Shown one piece after another: positions 1 through 50,158 of a stretch of 50,158 nucleotides of DNA (position 1 is its first letter; each line of letters starts with the position of its first letter). The stretch covers positions 1 through 50,158 of the IMG/VR virus record IMGVR_UViG_3300017975_000003. One strand, 5' to 3'. The notes beneath the pieces are model-generated. The model saw nothing but the letters and a program-made list of their open reading frames with translations, ran no database searches and had not been told where the DNA came from. A program made the translations under genes and the position numbers. This DNA comes from a virus.

Positions 1-518
1 CAGAGCGACATCACCGCCGCCTGCGCCGGCCCGCCGGCGAGCCTGACCTGGCCCCTCGGCTCGCCGCCCTCGCCGTCTGCGTCCACCTGCTCCAGGAACT
101 GCGGACAGGCCGCGCCCTCCCAGGCCGCGAAGCGGTCCATGAAGTCGTACAGCCGGCTGAGCAGGAGCCTCGAGCCCCGGACCTCGAAGTACGGGTAGCC
201 GTACTCGAGCCGCCCGCCGGTCCTCCTCCTGGGCCTGCGGTTGACGAACATCCCCCACGAGCCCCTGGCGTCCACGACGCCGCGCCAGAAGTGGGGGCTC
301 GTCTCGCAGTCCGCCCGGCCCTCGTGCGGGAGGACCGGGAGCGCGCGCCTCATGTCCTCGGCCTCGTCGCAGGCCGCGATCGCGCCATAGGCGTAGAGTA
401 CAATCTCCGCAAGCGAGGCCTGGCCGATCTGCTCCGACAGCAGGCCCGTCACAAAGTAGCTCCGGTGCATCGACGCCAGGTCCTCCAGCGTCGAGCGGTT
501 GACCTCGTCCAGGTTCAT
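1..518 (-). CDS. LAGLIDADG-like endonuclease-family protein, 3' part cut by window edge
   Basis: The frame opens with ATG at 516-518 and stays open for 172 codons to the left edge, so the C-terminus is missing. Around residues 77-90 it reads FWRGVVDARGSWG, the first LAGLIDADG helix in the form common in phage and chloroplast homologues. Later YPYFEVRGSRLLLSRLYDF fits the strand and helix that follow, and QVRLAGGPAQAA near the edge fits the next strand and helix. In active family members the residue before the final glycine of the motif is acidic. Here it is arginine (DARG), so this domain may bind DNA without cutting it, or cut only with a second intact half beyond the edge. The start overlaps the stop of the next gene upstream (ATGA), so the two are probably translated together. 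Not an intein, since no host protein surrounds it. Confidence 0.72.
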   Translation of the reverse strand, partial: MNLDEVNRSTLEDLASMHRSYFVTGLLSEQIGQASLAEIVLYAYGAIAACDEAEDMRRALPVLPHEGRADCETSPHFWRGVVDARGSWGMFVNRRPRRRTGGRLEYGYPYFEVRGSRLLLSRLYDFMDRFAAWEGAACPQFLEQVDADGEGGEPRGQVRLAGGPAQAAVMSL

Positions 519-793
519 AGCTCTCGCAGCCTCTGGATCGCGCGAGCCTCGGCCCCGCTGAAGTCGTAGGGCAGAGCGTGGCTGACGCGAGGGACCTCCT
601 CGAAAGATGGGCCAGGCACTTGCAGCCGGCCGGTCGCCGTCCCCGCTATCTTCTTTATCACTTGCCACTCGTGGCAGATCGAGTCGTCGCAGCCGAGGCA
701 GGGGACGACGTCGAACCCCTCCGCGTCGAGCAACGCTTGCCCGCCGTACTTCTCGATCCACTGGGTCTTCGTCAGCGGCAGTCTTCCTTGCAT
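515..793 (-). CDS. Small protein with cysteine/histidine cluster, function unknown
   Basis: A 92-residue protein starting MQGRLPLTKTQWIEKYGG. Residues about 32-42 contain CLGCDDSICHEW, a compact CxxC plus C and H group that could bind one zinc ion. No known family is recognised. It is the first leftward gene after the divergent intergenic region. No Shine-Dalgarno sequence is visible before the ATG. Instead a TAGGAT hexamer lies six bases upstream, so the message may be leaderless. Its stop overlaps the start of the LAGLIDADG-like gene by four bases, suggesting a two-gene unit. Real coding is supported by that overlap and by sensible composition. Confidence 0.65.
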   Translation of the reverse strand: MQGRLPLTKTQWIEKYGGQALLDAEGFDVVPCLGCDDSICHEWQVIKKIAGTATGRLQVPGPSFEEVPRVSHALPYDFSGAEARAIQRLREL

Positions 794-799
794 GGTTTC

Positions 800-805
800 A
801 TCCTA
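800..805 (-). promoter_or_regulatory. Candidate -10 element for the leftward gene pair
   Basis: On the minus strand TAGGAT is followed by six bases and then the ATG at 793. It matches the TANNNT class of -10 boxes. With the usual distance to the start point, transcription would begin at the ATG itself. No clear -35 box is seen. No upstream gene's stop codon explains the hexamer. Confidence 0.4.
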
Positions 806-843
806 CCACGAGGTGACAACGCCCGCGAACATCGTTTTCCGGT

Positions 844-1020
844 CTCTTATATAAGGGGTCAACGCGCTCGAGAATCACTCATGAAACACCCGGAGATCAA
901 CTACCCAATGGAACAATTTGCAACAACAACAGAACAAAACTACTTAACTATGACATTGGCGGAAGGACGTCTCCAATGTCTTGAGGGAATCTCTCGAGCG
1001 CGTTGACCTCCTATATAGCA
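844..1020. repeat. 177-bp inverted-repeat element, copy A
   Basis: The ends are inverted repeats of 26 bases: 848-873 pairs with 992-1017 with one A/C mismatch and one G/T pair. The core arm sequence is GGGGTCAACGCGCTCGAGA. The element aligns without any gap to copy B at 14168-14344; identity begins at CTCT on the left and ends after GCA on the right. The interior is more diverged but keeps blocks at the same offsets, notably TTGGCGG and CTCCAATGTC. In this copy GACATTGG (952-959) and CCAATGTC (973-980) form an inner 8-bp hairpin. It could be a miniature mobile element, a structured RNA or a recombination site. Confidence 0.85.
881..1006 (+). CDS. 41-residue frame inside element copy A
   Basis: ATG at 881 and TGA at 1004-1006 lie at exactly the same offsets as the frame in copy B. 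The product begins MKHPEINYP and ends EGRLQCLEGISRAR. The copy B product ends VARLQCRDRHSRAR, so RLQC and the terminal SRAR are shared; 15 of 41 positions match by eye. The last codons are inside the right inverted-repeat arm, so part of the similarity is forced by the DNA arm. No good Shine-Dalgarno sequence precedes it. It may be a real micro-protein or only a by-product of a conserved RNA or DNA structure. Confidence 0.35.
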   Translation: MKHPEINYPMEQFATTTEQNYLTMTLAEGRLQCLEGISRAR

Positions 1021-1036
1021 GGCCCCTGGCTTCTTT

Positions 1037-1078
1037 GCCCAGACGTCGGTCTCCGTCGCCCAGACGTCGGTCTCCGTC
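1037..1078 (+). repeat. 21-bp perfect tandem repeat, two units
   Basis: The unit GCCCAGACGTCGGTCTCCGTC occurs at 1037-1057 and again at 1058-1078 with no change (21 bases; described here by its ends and length). Each unit contains the palindrome GACGTC. It lies between element A and the small terminase promoter. It could be an operator or a small-terminase binding (packaging) site, but it might equally be a chance slippage duplication. Confidence 0.7.
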
Positions 1079-1132
1079 GCGTCTTATTTCACGACAGACA
1101 TGTGGAGTGTCAAGCGGCAGCGCACAAGATGC

Positions 1133-1138
1133 CATAAT
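1133..1138 (+). promoter_or_regulatory. Candidate -10 box for the late terminase unit
   Basis: CATAAT ends ten bases before the ATG at 1149. The surrounding GATGCCATAATAAAAGT is almost the same as GATGGCATAATAAAGT before the endolysin gene at 34525, which argues for a shared phage promoter type. No Shine-Dalgarno sequence lies between the box and the ATG, so the leader would be only a few bases. Confidence 0.5.
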
Positions 1139-1148
1139 AAAAGTAGCT

Positions 1149-1784
1149 ATGAGTAGGAATGACAAGCACTTGACCACGCCAGACGAAAACGGGGTAGTTC
1201 GCGACACACGAGGACACTTCGCCCCAGGCTCCTCGAAGCCCCCAGGCTCCGGGCAGCGCAAAGGCGTGCCGCAGAGGTTGAAGCGTCTCGACGCAGTCAT
1301 CGTCGAGCTCGAGCTGAGGCTCAACAGGCAGTGCGACCCGGTCGTCACCCTGGTCGAGCTCGGCGCCGGCTATGACGCCGCGGCGGAGAGAGACCTCGCG
1401 CGGTTCGCCCCGGAGCTCGTGCAGGCCGTCCTCGACACGCCGAACTGGGAGAACCTCTTCTACGAGGAGCTCAAGAGCCTCGGGCTGCGGACGGACGTCG
1501 TTCGTGCGCTCAAGGAGCGTGTCGTCCCGCGAGACGTGAGGCTGGACGCGAGCAAGGCAGCCGCCAGGTTCGTGCGGCCGATGCTCGCGCAGACCGAGCT
1601 GAGCGGCCCCGACCAGGGCCCTGTGCCGGTCGCGTCGTTCAACGCCGTCGACCTGATGGGCCGCGACAAGGCCGTCGCCATGATCGAGGAGCTGCAGATC
1701 GCGATGGCCGAGAAGGTCAGAGAGTCACTGGCGCGCGGGGCCGAGGGCGACCCCCGCGCCGACCGAGAAGGAGAGGAGGTATAG
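1149..1784 (+). CDS. terS: Probable small terminase subunit
   Basis: A 211-residue protein placed two small genes before the large terminase. The small subunit binds the packaging site and directs the large subunit to cut. Residues 13-37 contain VVRDTRGHFAPGSS and then GSGQRKGVPQRLKR, the basic N-terminal style seen in many phage small terminases. The middle is helical and acidic, and the C-terminus is highly charged. The open frame extends upstream to 981, but ATG at 1149 is preferred because the extra residues are arginine-serine repeats encoded by the tandem DNA repeat, and because a CATAAT box lies just upstream. No sequence search supports the call; it rests on position, size and N-terminal style. 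Confidence 0.6.
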   Translation: MSRNDKHLTTPDENGVVRDTRGHFAPGSSKPPGSGQRKGVPQRLKRLDAVIVELELRLNRQCDPVVTLVELGAGYDAAAERDLARFAPELVQAVLDTPNWENLFYEELKSLGLRTDVVRALKERVVPRDVRLDASKAAARFVRPMLAQTELSGPDQGPVPVASFNAVDLMGRDKAVAMIEELQIAMAEKVRESLARGAEGDPRADREGEEV

Positions 1785-1787
1785 ACG

Positions 1788-1988
1788 ATGGCTGTACACC
1801 TGACGAACGCCCAGGCTCAGACGATCATGAGCAAGACCGTCGGCGCATGCACGCCGGTGGAGATCTACGCGATGCTCGACCTGATGGGCCGCACTCGCTT
1901 CAACGTGTCCGATGAGGACTTCCCCAGCAACCTCGCGAACGAGACCACGCTGGCGACGCTCTTCCCCGCCGGCTCCACCCAGTGGTAG
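1788..1988 (+). CDS. Hypothetical protein, 66 residues
   Basis: It starts three bases after the terminase small gene, with a strong purine-rich ribosome binding site (GGAGAGGAGG) that lies inside the end of that gene. The product begins MAVHLTNAQAQTIMSKT and is mostly polar with a mixed helical pattern. No family is recognised. Its place between the terminase genes suggests a packaging or late role but proves nothing. A terminator-like hairpin follows directly after the stop. Confidence 0.7.
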   Translation: MAVHLTNAQAQTIMSKTVGACTPVEIYAMLDLMGRTRFNVSDEDFPSNLANETTLATLFPAGSTQW

Positions 1989-1992
1989 CGCA

Positions 1993-2024
1993 GCGCGCGC
2001 CTCTCGCGGGGCGCGCGCACCTTT
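1993..2024 (+). terminator. Terminator-like hairpin between the terminase genes
   Basis: GCGCGCGCC at 1993-2001 pairs perfectly with GGCGCGCGC at 2010-2018 around an eight-base loop, and ACCTTTTC follows. A four-base T run is short, so partial read-through to the large terminase gene is likely. Confidence 0.55.
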
Positions 2025-2045
2025 TCAAATAGGAGAAAGACGACG

Positions 2046-2285
2046 ATGGGAACTACCAACGAAGCGCTGGCCTTCCTGCTGCGGCAAGAGGCCAAGCGGA
2101 CCCAGGAGCCGACGCTCCACGTAGACTGCATGCGGCACCTGGTCAACGTCCTCGGGGACGGTCAGCCCGCGCCGGCAGACGAGGACGACGAGAAGCTGTT
2201 CGCCGAGCTGGACGAGGCGGACGCCAAGGAGCAGGCCGACCCCGACGAGGACGAGATCGCGCCGACGACCGAGAGCGAGGACTAG
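2046..2285 (+). CDS. Acidic small protein, function unknown
   Basis: A 79-residue protein with ribosome binding site AGGAGAAAG ahead of the ATG. The N-terminal third is a plausible helix (NEALAFLLRQEAKR). The C-terminal half is very acidic (EDDEKLFAELDEADAKEQ and DEDEIAPTTESED) and probably disordered. It ends seven bases before the large terminase start. It could be a second packaging accessory protein, but no family is recognised. Confidence 0.7.
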   Translation: MGTTNEALAFLLRQEAKRTQEPTLHVDCMRHLVNVLGDGQPAPADEDDEKLFAELDEADAKEQADPDEDEIAPTTESED

Positions 2286-2292
2286 CGACCAG

Positions 2293-3837
2293 ATGCGCAG
2301 CGTGCAGCAGACGATGGAGATGATGAAGGCCGCGGCGTCCCGCGGGTGGGCGGTCAGCCCCCTCGCCACCGCCGTCGCTCTGTCTGCACGTGACGCCGTC
2401 CCGTACCGCCCTTACAAGCACCTGCGGCTGCTGAGCAACGAGGTCCGCCACGCGGTGCTCGAGGGCGAGAACCTGATCGTGTCCATGCCGCCGCAGCACG
2501 GCAAGTCGTGGCAGATCTCCAAGTGGACGCCGGTGTGGATCCTCGAGAACTGGCCCCACTACAACATCATCAACGCCGGCTACGGCAAGGACTTCGCGAA
2601 GGACTGGGGCCGCGTCGTGCGCAACCTGGTGTCCAGGCACCAGGACTCGCTGACGTTCGACCTGGCGCAGGACAGCACGAAGGCGGACTACTGGCACACG
2701 GACAGGGGCGGCTCGATGCTGTGCGCCGGCGTCGGCTCGGGCATCACCGGCAAGCCGGCCAACGTGGCCGTCATCGACGACCCGGTCAAGGGCCACGCCG
2801 AGGCCGCGTCCTTCACCTACCGCGAGGCGGCGTGGAACTGGTACGTCTCCGAGCTCCGCACGCGCATGGCGAAGAAGCACAGCATCATCATCGTCATGAC
2901 CAGGTGGAACGAGGACGACCTCGCCGGCCGAATCATCAAGAAGGGCATCGAGCGCTTCAAGGTCATCAACCTGCCCGCGATCTACGACGAGAAGGCCGCC
3001 GGCATGGGGCCCGACCCGCTCGGCCGCAGGATAGGTGAGCTGCTCTGCCCCGAGCTCCACGACCTGGACGACCTCAGCGCGCAGATGAGGAACAGCGAGG
3101 AGGTGTGGGAGTCGCTGTACCAGGGGAGGCCCGGCGCGACCGCCGGCCTCGGCAACGTGTACAACGCCTTCGACGAGCGGCTCCACGTGCGCGACTGCGA
3201 CCGCGACCCCAGCCTGCGCCTGTTCCTGAGCGTCGACTTCAACGTCGACCCGATGTGCGGCGTCATCGGCCAGTACAAGGAGTTCATGAGCGCGCAGTCG
3301 CGCGTCACCAACGAGAAGTTCGCGACGGTCGAGATCCTCGACGAGGTGTGCCTGCCGAACAGCTCGACCGAGGAGTGGACCAAGGAGTTCGTGCAGCGGG
3401 CGCGGCAGCTGTGCGGCAGCTACGACGTCGACCTGGAGATCCACGGCGACCCGGCCGGCAAGTCGCGGCACACGAGCCAGGTGGCCGGCAGCGACTACGA
3501 CATCATCAAGGAGATCCTGCGCGGCTACCGGCAGTTCAACGTGCGCTACTGCGTCAAGGGCTCGGCGCCGCTCATCAAGGACAGGGTGAACGCGGTCAAC
3601 AAGATGCTGCGCAACGCCCTGGGCGAGACCAGGCTGTTCATCAGCCCGCGGTGCAAGATGCTCAAGCGCGACCTCGAGAACGTCAGGTGGAAGCGGGACG
3701 CGAGCGGCAACACGACGGGGCAGCTCGAGAAGGCGCAGAAGGACCTCACGCACGTGAGCGACGCGCTGGGCTACTTCATCGAGACCAGGTACGGCAGGAC
3801 GCAGAGCGCGGGCGGACAGTCGGGTTTGCTACAATAA
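2293..3837 (+). CDS. terL: Terminase large subunit (packaging ATPase and nuclease)
   Basis: The 514-residue protein drives DNA into the procapsid and cuts the concatemer. The ATPase domain has the Walker A-type loop MPPQHGKSW at residues 65-73, Walker B VAVIDDP at 158-164 and the coupling motif VMTRWNEDDLAGR at 201-213. The C-terminal RNase H-like nuclease shows its expected acidic residues: Asp315 in SVDFNVDP, Asp386 in HGDPAGK and Asp490 in HVSDALGYF. Length and motif order are normal for the family. The coupling motif and PPQHGKS place it with terminases of long-tailed phages. No Shine-Dalgarno sequence is strong before the ATG at 2293; translation may be coupled to the gene ending at 2285. 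Confidence 0.95.
   Translation: MRSVQQTMEMMKAAASRGWAVSPLATAVALSARDAVPYRPYKHLRLLSNEVRHAVLEGENLIVSMPPQHGKSWQISKWTPVWILENWPHYNIINAGYGKDFAKDWGRVVRNLVSRHQDSLTFDLAQDSTKADYWHTDRGGSMLCAGVGSGITGKPANVAVIDDPVKGHAEAASFTYREAAWNWYVSELRTRMAKKHSIIIVMTRWNEDDLAGRIIKKGIERFKVINLPAIYDEKAAGMGPDPLGRRIGELLCPELHDLDDLSAQMRNSEEVWESLYQGRPGATAGLGNVYNAFDERLHVRDCDRDPSLRLFLSVDFNVDPMCGVIGQYKEFMSAQSRVTNEKFATVEILDEVCLPNSSTEEWTKEFVQRARQLCGSYDVDLEIHGDPAGKSRHTSQVAGSDYDIIKEILRGYRQFNVRYCVKGSAPLIKDRVNAVNKMLRNALGETRLFISPRCKMLKRDLENVRWKRDASGNTTGQLEKAQKDLTHVSDALGYFIETRYGRTQSAGGQSGLLQ
3830..3835 (+). promoter_or_regulatory. Candidate -10 box before the gene at 3852
   Basis: TACAAT overlaps the end of the large terminase gene (GLLQ stop). 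It is followed after 16 bases by the next ATG. The extended context TTTGCTACAATAATAAG resembles the other internal late sites. No good -35 box is seen. Confidence 0.4.
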
Positions 3838-3851
3838 TAAGAAGAGGCCGT

Positions 3852-4238
3852 ATGGCATACAACGAAGATGAACCAAGAGACGATCATGGCATGTGGACAG
3901 ACGGGAGTACGGCCGCACAGAAAAGCGAAGCTGCCGAGAAAGCTTCGCAGCGCGCTAGTTCACGCGGGGCAAAAGGACATAGCGACGCTGCTGCTGCGCA
4001 TCGCGACGCTGCTGCTGCGCATCGCGACGAGGCGAGCGCTAACAGTGGAAACAAGGTAGCCTACGACCATCAGCAGAAGGCAGCATATCACGACACCAAG
4101 GCCGCGTCTCACGAGCGCACGGCAGCGAAGCTGCGAACTAGTGAGAGCCAGACGCGTATAGACAAGTTCCAGAAGACTGCCATCAAAGAAGGACGCGGCG
4201 TGATGAACGGCGGGCGCTTTCGCTTGACAAAGCCATGA
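3852..4238 (+). CDS. Alanine- and histidine-rich repeat protein
   Basis: A 128-residue, very hydrophilic protein. It starts MAYNEDEPRDDHGMWTDG; the RDDHGxW motif is known from the N-termini of many phage head-region proteins. The middle has heptad-like repeats with the pattern AAAHRD (twice, from a 21-bp DNA duplication), followed by AYHDTKAASHERTAAK, so histidines recur at regular spacing on a probable long helix. The C-terminus ends basic (GGRFRLTKP). The function is unknown; metal binding or a helical head-associated role are only guesses. ATG at 3852 was chosen for the motif and the box upstream. It overlaps the next gene by four bases. Confidence 0.65.
   Translation: MAYNEDEPRDDHGMWTDGSTAAQKSEAAEKASQRASSRGAKGHSDAAAAHRDAAAAHRDEASANSGNKVAYDHQQKAAYHDTKAASHERTAAKLRTSESQTRIDKFQKTAIKEGRGVMNGGRFRLTKP
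3983..4024 (+). repeat. In-frame 21-bp tandem duplication
   Basis: Two perfect 21-bp units at 3983-4003 and 4004-4024 encode the heptapeptide DAAAAHR twice. The unit keeps frame and helix phase, so copy number could change without breaking the protein. Confidence 0.8.
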
Positions 4239-4831
4239 AGTACTTCTTCGTGGACACAGAGACGACTGGCGTGGACTTCAGGACCAACGGCATCTGGCAG
4301 ATGGCTGGGCAGATCTGGGTCGACGGCAGGGAGGTCGAGCGCTTCGGCTTCACCATGCAGCCGCTCAAGGGCAAGCTCGTGCACAACGAGGCCCTGGCGA
4401 AGGGCGGCGTGACGATGGAGCAGCTGCGTAGGTTCGAGCTGCCACATGCGCGCTACCACGCGCTGAAGAAGATCCTCGGCAGGCACTGCGACAAGTTCGA
4501 CAGGACGGACAAGATGTGGTTCGTCGGCTACAACGCCCAGTTCGACTGCCAGTTCATGCGCCAGTGGTTCGAGGACATGGGCGACAAGTACTTCGGCTCG
4601 TGGTTCTGGTATCCGTTCATCGACATCGCCCAGCTGGCCGGCTTCTGCCTCATGCGCCGGCGCGTGCAGATGGAGAACTTCCGGCTCGGCACGGTGTGCC
4701 GCCACATGGGCGTCGAGTTCCGCGAGGACGACGCGCACGACGCCCAGTACGATGTGGATAAGGCCCGACAGCTCTTCGACCGGCTCGTGGAGACCGGCCT
4801 CGTCGTGCTGCCGGCAGACCCGACACAATAG
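4235..4831 (+). CDS. DEDDh-type 3'-5' exonuclease
   Basis: A 198-residue single-domain nuclease of the DNA polymerase III epsilon type, which trims DNA or RNA from the 3' end with two metal ions. Exo I is FVDTETTG (Asp7, Glu9). Exo II is GYNAQFDCQFM (Asp104). Exo III is AHDAQYDVDKARQL with His168 and Asp173, which sets the DEDDh subtype. All catalytic residues are present. It is unusual to find it among packaging and head genes and away from the polymerase on the other strand. Its start overlaps the previous stop by four bases, so translation is coupled. Confidence 0.9.
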   Translation: MKYFFVDTETTGVDFRTNGIWQMAGQIWVDGREVERFGFTMQPLKGKLVHNEALAKGGVTMEQLRRFELPHARYHALKKILGRHCDKFDRTDKMWFVGYNAQFDCQFMRQWFEDMGDKYFGSWFWYPFIDIAQLAGFCLMRRRVQMENFRLGTVCRHMGVEFREDDAHDAQYDVDKARQLFDRLVETGLVVLPADPTQ

Positions 4832-4846
4832 ATAAGGAGGAACGAA

Positions 4847-5257
4847 ATGTACTGCATCCCGCTCGGATACGTGACTGTTCCCGCGGCAGGAACGCCTGTC
4901 GCCATGGCCAGCGTCGTGGCGGCCTTCAACGCGGCCATGACGGCGGCGGGCAAGACCGTCCAGCTGGACCCCAACGAGAAGGTCCACAAGATCGAGTTCT
5001 GGCCGCTGGTCACCAACACCGGCGTCGTGTACGTCGGGCTGGACGTCAGCGCGCCGATGAGCACCGGCGCCGCGATGAACAAGGGCACAGGCCTCAACAT
5101 CCTCAAGGCCATCCAGGTGCCGGCGGCCTCGGGCCACCAGGACTTCTTCTTCGCCGAGGACACTGACGGAAGCGTCAACACCGTCCGCATCGCCGACTAC
5201 GCGCTAGACGTGGCGACGAGCGGCCAGGGCTTCATGATCTACGCATTCAAGAACTAA
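4847..5257 (+). CDS. Probable small virion protein, function unknown
   Basis: A 136-residue protein with a strong ribosome binding site (AAGGAGG) eight bases before the ATG. The sequence is rich in beta-strand-like segments (MYCIPLGYVTV, VVYVGLDVSAP, GFMIYAFKN) and small residues, with few charges. This fits a capsid decoration or accessory structural protein. The strong start signal suggests high expression. No family is recognised. Confidence 0.65.
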   Translation: MYCIPLGYVTVPAAGTPVAMASVVAAFNAAMTAAGKTVQLDPNEKVHKIEFWPLVTNTGVVYVGLDVSAPMSTGAAMNKGTGLNILKAIQVPAASGHQDFFFAEDTDGSVNTVRIADYALDVATSGQGFMIYAFKN

Positions 5258-5275
5258 GGCAGGCTAGGAGAAGGC

Positions 5276-5548
5276 ATGGCAGGCAAGAAGCACCCACTGA
5301 CGAAGTCGCACGAGAAGCTGAAGAAGGTCCGGGGCAGGGGCGAGGACGTGCAGCACCACCTCGCCGCCGTCTGCTACCTCCGCTCGTTGGAGACGGAGCT
5401 CGACGCGGTCACCCGTGAGATCCACAAGGCATGCGTCGCCCTGGACACCTCGAAGGAGTACCGCAAGTTCACGCGGCACGCCGACCATGCGCAGCAGCGG
5501 CTGCACCAGACGATCAAGAAGGTCACGAAGAAACTCGACAGGAAATGA
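5276..5548 (+). CDS. Small basic helical protein, function unknown
   Basis: A 90-residue, lysine- and histidine-rich protein (MAGKKHPLTKSHEKLKKVRG; C-term TIKKVTKKLDRK) with a predicted helix-rich fold. Ribosome binding site AGGAGAAGG precedes the ATG. It overlaps the following gene if that gene starts at 5545. It may bind nucleic acid, but this is only from charge. Confidence 0.65.
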   Translation: MAGKKHPLTKSHEKLKKVRGRGEDVQHHLAAVCYLRSLETELDAVTREIHKACVALDTSKEYRKFTRHADHAQQRLHQTIKKVTKKLDRK

Positions 5549-5550
5549 CA

Positions 5551-6627
5551 ATGAAACTTATAGCAATAATGCTGCTAGCCTTGCTCTTGACTGCCGGCAG
5601 CCTGCCCCTGACGACAGTATCAGACACGCTCGTCAACAACGCCGGCTTGCCGTTCAGCGGAATTTTGCTAGTGTCGTGGCCAGCTTACTCAGTGTCAGGG
5701 CAGACAGTGCAGGCGGGGTCAATGAGCGTATTTGTGCAAGGCGGCGTGCTGTCGCTGAAGCTCGTGCCGACCGACCAGATGACATGCGCCGGGCCTTGTG
5801 TCTATACCGCGCAGTGGAACGGCGCCATGACGACTTGGGTGGTCCCGACGTCGGCGTCGACGCTCACTCTTTCGCAGGTCACAGCTTCGCCGCTTACCGG
5901 CATTGGCTATATCCAGCTAGGGAGCGCCGCGTACACTCCGGCCGGCGTCACCGGTCTTGGAGTCACAGGCGTCTCGTCCGGCAGCTACATGCAGATTCAA
6001 GTGCAGAACTTGAGCGGCACGACCGGCAGCAGCGATCTCGTCGCCACCGCGAACGACGGCAACGACTCGGCGCATTACATTGACCTCGGCATAAACAGCG
6101 CGGGCGGAGCCAGCAGCCCATTCACCAACCCTCACGCTGGATATCTGTACCTACAAGACTCAGAGTTCGACATCGGTGCCCTCGGCGCCTCGTCTCCGGC
6201 GATAAACTTCTGGCTCGGCAGCACGCCGGCTCAAGTGGCTACTATCTCCATGGCGGGGATCGCCGCCCAAGCGCTGGCCGGCAGCTCGACTGGATGGGCT
6301 GCGGCGGTCGGCGCCGCGGCCGGAGCGTCCCCCGGCACCCCAGCGTGCGTCGCTTCGCACGTGTGCGACTCCTTGTCTGGACAGATCGGCTTGACAATGG
6401 GCACGGCGACGACGACAACTGGAGTCATCTTGACGGTGACGCTCAACGGAACCGCGCGAGTCAATCTGCCGAACTGCGTGGTTGAGGCATGGCTCTCTGC
6501 CTCGCCGTACACACCTCTTGCAGTATCTCCGACGGTCACGACGTCATCAGTCTCATTTCAAGTGACTGGCACCGCCGCGGCCACGTCCACCGCGTATACT
6601 TTCTCTTATGTCTGTGGAGGCCAATAA
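5551..6627 (+). CDS. Secreted fibre-like protein with Sec signal peptide
   Basis: A 358-residue protein. Residues 1-18 (MKLIAIMLLALLLTAGSL) form a clear signal peptide. A beta domain follows (LPLTTVSDTLVNNAG ... ILLVSWPAYSVSG ... VPTSASTLTLSQV). It is matched by a similar domain in the protein at 32686-33900. The C-terminal half has YMQIQVQNLSGTTGSSDLV, then NDSAHYIDLGINSAGG and a GYLYLQ stretch, the pattern of a tail-fibre or appendage domain common in phages. A signal peptide on a virion-type protein is odd; the product may act in the envelope, for instance in receptor masking, instead of the virion. ATG at 5545 is an alternative start, overlapping the previous stop. Confidence 0.75.
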   Translation: MKLIAIMLLALLLTAGSLPLTTVSDTLVNNAGLPFSGILLVSWPAYSVSGQTVQAGSMSVFVQGGVLSLKLVPTDQMTCAGPCVYTAQWNGAMTTWVVPTSASTLTLSQVTASPLTGIGYIQLGSAAYTPAGVTGLGVTGVSSGSYMQIQVQNLSGTTGSSDLVATANDGNDSAHYIDLGINSAGGASSPFTNPHAGYLYLQDSEFDIGALGASSPAINFWLGSTPAQVATISMAGIAAQALAGSSTGWAAAVGAAAGASPGTPACVASHVCDSLSGQIGLTMGTATTTTGVILTVTLNGTARVNLPNCVVEAWLSASPYTPLAVSPTVTTSSVSFQVTGTAAATSTAYTFSYVCGGQ

Positions 6628-6629
6628 GC

Positions 6630-8399
6630 ATGCCCACCTCGTACGTCACCGGCCCGCTCGAGAACTCGAGCATCAACGATCCCGGCTACTCGCAGACGAT
6701 GCCGCAGCCAGCAGATGGGTCGTTCGCTCCGCAGCCGGTCGACCAGTCCAAGCTGCGCGGGATCGCCATCCCGGACGGGTGGCGCAGCCCCACGATCAAG
6801 CAGCTCAACCAAGAGAACCCGCTCTACACTGACGTCAAGGACGACTGGATCAAGATGTCGATGCTGTACGAGGGCGGGCACGTGATGCGCAAGAACTCCA
6901 CCCAGTTCCTGCTGCGCCGTCCGCGCGAGCTGCAGGAGGTCTACCAGGCGCGCGTCGACCGCTTCACCTACCACAACATCCTCGGCACGTGCTTCGGCTG
7001 GTACAGGGCCGCAATGTTCAAGAACCCGCCGACCATCACCATGAAGACCGTCGGAAAGGACGGCCAGCCGGACGGCAAGGACTTCCCCAAGGACCTGGAC
7101 TCATTCTACATCGAGTTCCGCAAGAACTGCGACCGCAAGAAGACCAGCCTCGTCGACCTGATGCGCGAGGTGTGGACGTCGCTCGCCCTCTACAAGTGCG
7201 CCTACGTGCTGGTAGACACGCCTCGCGACGACGGCAGCAAGACGCTGCGCGAGCAGAAGCAGAAGGGCGTGCTCGACCAGTTCGGCCGGCCGTCGCCGTA
7301 CCTGGTGACGTATTCGCCGGTGAGCGTCATCAACTGGGACTGCGACCAGTACGGCAACCTCGACTGGTGCGTGCTCGCCTACCAGGACACGACCAGGCAG
7401 TTCGTGCAGACGCAGAAGGTCGTCGACACGTGGTACTACTTCGACCGGCAGATCTTCCTCAAGTACCAGCGCGTCCGCAAGCCCGGCGAGTCCGAGATCA
7501 CCAAGGTCGACGAGACCGACCGCGCGACGCTGGTCGACGCCGGCAAGCACGCGATGTCCCAGGCGGGCGTGGTCCCCCTGCTCAAGTTCGAGGTGCCCGA
7601 CGGGCTGTGGCTCACCAACAGGGCCTACCTGCCGGTGCTCGACCATCTCAACCAGGACAACTCGTACGGCTGGGCGCTATACATGGCGAACCTCGCCATG
7701 CCGGTCGTCACGAGCGACCAGGACATCAAGCCGCAGCTCTCTGAGACAGGCTTCATCCAGCTGCCGACCGGCGCGAAGTACGAGTGGTCGGAGCCGGAGG
7801 GCAGGTCCTTCCAGCGGTCGGCCGAGCGCGTCAGGGAGCTCCGCGAGGAGATCTTCCGCGCCATGTACCTCAGCTACCAGGGGCGGACCTCAAACGCCAC
7901 GGCGGACGGGGCGAGCGGCGCGTCCAAGGAGATGGACATGATGCCGGCGCAGGACGTGATGAACGAGTACGGCGACGTCATCATCGCGGCGGCGCAGCAG
8001 CTGATGGACGCCGTGGCGCAGGCCAGAGGAGACCTGGCGGTGCGGTCCGACGTCCGCGGCATGAAGTTCGGGAAGACCGCGAGTCTGGAGCAGATCCAGA
8101 AGACCGAGGCCGTCCTGAGTCTGGGCGTCCCCAGCGACACCTTCGAGAAGGAGGTGTACAAGCAGTCGGCCGCCGAGTACCTGCCGGACGCCAACCCCGA
8201 GACCATGGAGAAGATCAACGATGAGATCGACGCCGCCCCGAGCGACGAGGAGAAGGAGCAGGCCCAAGCCAAGCAGCGCCAGCAGCAGTACGCGCAGAGC
8301 ATGACTCAGGCCGTCGCCGCCTTCAACCAGGCGCCGCCGCCGGTGACCCCGAAGAAGCTGAGACAGAACAGGGCCGCCGCGCTCACGAGCGAGGCGTAA
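6630..8399 (+). CDS. Portal protein
   Basis: A 589-residue protein between terminase and scaffold genes, as expected for the portal, the twelve-subunit ring through which DNA enters the head. ATG at 6630 follows a GGAGG site. The central region (NILGTCFGWYRAAMFKNPP, SLVDLMREVWTSLALYKCAYVLVDTP) fits the wing and clip of DUF4055-like portals. A long helical segment follows (RSFQRSAERVRELREEIFRAM). The C-terminus (KEQAQAKQRQQQYAQSMTQ) is glutamine-rich and probably coiled. Position and size make the call strong even though portals are poorly conserved. Confidence 0.88.
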   Translation: MPTSYVTGPLENSSINDPGYSQTMPQPADGSFAPQPVDQSKLRGIAIPDGWRSPTIKQLNQENPLYTDVKDDWIKMSMLYEGGHVMRKNSTQFLLRRPRELQEVYQARVDRFTYHNILGTCFGWYRAAMFKNPPTITMKTVGKDGQPDGKDFPKDLDSFYIEFRKNCDRKKTSLVDLMREVWTSLALYKCAYVLVDTPRDDGSKTLREQKQKGVLDQFGRPSPYLVTYSPVSVINWDCDQYGNLDWCVLAYQDTTRQFVQTQKVVDTWYYFDRQIFLKYQRVRKPGESEITKVDETDRATLVDAGKHAMSQAGVVPLLKFEVPDGLWLTNRAYLPVLDHLNQDNSYGWALYMANLAMPVVTSDQDIKPQLSETGFIQLPTGAKYEWSEPEGRSFQRSAERVRELREEIFRAMYLSYQGRTSNATADGASGASKEMDMMPAQDVMNEYGDVIIAAAQQLMDAVAQARGDLAVRSDVRGMKFGKTASLEQIQKTEAVLSLGVPSDTFEKEVYKQSAAEYLPDANPETMEKINDEIDAAPSDEEKEQAQAKQRQQQYAQSMTQAVAAFNQAPPPVTPKKLRQNRAAALTSEA

Positions 8400-8409
8400 G
8401 GAGAAGACG

Positions 8410-8892
8410 ATGGCTATCACGCATGACGAAGAGAAATTACAGGACCTGGCGGAGCAGTGGCAGACTGCCCTGCGGCTGCGCGACTGGGACGTGGACGTGC
8501 GGCTGGCACGGGCGAAGGACATGTCCGGCAAGGGCGACAAGGGCGAGTGCAGCTACAACCTCGCCAAGAAGCACGCGGTGGTCAAGATCCTCGACCCGCG
8601 CGACTACAAGGACGACTTCGCGGAGCAGGACCACGAGTACACGCTGGTCCACGAGCTACTGCACCTCCACTTCGCCGGCCTCGACGCCGCGGTGACCGAC
8701 GGCAAGCTGGCCGACCTGGTGCTGGAGCAGGGCATCCACGCGTGCGCGACGCTCATGACAGAACTGCTTCGCGCCATGCAGGCCGCGCAGGCCGTCGCCG
8801 GCGCCCCCGCCGAGCGGGCCGAGGAAGTCGCGACAAGCGCCCGCAAACCTCGTCGGAGGGCTGCCAAACAGCAGGAGAGCGCGACGGTATAA
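8410..8892 (+). CDS. Putative zinc metalloprotease of the head module
   Basis: A 160-residue protein with the zincin motif HELLH at residues 81-85 (TLVHELLHLHFAG) and a possible third ligand Glu106 in LEQGIH. The N-terminal part (LRDWDVDVRLARAKDM, then AVVKILDPRDY) is the layout of small phage metallopeptidases. It sits between portal and scaffold, so it may be the prohead protease that removes scaffold or trims head proteins. A SprT-like or toxin-type peptidase is an alternative. The C-terminal tail is basic (ARKPRRRAAK). Ribosome binding site AAGGAGAAG precedes the ATG. Confidence 0.75.
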   Translation: MAITHDEEKLQDLAEQWQTALRLRDWDVDVRLARAKDMSGKGDKGECSYNLAKKHAVVKILDPRDYKDDFAEQDHEYTLVHELLHLHFAGLDAAVTDGKLADLVLEQGIHACATLMTELLRAMQAAQAVAGAPAERAEEVATSARKPRRRAAKQQESATV

Positions 8893-8893
8893 T
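8888..8893 (+). promoter_or_regulatory. Candidate -10 box before the scaffold gene
   Basis: A perfect TATAAT overlaps the last codons of the metalloprotease gene. The context GACGGTATAATTCGAAGT resembles the sites before 1149 and 34525. The start point would fall near 8900, giving a short leader with GGAG six bases before the ATG at 8911. Confidence 0.5.
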
Positions 8894-8910
8894 TCGAAGT
8901 GGAGCGCGGG

Positions 8911-9762
8911 ATGAGGAGCGACACAGCGACCGATCTTAAACGACGCGCAAGTGCGCCGCGCTCGATAGTGGCCGAGCACCCTCTCGGGAGAGGACATGAG
9001 CACATGTTCGACAGATATCGCATGAGAGCCGACGGAGACGGCCCGAGTCTTCTGGACGTGAAGACCGGCGGCAAGGGAAAAGGAAGCAAGGACGGCGCGA
9101 AGGGCGGCGTCTCGAAGAAGCGCGTCAACAAGATCGTCAACAACGCGATCGCCAACCTCGTGAAGGGTAGCCAGCTGTCCGACGCAGTGAAGTCCGTCAT
9201 GGCGCCGCTTCTGAAGGACCTGAAGCCAGGCGCGACGGACAAGACCACGACCACGCCGACGGAGCCTCAGCCCACCGACGTGAAAGGCCTGTCGCCCGAG
9301 GCGAACGCCATCATACATGAGCTCCAGCGACAGAACAAGGAGCTCAAGTCCCAGGTGACGGGGCTGGCCGACGACAGCAAGGCGAAGGAGGCGCGAGCCC
9401 AGAAGGCCGAGACCGACAGCGCCATCGAGACCGCCCTCAACGACTACACGTTCACCTCACCCGGCGCCCGCGAGACGGCCAAGCGGCTCATCGCGATGGA
9501 GGTCACCCGCACCGAGGACGGCAAGCTCCTGGGCGGCGGCGACCTCCCGCTGACGGACTTCGTGAAGGAGGCCTTGACGACGAAGCACGACTACTTCCTC
9601 GCGTCCGCAGAAGTTGGCGGCGCCGGGGCAAGCAAGGGCATCACTCGCAACTCGGCCGGCGTGGGCCTGGAGACTATAAAGAGAGACATGACCGAGGCCG
9701 ATCGGCAAGCAGTGACGGCCGAGATCGGACGCGCCATCCAGGCGGCTCAGACGCAGTTCTAA
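8911..9762 (+). CDS. Capsid scaffolding protein
   Basis: A 283-residue protein immediately before the coat gene. Residues about 60-90 are lysine- and glycine-rich (TGGKGKGSKDGAKGG). The middle is a coiled coil (ANAIIHELQRQNKELKSQV then AKEARAQKAETDSAIETAL). The C-terminal part (PGARETAKRLIAMEV, LTDFVKEALTTKHDYFLAS) has the usual layout of scaffolds of P22-like coat proteins. The scaffold templates the procapsid and then leaves. Start choice is open: ATG at 8911 follows GGAG, while ATG at 9004 follows AGAGGA and gives 252 residues; a GTG at 8899 is also in frame. Confidence 0.8.
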   Translation: MRSDTATDLKRRASAPRSIVAEHPLGRGHEHMFDRYRMRADGDGPSLLDVKTGGKGKGSKDGAKGGVSKKRVNKIVNNAIANLVKGSQLSDAVKSVMAPLLKDLKPGATDKTTTTPTEPQPTDVKGLSPEANAIIHELQRQNKELKSQVTGLADDSKAKEARAQKAETDSAIETALNDYTFTSPGARETAKRLIAMEVTRTEDGKLLGGGDLPLTDFVKEALTTKHDYFLASAEVGGAGASKGITRNSAGVGLETIKRDMTEADRQAVTAEIGRAIQAAQTQF

Positions 9763-9793
9763 CGTAAACGTTCTCTAAGGAGGGGCATACGTA

Positions 9794-10696
9794 ATGCCCG
9801 CAATCACCTCTAGCAACGTCGCGCAGGCCATCGTGAAGCTTGTAGCTTTCGACGCCCTGCCGGCACTCGAAGCGAACCTCGTAATGGGTCGCCTGGTCAA
9901 CCGCAACTATGAGGCCAGCCTGGCTCAGACCGGGGACACCGTTAACGTCCCGATTCCCGGCGTGATGGTGGCCAACAACATCGCCGAAGGCGGCACTGTA
10001 CAGACGCAGAATCCCGCCCTCGGCAACGCGCAGATCGTGCTCAACAAGCACCTCGAAGCCACGTTCCAGATCCCGGACGTGACGAAGGTTCTCGCGTTCC
10101 CCAACCTCTTGCAGCAGTATATGCGGCCGGCCATCATCGCGATCGCCACGCAGATCGAGACCGACCTCATCAACTTGTACCCGAACCTGACGGCCATATC
10201 GGCTGTTGGAACCGGCGGTGCTGGCCTGGCCTCCGAGGCGGTTATCGACTCCGCCGAGAAGTCGCTCTTCAAGGCCCTGGTGCCTGAGTCCATCCAAAAG
10301 TACGCCGTGGTCTCGCCGGACGCCTATAGTGACCTGCGTCAGATCGGCCGCTTCACCGAGGACCGCATCACCGCGGGCGCGGGTCAAGCAATCGCCAGTG
10401 GCCAGGTCGGCAAGCTGAAGGGCTTCCTGTTCTTCCGTAGCCAGCTGGTTCCCAAGATTGCTGGTACGACCTACAACATCGGCTTCGCCCCGGACGCCTT
10501 CGCGCTGGTCACCCGCCAGCTGCCGCAGCCGCTTCCCGGCACTGGCGCCATCGCCCAGTACGTGAACGAGGGCAACTTTGGCCTGCGCATCGTGATGAGC
10601 TACGCGCCGGGCACTCTCGCGCAGCAGTTCACCGTGGATGTCCTGTACGGCGTGGCCGTGCTTCGCAACGTCTTCGGCCTCCAGATCCTGAGCTAG
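9794..10696 (+). CDS. Major capsid protein, P22-coat family
   Basis: A 300-residue coat protein with a very strong ribosome binding site (AAGGAGGGG). MPAITSSNVAQAIVKLVAFD at the N-terminus, then LVNRNYEASLAQTGDTVNVP, and later HLEATFQIPDVTKVLAFPN are typical of the P22 gp5-like HK97-fold family. The C-terminus is GVAVLRNVFGLQILS. It is slightly shorter than P22 coat (430), as in many siphovirus relatives without a large inserted domain. Codon choice is less G+C-extreme than in neighbours, consistent with high expression. Confidence 0.92.
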   Translation: MPAITSSNVAQAIVKLVAFDALPALEANLVMGRLVNRNYEASLAQTGDTVNVPIPGVMVANNIAEGGTVQTQNPALGNAQIVLNKHLEATFQIPDVTKVLAFPNLLQQYMRPAIIAIATQIETDLINLYPNLTAISAVGTGGAGLASEAVIDSAEKSLFKALVPESIQKYAVVSPDAYSDLRQIGRFTEDRITAGAGQAIASGQVGKLKGFLFFRSQLVPKIAGTTYNIGFAPDAFALVTRQLPQPLPGTGAIAQYVNEGNFGLRIVMSYAPGTLAQQFTVDVLYGVAVLRNVFGLQILS

Positions 10697-10747
10697 TCTT
10701 AACAGCCGTCGAATGGAGGGGCTTTATCTCCGTCCGCTACTCCGATC

Positions 10748-10770
10748 GGGCCGGCGGGAAAGTCCGGCCC
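10748..10770 (+). promoter_or_regulatory. Hairpin downstream of the coat gene
   Basis: GGGCCGG at 10748-10754 pairs with CCGGCCC at 10764-10770 around a nine-base loop. There is no T run, so it is more likely a weak terminator, RNA processing or message-stabilising structure after the coat gene than a full terminator. Confidence 0.4.
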
Positions 10771-10796
10771 CGAATCACCCAGACAAGGGAGACTAC

Positions 10797-11276
10797 ATGG
10801 ACGTAAACGAGTTCTACGCAGAGAAGAAGAAGGCACATAACCGACTGGTGAAGGAGCTGCTGGCAGGCAAGTATCCTGGACAACCGGATCCCGAGGACTA
10901 CTTCAACGAGGAGACTGACGAGACAGAGAAGCGATCGACGGCCGTGTACATGACGTCGGTGCGCAAGCGTGAAGCGGGCACGGTCGCCGGGCACGTGTGC
11001 CTCGTCGAAGTATACGATCAGAAGGGCAACGCAGGGCTGGCAGCCGAGCGCATCGCGGACGGCACGCATCGCGTGTCCACCGAGGATGAGATCCGCGCCT
11101 ACCTCAAGCGGCAGTACGAACAGAAGGTCCTGCACGACAAGCTGGACGCGCGGCGCGAGGTGAAGAAGACGCAGCAGGTTGATGCCAACTACCTGAACGA
11201 GATGCCGGTGCACTTGCGGCAGTTCGAAGGCAAAGTCGAGGAGACAACTCCTCAATCACGGGCCGGCAAGCGGTAG
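10797..11276 (+). CDS. Head-module protein, function unknown
   Basis: A 159-residue, highly charged protein (MDVNEFYAEKKKAHNRLVKE ... LNEMPVHLRQFEGKVEE). ATG at 10797 follows AAGGGA. Mixed alpha/beta in the middle (TVAGHVCLVEVYDQKGN) and a long charged helix later (DEIRAYLKRQYEQKVLHDK). It sits between coat and decoration-like genes, so a head completion or assembly role is possible. No family is recognised. Confidence 0.65.
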   Translation: MDVNEFYAEKKKAHNRLVKELLAGKYPGQPDPEDYFNEETDETEKRSTAVYMTSVRKREAGTVAGHVCLVEVYDQKGNAGLAAERIADGTHRVSTEDEIRAYLKRQYEQKVLHDKLDARREVKKTQQVDANYLNEMPVHLRQFEGKVEETTPQSRAGKR

Positions 11277-11316
11277 CGCGGCGGCCCACAACAACGATTT
11301 AAGGAGCATCTAAGAA

Positions 11317-11955
11317 ATGTCTCAGCTCAACATCGAACTGGCGACCCAGTTCACCATCCAGGCGCCGTCCACCGTGACGGCCGCGACCAATGCCAGCCCG
11401 ATCGCAATCACCACTGCGGCGAACCACGGCCTCAACACCGGCGACATCGTGCAGGTCACTGGCTCGACTGGCAACACCGCGGCCAACGGGCAGTTCGTCG
11501 TGACCAAGACCGGCGCGACGACTTTCACCCTCAACAACAGCAACGGCAACGCAGCGTGGGTGTCCGGAGGCACCGTCACCCACATCGGCCACTCCACTGC
11601 TACCCCGCTGCTCGTCGACAACACCGTGTTCGCCACGGCGCCCTCGGTCACACTGCAGGCGCGGATCGAGAGAGTCAGCGCTGGCAACACTCGCGTGGTC
11701 TTCGAGGACGCAGCCGACTCTGCCTTCGTCACAGCAGAACCTCTCGCCATGATCCAGTCCACTGGCGCGATCGGCGCGACCGGCCCCGGCGTGTACGCCG
11801 GGCAGGCCGGCCAGTATGACAAGATGTTCACGGCGAAGTACCCGGACATCCCGGACTTCCGCGTGGCTGCCTCGGGCGACAACCTCCGCCTGAAAGTGTT
11901 CGCCAGCGGGGGCACGGGCGCCGTGGTGCAGTACTCCGGCTGGCTGCAGTACTAG
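11317..11955 (+). CDS. Probable head decoration protein with E1-FCCH-like module
   Basis: A 212-residue protein following the coat gene, with ribosome binding site AAGGAG. Residues about 20-92 form an E1-FCCH-like beta module (TAATNASPIAITTAANHGLN, GDIVQVTGSTGNTAANGQF, TTFTLNN, AWVSGGTV). The same module occurs in the tail tube and tail-tip proteins of this phage. The rest (LLVDNTVFATAPSVTLQARI ... VFASGGTGAVVQYSGWLQY) looks like a beta-rich virion protein. It probably coats the capsid surface; a head-fibre is an alternative. Confidence 0.65.
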   Translation: MSQLNIELATQFTIQAPSTVTAATNASPIAITTAANHGLNTGDIVQVTGSTGNTAANGQFVVTKTGATTFTLNNSNGNAAWVSGGTVTHIGHSTATPLLVDNTVFATAPSVTLQARIERVSAGNTRVVFEDAADSAFVTAEPLAMIQSTGAIGATGPGVYAGQAGQYDKMFTAKYPDIPDFRVAASGDNLRLKVFASGGTGAVVQYSGWLQY

Positions 11956-12045
11956 CCCAAGCTTCCGGGCGCCGACTGTCCGCGAGCAGGTCTTGAGTGA
12001 CCTCGCGGCTGATCCGGCGCCCGGACCCGCATAGGAGCGAACGCT

Positions 12046-12132
12046 GTGACCAGGACGATACGAAACGCCACCAGCCTGATGGTCGCGGCCATGATCGTGA
12101 TGTGCGTCGCGCTCCTGATAGCGAAAGGATAG
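12046..12132 (+). CDS. 28-residue single-membrane-span peptide
   Basis: A GTG start preceded by AGGAG nine bases upstream opens a 28-codon frame ending five bases before the next gene. The product is basic at the N-terminus (MTRTIRNATS) and then hydrophobic (LMVAAMIVMCVALLIAKG), a clean single transmembrane helix. The frame and ribosome site fill what is otherwise an unexplained 180-base gap. No homologue is known to me. It may be a small membrane peptide or a chance frame. Confidence 0.5.
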   Translation: MTRTIRNATSLMVAAMIVMCVALLIAKG

Positions 12133-12137
12133 GGACG

Positions 12138-13151
12138 ATGCTCTGGACTGACACCTACATCGTGACAACGGCGGACTTGCTGACCATCGACCCCGAGGTC
12201 GGGGACGTGGCCACGGCAGAGAGCATTACCGTCGACGGCTCGACCGGGATCGTCCAGCGGACGTACGAGGCGGCCAGCCAGCAGCTGCTCGCGCAGATGC
12301 AGCGCTTCGGCGGCTACCTCTCGTCCGGCCTCGTCAGCGCGAACCACCTCGCGGCCGTGTTCAACGTCGGCGGCCCAGGCGTGAACCGCACCCGTGTGCT
12401 GCTCGGCCAGATCATAGCCTTCGACCCCTACAACCCGCTGGTCAAGACTTGGCTGTGCTACCGGACCCTCGAGAAGTTCTTCCACGCGGCCTTCTCGCGC
12501 ACCATGCAGGACCGCTACGAGAAGAAGATGAAGCAGTACGCGACCGATGTGCGCAACGAGTTCTGGCCGAACGTGAAGAACGCCGGCTTGCCCGTTGTCT
12601 ACCGACCCATGCCCTGCCCCGGCGCCGTGAATGAGCGTGTGCCCGGCGGCTTCTCTCAGCTGCAGAGCGGCACCTGGTCGGCGGCCAACGTGACCACCGC
12701 GGCGAAGGCGGGGACGACGGGCGGGACGTTCGACGTCGCCGTCACCTACGTCGACCAGACCCTCTACGTCGGCCCGCGGACCAAGACCAACGCAGAGTCT
12801 TACACCAGCGCGCGCATCACCCAGGTGGTGGCCGCGGGACAGGCCCTGCAGATCAACATCTCCTCGCTCACGCCCCCGAACGCCGGCAGCGACCCGGCGA
12901 TGCTGCCGAGCGCGCTGACCACACCGCTGAACGCCAGCGGCTGGAACGTGTACGTCGGGCAGCAGGGCGGGACGCTGTACCTGCAGAACGCCTCGCCGAT
13001 CCCCTGCCTCGGGGCGTCGGTCGGGTCCGCGTCGATACTGCAGCCGGTCTACACGCTGGCCGGCGACCCGGTGCTGGCTGGGTACGCCGCGGACTACGGG
13101 CAGTACGCGGACGCTTATTTCACGATTCAGGACCTGATCCAGCGCGGATAG
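12138..13151 (+). CDS. Structural protein, probable head-tail or neck region, function unknown
   Basis: A 337-residue protein between the decoration-like and MuF-like genes. ATG at 12138 is preferred over the upstream frame, which overlaps the small membrane peptide. The N-terminal half is helical (TYEAASQQLLAQMQRFGGYL, RTLEKFFHAAFSRTMQDRYE). The C-terminal half holds an Ig/FN3-like beta stretch (GTFDVAVTYVDQTLYVGP ... GWNVYVGQQGGTLYLQ). It is followed by a strong terminator. No exact family is assigned. Confidence 0.7.
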   Translation: MLWTDTYIVTTADLLTIDPEVGDVATAESITVDGSTGIVQRTYEAASQQLLAQMQRFGGYLSSGLVSANHLAAVFNVGGPGVNRTRVLLGQIIAFDPYNPLVKTWLCYRTLEKFFHAAFSRTMQDRYEKKMKQYATDVRNEFWPNVKNAGLPVVYRPMPCPGAVNERVPGGFSQLQSGTWSAANVTTAAKAGTTGGTFDVAVTYVDQTLYVGPRTKTNAESYTSARITQVVAAGQALQINISSLTPPNAGSDPAMLPSALTTPLNASGWNVYVGQQGGTLYLQNASPIPCLGASVGSASILQPVYTLAGDPVLAGYAADYGQYADAYFTIQDLIQRG

Positions 13152-13253
13152 CCAGCTATGACTTTGAAACCTCGCCACGGAGCTCGAAACTCTACCGCGG
13201 GGCGTTCTGCGATGTCTCCCACTACCGCGGACTCCTTCTCCCCGCGGCTCTCC

Positions 13254-13290
13254 CCGGGGGCGGCCACTGCCAGGCCGCTCCCGGCTTTTT
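13254..13290 (+). terminator. Rho-independent terminator after the neck gene
   Basis: A 12-bp stem (13254-13265 with 13273-13284, one G/T pair) with a seven-base loop is followed by CTTTTT. This is a good intrinsic terminator within the late unit. The next gene starts 18 bases later with no promoter seen between, so read-through must supply it. Confidence 0.75.
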
Positions 13291-13307
13291 CGTCTTAGGC
13301 GGTCACC

Positions 13308-14165
13308 ATGGCTCTCGACGACATCATCAAGCAGCACGACGGCGAGGTGGACGCGCTGGTCAACCACTTCAAGGACCAGCTCGAGAAGATGCTCGCCAAG
13401 GCGCAGGCCAACGTGCAGGCGACGCTCACGAGCAAGCTGACGTTCGACGACAGGGGGAAGATCGAGCAGACCTCGTCCAACCGCTCGCAGCTGCGCCGCA
13501 TGGACGACATGCTGAACGAGGAGCTGGACGAGCTCGGGCTGCAGGACCTGATAGACGCCTTCGTCCACCAGTTCGGCGGGCAGTTCAAGTACTTCAAGCA
13601 GGTGCTGGAGCAGACGCTCGGCAAGGCGCGCGCCGACAAGCTGGACGCGCTCAAGTTCACGGTCGACGACCAGAAGGTCTTCTCGATGATGCAGGCGGAC
13701 GCCGCCGAGAACCTGGAGGACATCGTCGGCCAGGCGGGGGACGACGTCAGGCGGCGCACGCTCATGGGCATGGGTGGGATGACGGCGCGAGACCTGGCCG
13801 AGACCATGACCGAGGTGGTCGCGAAGACGGCCGGCTACGCGAAGACCGAGGCCACCACCGCGGTCAGCTCGTTCTACCGCACGCTGGCCAAGACCAGCTT
13901 CCAGAAGATCGAGGAGGACGACGACTGGGAGATCACCTACAGGTACGTGGGGCCGGGGCCACTGGACCCGGTCGAGCGGCCGTTCTGCCGGCACCTCATG
14001 ACGCAGTCGCTAGCGGGCAGGACGTGGACCTACGACCAGATCGAGGACATGGACAACGACCAGCTGGACGACGTCTTCGTTACGGGCGGCGGCTACAACT
14101 GCCGGCACCAGTGGATCGTGGCGGACATGCGACCGAGCAAGAAGCAGCTGGAGGACGCCGACTGA
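13308..14165 (+). CDS. MuF-like minor head protein
   Basis: A 285-residue protein. The N-terminal two thirds are helical and charged (DEVDALVNHF-like start, then QVLEQTLGKARADKLDALKF). The C-terminal part has the signature of the SPP1 gp7/Mu gpF morphogenesis family: RYVGPGPLDPVERPFCRHLM, WTYDQIEDMDN and TGGGYNCRHQWIVADM. Such proteins travel with the head, sometimes entering the host. It usually neighbours the portal; here it lies after the coat gene. The region right after its stop is filled by element copy B. Confidence 0.82.
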   Translation: MALDDIIKQHDGEVDALVNHFKDQLEKMLAKAQANVQATLTSKLTFDDRGKIEQTSSNRSQLRRMDDMLNEELDELGLQDLIDAFVHQFGGQFKYFKQVLEQTLGKARADKLDALKFTVDDQKVFSMMQADAAENLEDIVGQAGDDVRRRTLMGMGGMTARDLAETMTEVVAKTAGYAKTEATTAVSSFYRTLAKTSFQKIEEDDDWEITYRYVGPGPLDPVERPFCRHLMTQSLAGRTWTYDQIEDMDNDQLDDVFVTGGGYNCRHQWIVADMRPSKKQLEDAD

Positions 14166-14167
14166 GC

Positions 14168-14344
14168 CTCTTATATAAGGGGTCAACGCGCTCGAGAGAA
14201 ACCCATGAATCAGCAGGGAGCCAACGGGCCAACGGAGCAGGGGCCGAAGAACATGAGCAGAAAGGAGATGCAGGGGGAGTTGGCGGTAGCACGCCTCCAA
14301 TGTCGCGATAGACATTCTCGAGCGCGTTGACCCCTTATATAGCA
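14168..14344. repeat. 177-bp inverted-repeat element, copy B
   Basis: This copy has a perfect 26-bp inverted repeat: 14172-14197 pairs with 14316-14341. It starts two bases after the stop of the MuF-like gene and ends two bases before the ATG of the next late gene, so it fills the gap between them exactly. It aligns gaplessly with copy A. Inside it AATGTC (14299-14304) pairs with GACATT (14311-14316); in copy A the partner of AATGTC lies on the other side, so the inner hairpin has switched position. A 41-codon frame occupies the interior. Confidence 0.88.
14205..14330 (+). CDS. 41-residue frame inside element copy B
   Basis: ATG at 14205 and TGA at 14328-14330 match the offsets of the copy A frame. 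The product begins MNQQGANGPTEQGPK and ends VARLQCRDRHSRAR. Compared with copy A the middle has diverged strongly while start, length, RLQC and the terminal SRAR are kept. A weak GAGAG lies before the ATG. It lies on the late strand and would be transcribed with the head genes. Whether it is translated is unknown. Confidence 0.38.
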   Translation: MNQQGANGPTEQGPKNMSRKEMQGELAVARLQCRDRHSRAR

Positions 14345-14346
14345 AG

Positions 14347-15054
14347 ATGCCTTCCATCGAACTAAGGTGCCGGTCAGGCAGGCTGCCGGAGCAGGTGCTC
14401 GTCGAGCTGCAGGCGGCGCTGACGCCGAACGAGTCGGACATGTCCCTGGCCGGGCAGCTGGTCCGGTCCGAGATCCGGCTGGACTGCGAGCGCGGCGTCG
14501 ACGTCCACGGCGTGCCGTTCCACCCCTACTCGACGGACCACCCCTACTACTACAACGCAGGCACGTGCGGCGGTAAGTACGACAAGGAGACCAAGGGCGC
14601 CTCCAAGCGGATGAACACCAGGCTCACGAAGGCCGGCGTGACGACGGGTGGGGTCTCGAGCACGGGCCGCACCGTCAAGTTCGCCAGCTACGCCGCGTTC
14701 AAGGCGGCGTTCGGCCGGCCCAACGTCGACCTCATGGGGGTGCAGGCGCCGCACATGCTCGACGCGATCGTGGTCGTCGTCAACGGCCACACGATGGGCG
14801 GGGCTGTCGGGGACGACGAGACGTTCTCCGAGGAGCGAGACAATGGCATGGCCACATCCCCCGCCACGCAAGTCCAGATAGGGATCTATGACACAGAGGC
14901 TGCCGAGCGGGCATCAGGCCACAACAATGGAACGAAAACCCTGCCACAGCGGCAGTTCTTCGGCATCTCAGATGGAGCTCGGGTGCAAGTTCGCGACATG
15001 CTGCAGCGTCGGCTGATTCAACGTGCTCGGCGAGCGCTGCGCGGGGGAGCGTAA
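14347..15054 (+). CDS. Neck/tail completion protein of the virion morphogenesis type
   Basis: A 235-residue protein whose ATG is two bases after element B. Motifs SDMSLAGQLVRSEIRLDCER and GVPFHPYSTDHPYYYN at the front, GVQAPHMLDAIVV in the middle, and then SGHNNG and LPQRQFFGISDGAR near the end match the HK97 gp10/Mu gpG-like virion morphogenesis family, which finishes the tail end that joins the head. No Shine-Dalgarno sequence is seen next to the ATG, since the element's right arm lies there; the element may therefore govern its translation. Confidence 0.72.
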   Translation: MPSIELRCRSGRLPEQVLVELQAALTPNESDMSLAGQLVRSEIRLDCERGVDVHGVPFHPYSTDHPYYYNAGTCGGKYDKETKGASKRMNTRLTKAGVTTGGVSSTGRTVKFASYAAFKAAFGRPNVDLMGVQAPHMLDAIVVVVNGHTMGGAVGDDETFSEERDNGMATSPATQVQIGIYDTEAAERASGHNNGTKTLPQRQFFGISDGARVQVRDMLQRRLIQRARRALRGGA

Positions 15055-15063
15055 GATAGAGTC

Positions 15064-15603
15064 ATGGCATCGATCGTATCGCCGAGCTTCACAGTCCGCA
15101 GCGTGGTGCAGGGCCTCCTGTCGAGCGCGACGCTCGGCTTCAACGCGAACTACGCCGCGAGCCTGGCGAACTACCCCGGCGCCCTGCCGATCAGCATCGA
15201 CTTCGCGGCCGCCAAGCCGATGAGCTTCTTCCTCGGCCGCCTGGCCATCGAGGACATCGTCGAGAGCGGCGCGTTCAAGTTCCCAGTCATGTCGCTGTAC
15301 ACGACCGCGGGCGCCAACCAGAACATGCAGAAGTTCCAGAAGTTCGCCGGCCTGGTCCGCGTCGGCGTCGACGTGCACCTGAGCTACAAGACCAGTCAGG
15401 CGCGGATCGTGTTCGAGGCCTGGCCGGATGCCGTCGAGGACGCGATGTACACGACGTTCAACCAGGCCGCCGCGCAGAACTGGGGGTCGGGCGTCGTCTA
15501 CAACGGCCAGCTCGGCTTCGAGCGCCGGCAGGTGCGTCGCGGGGCAGAGAACTGGCTACAGACGTTGTACTTCCAGGCCACGTTCGAAGCGATCATCACG
15601 TAG
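15064..15603 (+). CDS. Probable tail terminator or neck protein
   Basis: A 179-residue protein between the virion-morphogenesis-type gene and the tail tube gene, the usual place of the tail terminator. Sequence features: LLSSATLGFNANYAASL, ISIDFAAAKPMSFFLGRLA, and a C-terminal LQTLYFQATFEAIIT strand region. No direct family motif is recognised; the call rests on position, size and mixed alpha/beta pattern. Confidence 0.6.
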   Translation: MASIVSPSFTVRSVVQGLLSSATLGFNANYAASLANYPGALPISIDFAAAKPMSFFLGRLAIEDIVESGAFKFPVMSLYTTAGANQNMQKFQKFAGLVRVGVDVHLSYKTSQARIVFEAWPDAVEDAMYTTFNQAAAQNWGSGVVYNGQLGFERRQVRRGAENWLQTLYFQATFEAIIT

Positions 15604-15614
15604 GCGGAAGATCG

Positions 15615-15620
15615 TAAAAT
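15615..15620 (+). promoter_or_regulatory. Candidate -10 box before the gene at 15643
   Basis: TAAAAT in the context GATCGTAAAATAAATGAAG follows the stop of the preceding gene. It fits the other internal late boxes. A purine-rich ribosome site (GAAGGAGAG) follows, and the GTG start comes after it. Confidence 0.35.
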
Positions 15621-15642
15621 AAATGAAGGAGAGTGCGTCGTC

Positions 15643-15939
15643 GTGAAGAAATACATTTTCGTGGGGGCCGTCAGCCACGTGGCCGGCCTGGAGTACAACG
15701 CGGTGGGGCAGAGCGCGGACTTCTCCGACGAGTACTTCGTCGAAGCGCTGGCCGGCGGGGCGTCGTTCCTGCCCGAGGACCGCTTCGCCCACCACTTCGA
15801 AGGCTTCCCGCCGGAGCAGCTCGCTCAGTACAGCGACCCCTACTTCTTCGGGGTGCCGTCGAGCGACTACACCGCCCGGGTCGAGGCCTGCCGGGACGAG
15901 GTGCGGGCGCTTCGCGCCGAGCTGTGCAAAGTAGTCTAA
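15643..15939 (+). CDS. Hypothetical protein, 98 residues
   Basis: GTG start with GAAGGAGAG upstream. The product begins MKKYIFVGAVSHVAGLEYNA and is acidic, with many aromatic residues (DEYFVEALAGG, DPYFFGVPSSDY) and a C-terminal helix (RVEACRDEVRALRAELCKVV). It could be a small tail-region protein, but no family is recognised. Confidence 0.65.
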   Translation: MKKYIFVGAVSHVAGLEYNAVGQSADFSDEYFVEALAGGASFLPEDRFAHHFEGFPPEQLAQYSDPYFFGVPSSDYTARVEACRDEVRALRAELCKVV

Positions 15940-15966
15940 CGTTATCTCGACTCTTAGGAGCAAGCA

Positions 15967-17193
15967 ATGTCTTACGCACTGAGTAGACTCGAACACCTGT
16001 ACCTCCAGGTCGAGACTACGTACGGGCAGATCCCCAACACCACCGGCACGGCGACGGTCGCGAACGCGAACGCCTGCCGGTTCATCAAGTTCGTCGGTGA
16101 TACGCGCGCGGCGCTGATCGACCGGCCAGACAAGACCGGCACGCGGTCCCTGATGGTCGGCGTGCTCGGCCGCAAGCAGGGCGCGTGGTCGACGGACATG
16201 TCGATCGCCCCGAACGGCGTGGCCGGCACGGCCCCCGACATGGACCCGCTGATGCAGATGCTCTTCGGCCAGGCCGGCTCGGCGACGTCCGGCTCGGCGA
16301 CCATCACGGCCGCCACCAACGCCACGCCCATCGTGGTCACGGCCGCCAACACCTTCGCGAACGGTGACGTGGTATTCATCTCTGGCGCGACGGGTAACAC
16401 GGCTGTGAACGGTGTCTGGTGCTTGACTGCCGTGTCTGGCACTGGCTTCACTCTTGTTGGCTCGGCGGGCAACGGCGCGTGGGTGTCCGGCGGAACGGCC
16501 TCACGCGTGGCGTACAAGTACACGTTGTCAGACAGTATCGTCTCTGCATCGCTATGGTCTTTCCGCCAGCCGTCCACCATCGATCAGCGCGTGGCGCTCG
16601 GCTCAGTAGTGTCCGAGGCGACCTTCCAGCTGGGGCAGGACGTCGCGCAGTGCTCATTCAATGGGGAGGCGTTATGGACTTTGTCGTCCAACCAGTTCTC
16701 CGTCGCTGACGTCATCCAGCAGGGCGGCCTAACGGCGTTCCCGACGGAGCCATCGGCGCCGGTGACCAACGGCGGCATGATCGCCGGCTTCACCGGTAAG
16801 ATCGCGGTCAACGGCAACGGAGTCGCCACCATCCGCACGGCGACCGTGCGATGCCAGACGACCAACGTGCTGGTTAAGGACACCTTCGGCTCATATTACC
16901 CGACCAGCGCCGAGGCTGACGCGCGCAGGATCAGCGTACAGTTCTCCATCTACGAGGACGACAGCGCCACGTTCCAGAACCTCTTGACCATCGCACACAG
17001 CAAGACGCCAGTGCAGATTCCCCTGTTTCTCGGGACTGTGAGCGGCTCGATTTTCGGCCTCGTGCTGAACAACGTGCAGATAGCGGCGCCCACCCGCGAG
17101 GAAGCGCGACGCTACAGCGGCAACTTCCCGGAGAGCGTCGCCCACGGCTCCAGCTTGACGACGCGCGACGAGTTGACAGCCTGGTTTATTTAA
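15967..17193 (+). CDS. Major tail tube protein with inserted E1-FCCH-like module
   Basis: A 408-residue protein with ribosome site AGGAG. The N-terminal part (SYALSRLEHLYLQVETTYGQ, IDRPDKTGTRSLMVGVLGRK) and the C-terminal part (YPTSAEADARRISVQFSIYE, TPVQIPLFLGTVSG, NFPESVAHGSSL) together resemble phage tail tube proteins, which stack in rings around the tape measure. Residues about 111-178 are an E1-FCCH-like module (TITAATNATPIVVTAANTFA, AWVSGGTA) inserted within the tube fold and probably exposed on the tube surface. The module's DNA is richer in T than the flanking tube sequence, which suggests later insertion. Confidence 0.8.
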   Translation: MSYALSRLEHLYLQVETTYGQIPNTTGTATVANANACRFIKFVGDTRAALIDRPDKTGTRSLMVGVLGRKQGAWSTDMSIAPNGVAGTAPDMDPLMQMLFGQAGSATSGSATITAATNATPIVVTAANTFANGDVVFISGATGNTAVNGVWCLTAVSGTGFTLVGSAGNGAWVSGGTASRVAYKYTLSDSIVSASLWSFRQPSTIDQRVALGSVVSEATFQLGQDVAQCSFNGEALWTLSSNQFSVADVIQQGGLTAFPTEPSAPVTNGGMIAGFTGKIAVNGNGVATIRTATVRCQTTNVLVKDTFGSYYPTSAEADARRISVQFSIYEDDSATFQNLLTIAHSKTPVQIPLFLGTVSGSIFGLVLNNVQIAAPTREEARRYSGNFPESVAHGSSLTTRDELTAWFI

Positions 17194-17208
17194 GAACATT
17201 AGCAAAAG

Positions 17209-17239
17209 CGCCTGGTCAGACTCAACCCCTGGCCAGGCG
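17209..17239 (+). terminator. Hairpin after the tail tube gene
   Basis: CGCCTGGTCAG (17209-17219) pairs with CTGGCCAGGCG (17229-17239), eleven pairs including one G/T. No T run follows, so it is a weak or rho-assisted terminator, or a message-stabilising end for the abundant tube message. Confidence 0.5.
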
Positions 17240-17272
17240 AAACCCTCCAACCCTTCCCCTCAACCCCCGCGG

Positions 17273-17278
17273 TAAAAT
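17273..17278 (+). promoter_or_regulatory. Candidate -10 box before the tail chaperone gene
   Basis: TAAAAT in the context CGCGGTAAAATTTAATCGAG stands out in a C-rich stretch. It lies between the tube-gene hairpin and the AAGGAG ribosome site of the GTG-started chaperone gene, so it could restart transcription there. Confidence 0.45.
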
Positions 17279-17299
17279 TTAATCGAGAAGGAGATTTTA

Positions 17300-17809
17300 G
17301 TGTACATATTCAAAAAGACGACGACGATCAAGAGCGAGGTGTGCCCTGGCGTCGAGTTCGTTGTGCGGAAGATGACCGAGAACCGGCGCATCGAGCTACA
17401 GATGGCAGTGCTCGGGCCAAACGAGAAGATCCGCGGTCTCGTCACGCAGGCCAACCAGCTGAAGGCTGAAGACCCGGAGGACCGACGAAATCTGTCGGCT
17501 ATTCTCAAAGTCAACGACGAGATGCAGCACGTCATCACGAAGGAGCTCAACCCGGTGAAGATCCGCTGGGGCATCGTCGCCGTCAAGGGCCTGGCGATCG
17601 GAGACGAGAATGAGCCTGGCACGGTGGACAACCTTCTCGAATGGCCCAGCGACCTCGTGGAGGAGGCGCTGAGTATCATCGAGGCAGGTGCTGGGATGTC
17701 GGAGAGAGAAGCAAAAAACTTCGGGTCGGCTATCACTTTTGGCGAAGTGATGGCCGCGCGTCCGGCCAGTATGACTGCGACACCTGCCGACGCGACAAGC
17801 GCTTCGTAA
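17300..17809 (+). CDS. Tail assembly chaperone, short form (gpG-like)
   Basis: A 169-residue protein from GTG at 17300 with AAGGAG six bases upstream. It begins MYIFKKTTTIKSEVCPGVEF and has the acidic, helical character of chaperones that coat the tape measure before tube assembly (LVTQANQLKAEDPEDRRN, LEWPSDLVEEALSIIEAGAG). It lies directly before the tape measure gene, and a -1 frameshift signal near its end leads to the longer form, as in lambda G/GT. The stop at 17807-17809 ends the unshifted product. Confidence 0.88.
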   Translation: MYIFKKTTTIKSEVCPGVEFVVRKMTENRRIELQMAVLGPNEKIRGLVTQANQLKAEDPEDRRNLSAILKVNDEMQHVITKELNPVKIRWGIVAVKGLAIGDENEPGTVDNLLEWPSDLVEEALSIIEAGAGMSEREAKNFGSAITFGEVMAARPASMTATPADATSAS

Positions 17810-18174
17810 CAAGGAACTGCCGGAAGTTCAAGGAGTTCCTGCCGCTGTACGACGCGCGCAAGCCAGACTGGTGGGCGCCGTCGTACAAGACCGCGAGAGG
17901 GACGATGTTCACGGTGCCAGACGTCAGATCGAACGAGTGTCCAGTGTCGTGCGTCACCAGACAGACACACGAGCTGATTCAGATCTACCACCGAGCCAAG
18001 TCCCTTCAAGACGCCGGCGTCTCCTCGTTCAGCGCCAAGGACATGCCGATTCCCCTGGCGGATGCCTTCGTCGTAATAGGCGGCGAGGAAGCGAAGTACG
18101 AGAGCGTCGCCAGGGACTACGCGGAGTATGACACGAAGTACACTAACGCTCACGACCAGGGAAGAAAGCAATGA
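17300..18174 (+). CDS. Tail assembly chaperone, frameshifted long form (gpGT-like)
   Basis: Ribosomes slipping back one base at 17713-17719 leave the first frame after 140 codons and continue in the -1 frame (LRVGYHFWRSDGRASGQYD) to TGA at 18172-18174, giving about 291 residues. The T part contains CDTCRRDKRF and a nearby RNC, a small cysteine group that might bind metal. The T frame has no good start of its own and overlaps the tape measure ATG by four bases. In lambda the T part recruits tail tube subunits to the tape measure. The annotation should be read as a joined frame: 17300-17719 then 17719-18174. Confidence 0.85.
17713..17756 (+). promoter_or_regulatory. -1 programmed ribosomal frameshift signal
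   Basis: The heptamer A AAA AAC (17713-17719) is in the correct phase for simultaneous slippage in the first frame. After a seven-base spacer, 17727-17738 (CGGCTATCACTT) pairs with 17745-17756 (AAGTGATGGCCG) in a 12-bp stem with one G/U pair and a six-base loop (TTGGCG). Slippery sequence, spacing and stem are all canonical. Confidence 0.92.
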
Positions 18175-21100
18175 GCGACATAAGTGATCTAGAGCTAGCC
18201 GTAAAAGTGCGCGTGGAGGGGCAGCAAGCTCTCGAGAGCACCGCCAACTCCACTCGCGCCCTGGGCGCCGCGGCGAAGTCTGAGTCTAGCTCGATCGACG
18301 GCTTGGCAGGCGAGAGCAGGCAGCTCAACGCGGCAGTGACGCAGCTCAATGCTAGCCTCGCCGGCACATCGACTCATCTCGGAAGCGTCGGCGGGGCGAC
18401 CAAGCACGCCGCCTCGGAAATGGCCGAGGCTCGCCACGCGATCCGCGGCCTCGGCGAGGAGATCGGGGTCAGCATGCCCCGGTTTGTCTCCAGCTTCATC
18501 GCCTCGCTTGGGCCAGTCGGGCCCGCGCTGGCGAAGGCCTTCAGCGTGGTGGCTATCATCGGCATCTTGGAGATGCTGCCCGAGCTGTACAACAAGTTCG
18601 AGGAGTTCGTCGACAAGCTCGGAGGCCTCACCGAGCGTATGCGCAAGCAGAACGTCGCCTTGGTAGAGCAGAGCAACAAGGCGCAGATAGAGGCTCTCGG
18701 CAACGCGGAGAAGCTGAGAGACCTGAACACAGTCGGCGTGGAGGGCAGCGCGAAGGTGGCGCTGCAGCTCCAGAACATGTCGGCGTCGGCACGAGAGTAC
18801 GGCCAGGCGCTGCGCCAGGCGATGAAGACGCTGGAGGACGCCAGGGCGCACGAGGCCGAGTTCTACAAGTTCTCCATAAGCGCCGATAAGAAGCGCGCCG
18901 AGGAGGAGGTCGACAGGGCGCAGGCGCAGGTGGACAGGCTGACCGAGGAAACGCGGCGTCGCGCGGTGAACTCGCCTGAGCGCAGGCAGCTGGCGGCGAG
19001 CATAGCCGTGCAAGTTGCCGACGAGCGCAGAGCCACGCAGGAGGCGGCTGCCAGCGCAGGCAAGTCACTGCAGCTCGCACAGCTGGACGAGTACAAGAAG
19101 ACTATCGAGCAGATGCGCTCGCTGCGGATGATAACCGAGGACCAGGAGACGGACGAGCTCAAGAAGCAAGCGGACGCCCGAGCGAAGATAGAGAACGACT
19201 ATGCGAAGCAGGTCTACCAGATAAAGAGTCAGCGGCCCGGCGCTAACAGGGCGCTGCTGGCAGAAGAGTTGAAGGACGAGCAAGACGCCGCGAAGCAGAA
19301 GGCAGACGCGACAAAGCGCGAGCTTGACCTGGGTCAGCAGATCCGCGACCGAGACCGAGCGCTCAGCGCGCAGAGTGCCAAGCAGGCCACCGAGAGAGAG
19401 GTGGAGGACATCCAGGTCGGAGCGCAGAAGGCGGCGGCTGCGCGGCAGTCTGCGTACACGACGCACATGCTCCAGACGACGTCGAAGCCTGGCCGCGAGG
19501 TGGACACGATTCAGCAGACGTACAACGCTGCGATCTCACTGTCAGACGAGCTGCAGGCGCGAGAGCAGGTGCGGATAGACCAGGAGCAAGAGTGGGCAGA
19601 CAAGCAGACGGAGGTCTTGAAGTACATAGAGGCGCAGGGCAAGGTACAGCTCGATCGCGAGAAGCTGATCGCCGACGTGCAAGCGCGGCGGGACGAGGCC
19701 AGGATCACTGCCGAGGAGAAGATCGCAGACCTGCAGAAGAAGCGCATCGATGAGGCGAAGTCTGAGGCTGAGCGGCTGTACGACGCGATTCGCGGCGGCC
19801 CGGGCGGAGTGCAGAAGTTCGTGCTGGACACGACTCGGAACCTCGAGAAGGGGATGTTCGTCAACCTCTTGTCCAACGGTCCCGGCGGCGGCGTGATGGG
19901 GAGCGCGCTGAACAGCATGTCGTCGGCGATCCCCGGCCAGCGCAACGCAGACGGCACGAACTCTTTCCTCGGCAGCCTGCTGCAGGGCACGATGTTCGGG
20001 CAGCGCACGCCGACGAGCATCCTCAAAGTGCAGCCTCCGGTTCCGGTCGTGGACAGCAGCGTGAAGTTCGACGCCGACTCGACCACGCTGACGCCAGACA
20101 TCGCTGCGCGCAAGGACAACACGAAGGCGATAGGCGACCTGACCAGCGCGGTGAACGCCCTGGACGCGGTGCTGACCGGCAGGCAGGCGTCGCTCATCAA
20201 CGGCGGCGTCACGCCGCTGAACTACACGCCGGCGTCAGACGCGGCTTCTCCCGCCGCCGTGGCCGCGACCAACGCGACGGGAGCGGCCGCCGCGACAGCC
20301 TCTGCGGCGGCAGCCTCTGCCAGCTCGTCTCAGACGCAGGCTGTCAACTCCATCGGCGCGATGATGTCCCTGCTGACGCTGGGCGGCTCGATCGCCGCCG
20401 CGGTGACGCAGAACCAGTCGCCAGGCATCCGCGTCGTGCAGGGGCCAGGGCAGGGCAGGTCTGGCCAGCAGGCGTACCCGTACGGGTCGTCCATCTGGGC
20501 GGACATCCCCCTGGCCGACAAGGTGGCGATCGGCGGCCTGGCCGCCACTGCCGGGTTCGGCGCGCTGAGCAAGACTGGCGTGCTGTCGCAGCTGCAAGGG
20601 AGCTCAAGTTCAGTAATGTCTGCGCTGGGCAACTTTGGCGCCGGGTTCGCACTCGGTCCGACGCAGGGCCTGGGGACTATCAACTCGTCGACCGGCCAAA
20701 TAACTGGCGGCGTCATTGGCGCATGGACCGACCCAAATATCTCTACTAGTCAAGCCATCGGCCAGACTGCCGGTCTGGCGGCCGGGGTGACCGGCGGCGT
20801 GATGTCTGCGATAAAGGGCTTCTCGCAAGGCGGCGGCAGGGGGATCACCAGCGGCATCGCCTCGGTCGCCGGCACGGCGGCCATGCTCGACCCCGAGCCG
20901 ATCAGTAAGGGCATCCTCACGGCGGTCGCCGCCGTGGGTGGGATCGTCAAGGACCTCTTCGGCGACCCCAAAGCCGAGCGCCAGAGAGACATCACCAATA
21001 CGCTCGCGCAGAACCAGTTCATCGCCCCGCCCACAGTCAACGGCGTGCAGTCGCTTGGCGGCAACGACCTCGCCTACAACAAGTACGGCAAGTTCATGGC

Positions 21101-21419
21101 AACGCCCTATGGCGGTTACACTGTCACTGACGCGACCGAGTACCAGAACCAGGTGACGGGCGACTACTTCAAGACGCCGGGGTCTGTGGCGCCCGGCGAC
21201 TACATCGGAATGCCTGGTCAGCAGGTGACTCCGAGCATGGTCCCCACGTATCAAGCAGCTAGCAGCGGCGGGCAGACAGTGGTCAATATGACTGTGCACG
21301 CCATGGACAGCCAGAGCATCGTGGACCGCTCCCACGACATCGGCATGGCCATCTACAAGGAGTTGAATGCTGGCGGCGCATTGGGATTACGAATACAACA
21401 GACTGTCTTCGGAGCGTAA
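18171..21419 (+). CDS. Tail tape measure protein
   Basis: The 1082-residue product is the largest helical protein here and directly follows the tail chaperones. Its length sets tail length; at the usual 0.15 nm per residue it predicts a tail near 160 nm. Residues about 110-140 are a hydrophobic patch (FIASLGPVGPALAKAFSVVA, IIGILEMLPELY). Residues about 150-540 are long charged coiled coil. Residues about 680-920 are small and hydrophobic (alanine/glycine rich), which fits a segment that enters the host membrane. The start overlaps the chaperone T frame (ATGA). Confidence 0.93.
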   Translation: MSDISDLELAVKVRVEGQQALESTANSTRALGAAAKSESSSIDGLAGESRQLNAAVTQLNASLAGTSTHLGSVGGATKHAASEMAEARHAIRGLGEEIGVSMPRFVSSFIASLGPVGPALAKAFSVVAIIGILEMLPELYNKFEEFVDKLGGLTERMRKQNVALVEQSNKAQIEALGNAEKLRDLNTVGVEGSAKVALQLQNMSASAREYGQALRQAMKTLEDARAHEAEFYKFSISADKKRAEEEVDRAQAQVDRLTEETRRRAVNSPERRQLAASIAVQVADERRATQEAAASAGKSLQLAQLDEYKKTIEQMRSLRMITEDQETDELKKQADARAKIENDYAKQVYQIKSQRPGANRALLAEELKDEQDAAKQKADATKRELDLGQQIRDRDRALSAQSAKQATEREVEDIQVGAQKAAAARQSAYTTHMLQTTSKPGREVDTIQQTYNAAISLSDELQAREQVRIDQEQEWADKQTEVLKYIEAQGKVQLDREKLIADVQARRDEARITAEEKIADLQKKRIDEAKSEAERLYDAIRGGPGGVQKFVLDTTRNLEKGMFVNLLSNGPGGGVMGSALNSMSSAIPGQRNADGTNSFLGSLLQGTMFGQRTPTSILKVQPPVPVVDSSVKFDADSTTLTPDIAARKDNTKAIGDLTSAVNALDAVLTGRQASLINGGVTPLNYTPASDAASPAAVAATNATGAAAATASAAAASASSSQTQAVNSIGAMMSLLTLGGSIAAAVTQNQSPGIRVVQGPGQGRSGQQAYPYGSSIWADIPLADKVAIGGLAATAGFGALSKTGVLSQLQGSSSSVMSALGNFGAGFALGPTQGLGTINSSTGQITGGVIGAWTDPNISTSQAIGQTAGLAAGVTGGVMSAIKGFSQGGGRGITSGIASVAGTAAMLDPEPISKGILTAVAAVGGIVKDLFGDPKAERQRDITNTLAQNQFIAPPTVNGVQSLGGNDLAYNKYGKFMATPYGGYTVTDATEYQNQVTGDYFKTPGSVAPGDYIGMPGQQVTPSMVPTYQAASSGGQTVVNMTVHAMDSQSIVDRSHDIGMAIYKELNAGGALGLRIQQTVFGA

Positions 21420-21468
21420 GATGACTTTACAGGAACGTTTTTGACGAATCTAAAAAGAGGTATTCGAC

Positions 21469-21849
21469 GTGCCTAACTTACCAACACTTAGATCAGGGGC
21501 ATGCGCCATGTACCCTGGGACGATCGGCCGCGAGTACGTGACGGACGTGGTCCAGTTCGTGAATGACGCCGAGCAGCGCTGGGCGGCCAGGCAGATGAAC
21601 GCGGTGTTCAAGTTGGTCTACACGGGCGTGAACTCGTACGACGTCAACATCATGCGAGAGTTCTTCGTCTCGAAGAAGGGCAGACTGGTGGACTCAGGCC
21701 TGACGAACACCTTCACGATCGCGGATCCTCTCATCCCCGGGACTCCCTACAACTACTGCTACTTCGATCAGGACGACTTCACGACGCTCTGCATGGGTGC
21801 GGGCAACCGCTACAACTTCGTCCTCCAGATCAGGCAGGCGAGGAGCTAA
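21469..21849 (+). CDS. Distal tail protein, DUF2460-like short paralogue
   Basis: A 126-residue protein from a GTG start with AAAAGAGG upstream. The segment YTGVNSYDVNIMREFFVSKK, followed by GRLVDSGLTNTFTIADP, aligns with YIAITDAEVAALSAFFDSMK and GRLNQFCFLDP in the next gene, so the two are paralogous at this domain. It lies directly after the tape measure, the place of distal tail proteins that begin the tip. It ends with overlap of one base with the next gene (TAATG). Confidence 0.7.
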   Translation: MPNLPTLRSGACAMYPGTIGREYVTDVVQFVNDAEQRWAARQMNAVFKLVYTGVNSYDVNIMREFFVSKKGRLVDSGLTNTFTIADPLIPGTPYNYCYFDQDDFTTLCMGAGNRYNFVLQIRQARS

Positions 21850-22736
21850 TGAATTACTTCCCCCAGGTCAACGGCAACGGCGTGGTGACGCAGCTGCCGT
21901 ACAAGTCGTCGCTGGCCTACAACAACATCTACCAGGAGATGCCGTTCGGCAGGTCCTACTCGTTCGCGCAGCGCGGCAGCGGCCTGAACAACTTCCCCAT
22001 GACGCCGCTCGGCAACTTCGGGGTGAACTACATCGCGATCACGGACGCCGAGGTCGCCGCGCTGTCGGCGTTCTTCGACTCCATGAAGGGCAGGCTGAAC
22101 CAGTTCTGCTTCCTGGACCCCGACGGCAACCTCGTCAACAACTCGGAGAGCTTCACGGCGACGAGCTGGACCTCGCAGAACACCGGGGTCACGGTCACCA
22201 CCAACGGCGGCCTGGCCGACCCGCTCGGCGGCACGCGGGCGTCGCTGCTGACCGCCACCAGCAGCAACAGCAACTACGCGCCGATCGTGATACCCGGCGG
22301 CGGCCTGCCCGCAAACTTCGTGCTGTGCGGGTCGGTGTACTGCATGGCGCAGTCGGCCGGCCAGAGCCTGGCGCTCGGCTTCGTGGACTCGGGCTTCAAC
22401 GTACTGGGCAGTGCGACTTGGAGCTTGCAGCAGAATCAGTGGACGAGGATCTACTACGCGATGCAGATCAACTCTGCCAGCTACATCCGCCTGCTGATAG
22501 GCGGCTTCAGCACTTGGAACATGACTGGCATCAGGGTGTTCGGACCACAGTGTGTCGCATCCATGGGGCCGGGAAACTACAGCAAATCGCCAGACAACTA
22601 CGGGTACCACCCGACGTGCAGGTTCGACACGGACACGTTCGCCTTCACGAAGATCGGCCCCAACCAGAACAGCGTGGTGCTCCCGGTCGCCGAGTACTTC
22701 ACTGGCACGGACACAAACACCTCGGAGGCGTTCTAA
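21849..22736 (+). CDS. Distal tail protein with C-terminal beta (carbohydrate-binding-like) domain
   Basis: A 295-residue protein. The N-terminal 95 residues are the DUF2460-like domain shared with the preceding gene. The rest (NNSESFTATSWTSQNTGVTV ... QNQWTRIYYAMQINSASYIR ... IRVFGPQCVASMGPGNYS) is a jelly-roll-like beta domain of the carbohydrate-binding type often found at tail tips. It may touch cell-surface glycan. Start is coupled to the previous stop, and the stop overlaps the approach to the next gene (TAAGATG). Confidence 0.7.
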   Translation: MNYFPQVNGNGVVTQLPYKSSLAYNNIYQEMPFGRSYSFAQRGSGLNNFPMTPLGNFGVNYIAITDAEVAALSAFFDSMKGRLNQFCFLDPDGNLVNNSESFTATSWTSQNTGVTVTTNGGLADPLGGTRASLLTATSSNSNYAPIVIPGGGLPANFVLCGSVYCMAQSAGQSLALGFVDSGFNVLGSATWSLQQNQWTRIYYAMQINSASYIRLLIGGFSTWNMTGIRVFGPQCVASMGPGNYSKSPDNYGYHPTCRFDTDTFAFTKIGPNQNSVVLPVAEYFTGTDTNTSEAF

Positions 22737-22737
22737 G

Positions 22738-25700
22738 ATGGCAGTAGGATACATAGCAGCGGCCAAAGAGCAGACGGTGACGTATCAGCCTTTGATGCTC
22801 GTCGAGCTGACGATGCCGAACGGCAACGTGCTGAGGCTCGCGAGCCACATGCTCGCCGGAACCATCGACGGCGGCGGAGGGTTCCCGTACGGCGGCAACG
22901 ACTACATGCCCCGCCTGATGGACACCGACGTCTCGGCCACCCAGGCGCTGTCCGAGCAAGGCATCGACTTCACCCCGTCCGTCTCGATCACGGCTGCCGA
23001 CCCCGACGGCGCACTCTACAATAACTGGGAGTCGGGGATGGGGTTCAAGGGCGCGACGATGGTCTGCCGCTTCATCTTCTGGAACGTAGGCAACAACGAC
23101 TTCTCGACTGACTCGGTCATCAAGTTCACCGGCATCTGCGCGCCCGCCGAGTGCCCGGACGGCAAGACCATCCGCGTGACGGCCGTAAGCAAGATGAACA
23201 TGGTGCAGGCGCAGCTGCCCAGCGTGCACGTCCAGCCGACCTGCCCCTGGTCGATGCCGTCCACCCTAGCCCAGGCGCAGGACGCCACGACCAACGACGC
23301 CAACGCCTGCTGGGAGTGCGGCTATGCTCCGCTCGCGACCGGCGGCAATGCGGTCGGCAACCTGGACTTGTCAACCACGACTGCAGCGTCCTGTCTGGCC
23401 ACAGACGTGTGGATCAGCCTCAGCTCCGCGGCGGTGTCTCAGCAGACGCCGTTCTACGCCGTGCTCGAGCCCGGCACCGCAAATCAAGAGGTAGTCAACG
23501 TCATCGGTTGGTCGGGGGCCATCGCCAACGTGGTTCGCGGACAGCAGGGCACCATAGGCATCGCGCACGCCTCCGGCGTGGCCTTCTCCGTGCCGTTCGC
23601 CACCTGCGACCAGACTCGCGCCGGCTGCATGAAGCGGATGGGCAACTCAGCCACTACAAGCGTGGCTCCGGACGGTGATATCGGCCACGACACGACAGGC
23701 AGGGCGACGGGCAGGTTCGGCGGCGTGCAGTACATGCCCCCCGGCTACGTCGTCAGCCGCGGCTACCTGACCGGCAAGTGGCAGCAGATTTTGAACACGT
23801 CCAACCAGGCGAAGTACGGGGACCTGGTGCCGATCAACTACGGGACCTGCTGGGTGCAGGGCCTGGTCCTCAACAGCAACAACGACGCGAACTACTCCAA
23901 CTACGAGGTGCTCGTCGGGTACGGCCAGCACCAGTGGGTGTACAAGGTGGTCGTCAACGGCGTCGAGATCCCGCACACGTACAACGACATAGTGATGAGC
24001 CAAGTCCCGAACCAGCTGAACGCTTCGCATGACATAGCGGGCGGTTGGTGGGCTGCCGTAAACGATGGCCGGCGATCTAGTGTCATGCAGAACAGCCCGA
24101 TCGGCGGCGACCCGTACGGCTCGCTGTGCGTGCTCCACGTGTGCGTGCCGAACCAGCTGGCCTCCGGCTCGGACGCGCCCAGCGTGCAGATATGGGTCGA
24201 CGGGCCAGCGCTCCGCGTCTACACCGACCCTGTGACGTACACGAAAGTCTGGACCGACAACCCCGCGTGGGTCGCCCTCGACGCCATGATCTGGGCCGGT
24301 CTGCAGCCGGGTACCGACATAGACACTAGCTCGTTCATAACCTGCGCAGCCAAGTACGCGACGCAGATCACCTACACCAGCATGGCCGGCGTGTCCGGCT
24401 GCAACACGCTGCAGAGCTACCGCAGCAACCAGACCAGCACGACGATCCCGTACGCGAAGCACGCCGTCTCCATCTCGCTGAGCAGCCGCACGTGCGTAGC
24501 CGACTTCCTGCGCGGCATCAGGAACAACTGCAAGGCGCTCATCTTGCCTAACATGGCGAACGGCATGATATCGATGCGGACCAAGGAGACGCTCGCCTCG
24601 CAGCAGGGCGCGGTCGCCCAGCTGAACTCGCAGAACGCCAGCAACTACAACACGGCCGTGTCGTCGACCCTGACCAACGGGACAGCGGGCAGCGGCTACT
24701 TGGCCTACTGGTTCGACGAGTCGAACATCGTGAAGAACCGGGACGGCAGCTCCACCTTCAAGATCCTGTCCCGCGCGCTGACCGACACCCCGAACGCCGT
24801 GTCGGTGCAATTCCAGAACTACGAGAACCAGCTCAACACGGACAGCCTGCAGATCGTCGACACCGAGGACCTGGCCCGCGTGAACAGCCAGGCGATCAAC
24901 GGCAGCATGCAGGTCTACGGCACCAACACCTTCGACCGCACCCGCAGGGCGATCGCGGTGTGGATGGCGGAGCAGAGCAGAGGCAACCCCAGGACGGCGG
25001 TGACGGGCGCGACGATCGGCGACACCGGCGGCACGCTGCGCGTGGAGTTCCAGACGTCCTTCAAGGGCATCCACCTGTCGGTAGGCGACATCGTGGGCGT
25101 GACCTACCAGCAGCGGCAGATCGCGGGCTGGCTGTTCCGCGTCACCTCCATCAAGCCCGGCATGAACTCGCGGACGCTGACCATCCAGGCCAGCTACCAC
25201 AACGACGGCTGGTACCTCGACACCTACGGCCAGCAGAACGCGCCGCTCTACCGGCACCCGCAGGGCATCAACACCCGGCTGCCATACGCCTGGTGCGCCG
25301 GCTACCCGTGGCCGTCCGCCGGCGACAGCATGTACCTCAACGAGGCGTTCTTCCAGGTGTGGCAGGAATACACGACGGCCGCGGACAACACCGCGATCGC
25401 GAGGCTCCACATCCAGGGCCGCCTGCCGGACAACAATGCCCCGAACTCGCCCCAGCCGCCGATGGTCCTGCAGCAGGCCACGACCGCGTCGACTGGCGGG
25501 ACGATCCCCGGCGGCCAGACCTACTACGTCGGCATCGCGGCGAAGGATCAGACCGGCTCGACCTACAACCCCTCGTACCTGTCCTACACGATCGCCCAGG
25601 TCTCGGTGTCCGGCTCGACCAACACCAACACCGTCTCCGTCAACATCCCGTTCTGGGACGTGGCCGCGAAGGGCTACGTGGTCTTCATGGGGACCGACCC

Positions 25701-27210
25701 CGGCCGCATGTGCTATCAGGCCGACGCCGACGGCACGCCCGCGTCGGTGACCGTCACGGGCTACAAGGCCGGCGGCCTGCCGGCGCCCGACGCGCTGTTC
25801 AACAACCTGGTCGTCACTGGCTGGTTCGAGCTCCACGGCGGCGTGACGGACATGCAGGTGCTCAGCTGCACGTCGACGACGATCACGGTCGCCGTCCTGC
25901 CCGGCGCCGGCTTCGGGACCAACCAGTTCGCCGGCTACGACATCAGCGTGTACGGGCTGGTCAACCCGTCGAGCACCAGCGTCGAGCTGCCCAGCCAGGC
26001 GCCGCAGCCTCTGTGGAACGCCAAGATCGCCAGCAACACCGGCAACGTGTTCACGCTCGCTGCCGGTCTCGACGGCAACGTGCCTGACCCGACCGCGATC
26101 CCGAGGGGCGACGGCACGACCGGCCTCGGCGTGTTCGACTGGGTCGTCATCCGCTCGCTGCCGACTGTCGGCAGCGACTCGACCGGCAACTTCCTCATGG
26201 ACCCTGCGTGGGTCAACAACAACAGCGTCCTGTACTCGCCAGTCACGGTGACCGGCTGCACGAACGCCAACCCCGGCGTCGTCCAGACGGCGACGCCTCA
26301 CGGGCTCAACAGCGGCGACACGGCCTACGTCTTCAATATGGGCAGCATGACCGGGTTCCCCTGCCTCGTCACCGCCACCGTGGTGGACACCACCCACTTC
26401 TCGATCGGCGTCGACACGACCTCCTGGGGCGCGTACTCCGGGACCGGCGGCGTCATGCAGAAGATGCAGCAGGGCCTCGGCGTCAACACGCTGGCCGGCA
26501 AGCTGCTGTGGTTCGTCAAGGGACCGGGGCGCGGCGTCCCGGCGCAGATCGCGAGCAACACCAACACGAAGATCTACATCAACGGCGCCTGGCCCTCGGC
26601 CACCCTGGACTCCACCAGCCGGTACGTCGTCACCGAGCCCATGCCTCAGTTCCAGCAGCCGTCGCAGCAGTTCACCAACGGGCTGTTCACGCCGAGCTTC
26701 ACCCCTCTCACCCCGGTCAGCTCGGACTGCGACGTGGCCGTGGACGTCAGCAACTTCGAGGAGGAGGCGGTGTTCGTCGTCGTCCAGACCTCGGACGCGA
26801 ACGGCAATCTGGCGCTGCAGGGCCTCTCGCCGTTCCGCGACACCCTGATCCTCGGCCAGCCGCCGACCGCGAGCTACACCGGCGCGATGTCGATCGGCAT
26901 CGACGGCACCCTCGCCATCGGCTCGAACCTCGGGCCCTGCGCCTTCTTCAACGGCAACACCACGCTGAAGGCGGTGCGCGCCGAGGTCAAGACGGCGCCG
27001 ACCGGCGCGAACCTCTCCATCAACATCAACGTGGGAGGCACGCTGATAATGACGCTGGCCATCACCGCGGGGTCCACCGCCGTCAGCGCGACCGCCACGC
27101 AGATCACCTCGGCGGCGCAGGTGCCCGCGAGCACCAACGTAACCGTCGACATCACCGGCGTGGGCACCACGTATCCCGGCGGCGACCTGACCGTGTCACT
27201 ATTCTACTAG
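22738..27210 (+). CDS. Large tail hub / tip attachment protein (gpJ-like)
   Basis: A 1490-residue protein from ATG 22738. Residues about 20-330 resemble the DUF2163/BR0599 minor tail domains, with cysteines in CPWSMPS, ACWECGYAP and FATCDQTRAGCMKR that may hold a metal or an iron-sulphur group. Residues about 560-850 look like the central hub (NFDRTRRAIAVWM-like segment TFDRTRRAIAVWMAEQSRGN; VSIKPGMNSRTL-type tail). A fibronectin-like domain follows (GGQTYYVGIAAKDQTGSTYN), then an E1-FCCH-like module near 26239-26461, then a beta C-terminus. It probably forms the central tip and part of the fibre. Two adjacent functions are thus fused in one gene. Confidence 0.8.
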   Translation: MAVGYIAAAKEQTVTYQPLMLVELTMPNGNVLRLASHMLAGTIDGGGGFPYGGNDYMPRLMDTDVSATQALSEQGIDFTPSVSITAADPDGALYNNWESGMGFKGATMVCRFIFWNVGNNDFSTDSVIKFTGICAPAECPDGKTIRVTAVSKMNMVQAQLPSVHVQPTCPWSMPSTLAQAQDATTNDANACWECGYAPLATGGNAVGNLDLSTTTAASCLATDVWISLSSAAVSQQTPFYAVLEPGTANQEVVNVIGWSGAIANVVRGQQGTIGIAHASGVAFSVPFATCDQTRAGCMKRMGNSATTSVAPDGDIGHDTTGRATGRFGGVQYMPPGYVVSRGYLTGKWQQILNTSNQAKYGDLVPINYGTCWVQGLVLNSNNDANYSNYEVLVGYGQHQWVYKVVVNGVEIPHTYNDIVMSQVPNQLNASHDIAGGWWAAVNDGRRSSVMQNSPIGGDPYGSLCVLHVCVPNQLASGSDAPSVQIWVDGPALRVYTDPVTYTKVWTDNPAWVALDAMIWAGLQPGTDIDTSSFITCAAKYATQITYTSMAGVSGCNTLQSYRSNQTSTTIPYAKHAVSISLSSRTCVADFLRGIRNNCKALILPNMANGMISMRTKETLASQQGAVAQLNSQNASNYNTAVSSTLTNGTAGSGYLAYWFDESNIVKNRDGSSTFKILSRALTDTPNAVSVQFQNYENQLNTDSLQIVDTEDLARVNSQAINGSMQVYGTNTFDRTRRAIAVWMAEQSRGNPRTAVTGATIGDTGGTLRVEFQTSFKGIHLSVGDIVGVTYQQRQIAGWLFRVTSIKPGMNSRTLTIQASYHNDGWYLDTYGQQNAPLYRHPQGINTRLPYAWCAGYPWPSAGDSMYLNEAFFQVWQEYTTAADNTAIARLHIQGRLPDNNAPNSPQPPMVLQQATTASTGGTIPGGQTYYVGIAAKDQTGSTYNPSYLSYTIAQVSVSGSTNTNTVSVNIPFWDVAAKGYVVFMGTDPGRMCYQADADGTPASVTVTGYKAGGLPAPDALFNNLVVTGWFELHGGVTDMQVLSCTSTTITVAVLPGAGFGTNQFAGYDISVYGLVNPSSTSVELPSQAPQPLWNAKIASNTGNVFTLAAGLDGNVPDPTAIPRGDGTTGLGVFDWVVIRSLPTVGSDSTGNFLMDPAWVNNNSVLYSPVTVTGCTNANPGVVQTATPHGLNSGDTAYVFNMGSMTGFPCLVTATVVDTTHFSIGVDTTSWGAYSGTGGVMQKMQQGLGVNTLAGKLLWFVKGPGRGVPAQIASNTNTKIYINGAWPSATLDSTSRYVVTEPMPQFQQPSQQFTNGLFTPSFTPLTPVSSDCDVAVDVSNFEEEAVFVVVQTSDANGNLALQGLSPFRDTLILGQPPTASYTGAMSIGIDGTLAIGSNLGPCAFFNGNTTLKAVRAEVKTAPTGANLSININVGGTLIMTLAITAGSTAVSATATQITSAAQVPASTNVTVDITGVGTTYPGGDLTVSLFY

Positions 27211-27216
27211 AAGCCA

Positions 27217-30200
27217 ATGGCCACAGAAGCGATATACAAGCTGCAGCCGCACAGGACGATGTACCTGCGCGGCTTCGACCGCCGCGGGTCCGCAGCGTCC
27301 CTCAACAACGCGTCGTCGACCGGCTGCAAGGTGAGCGGCCACTGGTCGGACATAGCGGACTTCGCCGTGCTGATGCTGCACGACTCGGACGACGGCTTCG
27401 GTCATCTGGAGACGACCAGGTACCTGCCCAGCACAAACATGACCGGCGTGGTGCTGGACGTCGACGTGGCGCTGAGCGGCTGCTTCTCGCCGACCTCCAT
27501 AAAGTACGACTCGCTGGCGGCCGCCCAGCTGTCCTACATAACGGGGGCCGAGACGCCGGGCTCCAAGCCTCTCGCCTCGTGCATGACATCAACGAGCGGA
27601 GGGTCGTGCGCCAGCCAGACCTTCACGATCGGTGGCACGATCGTGAGCGGGGACCTCTTCTACATCATCTATCTCGGCAACTATCAAGCGTTCTACCAGG
27701 CGACGTCGACGTCGACGCCGACCTCCGTGGCGTCAGGGCTGACGATCAGCATCAACACAGGAATGATGGTCGGCGGCCTCAGCATCGCTCCTTACGCTGT
27801 ATGGAACGGGTCGACCGGCCTCACGGTGTACGCGGGACGCTCGGCGCCGTCGTCGCTGTTCACGCTCTCCGGCACGGCATTCACGCTGAACACCGGTGTT
27901 ATGACCGCAGCTCAAGCTGCCATCACCGGCTTCTGGGGCGTGAGCGTCGGCGACACGCTGATGTTCACGGACGGCGCCAACATAGAGCACCACACGGTGT
28001 CGGCGGTCGTGTCCCCCTGGCACATCACACTGGACAGCGCGGTGACTATCACGCCGTCCTACGCCGCCTGGCCGCTGTACCAGGCGGACGGCAACTCGGT
28101 GCAGTTCTGGGTCGGCAAGCAGTCCACCGCCGGGACGATCAGCCCGAGCGGCGCGGTCAAGCTGGCGGGGGGCTCCACCGAGACCAGCCTGCACCTCAAG
28201 ATAGACTTCTCCGCCCTCGGCCTCACCAGCCTGCGGCAGGCGTGGCTGACACTGGGCCCGCTGCTGAACCTGGACACGGCCGCGGACAACCAGACGGTGC
28301 AGCCGTTCGTCGGCTGCGACTTCCTCGCGCAGTACTCCAACTGGACGGTCACCGACCCGAGCGGCAACACGTACCTGCAGATAGCCGGGCCGGGCTCGGT
28401 CGTCGTCGGCAGCAGGGACAGCTGGTCGAAGTACTCGGGGTCGGGGTGGACCGAGCAGCCGAACGGCAGCGGCAGCTACGTCCTGTCCGGCAACTACTAC
28501 CACGGCTTCTCGCACGTCAGCGCGACGGCCGGCGACTCTGTGACGGTGACGTACTCGTGCCAGTATGCTCACGACGTCTACCTCGGGACGGCGGCGTACC
28601 TCAGCAGCGGCACGCTCCACGCGTCAGTGGACGGCGTCGCCCAGCCGGACGTGGACTGCTACGCCGACGCGAGCACGCCCATACAAGCCAGGCGCCTGGT
28701 CAAGTCGTCGGTCCCCGCCGGCGCGCACACCGTGACGCTGACGGTCTCGTCCGCCAAGAACTCGGCGTCGCTGGGGTACAACTGCGTGTTCGACTTCCTG
28801 CAGGCCGCCGTGCGGTCGGACGTGCAGGACGCACCGACCACGTACTCGACGGTCAACGTCGCGATGGACTACGACACCAACCAGACGTACAGCCTCGCGC
28901 CGGCGCGGTCCCTGTGGATGCTTAATAGGCTGGGGTTCGCCGGCGACATAGACTTCTACGCCGGGGTCTTCTTCGCGCTGAAGCGTGTGCGCAGCGGCGG
29001 CACGTTCCACTCGGCGACGGTGACCGTGGGCGGGACGCTGACGGTCGGCGACGCCTGCTTCATAAACGTGGCCGGCACGGCGTTCGGCGCCGGCGTGACG
29101 GCGATCGACACCCTTACTAGCATAGCACAGCGGTTCGTCAACGCGATCAACGCGACGTTCGTTGGCGTCTGGGCCGCGCCCACGTCGACGGCCGGCCAGT
29201 TCACCATCACGGTGCAGTCGCCGATCAACGGCTTCACGCTGACGGTGACGCCCGGCACCAGCGTCACGATATCGAAGACTGGCGACATAGGCTTCGGCTC
29301 CAGCACGAGCGTCGGCGGCAACGAGGGCACATGGCAGGTGGACCCGACGCAGGGCTCGCCATTCAACCGCGCGTTCTTCGACTTCTTCGTCGACTTCTGC
29401 GCCATCGTCAAGTCGAACGGCTGGACGGCCACGTGCGCGTTCTCACAGGAGCTGCTCGGCCCGCCCGACTCGAACGACGCCTCACCTGCGTCCGTCACGT
29501 TCGGCTTCTTCAACTCGTATGGCGCTGGCTACTCACACCAAATAACGATCGGCGCGAACACGTACACCCACGTCCAGCTCTCGACCGACGGGTCCGGGGA
29601 CATCGCGATCGCGCTCGCCGCGCTCATCAACGCGGGCAGCGGCGACCAGAACGCGGTCGCCACCGTCAGCGCGAACAACGTGGCGCTGGCCCCTCGCGGC
29701 ACCGGCCAGGTGGCCTGCACCGCCACCGACGGCAACGGGCCTGGCACGCTGAAGGCCGGCGCCTGGATACAGCGGTACTCGAACGGCGCGACCGTGCTAA
29801 CGTCCACGGGGTTCGGCTCTTGGGGCGCCGGCGTCGTGGAGGCGAACGCCTCCGGCACGATCCAGCAGACCGGCCACGGGTACACCACCGGGAACCTGAT
29901 CCACCTTGCGAGCGGGACCGGCTCCGGCGTGTGGCAGGTCACGGTGACCGACTTCAACCACTACCAGCTGACGACGCAGGTGAGCAACAGCGGCAGCTAC
30001 ACGCCGGCCGCCGGCGACTCCGCCTTCGCGGCCCTGCAGACGGCGCAGTGCTCGTTCAACGCGTCGGCCGTGACGCCGTACATGCAGGCCTGCTACATGC
30101 AGGCCGCGATGATAATGAACGCTGCGGGCCTGGTCCCCTGGCTCCAGCTCGGGGAGATCCTCCACTGGTTCTTCTCGCAGTACATGACGATGCCCGTGAC

Positions 30201-31026
30201 GAACATCCAGAACACGACGCCAGTCAAGGTGACCACAGGAGTCAACCACAACCTGTCCACCGGGCAGACCGTGGTGCTGGCGGGCTGCCAGGGGAGCCTG
30301 GCTGTCAACGGGAGGCAGGCCGTGACCGTGACCAGCCCGACCCAGTTCACCATCAACGGGTCCACTGGCGCGGGGACCTGGACGGGCGGGGGCACCGTGT
30401 CCGGCGGGGGCATGGCCTTCTACGACGCGAGCCAGGCGGCGGCCGCGACGACCGCGCTCGGCCGGGCGCTGGCCAGCTTCTGGACGCAGGACGACGACCC
30501 CACGATCAACAGCTCGGCGGACGCGAACTTCCTCGCGGGCCGGCTGCAGACGCACTGCTCGTCGATCGTGACCGCGACCAAGACAGCGTACTCCAACGCG
30601 AAGTTCGAGCTGCTGTGGCCGTACGACGTTAACTACAAGTTATGCTATTTCACGAACGACATGCCGTGGCCGCAGGGCGGCAGGCTCAACAGAGCAGTGA
30701 ACATGCCCTCTGCATGGAGCACTCAGGCGGGCTCGGGCCTCGATAGAATCAAGACTGAGGGGCTCAGTTGGTCGGCAACCTACCACAACACGGACAAGGC
30801 CAAGGAGACGGTGCAGTTTCCGTACACGGTGCTGAGTTGGTCGCAGTCTGCGACTCGCTACCTGATACCATGGTTCAACGGCGGCTGCCACTGGACGCAG
30901 GAGTACCTGTACTGCCTCAGCCAGTCCACGCCTGCGATAAACTTCTGGGCGTTCGACCACGCCACGCTGTTCAGCTGGCTGACACAGCCGCTGCCGAGCC
31001 CCAGGAAGAGGATCACGAGCAGGTGA
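27217..31026 (+). CDS. Giant tail fibre / host-recognition protein with a broken TIM-barrel-like domain
   Basis: A 1269-residue protein six bases after the hub gene. Beta modules fill the first 560 residues. A TIM-barrel-like glycoside hydrolase region follows: SLWMLNRLGFAGDIDFYAGV, FFDFFVDFCAIVKSNGWTAT, then CAFSQELLGPPD, VPWLQLGEILHWFF (Glu in LGE a candidate acid) and KFELLWPYDVNYK. It is interrupted by at least two kinds of inserted beta modules: two E1-FCCH-like copies (near 29830-30020 and 30202-30400) and two copies of a second type (near 29010-29270 and 29540-29740). The protein probably binds and may cleave a surface polysaccharide. Confidence 0.75.
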   Translation: MATEAIYKLQPHRTMYLRGFDRRGSAASLNNASSTGCKVSGHWSDIADFAVLMLHDSDDGFGHLETTRYLPSTNMTGVVLDVDVALSGCFSPTSIKYDSLAAAQLSYITGAETPGSKPLASCMTSTSGGSCASQTFTIGGTIVSGDLFYIIYLGNYQAFYQATSTSTPTSVASGLTISINTGMMVGGLSIAPYAVWNGSTGLTVYAGRSAPSSLFTLSGTAFTLNTGVMTAAQAAITGFWGVSVGDTLMFTDGANIEHHTVSAVVSPWHITLDSAVTITPSYAAWPLYQADGNSVQFWVGKQSTAGTISPSGAVKLAGGSTETSLHLKIDFSALGLTSLRQAWLTLGPLLNLDTAADNQTVQPFVGCDFLAQYSNWTVTDPSGNTYLQIAGPGSVVVGSRDSWSKYSGSGWTEQPNGSGSYVLSGNYYHGFSHVSATAGDSVTVTYSCQYAHDVYLGTAAYLSSGTLHASVDGVAQPDVDCYADASTPIQARRLVKSSVPAGAHTVTLTVSSAKNSASLGYNCVFDFLQAAVRSDVQDAPTTYSTVNVAMDYDTNQTYSLAPARSLWMLNRLGFAGDIDFYAGVFFALKRVRSGGTFHSATVTVGGTLTVGDACFINVAGTAFGAGVTAIDTLTSIAQRFVNAINATFVGVWAAPTSTAGQFTITVQSPINGFTLTVTPGTSVTISKTGDIGFGSSTSVGGNEGTWQVDPTQGSPFNRAFFDFFVDFCAIVKSNGWTATCAFSQELLGPPDSNDASPASVTFGFFNSYGAGYSHQITIGANTYTHVQLSTDGSGDIAIALAALINAGSGDQNAVATVSANNVALAPRGTGQVACTATDGNGPGTLKAGAWIQRYSNGATVLTSTGFGSWGAGVVEANASGTIQQTGHGYTTGNLIHLASGTGSGVWQVTVTDFNHYQLTTQVSNSGSYTPAAGDSAFAALQTAQCSFNASAVTPYMQACYMQAAMIMNAAGLVPWLQLGEILHWFFSQYMTMPVTNIQNTTPVKVTTGVNHNLSTGQTVVLAGCQGSLAVNGRQAVTVTSPTQFTINGSTGAGTWTGGGTVSGGGMAFYDASQAAAATTALGRALASFWTQDDDPTINSSADANFLAGRLQTHCSSIVTATKTAYSNAKFELLWPYDVNYKLCYFTNDMPWPQGGRLNRAVNMPSAWSTQAGSGLDRIKTEGLSWSATYHNTDKAKETVQFPYTVLSWSQSATRYLIPWFNGGCHWTQEYLYCLSQSTPAINFWAFDHATLFSWLTQPLPSPRKRITSR

Positions 31027-31051
31027 GTCCCGAAGACCCAAGGAGATCGAT

Positions 31052-32671
31052 TTGAGCAGATCAGTAAATGTCGAGCATCAGCAGGAGGTCGTCGCAGCCT
31101 TCCAAAAGCACGGCACCGTCTCGGGGGCCGCCCGAGAGATGGGCCTGACCAGGGCCACGGTGCAAAAGCACCTGCGGAAGGCCGGCGCGAACAAGAAGCC
31201 GATGGCCGCCGGCAAGCTGTCGGCCAGGCCCGACCGCAGGGTGGCGCTGCCGCGCGGAGCCGCGGTGAAGAGGTACATCTGCACGTCCGCGCAGAACAAC
31301 ACCCGCGTGAACGACGAGTTCCTCACGGCCCTGCAGGCGCTGGCCAGCCACTACGAGGCGAGGCTGCTGGTCGGCACGTTCACCTACAACCAGAACGCCT
31401 TCGGCAAGCTGGCCGTGAAGCGCGGCACCAAGAAGGCCTGCGAGAGAGACCTCTGGTACGACCCGAAGATCGAGCCCTACATCTGCGACGAGCGGCTCGA
31501 GCTCGCGCCCGGCCTGGTGTGGTGCGGCGAGATGAACATCCTCCCGACGGCTGTCGACCCGCTGTCCGGCCTGGAGACCTACACCCACCGCAAGTCCGCG
31601 ATCTTCCCGCACGCCAAGCTGGCCATGCGGTCGATCGCGACGATGCTGGACGACGGCTGCAAGCTGAACTTCACGACCGGCGCCGTGACCCAGCGCAACT
31701 ACATCCAGAAGAAGGAGGGCCAGAAGGCGGAGCACCACCACAAGTACGCGGCGCTCCTCGTCGAGGTCGACAGCAGCGGCAACTGGTGGGCCAGGCAGAT
31801 CGGCGTGGGGTCCAAGTCGAACGAGCTGCAGGACCTGGACGTGAAGGTGGTCGACGGCAAGGTGACGACCGGCTGCTCCGTCGAGGCCATCACCTGGGGC
31901 GACCTGCACGCCACGATGGCCGAGGACTGGGTCGTGGAGCAGTCGCTGGACATGCTGGACGCGCTCCGCCCAAGGTACCAGTTCCTGCACGACATCCTGG
32001 AGGGCGCGAGCATAAACCGGCACGTCATAAAGCGGGCGCCCGACGCCCACTACGGGTTCTACCGCTGGCTCCGCGGCCTGCACCGGTTCGACGCCGAGGT
32101 GCAGAAGACCGTCGAGGTCGTGCAGAAGTACCTCCGCCCCTGGTGCCAGACCGTCGTCCCCGAGTCCAACCACGACGGCGGCTGGATGCGGTCGTGGCTG
32201 TCGAACTACGACTACCGCTTCGACCCAGCCAACGCCGAGCTCTTCCTGGACCTGCAGAAGTGGACCTTCGAGCAGATCAGGAAGCTGACCGAGCAGGGCA
32301 AGAGCCACAAGGACGTGCCGGTCGTGGAGAAGGTCTTCAAGACGTTCGGCCTCGACGGGGTTCGCTTCCTGCTGCCCGACGAGTCGTTCACGATCTGCGA
32401 CAAGAAGATCGAGTGCGGCATGCACGGGCACCTCGGCCCCGGCGGCTCGATGGGGTCGCCATCGAACATGAGCCAGATCGGCCGCCGCGCGAACACCGCC
32501 CACACCCATTCGGCTGGGATCTGGAACGGCCTGTACGTGGCCGGCACCTCTTCGAAGCTCAAGTGGTCGTACAACTGGGGGCCGAGCGCCTGGAACCACA
32601 GCCACATCGTGACCTACCCGAACGGCCAGCGCTGCATCGTGACTATGTACGCGGGCAAGTGGAAGGCTTGA
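31052..32671 (+). CDS. HTH plus metallophosphoesterase protein, related to T5 A1
   Basis: A 539-residue protein from a TTG start (AAGGAG upstream). Residues about 6-42 are a helix-turn-helix (QEVVAAFQKHGTVSGAAREM, TRATVQKHLRKAG). The rest carries metallophosphoesterase motifs: GDLHA at 283-287, SNHDGGW at 372-378, GMHGHLG at 456-462 and AHTHSAG at 483-489. The last 90 residues, with GTSSKLKWSYNWGPSAW, match the T5 A1 protein family as I recall it. T5 A1 acts in second-step DNA transfer and destruction of host DNA. Here it follows the tail genes on the late strand, not in a pre-early region, which is unexpected. Confidence 0.78.
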   Translation: MSRSVNVEHQQEVVAAFQKHGTVSGAAREMGLTRATVQKHLRKAGANKKPMAAGKLSARPDRRVALPRGAAVKRYICTSAQNNTRVNDEFLTALQALASHYEARLLVGTFTYNQNAFGKLAVKRGTKKACERDLWYDPKIEPYICDERLELAPGLVWCGEMNILPTAVDPLSGLETYTHRKSAIFPHAKLAMRSIATMLDDGCKLNFTTGAVTQRNYIQKKEGQKAEHHHKYAALLVEVDSSGNWWARQIGVGSKSNELQDLDVKVVDGKVTTGCSVEAITWGDLHATMAEDWVVEQSLDMLDALRPRYQFLHDILEGASINRHVIKRAPDAHYGFYRWLRGLHRFDAEVQKTVEVVQKYLRPWCQTVVPESNHDGGWMRSWLSNYDYRFDPANAELFLDLQKWTFEQIRKLTEQGKSHKDVPVVEKVFKTFGLDGVRFLLPDESFTICDKKIECGMHGHLGPGGSMGSPSNMSQIGRRANTAHTHSAGIWNGLYVAGTSSKLKWSYNWGPSAWNHSHIVTYPNGQRCIVTMYAGKWKA

Positions 32672-32685
32672 GAAAGAAAACGACT

Positions 32686-33900
32686 ATGAAAACAGTGAAC
32701 ATCGCTCTTCGATCGCTTCTGATCGTTGCATGGCTAGGAGCGTTTGCGCTAGCGCAAGCGCCCTTGACGACGATACAAGACACTCTGTACGACGCAGATG
32801 GCTCCAAGTCGAACGGGAACATTATCGTCTCGTGGCCCACCTTCACGAGCTCGAGTGTCACCGTCCCCGCAGGACAGCGGACATACGCGGTCTCAAACGG
32901 CGCGGTCTTCATCGCCCTGACACCGTACTCCGGCTACCAAGTCTCCATCATATCGCGCGGCGCCACAACTCAGAGTTACTGGAGCGTGCCCGCGTCCGCC
33001 ATTCCGGTGACGATATCTCAGATCACGGTCAGCTATGCGCCAGGGCCAAACACATCAGTGTCACTGTCACAGCTGACGAGCGGCGGAGCCTCGTCCGGGC
33101 AGTGTCTCGTGTACTCTCTGTCTGGGTGGGTTCCAAACTCCTGCGCCGGCACCGCATCTGTCGTCAGCGTGTTCGGCCGGACGGGCGCGGTGACGGCACA
33201 GACGGGCGACTACGCGGCGGCGCAGGTGACGAACGCGGCGGCGACGAACGCGAGCAACACATGGACGGCGGGGACGCAGGACATGAGTTCTGCCGCAGGT
33301 TATTTGCCGCCGAAGTACGCCACGGCGTCCGCGTTGCCTGCGACCTGTACCGTTGGACAAGTCGCGTTCGTTACCGCGGCGCTAGCCGGGCAGCAACTCT
33401 ACGAGTGCTCCAGTGCAAACACCTGGACGCAACAGGTGGCAGGCGGCGGAGCACCCTACTACTATTCGAGTGTTATGCCCGGCACGGTGACGGCGACGGG
33501 ATCAACGACGACCTTGTTTTCCGTATCGAACGCACCGGCGCTGGCGGCGGGGGCGTGCTATGAGATGTCCGTCGAGGTGCAGGTACCAGCCGGCCACACC
33601 TGGTATCTGTATGTGGACGGCGTTTCGATAGGCCAGGTTTGGTCCGGCGGCAGCCCTGGAGAGTACGATCAGATGAATTTTTCCTACTGCAACCAAACGG
33701 GCACGCAGAGTGCGCAAGCAGTGTTTGGGCACTGGCAAGCGTACAGCTCAAGCGGACCGGGGTGGCAAACTTATACGGTGTTGGGGACCAATGAGAGTCC
33801 GACAGCGGTGAATTGGTCAACTTCGCACACCGTAGCGATCGTGCTGAGCTCATCGAGCGGGCAGGTTTTCACGCCGCTGTTGTTCAGGATCAGGATGTGA
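32686..33900 (+). CDS. Second secreted fibre-like protein with signal peptide
   Basis: A 404-residue protein from ATG 32686. Residues 1-24 (MKTVNIALRSLLIVAWLGAF then ALAQ) are a signal peptide with an ALAQ-type cleavage site. The next domain (APLTTIQDTLYDADGSKSNG, NIIVSWPTFTSSSV, SYWSVPASAIPVTISQITV) is homologous to that of the protein at 5551-6627. A phage-fibre motif follows (SVFGRTGAVTAQTGDYAAAQ), and the end is a beta-rich domain with YYYSSVMPGTVTATGS. The codons are less G+C-biased than in neighbours, suggesting recent gain. It probably works at the cell surface, or becomes attached to the virion after export. Confidence 0.72.
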   Translation: MKTVNIALRSLLIVAWLGAFALAQAPLTTIQDTLYDADGSKSNGNIIVSWPTFTSSSVTVPAGQRTYAVSNGAVFIALTPYSGYQVSIISRGATTQSYWSVPASAIPVTISQITVSYAPGPNTSVSLSQLTSGGASSGQCLVYSLSGWVPNSCAGTASVVSVFGRTGAVTAQTGDYAAAQVTNAAATNASNTWTAGTQDMSSAAGYLPPKYATASALPATCTVGQVAFVTAALAGQQLYECSSANTWTQQVAGGGAPYYYSSVMPGTVTATGSTTTLFSVSNAPALAAGACYEMSVEVQVPAGHTWYLYVDGVSIGQVWSGGSPGEYDQMNFSYCNQTGTQSAQAVFGHWQAYSSSGPGWQTYTVLGTNESPTAVNWSTSHTVAIVLSSSSGQVFTPLLFRIRM

Positions 33901-33915
33901 GCGGAGGCTGCGCAT

Positions 33916-34455
33916 ATGTTCGACAAGCTCATAGACGTACTGGTGCAGTTCGTCCACCTGTTCTTCGTGGGGTTCGTCACCCACAGCTACCAGCGCGGAG
34001 TGGTCCTCCGCTGGGGCCGCCTCCACCGCGAGGTCGGCCCCGGCTTCCACTGGAAGTGGCCCCTCATGGTCGAAAGTCACCTGCTAGTCAACGTGGTGCC
34101 GGAGACCATGACGGTGGGGCCGCAGTCACTGACGACTAAGGATGACAAGTCTGTGGTGGTGTCAACCGTTGTGACCTTCGCCATAGAGGATGCACGGAAG
34201 TTCCTGCTGGATGTCGAGGGCGGCCACCAAGTCATTGAGGACAGTACCTACGGCATGGTCTCCGAGTTCGTCATGGCGCACACCTGGGAGGAGCTTCGCG
34301 CCATCAAGTCCCTCAGCAACGAGCTCGCCAAAGACGTGCGCCGCCGGGCCAAGACCTACGGCGTCGCGATCGTCGGCGTGCAGCTCGTCGACTTCACGGC
34401 CAGCCGCTCCATCCGCCTGATCCAGCCCCTCGGCCACCACTCCCACCAAGCGTAG
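33916..34455 (+). CDS. SPFH/band-7 (stomatin/HflC-like) membrane protein
   Basis: A 179-residue protein. Residues about 5-22 are a hydrophobic membrane anchor (LIDVLVQFVHLFFVGFV). The band-7 domain follows: THSYQRGVVLRWGRLHREVG, PGFHWKWPL, VPETMTVGPQSLTTKDDKSV, TVVTFAIEDARKFLLDV and a helix KDVRRRAKTYGVAIVGVQLV that ends in DFTASRSIRL. Host HflK/HflC of this family bind FtsH protease and in lambda affect the lysis-lysogeny choice. A phage copy next to the lysis genes may shape membrane domains or protease control. It is shorter than HflC, lacking the long C-terminal coiled coil. Confidence 0.85.
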   Translation: MFDKLIDVLVQFVHLFFVGFVTHSYQRGVVLRWGRLHREVGPGFHWKWPLMVESHLLVNVVPETMTVGPQSLTTKDDKSVVVSTVVTFAIEDARKFLLDVEGGHQVIEDSTYGMVSEFVMAHTWEELRAIKSLSNELAKDVRRRAKTYGVAIVGVQLVDFTASRSIRLIQPLGHHSHQA

Positions 34456-34488
34456 CACTCCACTGGCTCCGTGTGACTCGACGAACGC

Positions 34489-34524
34489 CCAGGCTCCGAT
34501 GGCATAATAAAGTCTGGAGCCTGG
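34489..34524 (+). promoter_or_regulatory. RBS-hiding hairpin with internal promoter before the endolysin gene
   Basis: CCAGGCTCC (34489-34497) and GGAGCCTGG (34516-34524) form a perfect 9-bp inverted repeat whose second arm abuts the endolysin ATG and contains its ribosome site GGAG. A CATAAT box (34503-34508) lies in the loop. A long transcript would hide the site; a transcript starting near 34515 would lack the first arm and leave the site free. Confidence 0.7.
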
Positions 34525-35193
34525 ATGAACAAGACGATCAAGCAGTCCGAAGCCGCTTCCGCGATCGCCGCGCAACTGAAGCTGCAGGGCTTCGACGCGC
34601 GCGGGATCCTCGCCGCCCTCGGCAACATCGGCAAGGAGACGGGGTTCGAGCTGCGCGAAGAGAACCTGAACTACTCCCACACCCCCAACGACCGCATCCG
34701 CAGCGTCTTCGGCGCCGAGCGCACCGCGATGGCGGACGCCGAGCTGGACGCCCTCAAGCAGTCCCCCGAGGCGTTCGCGAACCACATGTACGGAGCGGCC
34801 TTCAAGATCGGCCGCGGCATGGGCAACGCGCAGCCGGGCGACGGCTGGCGCTTCCGCGGCAGGGGCTACATACAGATCACTGGCAGATCCAACTACGAGC
34901 GGGCGTCAGCGCACCTCTACGGCGACGATCGCTTGGCCTCCAAGCCCGAGCTGCTGAATGAACCGGACGTCGCTGCCGCCGTCTGTGGGTGGTATCTGCG
35001 CAAAGCCGTGCCGCAGATGGCGAGACTGATGCGGATAGACCTCTCGACATGCTCCCAGGCCGACGCGAACCTCGTGTACACGAGCGTCGTGGCCGGGCAG
35101 CCAATCAGGCGCGGCGCTGGCTACCTCGGCACGGAGGTCATCGGCAAGGTAGACGCCTGGGCCGAGCAGTTGAAGGAGGAGGCGCAGGCATGA
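34525..35193 (+). CDS. Endolysin, glycoside hydrolase family 19 type
   Basis: A 222-residue enzyme that cuts peptidoglycan glycan strands at the end of infection. The GH19 features are NIGKETGFELREENLNYSHT (candidate acid Glu38 and Glu45/46), HMYGAAFKIGRGMGNA and the substrate-site signature DGWRFRGRGYIQITGRSNY. There is no signal peptide, so a holin or membrane disruption must give it access to the wall. It lies after the SPFH gene and overlaps the following membrane protein by four bases (ATGA). Its translation appears to be timed by the hairpin just upstream. Confidence 0.9.
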   Translation: MNKTIKQSEAASAIAAQLKLQGFDARGILAALGNIGKETGFELREENLNYSHTPNDRIRSVFGAERTAMADAELDALKQSPEAFANHMYGAAFKIGRGMGNAQPGDGWRFRGRGYIQITGRSNYERASAHLYGDDRLASKPELLNEPDVAAAVCGWYLRKAVPQMARLMRIDLSTCSQADANLVYTSVVAGQPIRRGAGYLGTEVIGKVDAWAEQLKEEAQA

Positions 35194-35951
35194 TTTACAT
35201 TAACTATAGACGGACGCGCGAGGCACTAGTACTCTTCCTGCTCGTCGCCGGGCTCGTCGCGGCCGCGACCGGAATTATCTTAGCCATTTCAGCAGCAAGC
35301 GCTGCCAAGGCAGCCAGCGGCGAGGTGGCGAAGACCCTGGCCTCGACCAGGGGCGTCCTGGACGAGACTCACGCCCTGGTCAAGGACGCCAAGGACAGCC
35401 TCGACGACAACTACTACGACATGAAGGCGACGATGGAGACGGTCGCGACGACCGCGAAGGACGCCGACGACCTGGTCCACGACCTGCGGGCGGCGCTGAC
35501 CGGCGGCCGCGACACCGAGGGCAAGGTCCGCGAGGGCCTGCTGACGGAGGCGAGCGCCCTGGTCGGCGACGCGAGAGGCCTGACCCAGTCGCTGACGAAC
35601 GACGCGAACGACCTGACCGCCGAGACCGGCGCGGCCCTCGCTCCCCTGGCCGACTCGCTCAGGAACCTCGCGGCGCTCGAGGCCGACCTCGACGAGCAGA
35701 TAAAGCAGGGGAGCCCGAAGGCCATGGCCACAATCGACGCGCTCACCAAGGCGATCGGCGACACCGACAAGCTGATCGCCGACCCGGCCGTGACCCGCAT
35801 GCTCCAGGACGGCGCGACGACGGGCGACCACATTGCACACTCGGCCGAGAGCGTGGACATCGCGCTGATGCCCCTCCGCAAGAAGCTCTCGCTGCTCAAG
35901 CAGGTCGTAGAGAAGGCAGCTGGACTCGTCAAGATCGTCATTCCGCTATAG
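35190..35951 (+). CDS. Membrane-anchored coiled-coil protein of the lysis group
   Basis: A 253-residue protein. Residues about 13-35 are one transmembrane segment (ALVLFLLVAGLVAAATGIIL). The rest is almost entirely a long helical, alanine- and aspartate-rich coiled coil (ETHALVKDAKDSLDDNYYDM ... TDKLIADPAVTRMLQDG) ending in a hydrophobic stretch (LLKQVVEKAAGLVKIVIPL). It overlaps the endolysin by four bases. An inner-membrane spanin-like or holin-like role is possible. It is also like MCE-type periplasmic coiled coils, so the function remains open. Confidence 0.6.
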   Translation: MIYINYRRTREALVLFLLVAGLVAAATGIILAISAASAAKAASGEVAKTLASTRGVLDETHALVKDAKDSLDDNYYDMKATMETVATTAKDADDLVHDLRAALTGGRDTEGKVREGLLTEASALVGDARGLTQSLTNDANDLTAETGAALAPLADSLRNLAALEADLDEQIKQGSPKAMATIDALTKAIGDTDKLIADPAVTRMLQDGATTGDHIAHSAESVDIALMPLRKKLSLLKQVVEKAAGLVKIVIPL

Positions 35952-35983
35952 GAGTTAAGACTAGCCAAGGAGAACAAATTAAA

Positions 35984-36589
35984 ATGAAGAAACTCGTCGT
36001 ACTAACACTGATCTTCGTCTGCGCCTGCCTGGCACAGACGACCGCCGCGACCGCCGCGACCGCCGCGACCGCCGCGACCGCCGCGACCGCCGCGACTGCC
36101 GCGACTGCCGCGACTCTTCCAGCCAGCGTGTCCGTCCTGGGAGAGTACAACCAGCTCGGCACTCCCACGCGGTGGGCAGCTGGGATCAATGCCATTTACA
36201 CCACCGCAGCGCAGGACGGTATCCACATGGCGAACGTCACTAGCGCAGACATAACGCCAGTGCATGTGACTGTGAGCGGCAAGACGATCTGGGCGCTCTC
36301 CGCCTCCGTGCAACAGGGCATCGCCGAGCGAATAGTCGCCTCCGGCGACTTCCGGCTATATCTCGGAGGCGCGGTCGGCGCTGGTTTTATATCCACGACT
36401 GGAAGCATCAGCATCAGCCCGACTGGCACATTCAGTATCATCCCACAGTACAAGTTGAATTCGTACATGAGCGTGGTCGCGCCAGTGCAGCTTCAGTATG
36501 TCAGCGGCAGCACCGGGCCAGGCGGCTGGAACCCGATCGTGAAGCTCGGCCTCAACTTCAGCTTGAGCAAGCTTCCGGCGGCAAAATAA
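35984..36589 (+). CDS. Exported outer-membrane-barrel-like protein with alanine-threonine repeat
   Basis: A 201-residue protein. Residues 1-20 (MKKLVVLTLIFVCACLAQTT) are a signal peptide. Residues about 20-44 are a run of the tripeptide TAA or ATA from a 9-bp DNA repeat. The rest has alternating strands (RLYLGGAVGAGFISTTGSIS, IPQYKLNSYMSVVAPVQLQY) and ends with LGLNFSLSKLPAAK, like a small outer-membrane beta-barrel. It may act at the host outer membrane during lysis or block further infection. Its length can vary with the repeat without a frame change. Confidence 0.62.
   Translation: MKKLVVLTLIFVCACLAQTTAATAATAATAATAATAATAATAATLPASVSVLGEYNQLGTPTRWAAGINAIYTTAAQDGIHMANVTSADITPVHVTVSGKTIWALSASVQQGIAERIVASGDFRLYLGGAVGAGFISTTGSISISPTGTFSIIPQYKLNSYMSVVAPVQLQYVSGSTGPGGWNPIVKLGLNFSLSKLPAAK
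36041..36112 (+). repeat. 9-bp tandem repeat in the exported-protein gene
   Basis: Six perfect units of ACCGCCGCG (36041-36094) are followed by two units of ACTGCCGCG (36095-36112). The array encodes a repeated Thr-Ala-Ala tripeptide just after the signal peptide. Slippage would add or remove whole tripeptides. Confidence 0.9.
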
Positions 36590-36600
36590 AGGAAGACATT

Positions 36601-36834
36601 ATGGACGCATTGATGAAGCACATCTACGACTTGATCTCGCGGCATGAAGGAATGGCTGGTCTTCTAGCCATCGCCTTCATCCTGCACCTGCCTGCACCGC
36701 AGGACCTGCCCAAGCTCGCGCGCCTCGGCCCGCGAGAGATCGTTGCCTGGCTGGGCGACTGGGCGCGCTGCGCTTACGGCTGGACTCGCGATAGCCTCCA
36801 GGCCTACGTGAACCGACCTGCCAAGAAAGAATAG
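36601..36834 (+). CDS. Small membrane protein, holin candidate
   Basis: A 77-residue protein (MDALMKHIYDLISRHEGMAG at the front). One hydrophobic span (GLLAIAFILHLPA) lies near residues 19-32. The rest is amphipathic (IVAWLGDWARCAYGWTRDSL) and the C-terminus is basic. It lies between the exported protein and the second lysozyme-like gene. It could be one of two holin or antiholin components with the XhlA-like protein at 37363. Confidence 0.5.
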   Translation: MDALMKHIYDLISRHEGMAGLLAIAFILHLPAPQDLPKLARLGPREIVAWLGDWARCAYGWTRDSLQAYVNRPAKKE

Positions 36835-36851
36835 CGAACCAAAGGACAGAC

Positions 36852-37394
36852 ATGGCGAGAACCCAGGACGTCATAAACGCCTTCGCCCGCGCGGTCGGCA
36901 AGCGGGAGGGGGTCTTCAAGGAGGGCAAGGTGCCGACGCTACCGCAGCGGCTCGGCAACCCCGCGTGCCTCAAGCACTGGAAGGACCCGGCCGGCTGCGC
37001 CTACCCCGAGGTGAACGGCTTCGTCCAGTTCCCGCAGTGCGAGCGAGACGGCTGCGTGCACCCCGACCACCCGCACGAGGTCGGGTGGCGCGCGGCGAGG
37101 GCCCAGGTCAAGATCAACGTGGTGAAGCGCGGCCTGACCTTCTTCGAGTTCTTCGCGGGCAAGCGCGGCGTGTACGACGGCCACGCGAACGCCCGCGACA
37201 AGAACGACCCGCAAGCATACGCAGAGTACGTGGTCGACCAGGTCTGCCGAGAGCTGGGAGTCGACGCGAGGTGCTCGAGCCCCGGCTGCCTCTGCCAGGC
37301 CCTGACCGCTCCGCGGTGCGTGCACCTCGTCGTGGCGGATCTCATCGACAAGGAGGAGCGAGATGCCGCCGCACAACGTAACCGTCGCCGGTGA
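36852..37394 (+). CDS. Second lysozyme-like protein
   Basis: A 180-residue protein. AFARAVGKREGVFKEGKVPT, LPQRLGNPACL, VNGFVQFPQC, GWRAARAQVKINVV, KRGLTFFEFFAGKRGVYDG and KNDPQAYAEYVVDQVCRELG together follow the layout of phage lysozyme-like/transglycosylase-like proteins, with Glu in KREG a candidate catalytic residue. Two cysteine groups (CERDGCVHPDH, CSSPGCLC) may be zinc sites or disulphides. It overlaps the XhlA-like gene by 32 bases. A virion or regulatory protein with the same fold is an alternative. Confidence 0.55.
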   Translation: MARTQDVINAFARAVGKREGVFKEGKVPTLPQRLGNPACLKHWKDPAGCAYPEVNGFVQFPQCERDGCVHPDHPHEVGWRAARAQVKINVVKRGLTFFEFFAGKRGVYDGHANARDKNDPQAYAEYVVDQVCRELGVDARCSSPGCLCQALTAPRCVHLVVADLIDKEERDAAAQRNRRR

Positions 37395-37620
37395 GAGCAT
37401 CGAGGTGCGTGTCGCCCGGCTCGAGGAGCGGCTCGACGCGCACGACGAGTGGAAGAAGGAAGTCAGCGACACGCTGAAGTCGATAAACAGCTGGCTGCGA
37501 GGGGTGATGGGGTCCCTGATCCTGGCCCTCGTGCTGCTGGTCGCGAACCTGCTCGTCAGCCACAAGACCGAGCCCGTCACGCACGAGACGGTCGACGCGG
37601 TCCACGCCCCGACGAAGTAA
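37363..37620 (+). CDS. XhlA-type holin-like membrane protein
   Basis: An 85-residue protein. Residues about 15-43 are a coiled coil (VARLEERLDAHDEWKKEVSD), and residues about 48-66 a single transmembrane helix (VMGSLILALVLLVANLLV). The tail is polar. This is the haemolysin XhlA/holin accessory layout. It is the last rightward gene and ends just before the convergent hairpin, completing the lysis group. Confidence 0.75.
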   Translation: MPPHNVTVAGESIEVRVARLEERLDAHDEWKKEVSDTLKSINSWLRGVMGSLILALVLLVANLLVSHKTEPVTHETVDAVHAPTK

Positions 37621-37861
37621 GGGAAGCCCCCTGGCTCGGGCGAGCCAGGGGGCTCACCTCGTCAGCAGCCACAGCAGCCCGCAAGTCTCTCGCTGGCCTC
37701 CTCATCGCCACCGTCCAGATCCTGTCCTGCCACAGGAACGGCAGGCAGAGCAGGTCCCAGCGCAGCAGGTAGCTGAACGTGATCTTGTCCCACAGGTCCC
37801 TGTGGCATCCGAGCGTGTCCACAAGCTCGATGCTCGGGTCCGGCGCCGGCAGCAGCTTCAT
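37577..37861 (-). CDS. Last leftward gene, function unknown
   Basis: A 94-residue frame that starts at ATG 37859-37861, overlapping the stop of the gene before it (ATGA), and runs through the convergent terminator to 37577. It starts MKLLPAPDPSIELVDTLG and has aromatic and hydrophobic residues (ITFSYLLRWDLLCLPFLWQD). The second half is proline- and arginine-rich and overlaps the terminator and the end of the XhlA-like gene, so the true end is uncertain. Confidence 0.5.
   Translation of the reverse strand: MKLLPAPDPSIELVDTLGCHRDLWDKITFSYLLRWDLLCLPFLWQDRIWTVAMRRPARDLRAAVAADEVSPLARPSQGASLTSSGRGPRRPSRA
37625..37654. terminator. Strong convergent terminator hairpin
   Basis: AGCCCCCTGGCTC (37625-37637) pairs perfectly over 13 bp with GAGCCAGGGGGCT (37642-37654) around a four-base loop. 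It lies five bases after the stop of the last rightward gene. It lacks a T run but is symmetric and can halt both converging transcripts. Confidence 0.75.
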
Positions 37862-38028
37862 CTCGTCACCTCTCCCTTGATCTTGACGCTCCTCGCCCTC
37901 AGCGTGAGGGTCACGACGGGACCCTTCCCCACGGAGACGTTGGTCACGTCCTTCAGCTCCTTGCCGTTGACGAGCACCTTCGCCTCGCCCATCGTCGGGC
38001 CGAACTCGATCTCGAAGTTGTAGCTCAC
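37858..38028 (-). CDS. Small beta-type protein, function unknown
   Basis: A 56-residue product from GTG 38026-38028, which overlaps the helicase stop (GTGA), to TGA at 37858-37860, which overlaps the next ATG. It begins MSYNFEIEFGPTMGEAKVLV and ends with TLTLRARSVKIKGEVTR, a regular strand pattern. Double overlaps and sensible composition support real coding. Confidence 0.65.
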   Translation of the reverse strand: MSYNFEIEFGPTMGEAKVLVNGKELKDVTNVSVGKGPVVTLTLRARSVKIKGEVTR

Positions 38029-39875
38029 TCGAACCACTCCTTCCAGTTGCTGGCCGTGATGAGCTCGCTCAGCTTCTTCTTGTCGCGCAGGGCCCGGATG
38101 ATCTTCTCGTCGACCGTGCCCCTGCAGCGGAGGTCGACGTACAGCACGCTCTTGAGCTGCCCGATGCGATGAGCTCGGTCCTCCGACTGACCCCGGACCT
38201 CCCTGTCGTAGTCGTTGCTGTAGTACACGACCAGGTCCGCCTGCGTGAGAGTGATGCCGAACGCGCCGGTCCTGTTCGACACGAAGAACCGGACGGGCGA
38301 GCCCGGGTCCTGGAAGGCCTTGATCGCGGCGCGCCTCGCGTCGCCCTTGGTCGGCCCGTAGTAGGTGACGACCGACTCCGGCCCGAACTCCGCGGCGACG
38401 GCCTTCGCGACCTGCTCGATGCTGTGCTGGTAGTTCGCCCAGACGATCGCCTTGCCCTGGTGGTTGCGCAGGACCTCGACGAGCTCCTCGACGCGGGGGT
38501 TGGTCTTGCCGAGGTCGACCGTCTCGCCGTCGTCCGTCTTCAGGAACCCGCAGGCGATCTGGTGGAGGCGGAGCAGCTGGGTGATGACGATCGCGGCGGA
38601 CGACAGCTTGCCCGCCCCGCCGAGCGGGAGTCCGCAGTCCGGGCACACGGGCGACGCCGGCCGGTCCCCGGCCCCCGCGCCGTCCCAGCAGTGGCAGGCG
38701 CCGTCCGGCGAGGCCTGGGCCTTCTCCTCCTGGCTCTCCTGGAGCCGGAGGGCGAGCTGGAGGGTCTCGAAATTGCCCAGTTGGCGGTCATTAGGCGAGC
38801 CAGGTTGAGCCGGGGAGGCCAGGGGAGCCTTATCGGCAGGGGCCCCTTCCTGGGAGGCCTTCCTGGGCGACTCTGCGTGTTTTTTAAGCAGCTCCTCGAC
38901 CTCGACCATGCACTCGTGCTTCATGCGGTCGTAGGCCTCCTCCTGCTCGGCGTTCATCTCGACGTCGCGCGTCTGGTAGACCTTCGGCGGCAGCTCGGTC
39001 AGGACGTCTGCCTTCTTGACGATGTACATGTGCGGCGCGACGATCCTCTGGAGCTCGTCCATGTTCCGGTACTCCAGCACGGCAGTGTAGTTCCTGCCGG
39101 CCCCGCGCCGGACGGCGTTGACGACCTCGGGGTCGAGGCCGCGCGCCCGCAGCTGGTCGCTCGTCATGCCGCGCCAGCCGGCCACGCGCTCCACCTCGCG
39201 CACCTCGTTCTTGCCGACGGTCTTTGCGAAGTGGTTGCGGAAGGAGTAGAACGACGAGAACCCCAGCAGGTGCGGGTCCAGGAAGTCGAACTGAGAGTAG
39301 AGGTCGAACGGACTGTTAGCCGCTGGCTCGCCAGACATGATGCGGCGGTACTTCGCGTAGCGGCCGAGCCAGACCAGCGCCTTGGTCCTCTTCGACTCCG
39401 CGTGCTTGATCGTGGTGGACTCGTCGACGACCATCATCGGCCGGCACCCGAGCAGGAACTTCTCGACGAACTCGAAGGCCCGCTTGGTGGCCATCGCCTC
39501 GACGTTCACCAGCAGCACGCGGAGGTAGCTCATGGAGTCGAGCTGGCAGAGCAGGTCCATCTGCCTCCTGTCCTCGCGGCTGGCGGACGAGGACCAGGCG
39601 GCCACACGGTAGCGCACGTGCTCGGGCATGTGCTTCGGGATCTCCTCGTCCTGCCAGTTGCGGTACACGCCCTTCGGGGCGAACACCACGAGCGAGTCGA
39701 CCTCGCCATGGTCGTAGAGCCACGCCGCGGTGTTGATGGCGACCCAGGTCTTGCCGGTGCCCATCTCCATGCCGTACCCGAAGGCCTTTCTGCGCAGGTT
39801 CGCGCGCCAGCACGCCAGCTGGTACGACCTGGGCCGGGTCTTGAAGGGGTACTCCAGCTGGTCAGCTGCGGGCAT
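38025..39875 (-). CDS. SNF2-family helicase/ATPase
   Basis: A 616-residue superfamily 2 ATPase. Motif I is MEMGTGKTW (36-44), motif II VVDESTTIKH with DEST at 151-154, and motif VI QSEDRAHRIGQLKS near the end; RTGAFGITLTQAD is motif V. An insert of about 100 residues in the middle contains CHCWDG and CPDCGLPLGG, a likely zinc site. These enzymes move along double-stranded DNA and remodel protein-DNA complexes; phage copies are thought to help replication start or recombination. It overlaps the gene upstream by 14 bases. Confidence 0.93.
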   Translation of the reverse strand: MPAADQLEYPFKTRPRSYQLACWRANLRRKAFGYGMEMGTGKTWVAINTAAWLYDHGEVDSLVVFAPKGVYRNWQDEEIPKHMPEHVRYRVAAWSSSASREDRRQMDLLCQLDSMSYLRVLLVNVEAMATKRAFEFVEKFLLGCRPMMVVDESTTIKHAESKRTKALVWLGRYAKYRRIMSGEPAANSPFDLYSQFDFLDPHLLGFSSFYSFRNHFAKTVGKNEVREVERVAGWRGMTSDQLRARGLDPEVVNAVRRGAGRNYTAVLEYRNMDELQRIVAPHMYIVKKADVLTELPPKVYQTRDVEMNAEQEEAYDRMKHECMVEVEELLKKHAESPRKASQEGAPADKAPLASPAQPGSPNDRQLGNFETLQLALRLQESQEEKAQASPDGACHCWDGAGAGDRPASPVCPDCGLPLGGAGKLSSAAIVITQLLRLHQIACGFLKTDDGETVDLGKTNPRVEELVEVLRNHQGKAIVWANYQHSIEQVAKAVAAEFGPESVVTYYGPTKGDARRAAIKAFQDPGSPVRFFVSNRTGAFGITLTQADLVVYYSNDYDREVRGQSEDRAHRIGQLKSVLYVDLRCRGTVDEKIIRALRDKKKLSELITASNWKEWFE

Positions 39876-40224
39876 AGTCCTCCACCGACATCTCGAACTC
39901 GTCCACCGCGAGCGTCACTTCCCGACCGTCGACGCGGCGGACGATCCAGGAGACGACGCGCAGGCCACCGACGTCGTGCTTGACTGCCTCAGGGTTGTCG
40001 GCGACGAAGTCCCGGACGGCGGCGGACCAGGCCGCGACGCCCGTGTCGGGACTGATCTCCATCGCCTCCAGGTCGGCGTCCTCCAGCTCGACAACCAGCT
40101 CGCCGTCGACCCAGGAGACAAAGAGGCGAGAGGGCAGAGGCCCTCCGCCCGCGCCGCTCGGGTAGTCTCCCGGGTCGTCCCAGCGCTCGATCTCTGGCTT
40201 CAGGGTGTCGTGTGTTGTCTTCAC
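39862..40224 (-). CDS. Acidic protein of the replication operon, function unknown
   Basis: A 120-residue acidic protein (WDDPGDYPSGAGGGPLPSRL; DGELVVELEDADLEAMEISP). The C-terminal half has strand-like stretches (GGLRVVSWIVRRVDGREVTL). It overlaps the helicase by 14 bases and the gene before it by four (ATGA), so it belongs to the operon. A DNA-mimic or helicase partner role is possible from charge only. Confidence 0.62.
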   Translation of the reverse strand: MKTTHDTLKPEIERWDDPGDYPSGAGGGPLPSRLFVSWVDGELVVELEDADLEAMEISPDTGVAAWSAAVRDFVADNPEAVKHDVGGLRVVSWIVRRVDGREVTLAVDEFEMSVEDYARS

Positions 40225-40439
40225 GCGGCCTGCTCCCTGCGTATTTTCACGTACTTAGCCAATTCTTCTATCAGCAGCTGGCCGTCTCTGTCGAGAAAGC
40301 GGCTTATATAATACAGCTGATTGTCTTGTTTTCCACAGCAGGCTAGCTGCAGCATGCGACTGAACTCATTAAATAATTTAGCCTGCTCATCTGCGTCAGA
40401 TTCTGCAAACAACCGTGCTAGATTGATGGTCTCTTTCAT
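40221..40439 (-). CDS. Small A+T-rich gene, function unknown
   Basis: A 72-residue helical protein (MKETINLARLFAESDADEQA, then KLFNEFSRMLQLACCGKQDN). AAGGAG lies before the ATG. The gene is much richer in A and T than its neighbours, a sign of recent gain. It overlaps the next gene by four bases, so it is used within the operon. No family is recognised. Confidence 0.68.
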   Translation of the reverse strand: MKETINLARLFAESDADEQAKLFNEFSRMLQLACCGKQDNQLYYISRFLDRDGQLLIEELAKYVKIRREQAA

Positions 40440-40451
40440 TGATTTCTCCTT

Positions 40452-40489
40452 TTAAATATCAAAGTACAGATTAAATATCAAAGTACAGA
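40452..40489. repeat. 19-bp perfect tandem duplication at a gene end
   Basis: The unit TTAAATATCAAAGTACAGA is at 40452-40470 and again at 40471-40489. The second copy holds the last codons and stop of the UvrD-like helicase gene; the first is an extra copy just after that stop. It looks like a slippage duplication or the scar of an insertion or excision. Confidence 0.88.
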
Positions 40490-41970
40490 TTGCTCTGCGG
40501 AGTCATGAGATACAAGTTCTCCCGCGCCCTGGTCATGCCCACGTAGAAGACTCGCGTCTCGTCGTCCGCGTCGTTGACCATCGAGTTGTAGGCTGACAGG
40601 CTGATGTCGGTCAGCAGCAGGACGTTGTCGGCCTGTCCTCCCTTCACGCCATGTATTGTGCTAATCTTGATCCTCGCCGGCCCGAGCAGCTTCTCGCCGC
40701 GGGCCCGGACGCTGCGGAAGTAATCGCGCTCCTGGGTGGGGAAGGCGTCCATCGCCTCGTACCACGGGCCGCCCTGCCGGAGCCCGAGCTGCCGCGCGTC
40801 CTCGGCTGTCAGCAGCATGGTCGGGTCCAGGCGCCTGAGCCCTCCCGCCCAGCGCTTGTCCTGGAAGTATCTCGACGCCGCGAGCACCTCCTCCGCGCTG
40901 AGTCGCTCGCCCTGCCGCAGCCGCTCCCACGTCATGATCGCCCGCAGCAGGATGGTCTTCGACGTGCGCCGGCTGGGCGAGTCGAAGTTCACGCCGGCCC
41001 AGAGGCAGTGCTCCTCCAGCCGGCCGAGCATGTAGGAGTTCCTCGCGAGCAGCAGCCAGGTGCCGCGCGCCAGGTCCAGCTCGTCTAGGTCCGAGATCCA
41101 CGGCGCGCTGCCACACGCGTCCCTCGGCCTGAACTCCTTCGGCTTCCGGTTCTTGATCCTGCCCACGAGGCCGGCCGCCAGGTCGTGCACCGCCCGCGGG
41201 ATCCGGTAGCTCTGGTCGAGGACCCTGGTCCTGCCGGACAGCGCGATGAACGCCTCAACGTCCGCGCCAGCCCAGCGGTAGATCGCCTGGTCGTCGTCGC
41301 CGGCGACGTACACCGCGCGGCAGTCCCTCGCCAGCGCCTGGGCGACGGCCCACTGCAGGTGCGACAGGTCCTGAGCCTCGTCGATGATGAGGACCTCGAT
41401 CGCCGGCAGGAACAGGTTCTCGCAGAAGGCCTCGAGCATGTCGGTGTAGTCCACCAGGCCCTTGTTCCTCTTGTAGATCGAGTAGGCCTGGGCAAATACC
41501 GCCAGCTCTTGCCAGTCTGTCCCGTGGTCCGACCCCTCCCAGACGCTGCGGAGCCCCTGCCCGGTCACGCGCCCGAGGTTCTCCAGGAACACCAGCCTGT
41601 CGCCCGTCCCGAGGCCAGAGATCATCCCCTCGTCAGAGTACACGCCGCCGGTGAACGCGACGCCCAGTCGTCTGCCGAGGTCCGCGAACTGCGCCTGCCC
41701 CATCACCTGGCTCTTCTTGTAGCCCATCTGCCGGAAGACTAAAGAGTGAATCGTGCGAAACCATGGCAGTTCGTCGTTCGTCAGCCCGAACTTGTCCATC
41801 GCGCGGTCTCGCGCCTCCTGCGCTCCCTTGCGGGTGAACGTCAGGTAAGCTATTCGGTCTGCTCTCGTCCCCGCCGCGATCTCCTGCTCCATGATGCCCA
41901 GCAGACTATGGGTCTTCCCGGTGCCCGGCGGCCCGAGTATGACCTCAAGATTTGGATGTTCTAGCGCCAC
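40471..41970 (-). CDS. UvrD/Rep-like superfamily 1 helicase
   Basis: A 499-residue helicase from a GTG start. Motif I GPPGTGKT (13-20), motif Ia ending LTFTRKGAQEA, motif II DEAQ (197-200), motif III VAGDDDQAIYRWAGA (222-236), motif V STIHGVKGGQADNV and motif VI FYVGMTRARENLY are all present. It unwinds DNA 3' to 5' as in replication and repair; some phage relatives help recombination-based replication. It is shorter than UvrD (720), without the long accessory domains. AGAGAG lies before the start. Confidence 0.93.
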   Translation of the reverse strand: MALEHPNLEVILGPPGTGKTHSLLGIMEQEIAAGTRADRIAYLTFTRKGAQEARDRAMDKFGLTNDELPWFRTIHSLVFRQMGYKKSQVMGQAQFADLGRRLGVAFTGGVYSDEGMISGLGTGDRLVFLENLGRVTGQGLRSVWEGSDHGTDWQELAVFAQAYSIYKRNKGLVDYTDMLEAFCENLFLPAIEVLIIDEAQDLSHLQWAVAQALARDCRAVYVAGDDDQAIYRWAGADVEAFIALSGRTRVLDQSYRIPRAVHDLAAGLVGRIKNRKPKEFRPRDACGSAPWISDLDELDLARGTWLLLARNSYMLGRLEEHCLWAGVNFDSPSRRTSKTILLRAIMTWERLRQGERLSAEEVLAASRYFQDKRWAGGLRRLDPTMLLTAEDARQLGLRQGGPWYEAMDAFPTQERDYFRSVRARGEKLLGPARIKISTIHGVKGGQADNVLLLTDISLSAYNSMVNDADDETRVFYVGMTRARENLYLMTPQSNLYFDI

Positions 41971-42084
41971 GCTTTTCTCTCTTCGCTCTCTTTCTCTCTT
42001 CGCGCATGATGTGCTTCACCATGCCGCGTTCTCTGCCGTTCGCCTGTCAAGCTTCCTCGCGGAACGCAACGGCCTGCTGCCGCG

Positions 42085-42639
42085 TCACGAGTTATTCGCC
42101 ACCCACTGGCGGGCCCAGGCCCTGAGCTCGACGAGCCACGTCCGCTGGCTCTGGCACGCGGCGAGGGTCAGCTCGTCGCTGTTGCCGCGGGTCTGCGTCA
42201 TGTACTCGTGGATCTCGCCGCTCAGGTTGGCGAGCAGCAGGTAGAGCCAGCCGGGCCCGACGGTGATCGCGAGCTTGTCGGCCACGCAGAGCCTCGACGG
42301 GGTCTCGCCCCGGCGCTTGGCGTAGTGGCGCGAGTGGAACAGGCAGAAGTCGTGCCAGGTCTTCTGCGATCGGTCGACGCGAAGCCCGAAGAACTGGTAG
42401 CCCTGCCAGCTGTCGAGCAGCCAGTGCGCGATCTTCGCGCCGAGCTCCACGTGGGTCTCGCCCTCCGGCCCGTTCATGTCGGCCTTGCCCCAGTAGCCCC
42501 AGTCGTGCGCTAGGAAGCAGAGCCACAGCCGCGGGTCCCACGGGAAGCCGTACCGCCGCCGCCAGGCGGCGGCGATTATCAGCGGGTGCAGCGCGAACTG
42601 GTGCACTCCGAACAGAAGGCTTTTCGTTCCAATCTTCAT
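42085..42639 (-). CDS. Putative HD-like phosphohydrolase
   Basis: A 184-residue protein with a likely metal site made from His45-Asp46 (FLAHDWGYWGKADM), His63 in ETHVELGAKIAHWLL, His102 in FHSRHYAKR and Asp121 in CVADKLAITVG. This layout fits an HD-type hydrolase that could act on nucleotides or nucleic acid. The C-terminus is helical (LSGEIHEYMTQTRGNS). It overlaps the RNA ligase by four bases. Family membership is a reading of motifs and not a search result. Confidence 0.6.
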   Translation of the reverse strand: MKIGTKSLLFGVHQFALHPLIIAAAWRRRYGFPWDPRLWLCFLAHDWGYWGKADMNGPEGETHVELGAKIAHWLLDSWQGYQFFGLRVDRSQKTWHDFCLFHSRHYAKRRGETPSRLCVADKLAITVGPGWLYLLLANLSGEIHEYMTQTRGNSDELTLAACQSQRTWLVELRAWARQWVANNS

Positions 42640-43190
42640 TTTAGTCCCTTCGGCGCCTCGTCATTCTCGAGGGTCTTCTTGAACAGGACTCCCGATGCCG
42701 CATGGAACACGACGATCCCCTCGGGCTTCGCAAAGCCAGGCATTGCGATCGATCCAGTGAAGGCGAGCTCAGCGGCGACCTGCGCGATCTTGACCGTGCA
42801 GAACGGTCCGCGATACAGCACGGGAACCACTGAGCAGCAAGCGGGTCGCGCCGCATCGTCCTCCCACTTGCTGACGTTGAATAGGCTGAAGCGGCGCTCG
42901 CCGTTCTTGAGGCCGTAGCCGCGCTGAATGCCGTTGCCCCACCATTCGCCAAAGTGCCGGCCGGGTCCGAGCCTCGCCAGCTCCTCGCGGTTGGCCTCGA
43001 CCCAGGCCGCGAAGCCGAAGTTGTCCTGCTTGCCCGGCCGAAGCCAGCGGGACCGGGAGCCAGCGAGCATCGCGCCGTCGTCCGCGATCAGGATCTGAGC
43101 GTTGGTGCCGTCGATCTTCTCAGATACCACGCAGTCGCGGGACAGCCGCGGGATCTTGGGGAAGCCTTGGAACTCTGTCGTCGGTGTCAT
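42636..43190 (-). CDS. RNA ligase (nucleotidyltransferase, Rnl2-like)
   Basis: A compact 184-residue ligase that joins RNA ends after enzyme adenylation. Lys25 in SEKIDGTNAQI is the nucleotidyl lysine (motif I). SRSRWLRPG, GRHFGEWWGNGIQRGYG (Glu82), FSLFNVSKW, PEGIVVFHA (Glu157) and LFKKTLEND (Lys171/172) give the other motifs in order. It lacks a large C-terminal domain. Phage RNA ligases often repair host tRNA cut by defence nucleases. Its partner kinase is not seen in this window. It begins within the primase stop (TGATG). Confidence 0.9.
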   Translation of the reverse strand: MTPTTEFQGFPKIPRLSRDCVVSEKIDGTNAQILIADDGAMLAGSRSRWLRPGKQDNFGFAAWVEANREELARLGPGRHFGEWWGNGIQRGYGLKNGERRFSLFNVSKWEDDAARPACCSVVPVLYRGPFCTVKIAQVAAELAFTGSIAMPGFAKPEGIVVFHAASGVLFKKTLENDEAPKGLK

Positions 43191-44803
43191 CAGAAAGGTG
43201 CTCCTTCGTCCGTAACGCTTGGTGGCACGTCCATGGCGGGCTGCTCGGCGAACGACTGCACGCCCCACACGTTCGCGCCCTTGTTGCCCTTCTTGTCGAG
43301 CGTGAAGTAGTCCTTCTCCAGGCCCCGCTTGTGGAACAGGGCGGACAGGTTGTTGGTCTTCATCATGTCGCCGCGGAACCGCTGCTGGTCGAGATGCCTC
43401 TTGAAATCGCTCAGGCGGAACCAGGTGACGCGGGTGTCGGGGTCGGTCCACGGCTTGCCGAGCAGGATCTCCTTCTTGCCCTGCGCTTGGACCTTGCCTG
43501 TGCAGAACTTCTCCAACTGCTCCCAGACCTGACCCTCGTCGCTCGCGTCCTCCGGAGCTTCGATGTCCAGGCACGTCGACATGGCTTGGTTGACGAGCGT
43601 CTGCCACCCCTGCTGACTCGGCATGGTCGGGCACTGCTTGATGCACTCCATGCACCGCTTCTGGAACAGCCGCGGCGACTGCAGCTCCTCAGTCGTCAGC
43701 TCGATGGTCCTGCCAGACATGGTGTCCCAGAACCAGATCGGCGGAACGGTCTTCAACATGCGAAGCTGACCTAGCCGCGGGAAGGACTCGTTCTTGACGC
43801 CGCCGTCCCCCCGTCCAGTCCCGCCGCCGTCCCCCTGGCCGTCTCGGCCGACGCCGTACGGCCGTAGTCTGCACATCTTGCCATCGCAGTGAGATGCCAG
43901 GGGCTCGTTCTTGCACTGGTACCTGTAGCTCCGCTTCTTAGACGCGCTCGCCGCGATGCCGTCCACTTCGGGTCTGGATGCTGGTGGCCGGCAGAGCGTC
44001 GCGTTGATCTCGTGCAGCCGAGCGCTGTGGTCGGAGCCGTCGGTCGCCGCGCGGCGCAGGCAGTAGATAGCCGCGTTGTACAGCAGGATGTTGCGAGAGC
44101 CTTCGGTGAAGCTTCCGTTGGCCGCCAGCTGCTGCAGGCATGGCGGTCCGTCCGCGAAGGCGAGGCCCTCGACGCGCGCAGGCTCCTGGAAGAAGGACGC
44201 TGGTCGACGCATGCCCTCGGCGAAGTCCAGGAACTCGTCCAGCGCGATCGGGTCTGCGCTGATGGTCAGCCCGTACCTACCGCCCTCCAGGCCGCCGAAG
44301 TACGGCATATTGATCCAGCACCCGCAGTCATGCTCGCTGACCAGGCGCTCCTGCTTGGGAAATATCTCACTGCCGCTGACGCCCATCGCCGCGGCCATCT
44401 CGCTGAGCCGCTCCCGGAACAGCCTAGCCTCGACGGGCTCGGCTGCGAACAGGTAGAGGTGCGCGCCCCCAGATTTAGTGCGGCAGGGGACCAGCGGCAG
44501 GCCGAGCTGGTCTGCCTTCTTCACGACGCCTGCGAGGCCGGCCTGGCCGAGCGAGTAGTCGTCGACGTCGATCGCGCCAAATACGCAGGTCGCGTCGTCC
44601 CGGATCGGAACTACACCTATACTCTGCTGGCCGTCAAGGTGCCTCTGCCACAGCAGAACGTCCACCTTGCCTAGCCTCGTCGCTATGTCCTTCGGGCCAT
44701 CGCCGACGCGCTTGCCGTTGTCCTGTATCTTCGTCACGCGGTACGTACCGTAGACGCGGTCTAGACCATCGAACAGCCGCCTCAGTCTCTCAGCTTGCGT
44801 CAT
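43190..44803 (-). CDS. Archaeo-eukaryotic-type primase (AEP)
   Basis: A 537-residue primase that lays down primers for replication. The catalytic pair is Asp79 and Asp81 in FGAIDVDDYSLG, and SGGAHLYLFAAEP carries His115 of the sxH motif, as in the AEP superfamily. A cysteine-histidine stretch (YQCKNEPLASHCDGKMCRL) lies near residue 300 and may bind zinc. The C-terminal part is unassigned, and no helicase motif is seen in it. ATG is preceded by AGGAAA. It is the first gene after the SSB-like gene's terminator. Confidence 0.85.
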   Translation of the reverse strand: MTQAERLRRLFDGLDRVYGTYRVTKIQDNGKRVGDGPKDIATRLGKVDVLLWQRHLDGQQSIGVVPIRDDATCVFGAIDVDDYSLGQAGLAGVVKKADQLGLPLVPCRTKSGGAHLYLFAAEPVEARLFRERLSEMAAAMGVSGSEIFPKQERLVSEHDCGCWINMPYFGGLEGGRYGLTISADPIALDEFLDFAEGMRRPASFFQEPARVEGLAFADGPPCLQQLAANGSFTEGSRNILLYNAAIYCLRRAATDGSDHSARLHEINATLCRPPASRPEVDGIAASASKKRSYRYQCKNEPLASHCDGKMCRLRPYGVGRDGQGDGGGTGRGDGGVKNESFPRLGQLRMLKTVPPIWFWDTMSGRTIELTTEELQSPRLFQKRCMECIKQCPTMPSQQGWQTLVNQAMSTCLDIEAPEDASDEGQVWEQLEKFCTGKVQAQGKKEILLGKPWTDPDTRVTWFRLSDFKRHLDQQRFRGDMMKTNNLSALFHKRGLEKDYFTLDKKGNKGANVWGVQSFAEQPAMDVPPSVTDEGAPF

Positions 44804-44831
44804 CGCTTTTTCCTATTCTGACGTCGCCCTG

Positions 44832-44862
44832 AAAAATGGGCGCCGAGTCGCTGTCGGCGCCC
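44832..44862 (-). terminator. Rho-independent terminator after the SSB-like gene
   Basis: On the minus strand GGGCGCCGA (44862-44854) pairs with TCGGCGCCC (44846-44838) over nine pairs around a seven-base loop, followed by ATTTTTC. This splits the leftward operon. Read-through would still feed the primase gene. Confidence 0.78.
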
Positions 44863-44897
44863 AAGTTTTGGTTTGAAAGGATCAAATCGAGCGATCG

Positions 44898-45773
44898 CTA
44901 AAAGGGCTTTTCGCCCCGCCCGTCAGCTGACTTGTGATCGTCGTCCTGATCGTCAGAAGGTGGAACGGAGGTCTGCACGCTGCCCACGGCTACGGCCTTG
45001 CTGAACGCGAGCGCGGCCTGGAACACGTCGGGGTCGGTGATGGGGCCGAGCAGCGCCACCTTCCAGTTGTACGATGTGAACTCGCCGTTCTTCTGGACCG
45101 CGGTGGTGAGCTGGTAGGCGTGGCTGAAGCGGGGCGGGTTGTACTTGCGGCCGGGCTTGCCGGGGACGGGCAGCATGATCCCGTTTATCATGCTGTTCCA
45201 CTGGCGGCTGGGCTTGTGCTGCGTCGACGTCATGGAGACGATCGCCGGGTGGAACACGCCGTCGATGATGTGGCCGACGAAGTGGTACGCGGTGTCCACC
45301 ATCGTGTTGCCCTTGCGGTTGATGAGCTTGTTCTTGTCGTTCCGCAGGTTCTCGGCCACTGCCTCCTTGACCTCGGCCGCCTCGGGGTCGTAGGCCGCGA
45401 CGAAGCCGCCGCCACTGTCGCGGGGCACCCACTCGACGACCTTCGGGGTGAAGTTGCAGGGGACGACCGTGATGCCGATGGTCTTGCCGTCGAAGATCTC
45501 GCCGGTTACCGTGTTGAGGATCATGCCAACCTGCGCGCCAGTGATGTACTTGGGGCTGTCAGGGTCGACCTGAGGGCTGTTCTTCTGCAGGATGGTGAGG
45601 TAGGGCGTCGCGAGGTCGGTCGTGCGGACCTGCTCGCTGCCCATGCCGGCGTACTGGCTGTAGTCGATCGCCTCGCCGACCTCCACGGAGGCGGCCTTGA
45701 CGAGGCCGGTCTCCTTCTCGGCCGGCGGCGCGGCCTGGGGCTTTGCGGGTGCTGCGTTATTCTTGTTCGCCAT
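44898..45773 (-). CDS. Single-stranded-DNA-binding-like protein
   Basis: A 291-residue protein of a family common in phage replication regions (DLATPYLTILQKNSPQVD, GAQVGMILNTVTGEIFDG, VPCNFTPKVVEWVPRDSG, SMTSTQHKPSRQWNSM, RFSHAYQLTTAVQKNGEF). It ends with an acidic tail closing on phenylalanine (SDDQDDDHKSADGRGEKPF), like the C-terminal tails of T7 gp2.5 and bacterial SSB that recruit partners. SSB function is inferred from that tail and the neighbours. It overlaps the upstream gene by 17 bases. Confidence 0.7.
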   Translation of the reverse strand: MANKNNAAPAKPQAAPPAEKETGLVKAASVEVGEAIDYSQYAGMGSEQVRTTDLATPYLTILQKNSPQVDPDSPKYITGAQVGMILNTVTGEIFDGKTIGITVVPCNFTPKVVEWVPRDSGGGFVAAYDPEAAEVKEAVAENLRNDKNKLINRKGNTMVDTAYHFVGHIIDGVFHPAIVSMTSTQHKPSRQWNSMINGIMLPVPGKPGRKYNPPRFSHAYQLTTAVQKNGEFTSYNWKVALLGPITDPDVFQAALAFSKAVAVGSVQTSVPPSDDQDDDHKSADGRGEKPF

Positions 45774-45957
45774 TCTCTTCTTCTTTCTCCTTGAATATGA
45801 TGTCCACCGATTGCGGGAGGTGGAGGTACTTCTCTTCGATCTCGGCCACTGCCTCGCCCGCGTCCTTGGTCGTGATCTTGCCGAACACCTTGATGCACGC
45901 GACGTCCAGGATAGCCTGACGGATCTCGGCCTGGTTGAGCCGCACAGTTATAATCAT
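45757..45957 (-). CDS. Hypothetical protein, 66 residues
   Basis: The product begins MIITVRLNQAEIRQAILDVA and ends in an acidic run (IIFKEKEEENGEQE), with a strand-helix-strand pattern. It overlaps the gene before it by four bases (ATGA) and the SSB-like gene by 17. The context suggests a replication accessory protein. No family is recognised. Confidence 0.7.
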   Translation of the reverse strand: MIITVRLNQAEIRQAILDVACIKVFGKITTKDAGEAVAEIEEKYLHLPQSVDIIFKEKEEENGEQE

Positions 45958-46622
45958 CTGCTCTTCTTCTCCTTCTTCTCCTTCTTGGCCTTGATCTTCG
46001 CGACGTCCAGGACGAACGCCCCGAGGGCCGTCTGCATGTCAGTCGTGAGCCGGCCTTTCTCCAACTGCTCCTTCACGAAGGCCTTGAGCGTCGACGGGTG
46101 GACGCCCTCGGTCTGCGTGAACTCAATGCCGCGCTTGCGCAGGATCGCGGCTAGCTGGGCCGCCAGCGCGTCCTCTCCCCTGCCAAACTGCTGGCGGAAC
46201 TGGTTCTTGATTATGTCACCGTTGCCGCTGTCGCGGAGGGCGGTGAGCGCCGCGCGCCGCCGGTCGAGCAGCTCCTGCCGCTCGAGGTTGGACTGTGCCT
46301 TCTCGATCGCGTCCTCGCTGGGTATCGACGCGAAGTACTGCTTCTCGATGACCACCTCGCTGCCGTCGAGCATGCCGAACTTGGCGACGCCGGCGGCGGT
46401 CATGGCCTCGGGTATGGTCTTGGTCCGGAGCTGATGCAGCTCGGCGTTGAGCTGTTTCAGCAGGGCCTCGCCCCTCGCGATGTGCTGCTCCAGCTTGAGC
46501 TGCTCGCTGCCGAGCACTGCGAGCCTCGCTAGGACGTCCTCGGCTGGCGCGGAGATCGCGCCAGGCGCCTGGCCCTCGGCGGCCGCGGCGGACTGCTCGA
46601 ACATCATCTCTTCGATAGTCAT
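45954..46622 (-). CDS. Coiled-coil replication-region protein, function unknown
   Basis: A 222-residue protein from ATG 46620-46622. The N-terminal half is a coiled coil (VLARLAVLGSEQLKLEQHIA, LLKQLNAELHQLRTKTIPEA), followed by AAGVAKFGMLDGSEVVIEKQ, the style of proteins next to phage SSB genes. The later part has VHPSTLKAFVKEQLEKGRL, and the tail is lysine-rich (KIKAKKEKKEKKSR). It may be a DNA-binding or recombination partner. It overlaps both neighbours by four bases. Confidence 0.65.
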   Translation of the reverse strand: MTIEEMMFEQSAAAAEGQAPGAISAPAEDVLARLAVLGSEQLKLEQHIARGEALLKQLNAELHQLRTKTIPEAMTAAGVAKFGMLDGSEVVIEKQYFASIPSEDAIEKAQSNLERQELLDRRRAALTALRDSGNGDIIKNQFRQQFGRGEDALAAQLAAILRKRGIEFTQTEGVHPSTLKAFVKEQLEKGRLTTDMQTALGAFVLDVAKIKAKKEKKEKKSR

Positions 46623-47551
46623 TTGAATCCTAGCTCTGACCTGAATCCATCCACGTCCCGTAACTTCAGTGACATCTTCCGGAGCCGTTCTATAGCCTGC
46701 TCGTATGGCTGCTTCAGGATCATCACTGACGTAACCAACTCCCGAATGTGCCCGAAGCTCAGTCCGTTGGTATCCTTCGCCCACCGCGCGACATCGACGC
46801 CTTTCATCCAGGAGATCTTCTCGATGTATGCTCGCCTGCACTCCAGCGATGGTAGATCTACGAAGATCCGCTCATCGAACCTGCCAGGTCTATTGATGAT
46901 TCGTGCCCCCAATTTTCCTGGATAGTTTGTCGTCCCAAGAAACACGACGTTGCTTACCTGGTCCTCGCCGTCCAGCATCGACAGGAGTTTTACCTCGCCG
47001 TACTTGGCAATAGTCTCGTCCAGATCTTCGAGCACCATGACCATCGGACGGTCTGGCTCGATCTGACGTACCAGGTGTAGCGCTGATGCTGCATGATCCG
47101 GCACAGTAGCAATCAGCACCACTCCGCCGAGCTGTAGAGTCTCTTCTATCAGCATCATGATCGTCGCCGTTTTGCCAGATCCCGGCGGACCCCACAACAG
47201 TACGCCTCGCTTGTGAGTCAACCCGAGGTTGCGGTAGACGTGTCCAGACTCCCAAAACTTCCGAAGCCTGGACATCACTTCCAGGGTCCGCATGTCCGGC
47301 AGACTGTACAGCGTATCGTGAGGCTGCTCGTGGCGCTTCAGAAAGATAACCTGTCGTGACTGATCCCAGTGGACGGCGTAGGCGCCCTTCGGTAGTGTTC
47401 TCTCGGTCGGGAATCCACCGTAATAAGTGCCATTCGGGCCAACCTGCCACTGAAGATAATCTTCAGCGCGCACGCAGAAGTACGGAGCCGCTCCGCGATT
47501 AACTTCCCTTTCTTCTGCCATTGCCTCTGATAGTGCTTGCTCTTCTGTCAT
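46619..47551 (-). CDS. AAA+ ATPase, FtsH/Cdc48/Bcs1-like clade
   Basis: A 310-residue ATPase. Walker A is GPPGSGKT (121-128), Walker B VMVLEDLDE (171-179), sensor 1 GTTNYPGKL (206-214) and the arginine-finger region INRPGRFDERIF (219-230). This is the classic AAA clade, unlike the helicase-loader or clamp-loader types usual in phages. ATG at 47549-47551 is chosen because it overlaps the upstream stop (ATGA). The substrate is unknown; remodelling of replication or host proteins is possible. Confidence 0.88.
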   Translation of the reverse strand: MTEEQALSEAMAEEREVNRGAAPYFCVRAEDYLQWQVGPNGTYYGGFPTERTLPKGAYAVHWDQSRQVIFLKRHEQPHDTLYSLPDMRTLEVMSRLRKFWESGHVYRNLGLTHKRGVLLWGPPGSGKTATIMMLIEETLQLGGVVLIATVPDHAASALHLVRQIEPDRPMVMVLEDLDETIAKYGEVKLLSMLDGEDQVSNVVFLGTTNYPGKLGARIINRPGRFDERIFVDLPSLECRRAYIEKISWMKGVDVARWAKDTNGLSFGHIRELVTSVMILKQPYEQAIERLRKMSLKLRDVDGFRSELGFK

Positions 47552-47880
47552 GCTGTCTCCTGAAGCGGACGGAGATACATGTCCGCAGAGATTTCGAAGT
47601 AGCGCTGCTCGCGCTTGTGCCACTTGAGCAGCTTGACCCTGCCGTTGTTCAAGTCCGCGGCAATCGCCGTCGCCAGGCCGATCGCGACGGGGTCGCCCAT
47701 CAGCAAAAGGTAGTCCGCGTCGGAGAACGCGCGGAGCCCAGCGCGCAGCCGGCGGATGACCGGGCCGGTCGAGAGCACGATGCTCTCGTCCTCGGGCAGG
47801 AGCTCCTTCAACTCGCCGAACTGCATAGCCGAAACGACGTCGTGCTTGCGGTTGGCTTGCACTACGTACACTGTAGCCAT
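47548..47880 (-). CDS. Conserved-type phage protein, function unknown
   Basis: A 110-residue alpha/beta protein (MATVYVVQANRKHDVVSAMQ, FSDADYLLLMGDPVAIGLAT, RVKLLKWHKREQRYFEISAD). The ribosome site AGAGG precedes it. It overlaps the AAA+ start by four bases, so the two may act together. The pattern is familiar from other phage replication regions, but no function is known to me. Confidence 0.7.
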   Translation of the reverse strand: MATVYVVQANRKHDVVSAMQFGELKELLPEDESIVLSTGPVIRRLRAGLRAFSDADYLLLMGDPVAIGLATAIAADLNNGRVKLLKWHKREQRYFEISADMYLRPLQETA

Positions 47881-47903
47881 TCTTTCATCCTCTCTTGTCT
47901 CTT

Positions 47904-47927
47904 CTCTCAGGCGCTCTCAGGCGCTCT
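47904..47927. repeat. 10-bp tandem repeat in a gene leader
   Basis: CTCTCAGGCG occurs twice in a row (47904-47913 and 47914-47923), followed by a partial CTCT. It lies between a TATAAT box on the minus strand (47934-47939, overlapping the stop of the gene upstream) and the ATG at 47880. It could be an operator for this part of the operon. Confidence 0.5.
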
Positions 47928-47934
47928 AAGAAGA

Positions 47935-48144
47935 TTATAGGGCGCAATCGCCCTCTCGCGCAGCGCCGTTTTTCCTCCGCCGCTGCCACTGCTCGATGTC
48001 CCTGTCGGCCCGCGCCGGCCGCTCGCCCGCGCCGCGCCACGGCGCCAGCCTGGAGCGGTAGTCGAACGACTCGTCCTCCAGCACGTCGATCGGGAACAGG
48101 TCCCGCATGTCCATCGGTTCTCGGTCGTTGTCGCTGCCGCCCAT
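47935..48144 (-). CDS. Small acidic-to-basic protein, function unknown
   Basis: A 69-residue protein beginning MGGSDNDREPMDMRDLFPID and ending with an arginine-rich stretch (DIEQWQRRRKNGAAREGDCAL). It starts nine bases after the nuclease gene's stop. It has no recognised family. Composition and operon position support coding. Confidence 0.6.
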   Translation of the reverse strand: MGGSDNDREPMDMRDLFPIDVLEDESFDYRSRLAPWRGAGERPARADRDIEQWQRRRKNGAAREGDCAL

Positions 48145-48153
48145 GTCTCTATC

Positions 48154-48576
48154 CTACCGCCTCTCGAAGATCTTCGCCTCTATGGACTTCCAGTCGAACG
48201 GCTTCCCCGTCCGGAGGAGGACGTAACAGTCGTCTGCCCGGACCCTAACAGCTTTCTTGCCAGAGACCGGCTTGGCAGGGTAGCCAACCGTCCCGAAGCA
48301 CACGCCGCCGTGGTAAAGCACCACGGCGCCCCTATGCTCTGCAAGCACGACCACGCGCCCACCGGCCCGCAGCCTCGCCCCGATCCACTGCAACTGCGCG
48401 GAGCGGAACTCGAGGAAGTTGCCGTGCTGGATCTTCAGCTCGACCCAGGCCTCGACCCCGCGCCTGCACGCATTGACGTCCGACTGCCCGGCGCCGGCCG
48501 AGTTCTCTATCCGGGTGGCGTGCACGGCCGGGCTCAGGTTCTTCTTGACGAGCTGCCAGAAGGCTGACTCTCTCAT
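48154..48576 (-). CDS. PD-(D/E)XK nuclease, VRR-NUC or resolvase-like
   Basis: A 140-residue nuclease. The catalytic set is Asp33 in AGAGQSDVNAC, and Glu46 and Lys48 in VEAWVELKIQHGN, followed by FRSAQLQWIGARLRAGG, the helix typical of VRR-NUC and Holliday junction resolvase types. It could resolve recombination intermediates or debranch DNA before packaging. Its start overlaps the gene upstream (ATGA). Confidence 0.82.
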   Translation of the reverse strand: MRESAFWQLVKKNLSPAVHATRIENSAGAGQSDVNACRRGVEAWVELKIQHGNFLEFRSAQLQWIGARLRAGGRVVVLAEHRGAVVLYHGGVCFGTVGYPAKPVSGKKAVRVRADDCYVLLRTGKPFDWKSIEAKIFERR

Positions 48577-48737
48577 ATATCTAGTCTTGGGTTTTTGTTA
48601 GTCAGCCGCAAGACCCACTTGAGACACTGACAGATTGCAGTTGCATAAACAACTTGTAAGTCTGTCATCTTTTTGGTAGAAGTCAAGTCTTTTTCAGCTT
48701 CTTGTAACAGATGTCTAACTTCATCTACTTGTCGCAT
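48573..48737 (-). CDS. A+T-rich 54-residue gene, function unknown
   Basis: ATG at 48735-48737 comes right after the polymerase stop (TAAAATG), and TGA overlaps the nuclease start (ATGA). The product begins MRQVDEVRHLLQEAEKDLTS and is helical, ending KNPRLDI. The gene is strikingly A+T-rich between two G+C-rich genes, suggesting recent transfer, yet it is fitted precisely into the operon. Confidence 0.68.
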   Translation of the reverse strand: MRQVDEVRHLLQEAEKDLTSTKKMTDLQVVYATAICQCLKWVLRLTNKNPRLDI

Positions 48738-48738
48738 T

Positions 48739-50158
48739 TTACTTCGCCTCCGCCCAGTTGTCCGCCAGCTTGGCGTCGACCTGGACCGGGACTACGAGCT
48801 GCACCGCGTTAATCATGATGTCCTCCATCTTGCGGAACTCGCGCTCGCTCTGGCACCCCGCGTCGTCAATTTCGTCGTGCACGGTCAGGCTCGGGACGTA
48901 GCCGGCCTGGTCGAGCTGCAGCATGATCTCCTTCATGTGGTCCGCGCTGGAGCCCTGAATGAGGCTGTTCAGCGCCTTGTGGGTGCCGGCGACGACCCAG
49001 CGCTCGCGCGGGTAGAGCTCCTTGAACTCGGCCAGCGTCATGGCCCTGTTCTGGCCCTTGCCGCGGTCGGCCTTCTCGACCAAGTTGAAGTGCCGGCGCC
49101 GGCCCCAGAACGTGGTGATGGCCTTGTTCTTCTCGGCCTGCGAGGCGCAGGCGTCCATGAGCGGTCTGACGAATGGCACGCCGGCGTGGTACTTCTCGAT
49201 GATGTCCTTCACCGCGGCCTTCGACTCCTCAGGCACCTTGTCCTGCAGGTGCTTCGTCACGGAGGTCTCCTCCGTCCAGTAGCCCAGGCTCCAGCCAAGC
49301 TTCCAGAACCCCATGCCATACGCGAGGCCGAGGTTGATGGTCTTCGCGGCCTTGCGGGAGATGCTCGCCATGTCGGCAACCATCTGATGGTAGTCGGTGT
49401 TCGCGTCCGACCTGTACTTCTCCACGGCCTCGGCCGCGCCGTCGAAGCCGCAGAGGTACGCGTAGTGGACCGTCCACCGCGGCTCCTGGGCCTTGATGTC
49501 GAGCGCCGCCCACCGGCAGCCGGGCTCGGCGACAAACAGGCCCCGGATCAGCGGCCCGTACACCGGGTCCCTGGCCGTGACCTGCTGCAGGTTCGGGTGG
49601 GAAGACGAGAAGCGGCCGGAGCGCGTCCCCTCCTCATCCTTCTTCGTCTGGTGGAACTGAGCGTGTATCCTGCCGCGCACGTTGCTCCCGAGGACCATGC
49701 CCTCGACGAAGTCCCTGCGCTGCTTGCTCATCTTCCGCACCTGGCCGACCAGCTTCAAGAGCGGGTGCTCCTCGCCGCGCAGGCTCAGCCAGTCCTTCGT
49801 GAAGGACGGGTTGCCAGCGTCGGTGACGACGTACGGTACGCCGCACTTCTTGCAGGCCGAGGCGAGAGACTGCGGAGACCACACGTCGACGCGCGCGCCC
49901 GCCATCGCGTTCAGCCTGCGCTGCAGCTCGGCCTCGTCGGCGATCAGCCTGTCCCGCAGCTGCTCGGCCTTCGAGATGTCGACCGGCACGCCCTTGAGGC
50001 GCATCTGCAATAGCAGGGGGACGAGGCGCGACTCCTTCTGGAAGACCTGCCAGAGGTCCGTGCGCCGGCCCTTGTACTCCGACCACTCGGACTCGAGCCT
50101 GGGCTTCTGCTTGTCGAGCACGCCGAGCGCCAGGCGGCAGTCGTCCTCGGCGTACGGG
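48739..50158 (-). CDS. Family A DNA polymerase, N-terminus cut by window edge
   Basis: The frame is open to the right edge. Near the edge PYAEDDCRLAL is the Exo III motif of a 3'-5' proofreading domain. Motif A is ALDIKAQEPR, motif B RKAAKTINLGLAYGMG and motif C LTVHDEIDDAG, with both catalytic aspartates. In motif B the residue equivalent to E. coli Phe762 is leucine (codon at 49330-49332). Tyr is usual in T7-like and Phe in bacterial enzymes. The polymerase replicates the phage genome. It opens the operon in this window. Confidence 0.93.
   Translation of the reverse strand, partial: PYAEDDCRLALGVLDKQKPRLESEWSEYKGRRTDLWQVFQKESRLVPLLLQMRLKGVPVDISKAEQLRDRLIADEAELQRRLNAMAGARVDVWSPQSLASACKKCGVPYVVTDAGNPSFTKDWLSLRGEEHPLLKLVGQVRKMSKQRRDFVEGMVLGSNVRGRIHAQFHQTKKDEEGTRSGRFSSSHPNLQQVTARDPVYGPLIRGLFVAEPGCRWAALDIKAQEPRWTVHYAYLCGFDGAAEAVEKYRSDANTDYHQMVADMASISRKAAKTINLGLAYGMGFWKLGWSLGYWTEETSVTKHLQDKVPEESKAAVKDIIEKYHAGVPFVRPLMDACASQAEKNKAITTFWGRRRHFNLVEKADRGKGQNRAMTLAEFKELYPRERWVVAGTHKALNSLIQGSSADHMKEIMLQLDQAGYVPSLTVHDEIDDAGCQSEREFRKMEDIMINAVQLVVPVQVDAKLADNWAEAK

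Follow-up and report, generated by a model that had tools for sequence, protein, structure and literature searches.

The reading that we favor, although we hold it with somewhat less than even confidence, is that two 177-base segments of an uncultivated tailed phage are copies of a short non-coding MITE-like inverted-repeat element that settled in one phage lineage and is now a fixed intergenic hairpin, probably acting via its RNA stem. The window analyzed here is the whole 50,158-base stretch of IMG/VR record IMGVR_UViG_3300017975_000003. Gene calls, made with a simple script and not a trained gene finder, divide it into a rightward block (approximately 1149 to 37620) with terminase, portal, major head, neck, and tail genes and a leftward block (approximately 50121 to 37858) with helicases, primase, RNA ligase, and DNA polymerase A; a further leftward gene lies at 515-793 (minus strand). 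The RNA ligase gene of the replication block (42636-43655, minus strand) belongs to Pfam PF09414 and PHROG 548, and a gene for a Band_7/SPFH-domain protein (33916-34452) is found among the late genes. Copy 1 of the element (844-1020, plus strand) is flanked by the leftward gene 515-793 and the rightward operon, i.e., at the junction of the two divergent gene blocks; the operon opens with a small-terminase-like gene (ATG at 1149), 128 bases after copy 1. About 21 bases (CCCAGACGTCGGTCTCCGTCG) are duplicated in tandem at 1038-1080, adjoining copy 1 on the right in the leader of the terminase operon. Copy 2 (14168-14344, plus strand) is located between the gene at 13308-14165 and the neck-protein gene (ATG at 14347), 2 bases right of the stop codon of the former and 2 bases left of the start codon of the latter. 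Both copies are thus intergenic, and copy 2 sits within one co-directional gene block, a single operon; since it occupies the space between a stop and a start codon there, it is probably transcribed.

The original prediction described two elements that align with no gap over 177 bases, and this holds: 119 of 177 positions are identical (BLAST E value 4.8e-18). The 26-bp inverted ends ascribed to both copies are perfect in copy 2, in which the left arm (14172-14197, plus strand) pairs with the right arm (14316-14341, minus strand). For copy 1 the description was slightly overstated, as the left arm TATATAAGGGGTCAACGCGCTCGAGA (848-873, plus strand) is complementary to the right arm (992-1017, minus strand) at only 24 of 26 positions, with a longest uninterrupted perfect pairing of 17. 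Between copies, 28 bp of complementarity link the copy-1 left arm to the copy-2 right arm. The element measures 170-177 bp and carries TATATA at both ends; the GC content of its interior is 42% in copy 1 and 59% in copy 2 (genome 64%). A conserved inner motif common to copy 2, TTGGCGGAAGGACGTCTCCAATGTC (956-981 in copy 1, plus strand), could form a short hairpin. When 2.97 Mb of other loci served as background (arms within 300 bp, low-complexity filter), perfect arms of at least 17 bases were found in just two other distinct inverted repeats, a rarity that excludes chance as the origin of the pair. A 25-bp inverted repeat was also seen in an unrelated phage contig (L279, 9088-9338), where it flanks an intergenic, AT-rich array built of repeats like GATACCACT. 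The properties listed for bacterial MITEs are small size, terminal inverted repeats, TA ends, AT-richness, intergenic location, and the absence of a protein (PMC2229807), and the phage element shares them, being below about 200 bp, bounded by terminal inverted repeats with TA ends, A+T-rich, non-coding, and intergenic. This likeness is one of architecture, and movement by a transposase with target duplication is a defining part of a MITE; therefore we name the element MITE-like and not a MITE.

Conservation between the two copies is uneven, as the prediction of differences mainly inside had it: from left to right, identity is 30/30 over the left 30 bases, then 26/42, 10/40, and 26/35, and about 28/30 at the right end. 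All four arm copies are nearly identical, and just outside the arms both copies carry CTCT on the left and GCA on the right. The central 40 bases have the identity level of unrelated sequence and yet the same length in both copies. This contrast between ends and center exceeds the decay of a recent duplicate; the ends are held, or repeatedly recopied, while the center is free. A saturated center at constant length is odd for copies decaying neutrally, which counts against our favored explanation. A diversity-generating retroelement pair was rejected, as the changes extend beyond adenines and no reverse transcriptase was seen among the scanned proteins.

The copy-2 site can be followed in relatives of the phage. 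Head-protein identity is 87% for L058 and L059 and at most 68% for every other relative. L059 is syntenic with window positions 5276-22613 and so includes the copy-2 site, at which it carries a diverged homologue (L059 8280-8460) of nearly equal length. The genes on either side are the same two as in the window, with proteins 58 and 60% identical, and anchor points placed in them are 267 bases apart in the window and 268 in L059. The whole-element alignment of L059 beat 1000 of 1000 shuffles with copy 1 and with copy 2 separately, and in the comparison with the window the right end beat 5000 of 5000 shuffles and the left end 4964 of 5000. Marks common to L059 and the window are the flank CTCTT, AAGGG, ATGAAACA approximately 31-33 bases from the left end, TTxGCGGAAGG approximately 51-52 bases before the right end, and GCGYGTT with CCCC after it. 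Pairing between the two ends of the L059 element is weak (157 of 5000 shuffles were as good), and their arm sequence differs from that of the window. A blind search with a profile of the two window copies did not find the L059 site; therefore the homology rests on the site fixed by synteny together with the single-site tests. The neck gene starts no more than about 10 bases from the right end of the element in the window (14342-14347) and in L059 (8454-8464), and neither phage shows a recognizable ribosome-binding site for it. Elsewhere in the syntenic region, the stretch 5548-6627 of the window, with a gene from about 5551 or 5734 to 6627 flanked by conserved neighbors, is missing at the L059 counterpart and is, as judged from the sequences, a cassette gained or lost recently.

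In the more distant phages L124, L078, L063, and L138 the two flanking genes join without such an insert. With L059 occupied and these four lacking the insert, it was gained before the window phage parted from L059 and after both parted from the others, unless the latter lost it; copy 2 is thus an old resident of one lineage. The window copies resemble each other more than either resembles L059, which suggests that copy 1 (or an exchange between the copies) is younger. None of the relatives extends over the copy-1 site; those given by the terminase search were at most 44% identical, and a protein search with the neck gene alone gave no match. At the copy-2 site, relatives other than L059 are too diverged for a target duplication or a close empty site to be read. 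An arm-like match in L296 (16279-16306) was dismissed as chance, since it falls within protein-coding sequence that is syntenic with the window.

Searches for further copies were made with exact and gapped arm patterns and BLAST, and no further true copy was detected in IMG/VR, phage records, or a collection of 84,980 species genomes (one genome per species); a plasmid search with copy 2 gave none either. Matches to 16 arm bases in 51 viral contigs were lone arms without TATATA or a partner arm, and the 12 matches that the gapped arm pattern gave among viral and species genomes had asymmetrical arms; we regard both sets as chance. The gapped pattern covers near-identical arms only, and within that range no chromosomal element matched. 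Thus the element has two sites in one genome and none elsewhere in the collections searched. No transposase, integrase, invertase, or tyrosine recombinase was recognized among the scanned phage proteins, which counts against our favored reading, as does the lack of further copies in IMG/VR and the species genomes; many accepted MITEs have no known autonomous partner. The miniature mobile element among the originally proposed options fits in architecture. The refuting condition set for it had a mixed outcome: L059 holds its homologue at the same fixed site and no copy at a new site was found in relatives, but a second copy is present elsewhere in the same genome.

At the RNA level, the predicted folding of the two window copies gave z scores of -8.4 and -7.3, owed mostly to the arms, and folding and duplex energies indicate an exceptionally stable stem in both. 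The plus-strand RNA of L059 is not unusually stable, and taken together with the weak pairing of its ends this means that a conserved hairpin function is not supported there. For the window phage we propose the following course. The element would have entered the junction of the head and neck genes before the window phage and L059 separated, and a later copy would have arisen where the divergent gene blocks meet. Once transcribed, the arms may pair into a double-stranded stem of 26-27 bp. A perfect stem of this length is long enough for an RNase III substrate. We would expect host RNase III to cleave the stem and part the upstream from the downstream messages, as has been reported for the Correia/NEMIS elements; by this analogy, our best guess for the function is a hairpin of the late message that serves for processing or as a boundary.

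The structured RNA that had been offered as another option stands as far as the closing stem is concerned; inside it, helices are at best weakly above shuffles. A structured or trans-acting small RNA within the inverted repeat, comparable to the inter-inverted-repeat transcript of PLE satellites, which sets a precedent (PMC7567579), is in our view improbable. Consistent with it are the conserved inner motifs adjoining each arm and one interior helix, CCAAY/RTTGG, in which the copies differ by a paired change. A consensus fold of the three copies has 14 pairs with paired changes, compared with 6.4 in shuffles, a count that is suggestive, the fold being fitted to the same three rows, and a covariation test needs more than three sequences. 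Against such an RNA, in addition to the weak interior helices, no Rfam family reached the gathering threshold in the window, with just sub-threshold matches of chance level around the elements. The snoRNA-like scores in L059 were weak and far below threshold, and a search for tRNA or tmRNA found none. When the element was compared on both strands with the phage's 50 gene leaders, complementarity did not exceed that of shuffles, and an antisense RNA to gene leaders was rejected on this ground. A protein product fares worst. The predicted internal frame does have the same start, stop, and length (41 codons) in both copies (881-1006 and 14205-14330, plus strand), and RLQC and SRAR are kept as described; the final residues SRAR are encoded by the arm, and RLQC falls within a DNA motif common to the copies (CGYCTCCAATGTC). 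Differences at codon positions 1, 2, and 3 number 13, 18, and 20, with no marked third-position excess; dN/dS, the check proposed for the frame, is 0.83 for the whole frame and 0.67 minus the arm codons (Nei-Gojobori), and in L059 an ATG at the equivalent place meets a stop at codon 17, as read from the sequence. No coding constraint is seen in either copy, and we rejected the micro-gene flanked by inverted repeats, to which we give almost no chance.

Other readings keep the element as DNA or keep it moving. An active MITE family, mobilized in trans by a transposase from the host or a co-infecting source and inserted independently at each site, would have arms alike through transposase recognition and a drifting center; the invariant arms against a free center, the TA at both termini, and two unlinked copies in one genome agree with this. 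We nevertheless consider it unlikely, as the phage, plasmid, and species-genome collections hold no donor element and no further copies, the occupied site in L059 makes copy 2 not recent, and the CTCT and GCA shared outside the arms are unexpected for random insertions. Somewhat less probable again is a phage-intrinsic DNA control site at which a protein bound to both arms would keep the loop between them at a fixed length, for example in transcription or replication control at the divergent junction and the neck genes. Fixed arm sequence and spacing around a free center would suit it, as would the place of copy 1 between the leftward and rightward gene blocks, but copy 2 is inside one operon, the L059 arms differ in sequence, and no sigma-70-like promoter (and no intrinsic terminator) was found around either copy; we know of no protein that binds the arms. 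We think it rather improbable, more so than the small RNA, that the element is a lineage-specific hairpin cassette, with arms kept identical by function or concerted exchange and a loop diversifying at constant length, giving a processed RNA or a DNA loop of variable sequence with its own role in the infection cycle. Invertons (invertible promoters) are intergenic segments between long inverted repeats, and the phage element resembles them in its long, nearly identical inverted arms around an intergenic segment adjoining gene starts. An inverton-like switch with the arms as recombinase sites is nonetheless very unlikely: no invertase or tyrosine recombinase was found among the scanned proteins, no promoter-like sequence was seen in the interior, and the inner motifs have the same orientation in copy 1, copy 2, and L059.

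Among known systems, the closest in architecture to our favored MITE-like hairpin are the Correia elements (CREE/NEMIS) of Neisseria, which also have 26-bp inverted ends, TA termini, an intergenic location, and, as predicted for the phage element, a hairpin transcript (PMC2649163, PMC2229807). Correia elements are 153-157 bp long and are cleaved by RNase III when their ends are symmetrical (PMC2649163). They differ from the phage element in arm sequence, in their known target duplication, and in their number, with more than 100 copies in bacterial chromosomes compared with two phage copies and one diverged homologue here. The mycobacteriophage elements MPME1 and MPME2 are likewise very small, have inverted ends, and occupy different genomic sites in tailed phages (PMC3029335, PMC4351075), but they are about 440 bp long, encode a protein of 123 residues, and have demonstrated empty sites; the phage element, at 177 bp and with no constrained frame, was not assigned to them. 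The PLE transcript is similarly non-coding between inverted repeats and has been suggested to be a domesticated MITE (PMC7567579); it has antisense homology to gene leaders, which was not found for the phage element. Non-coding inverted-repeat elements of small size are well documented in bacterial chromosomes; for tailed phages, the literature searched gave little apart from the protein-coding MPMEs and the PLE transcript. Phage genomes carry little spare DNA, and a pair that resides there, its arms invariant and its loop free, would lend itself naturally to testing whether elements of this type are parasites, control hairpins that have been domesticated, or a combination of the two.
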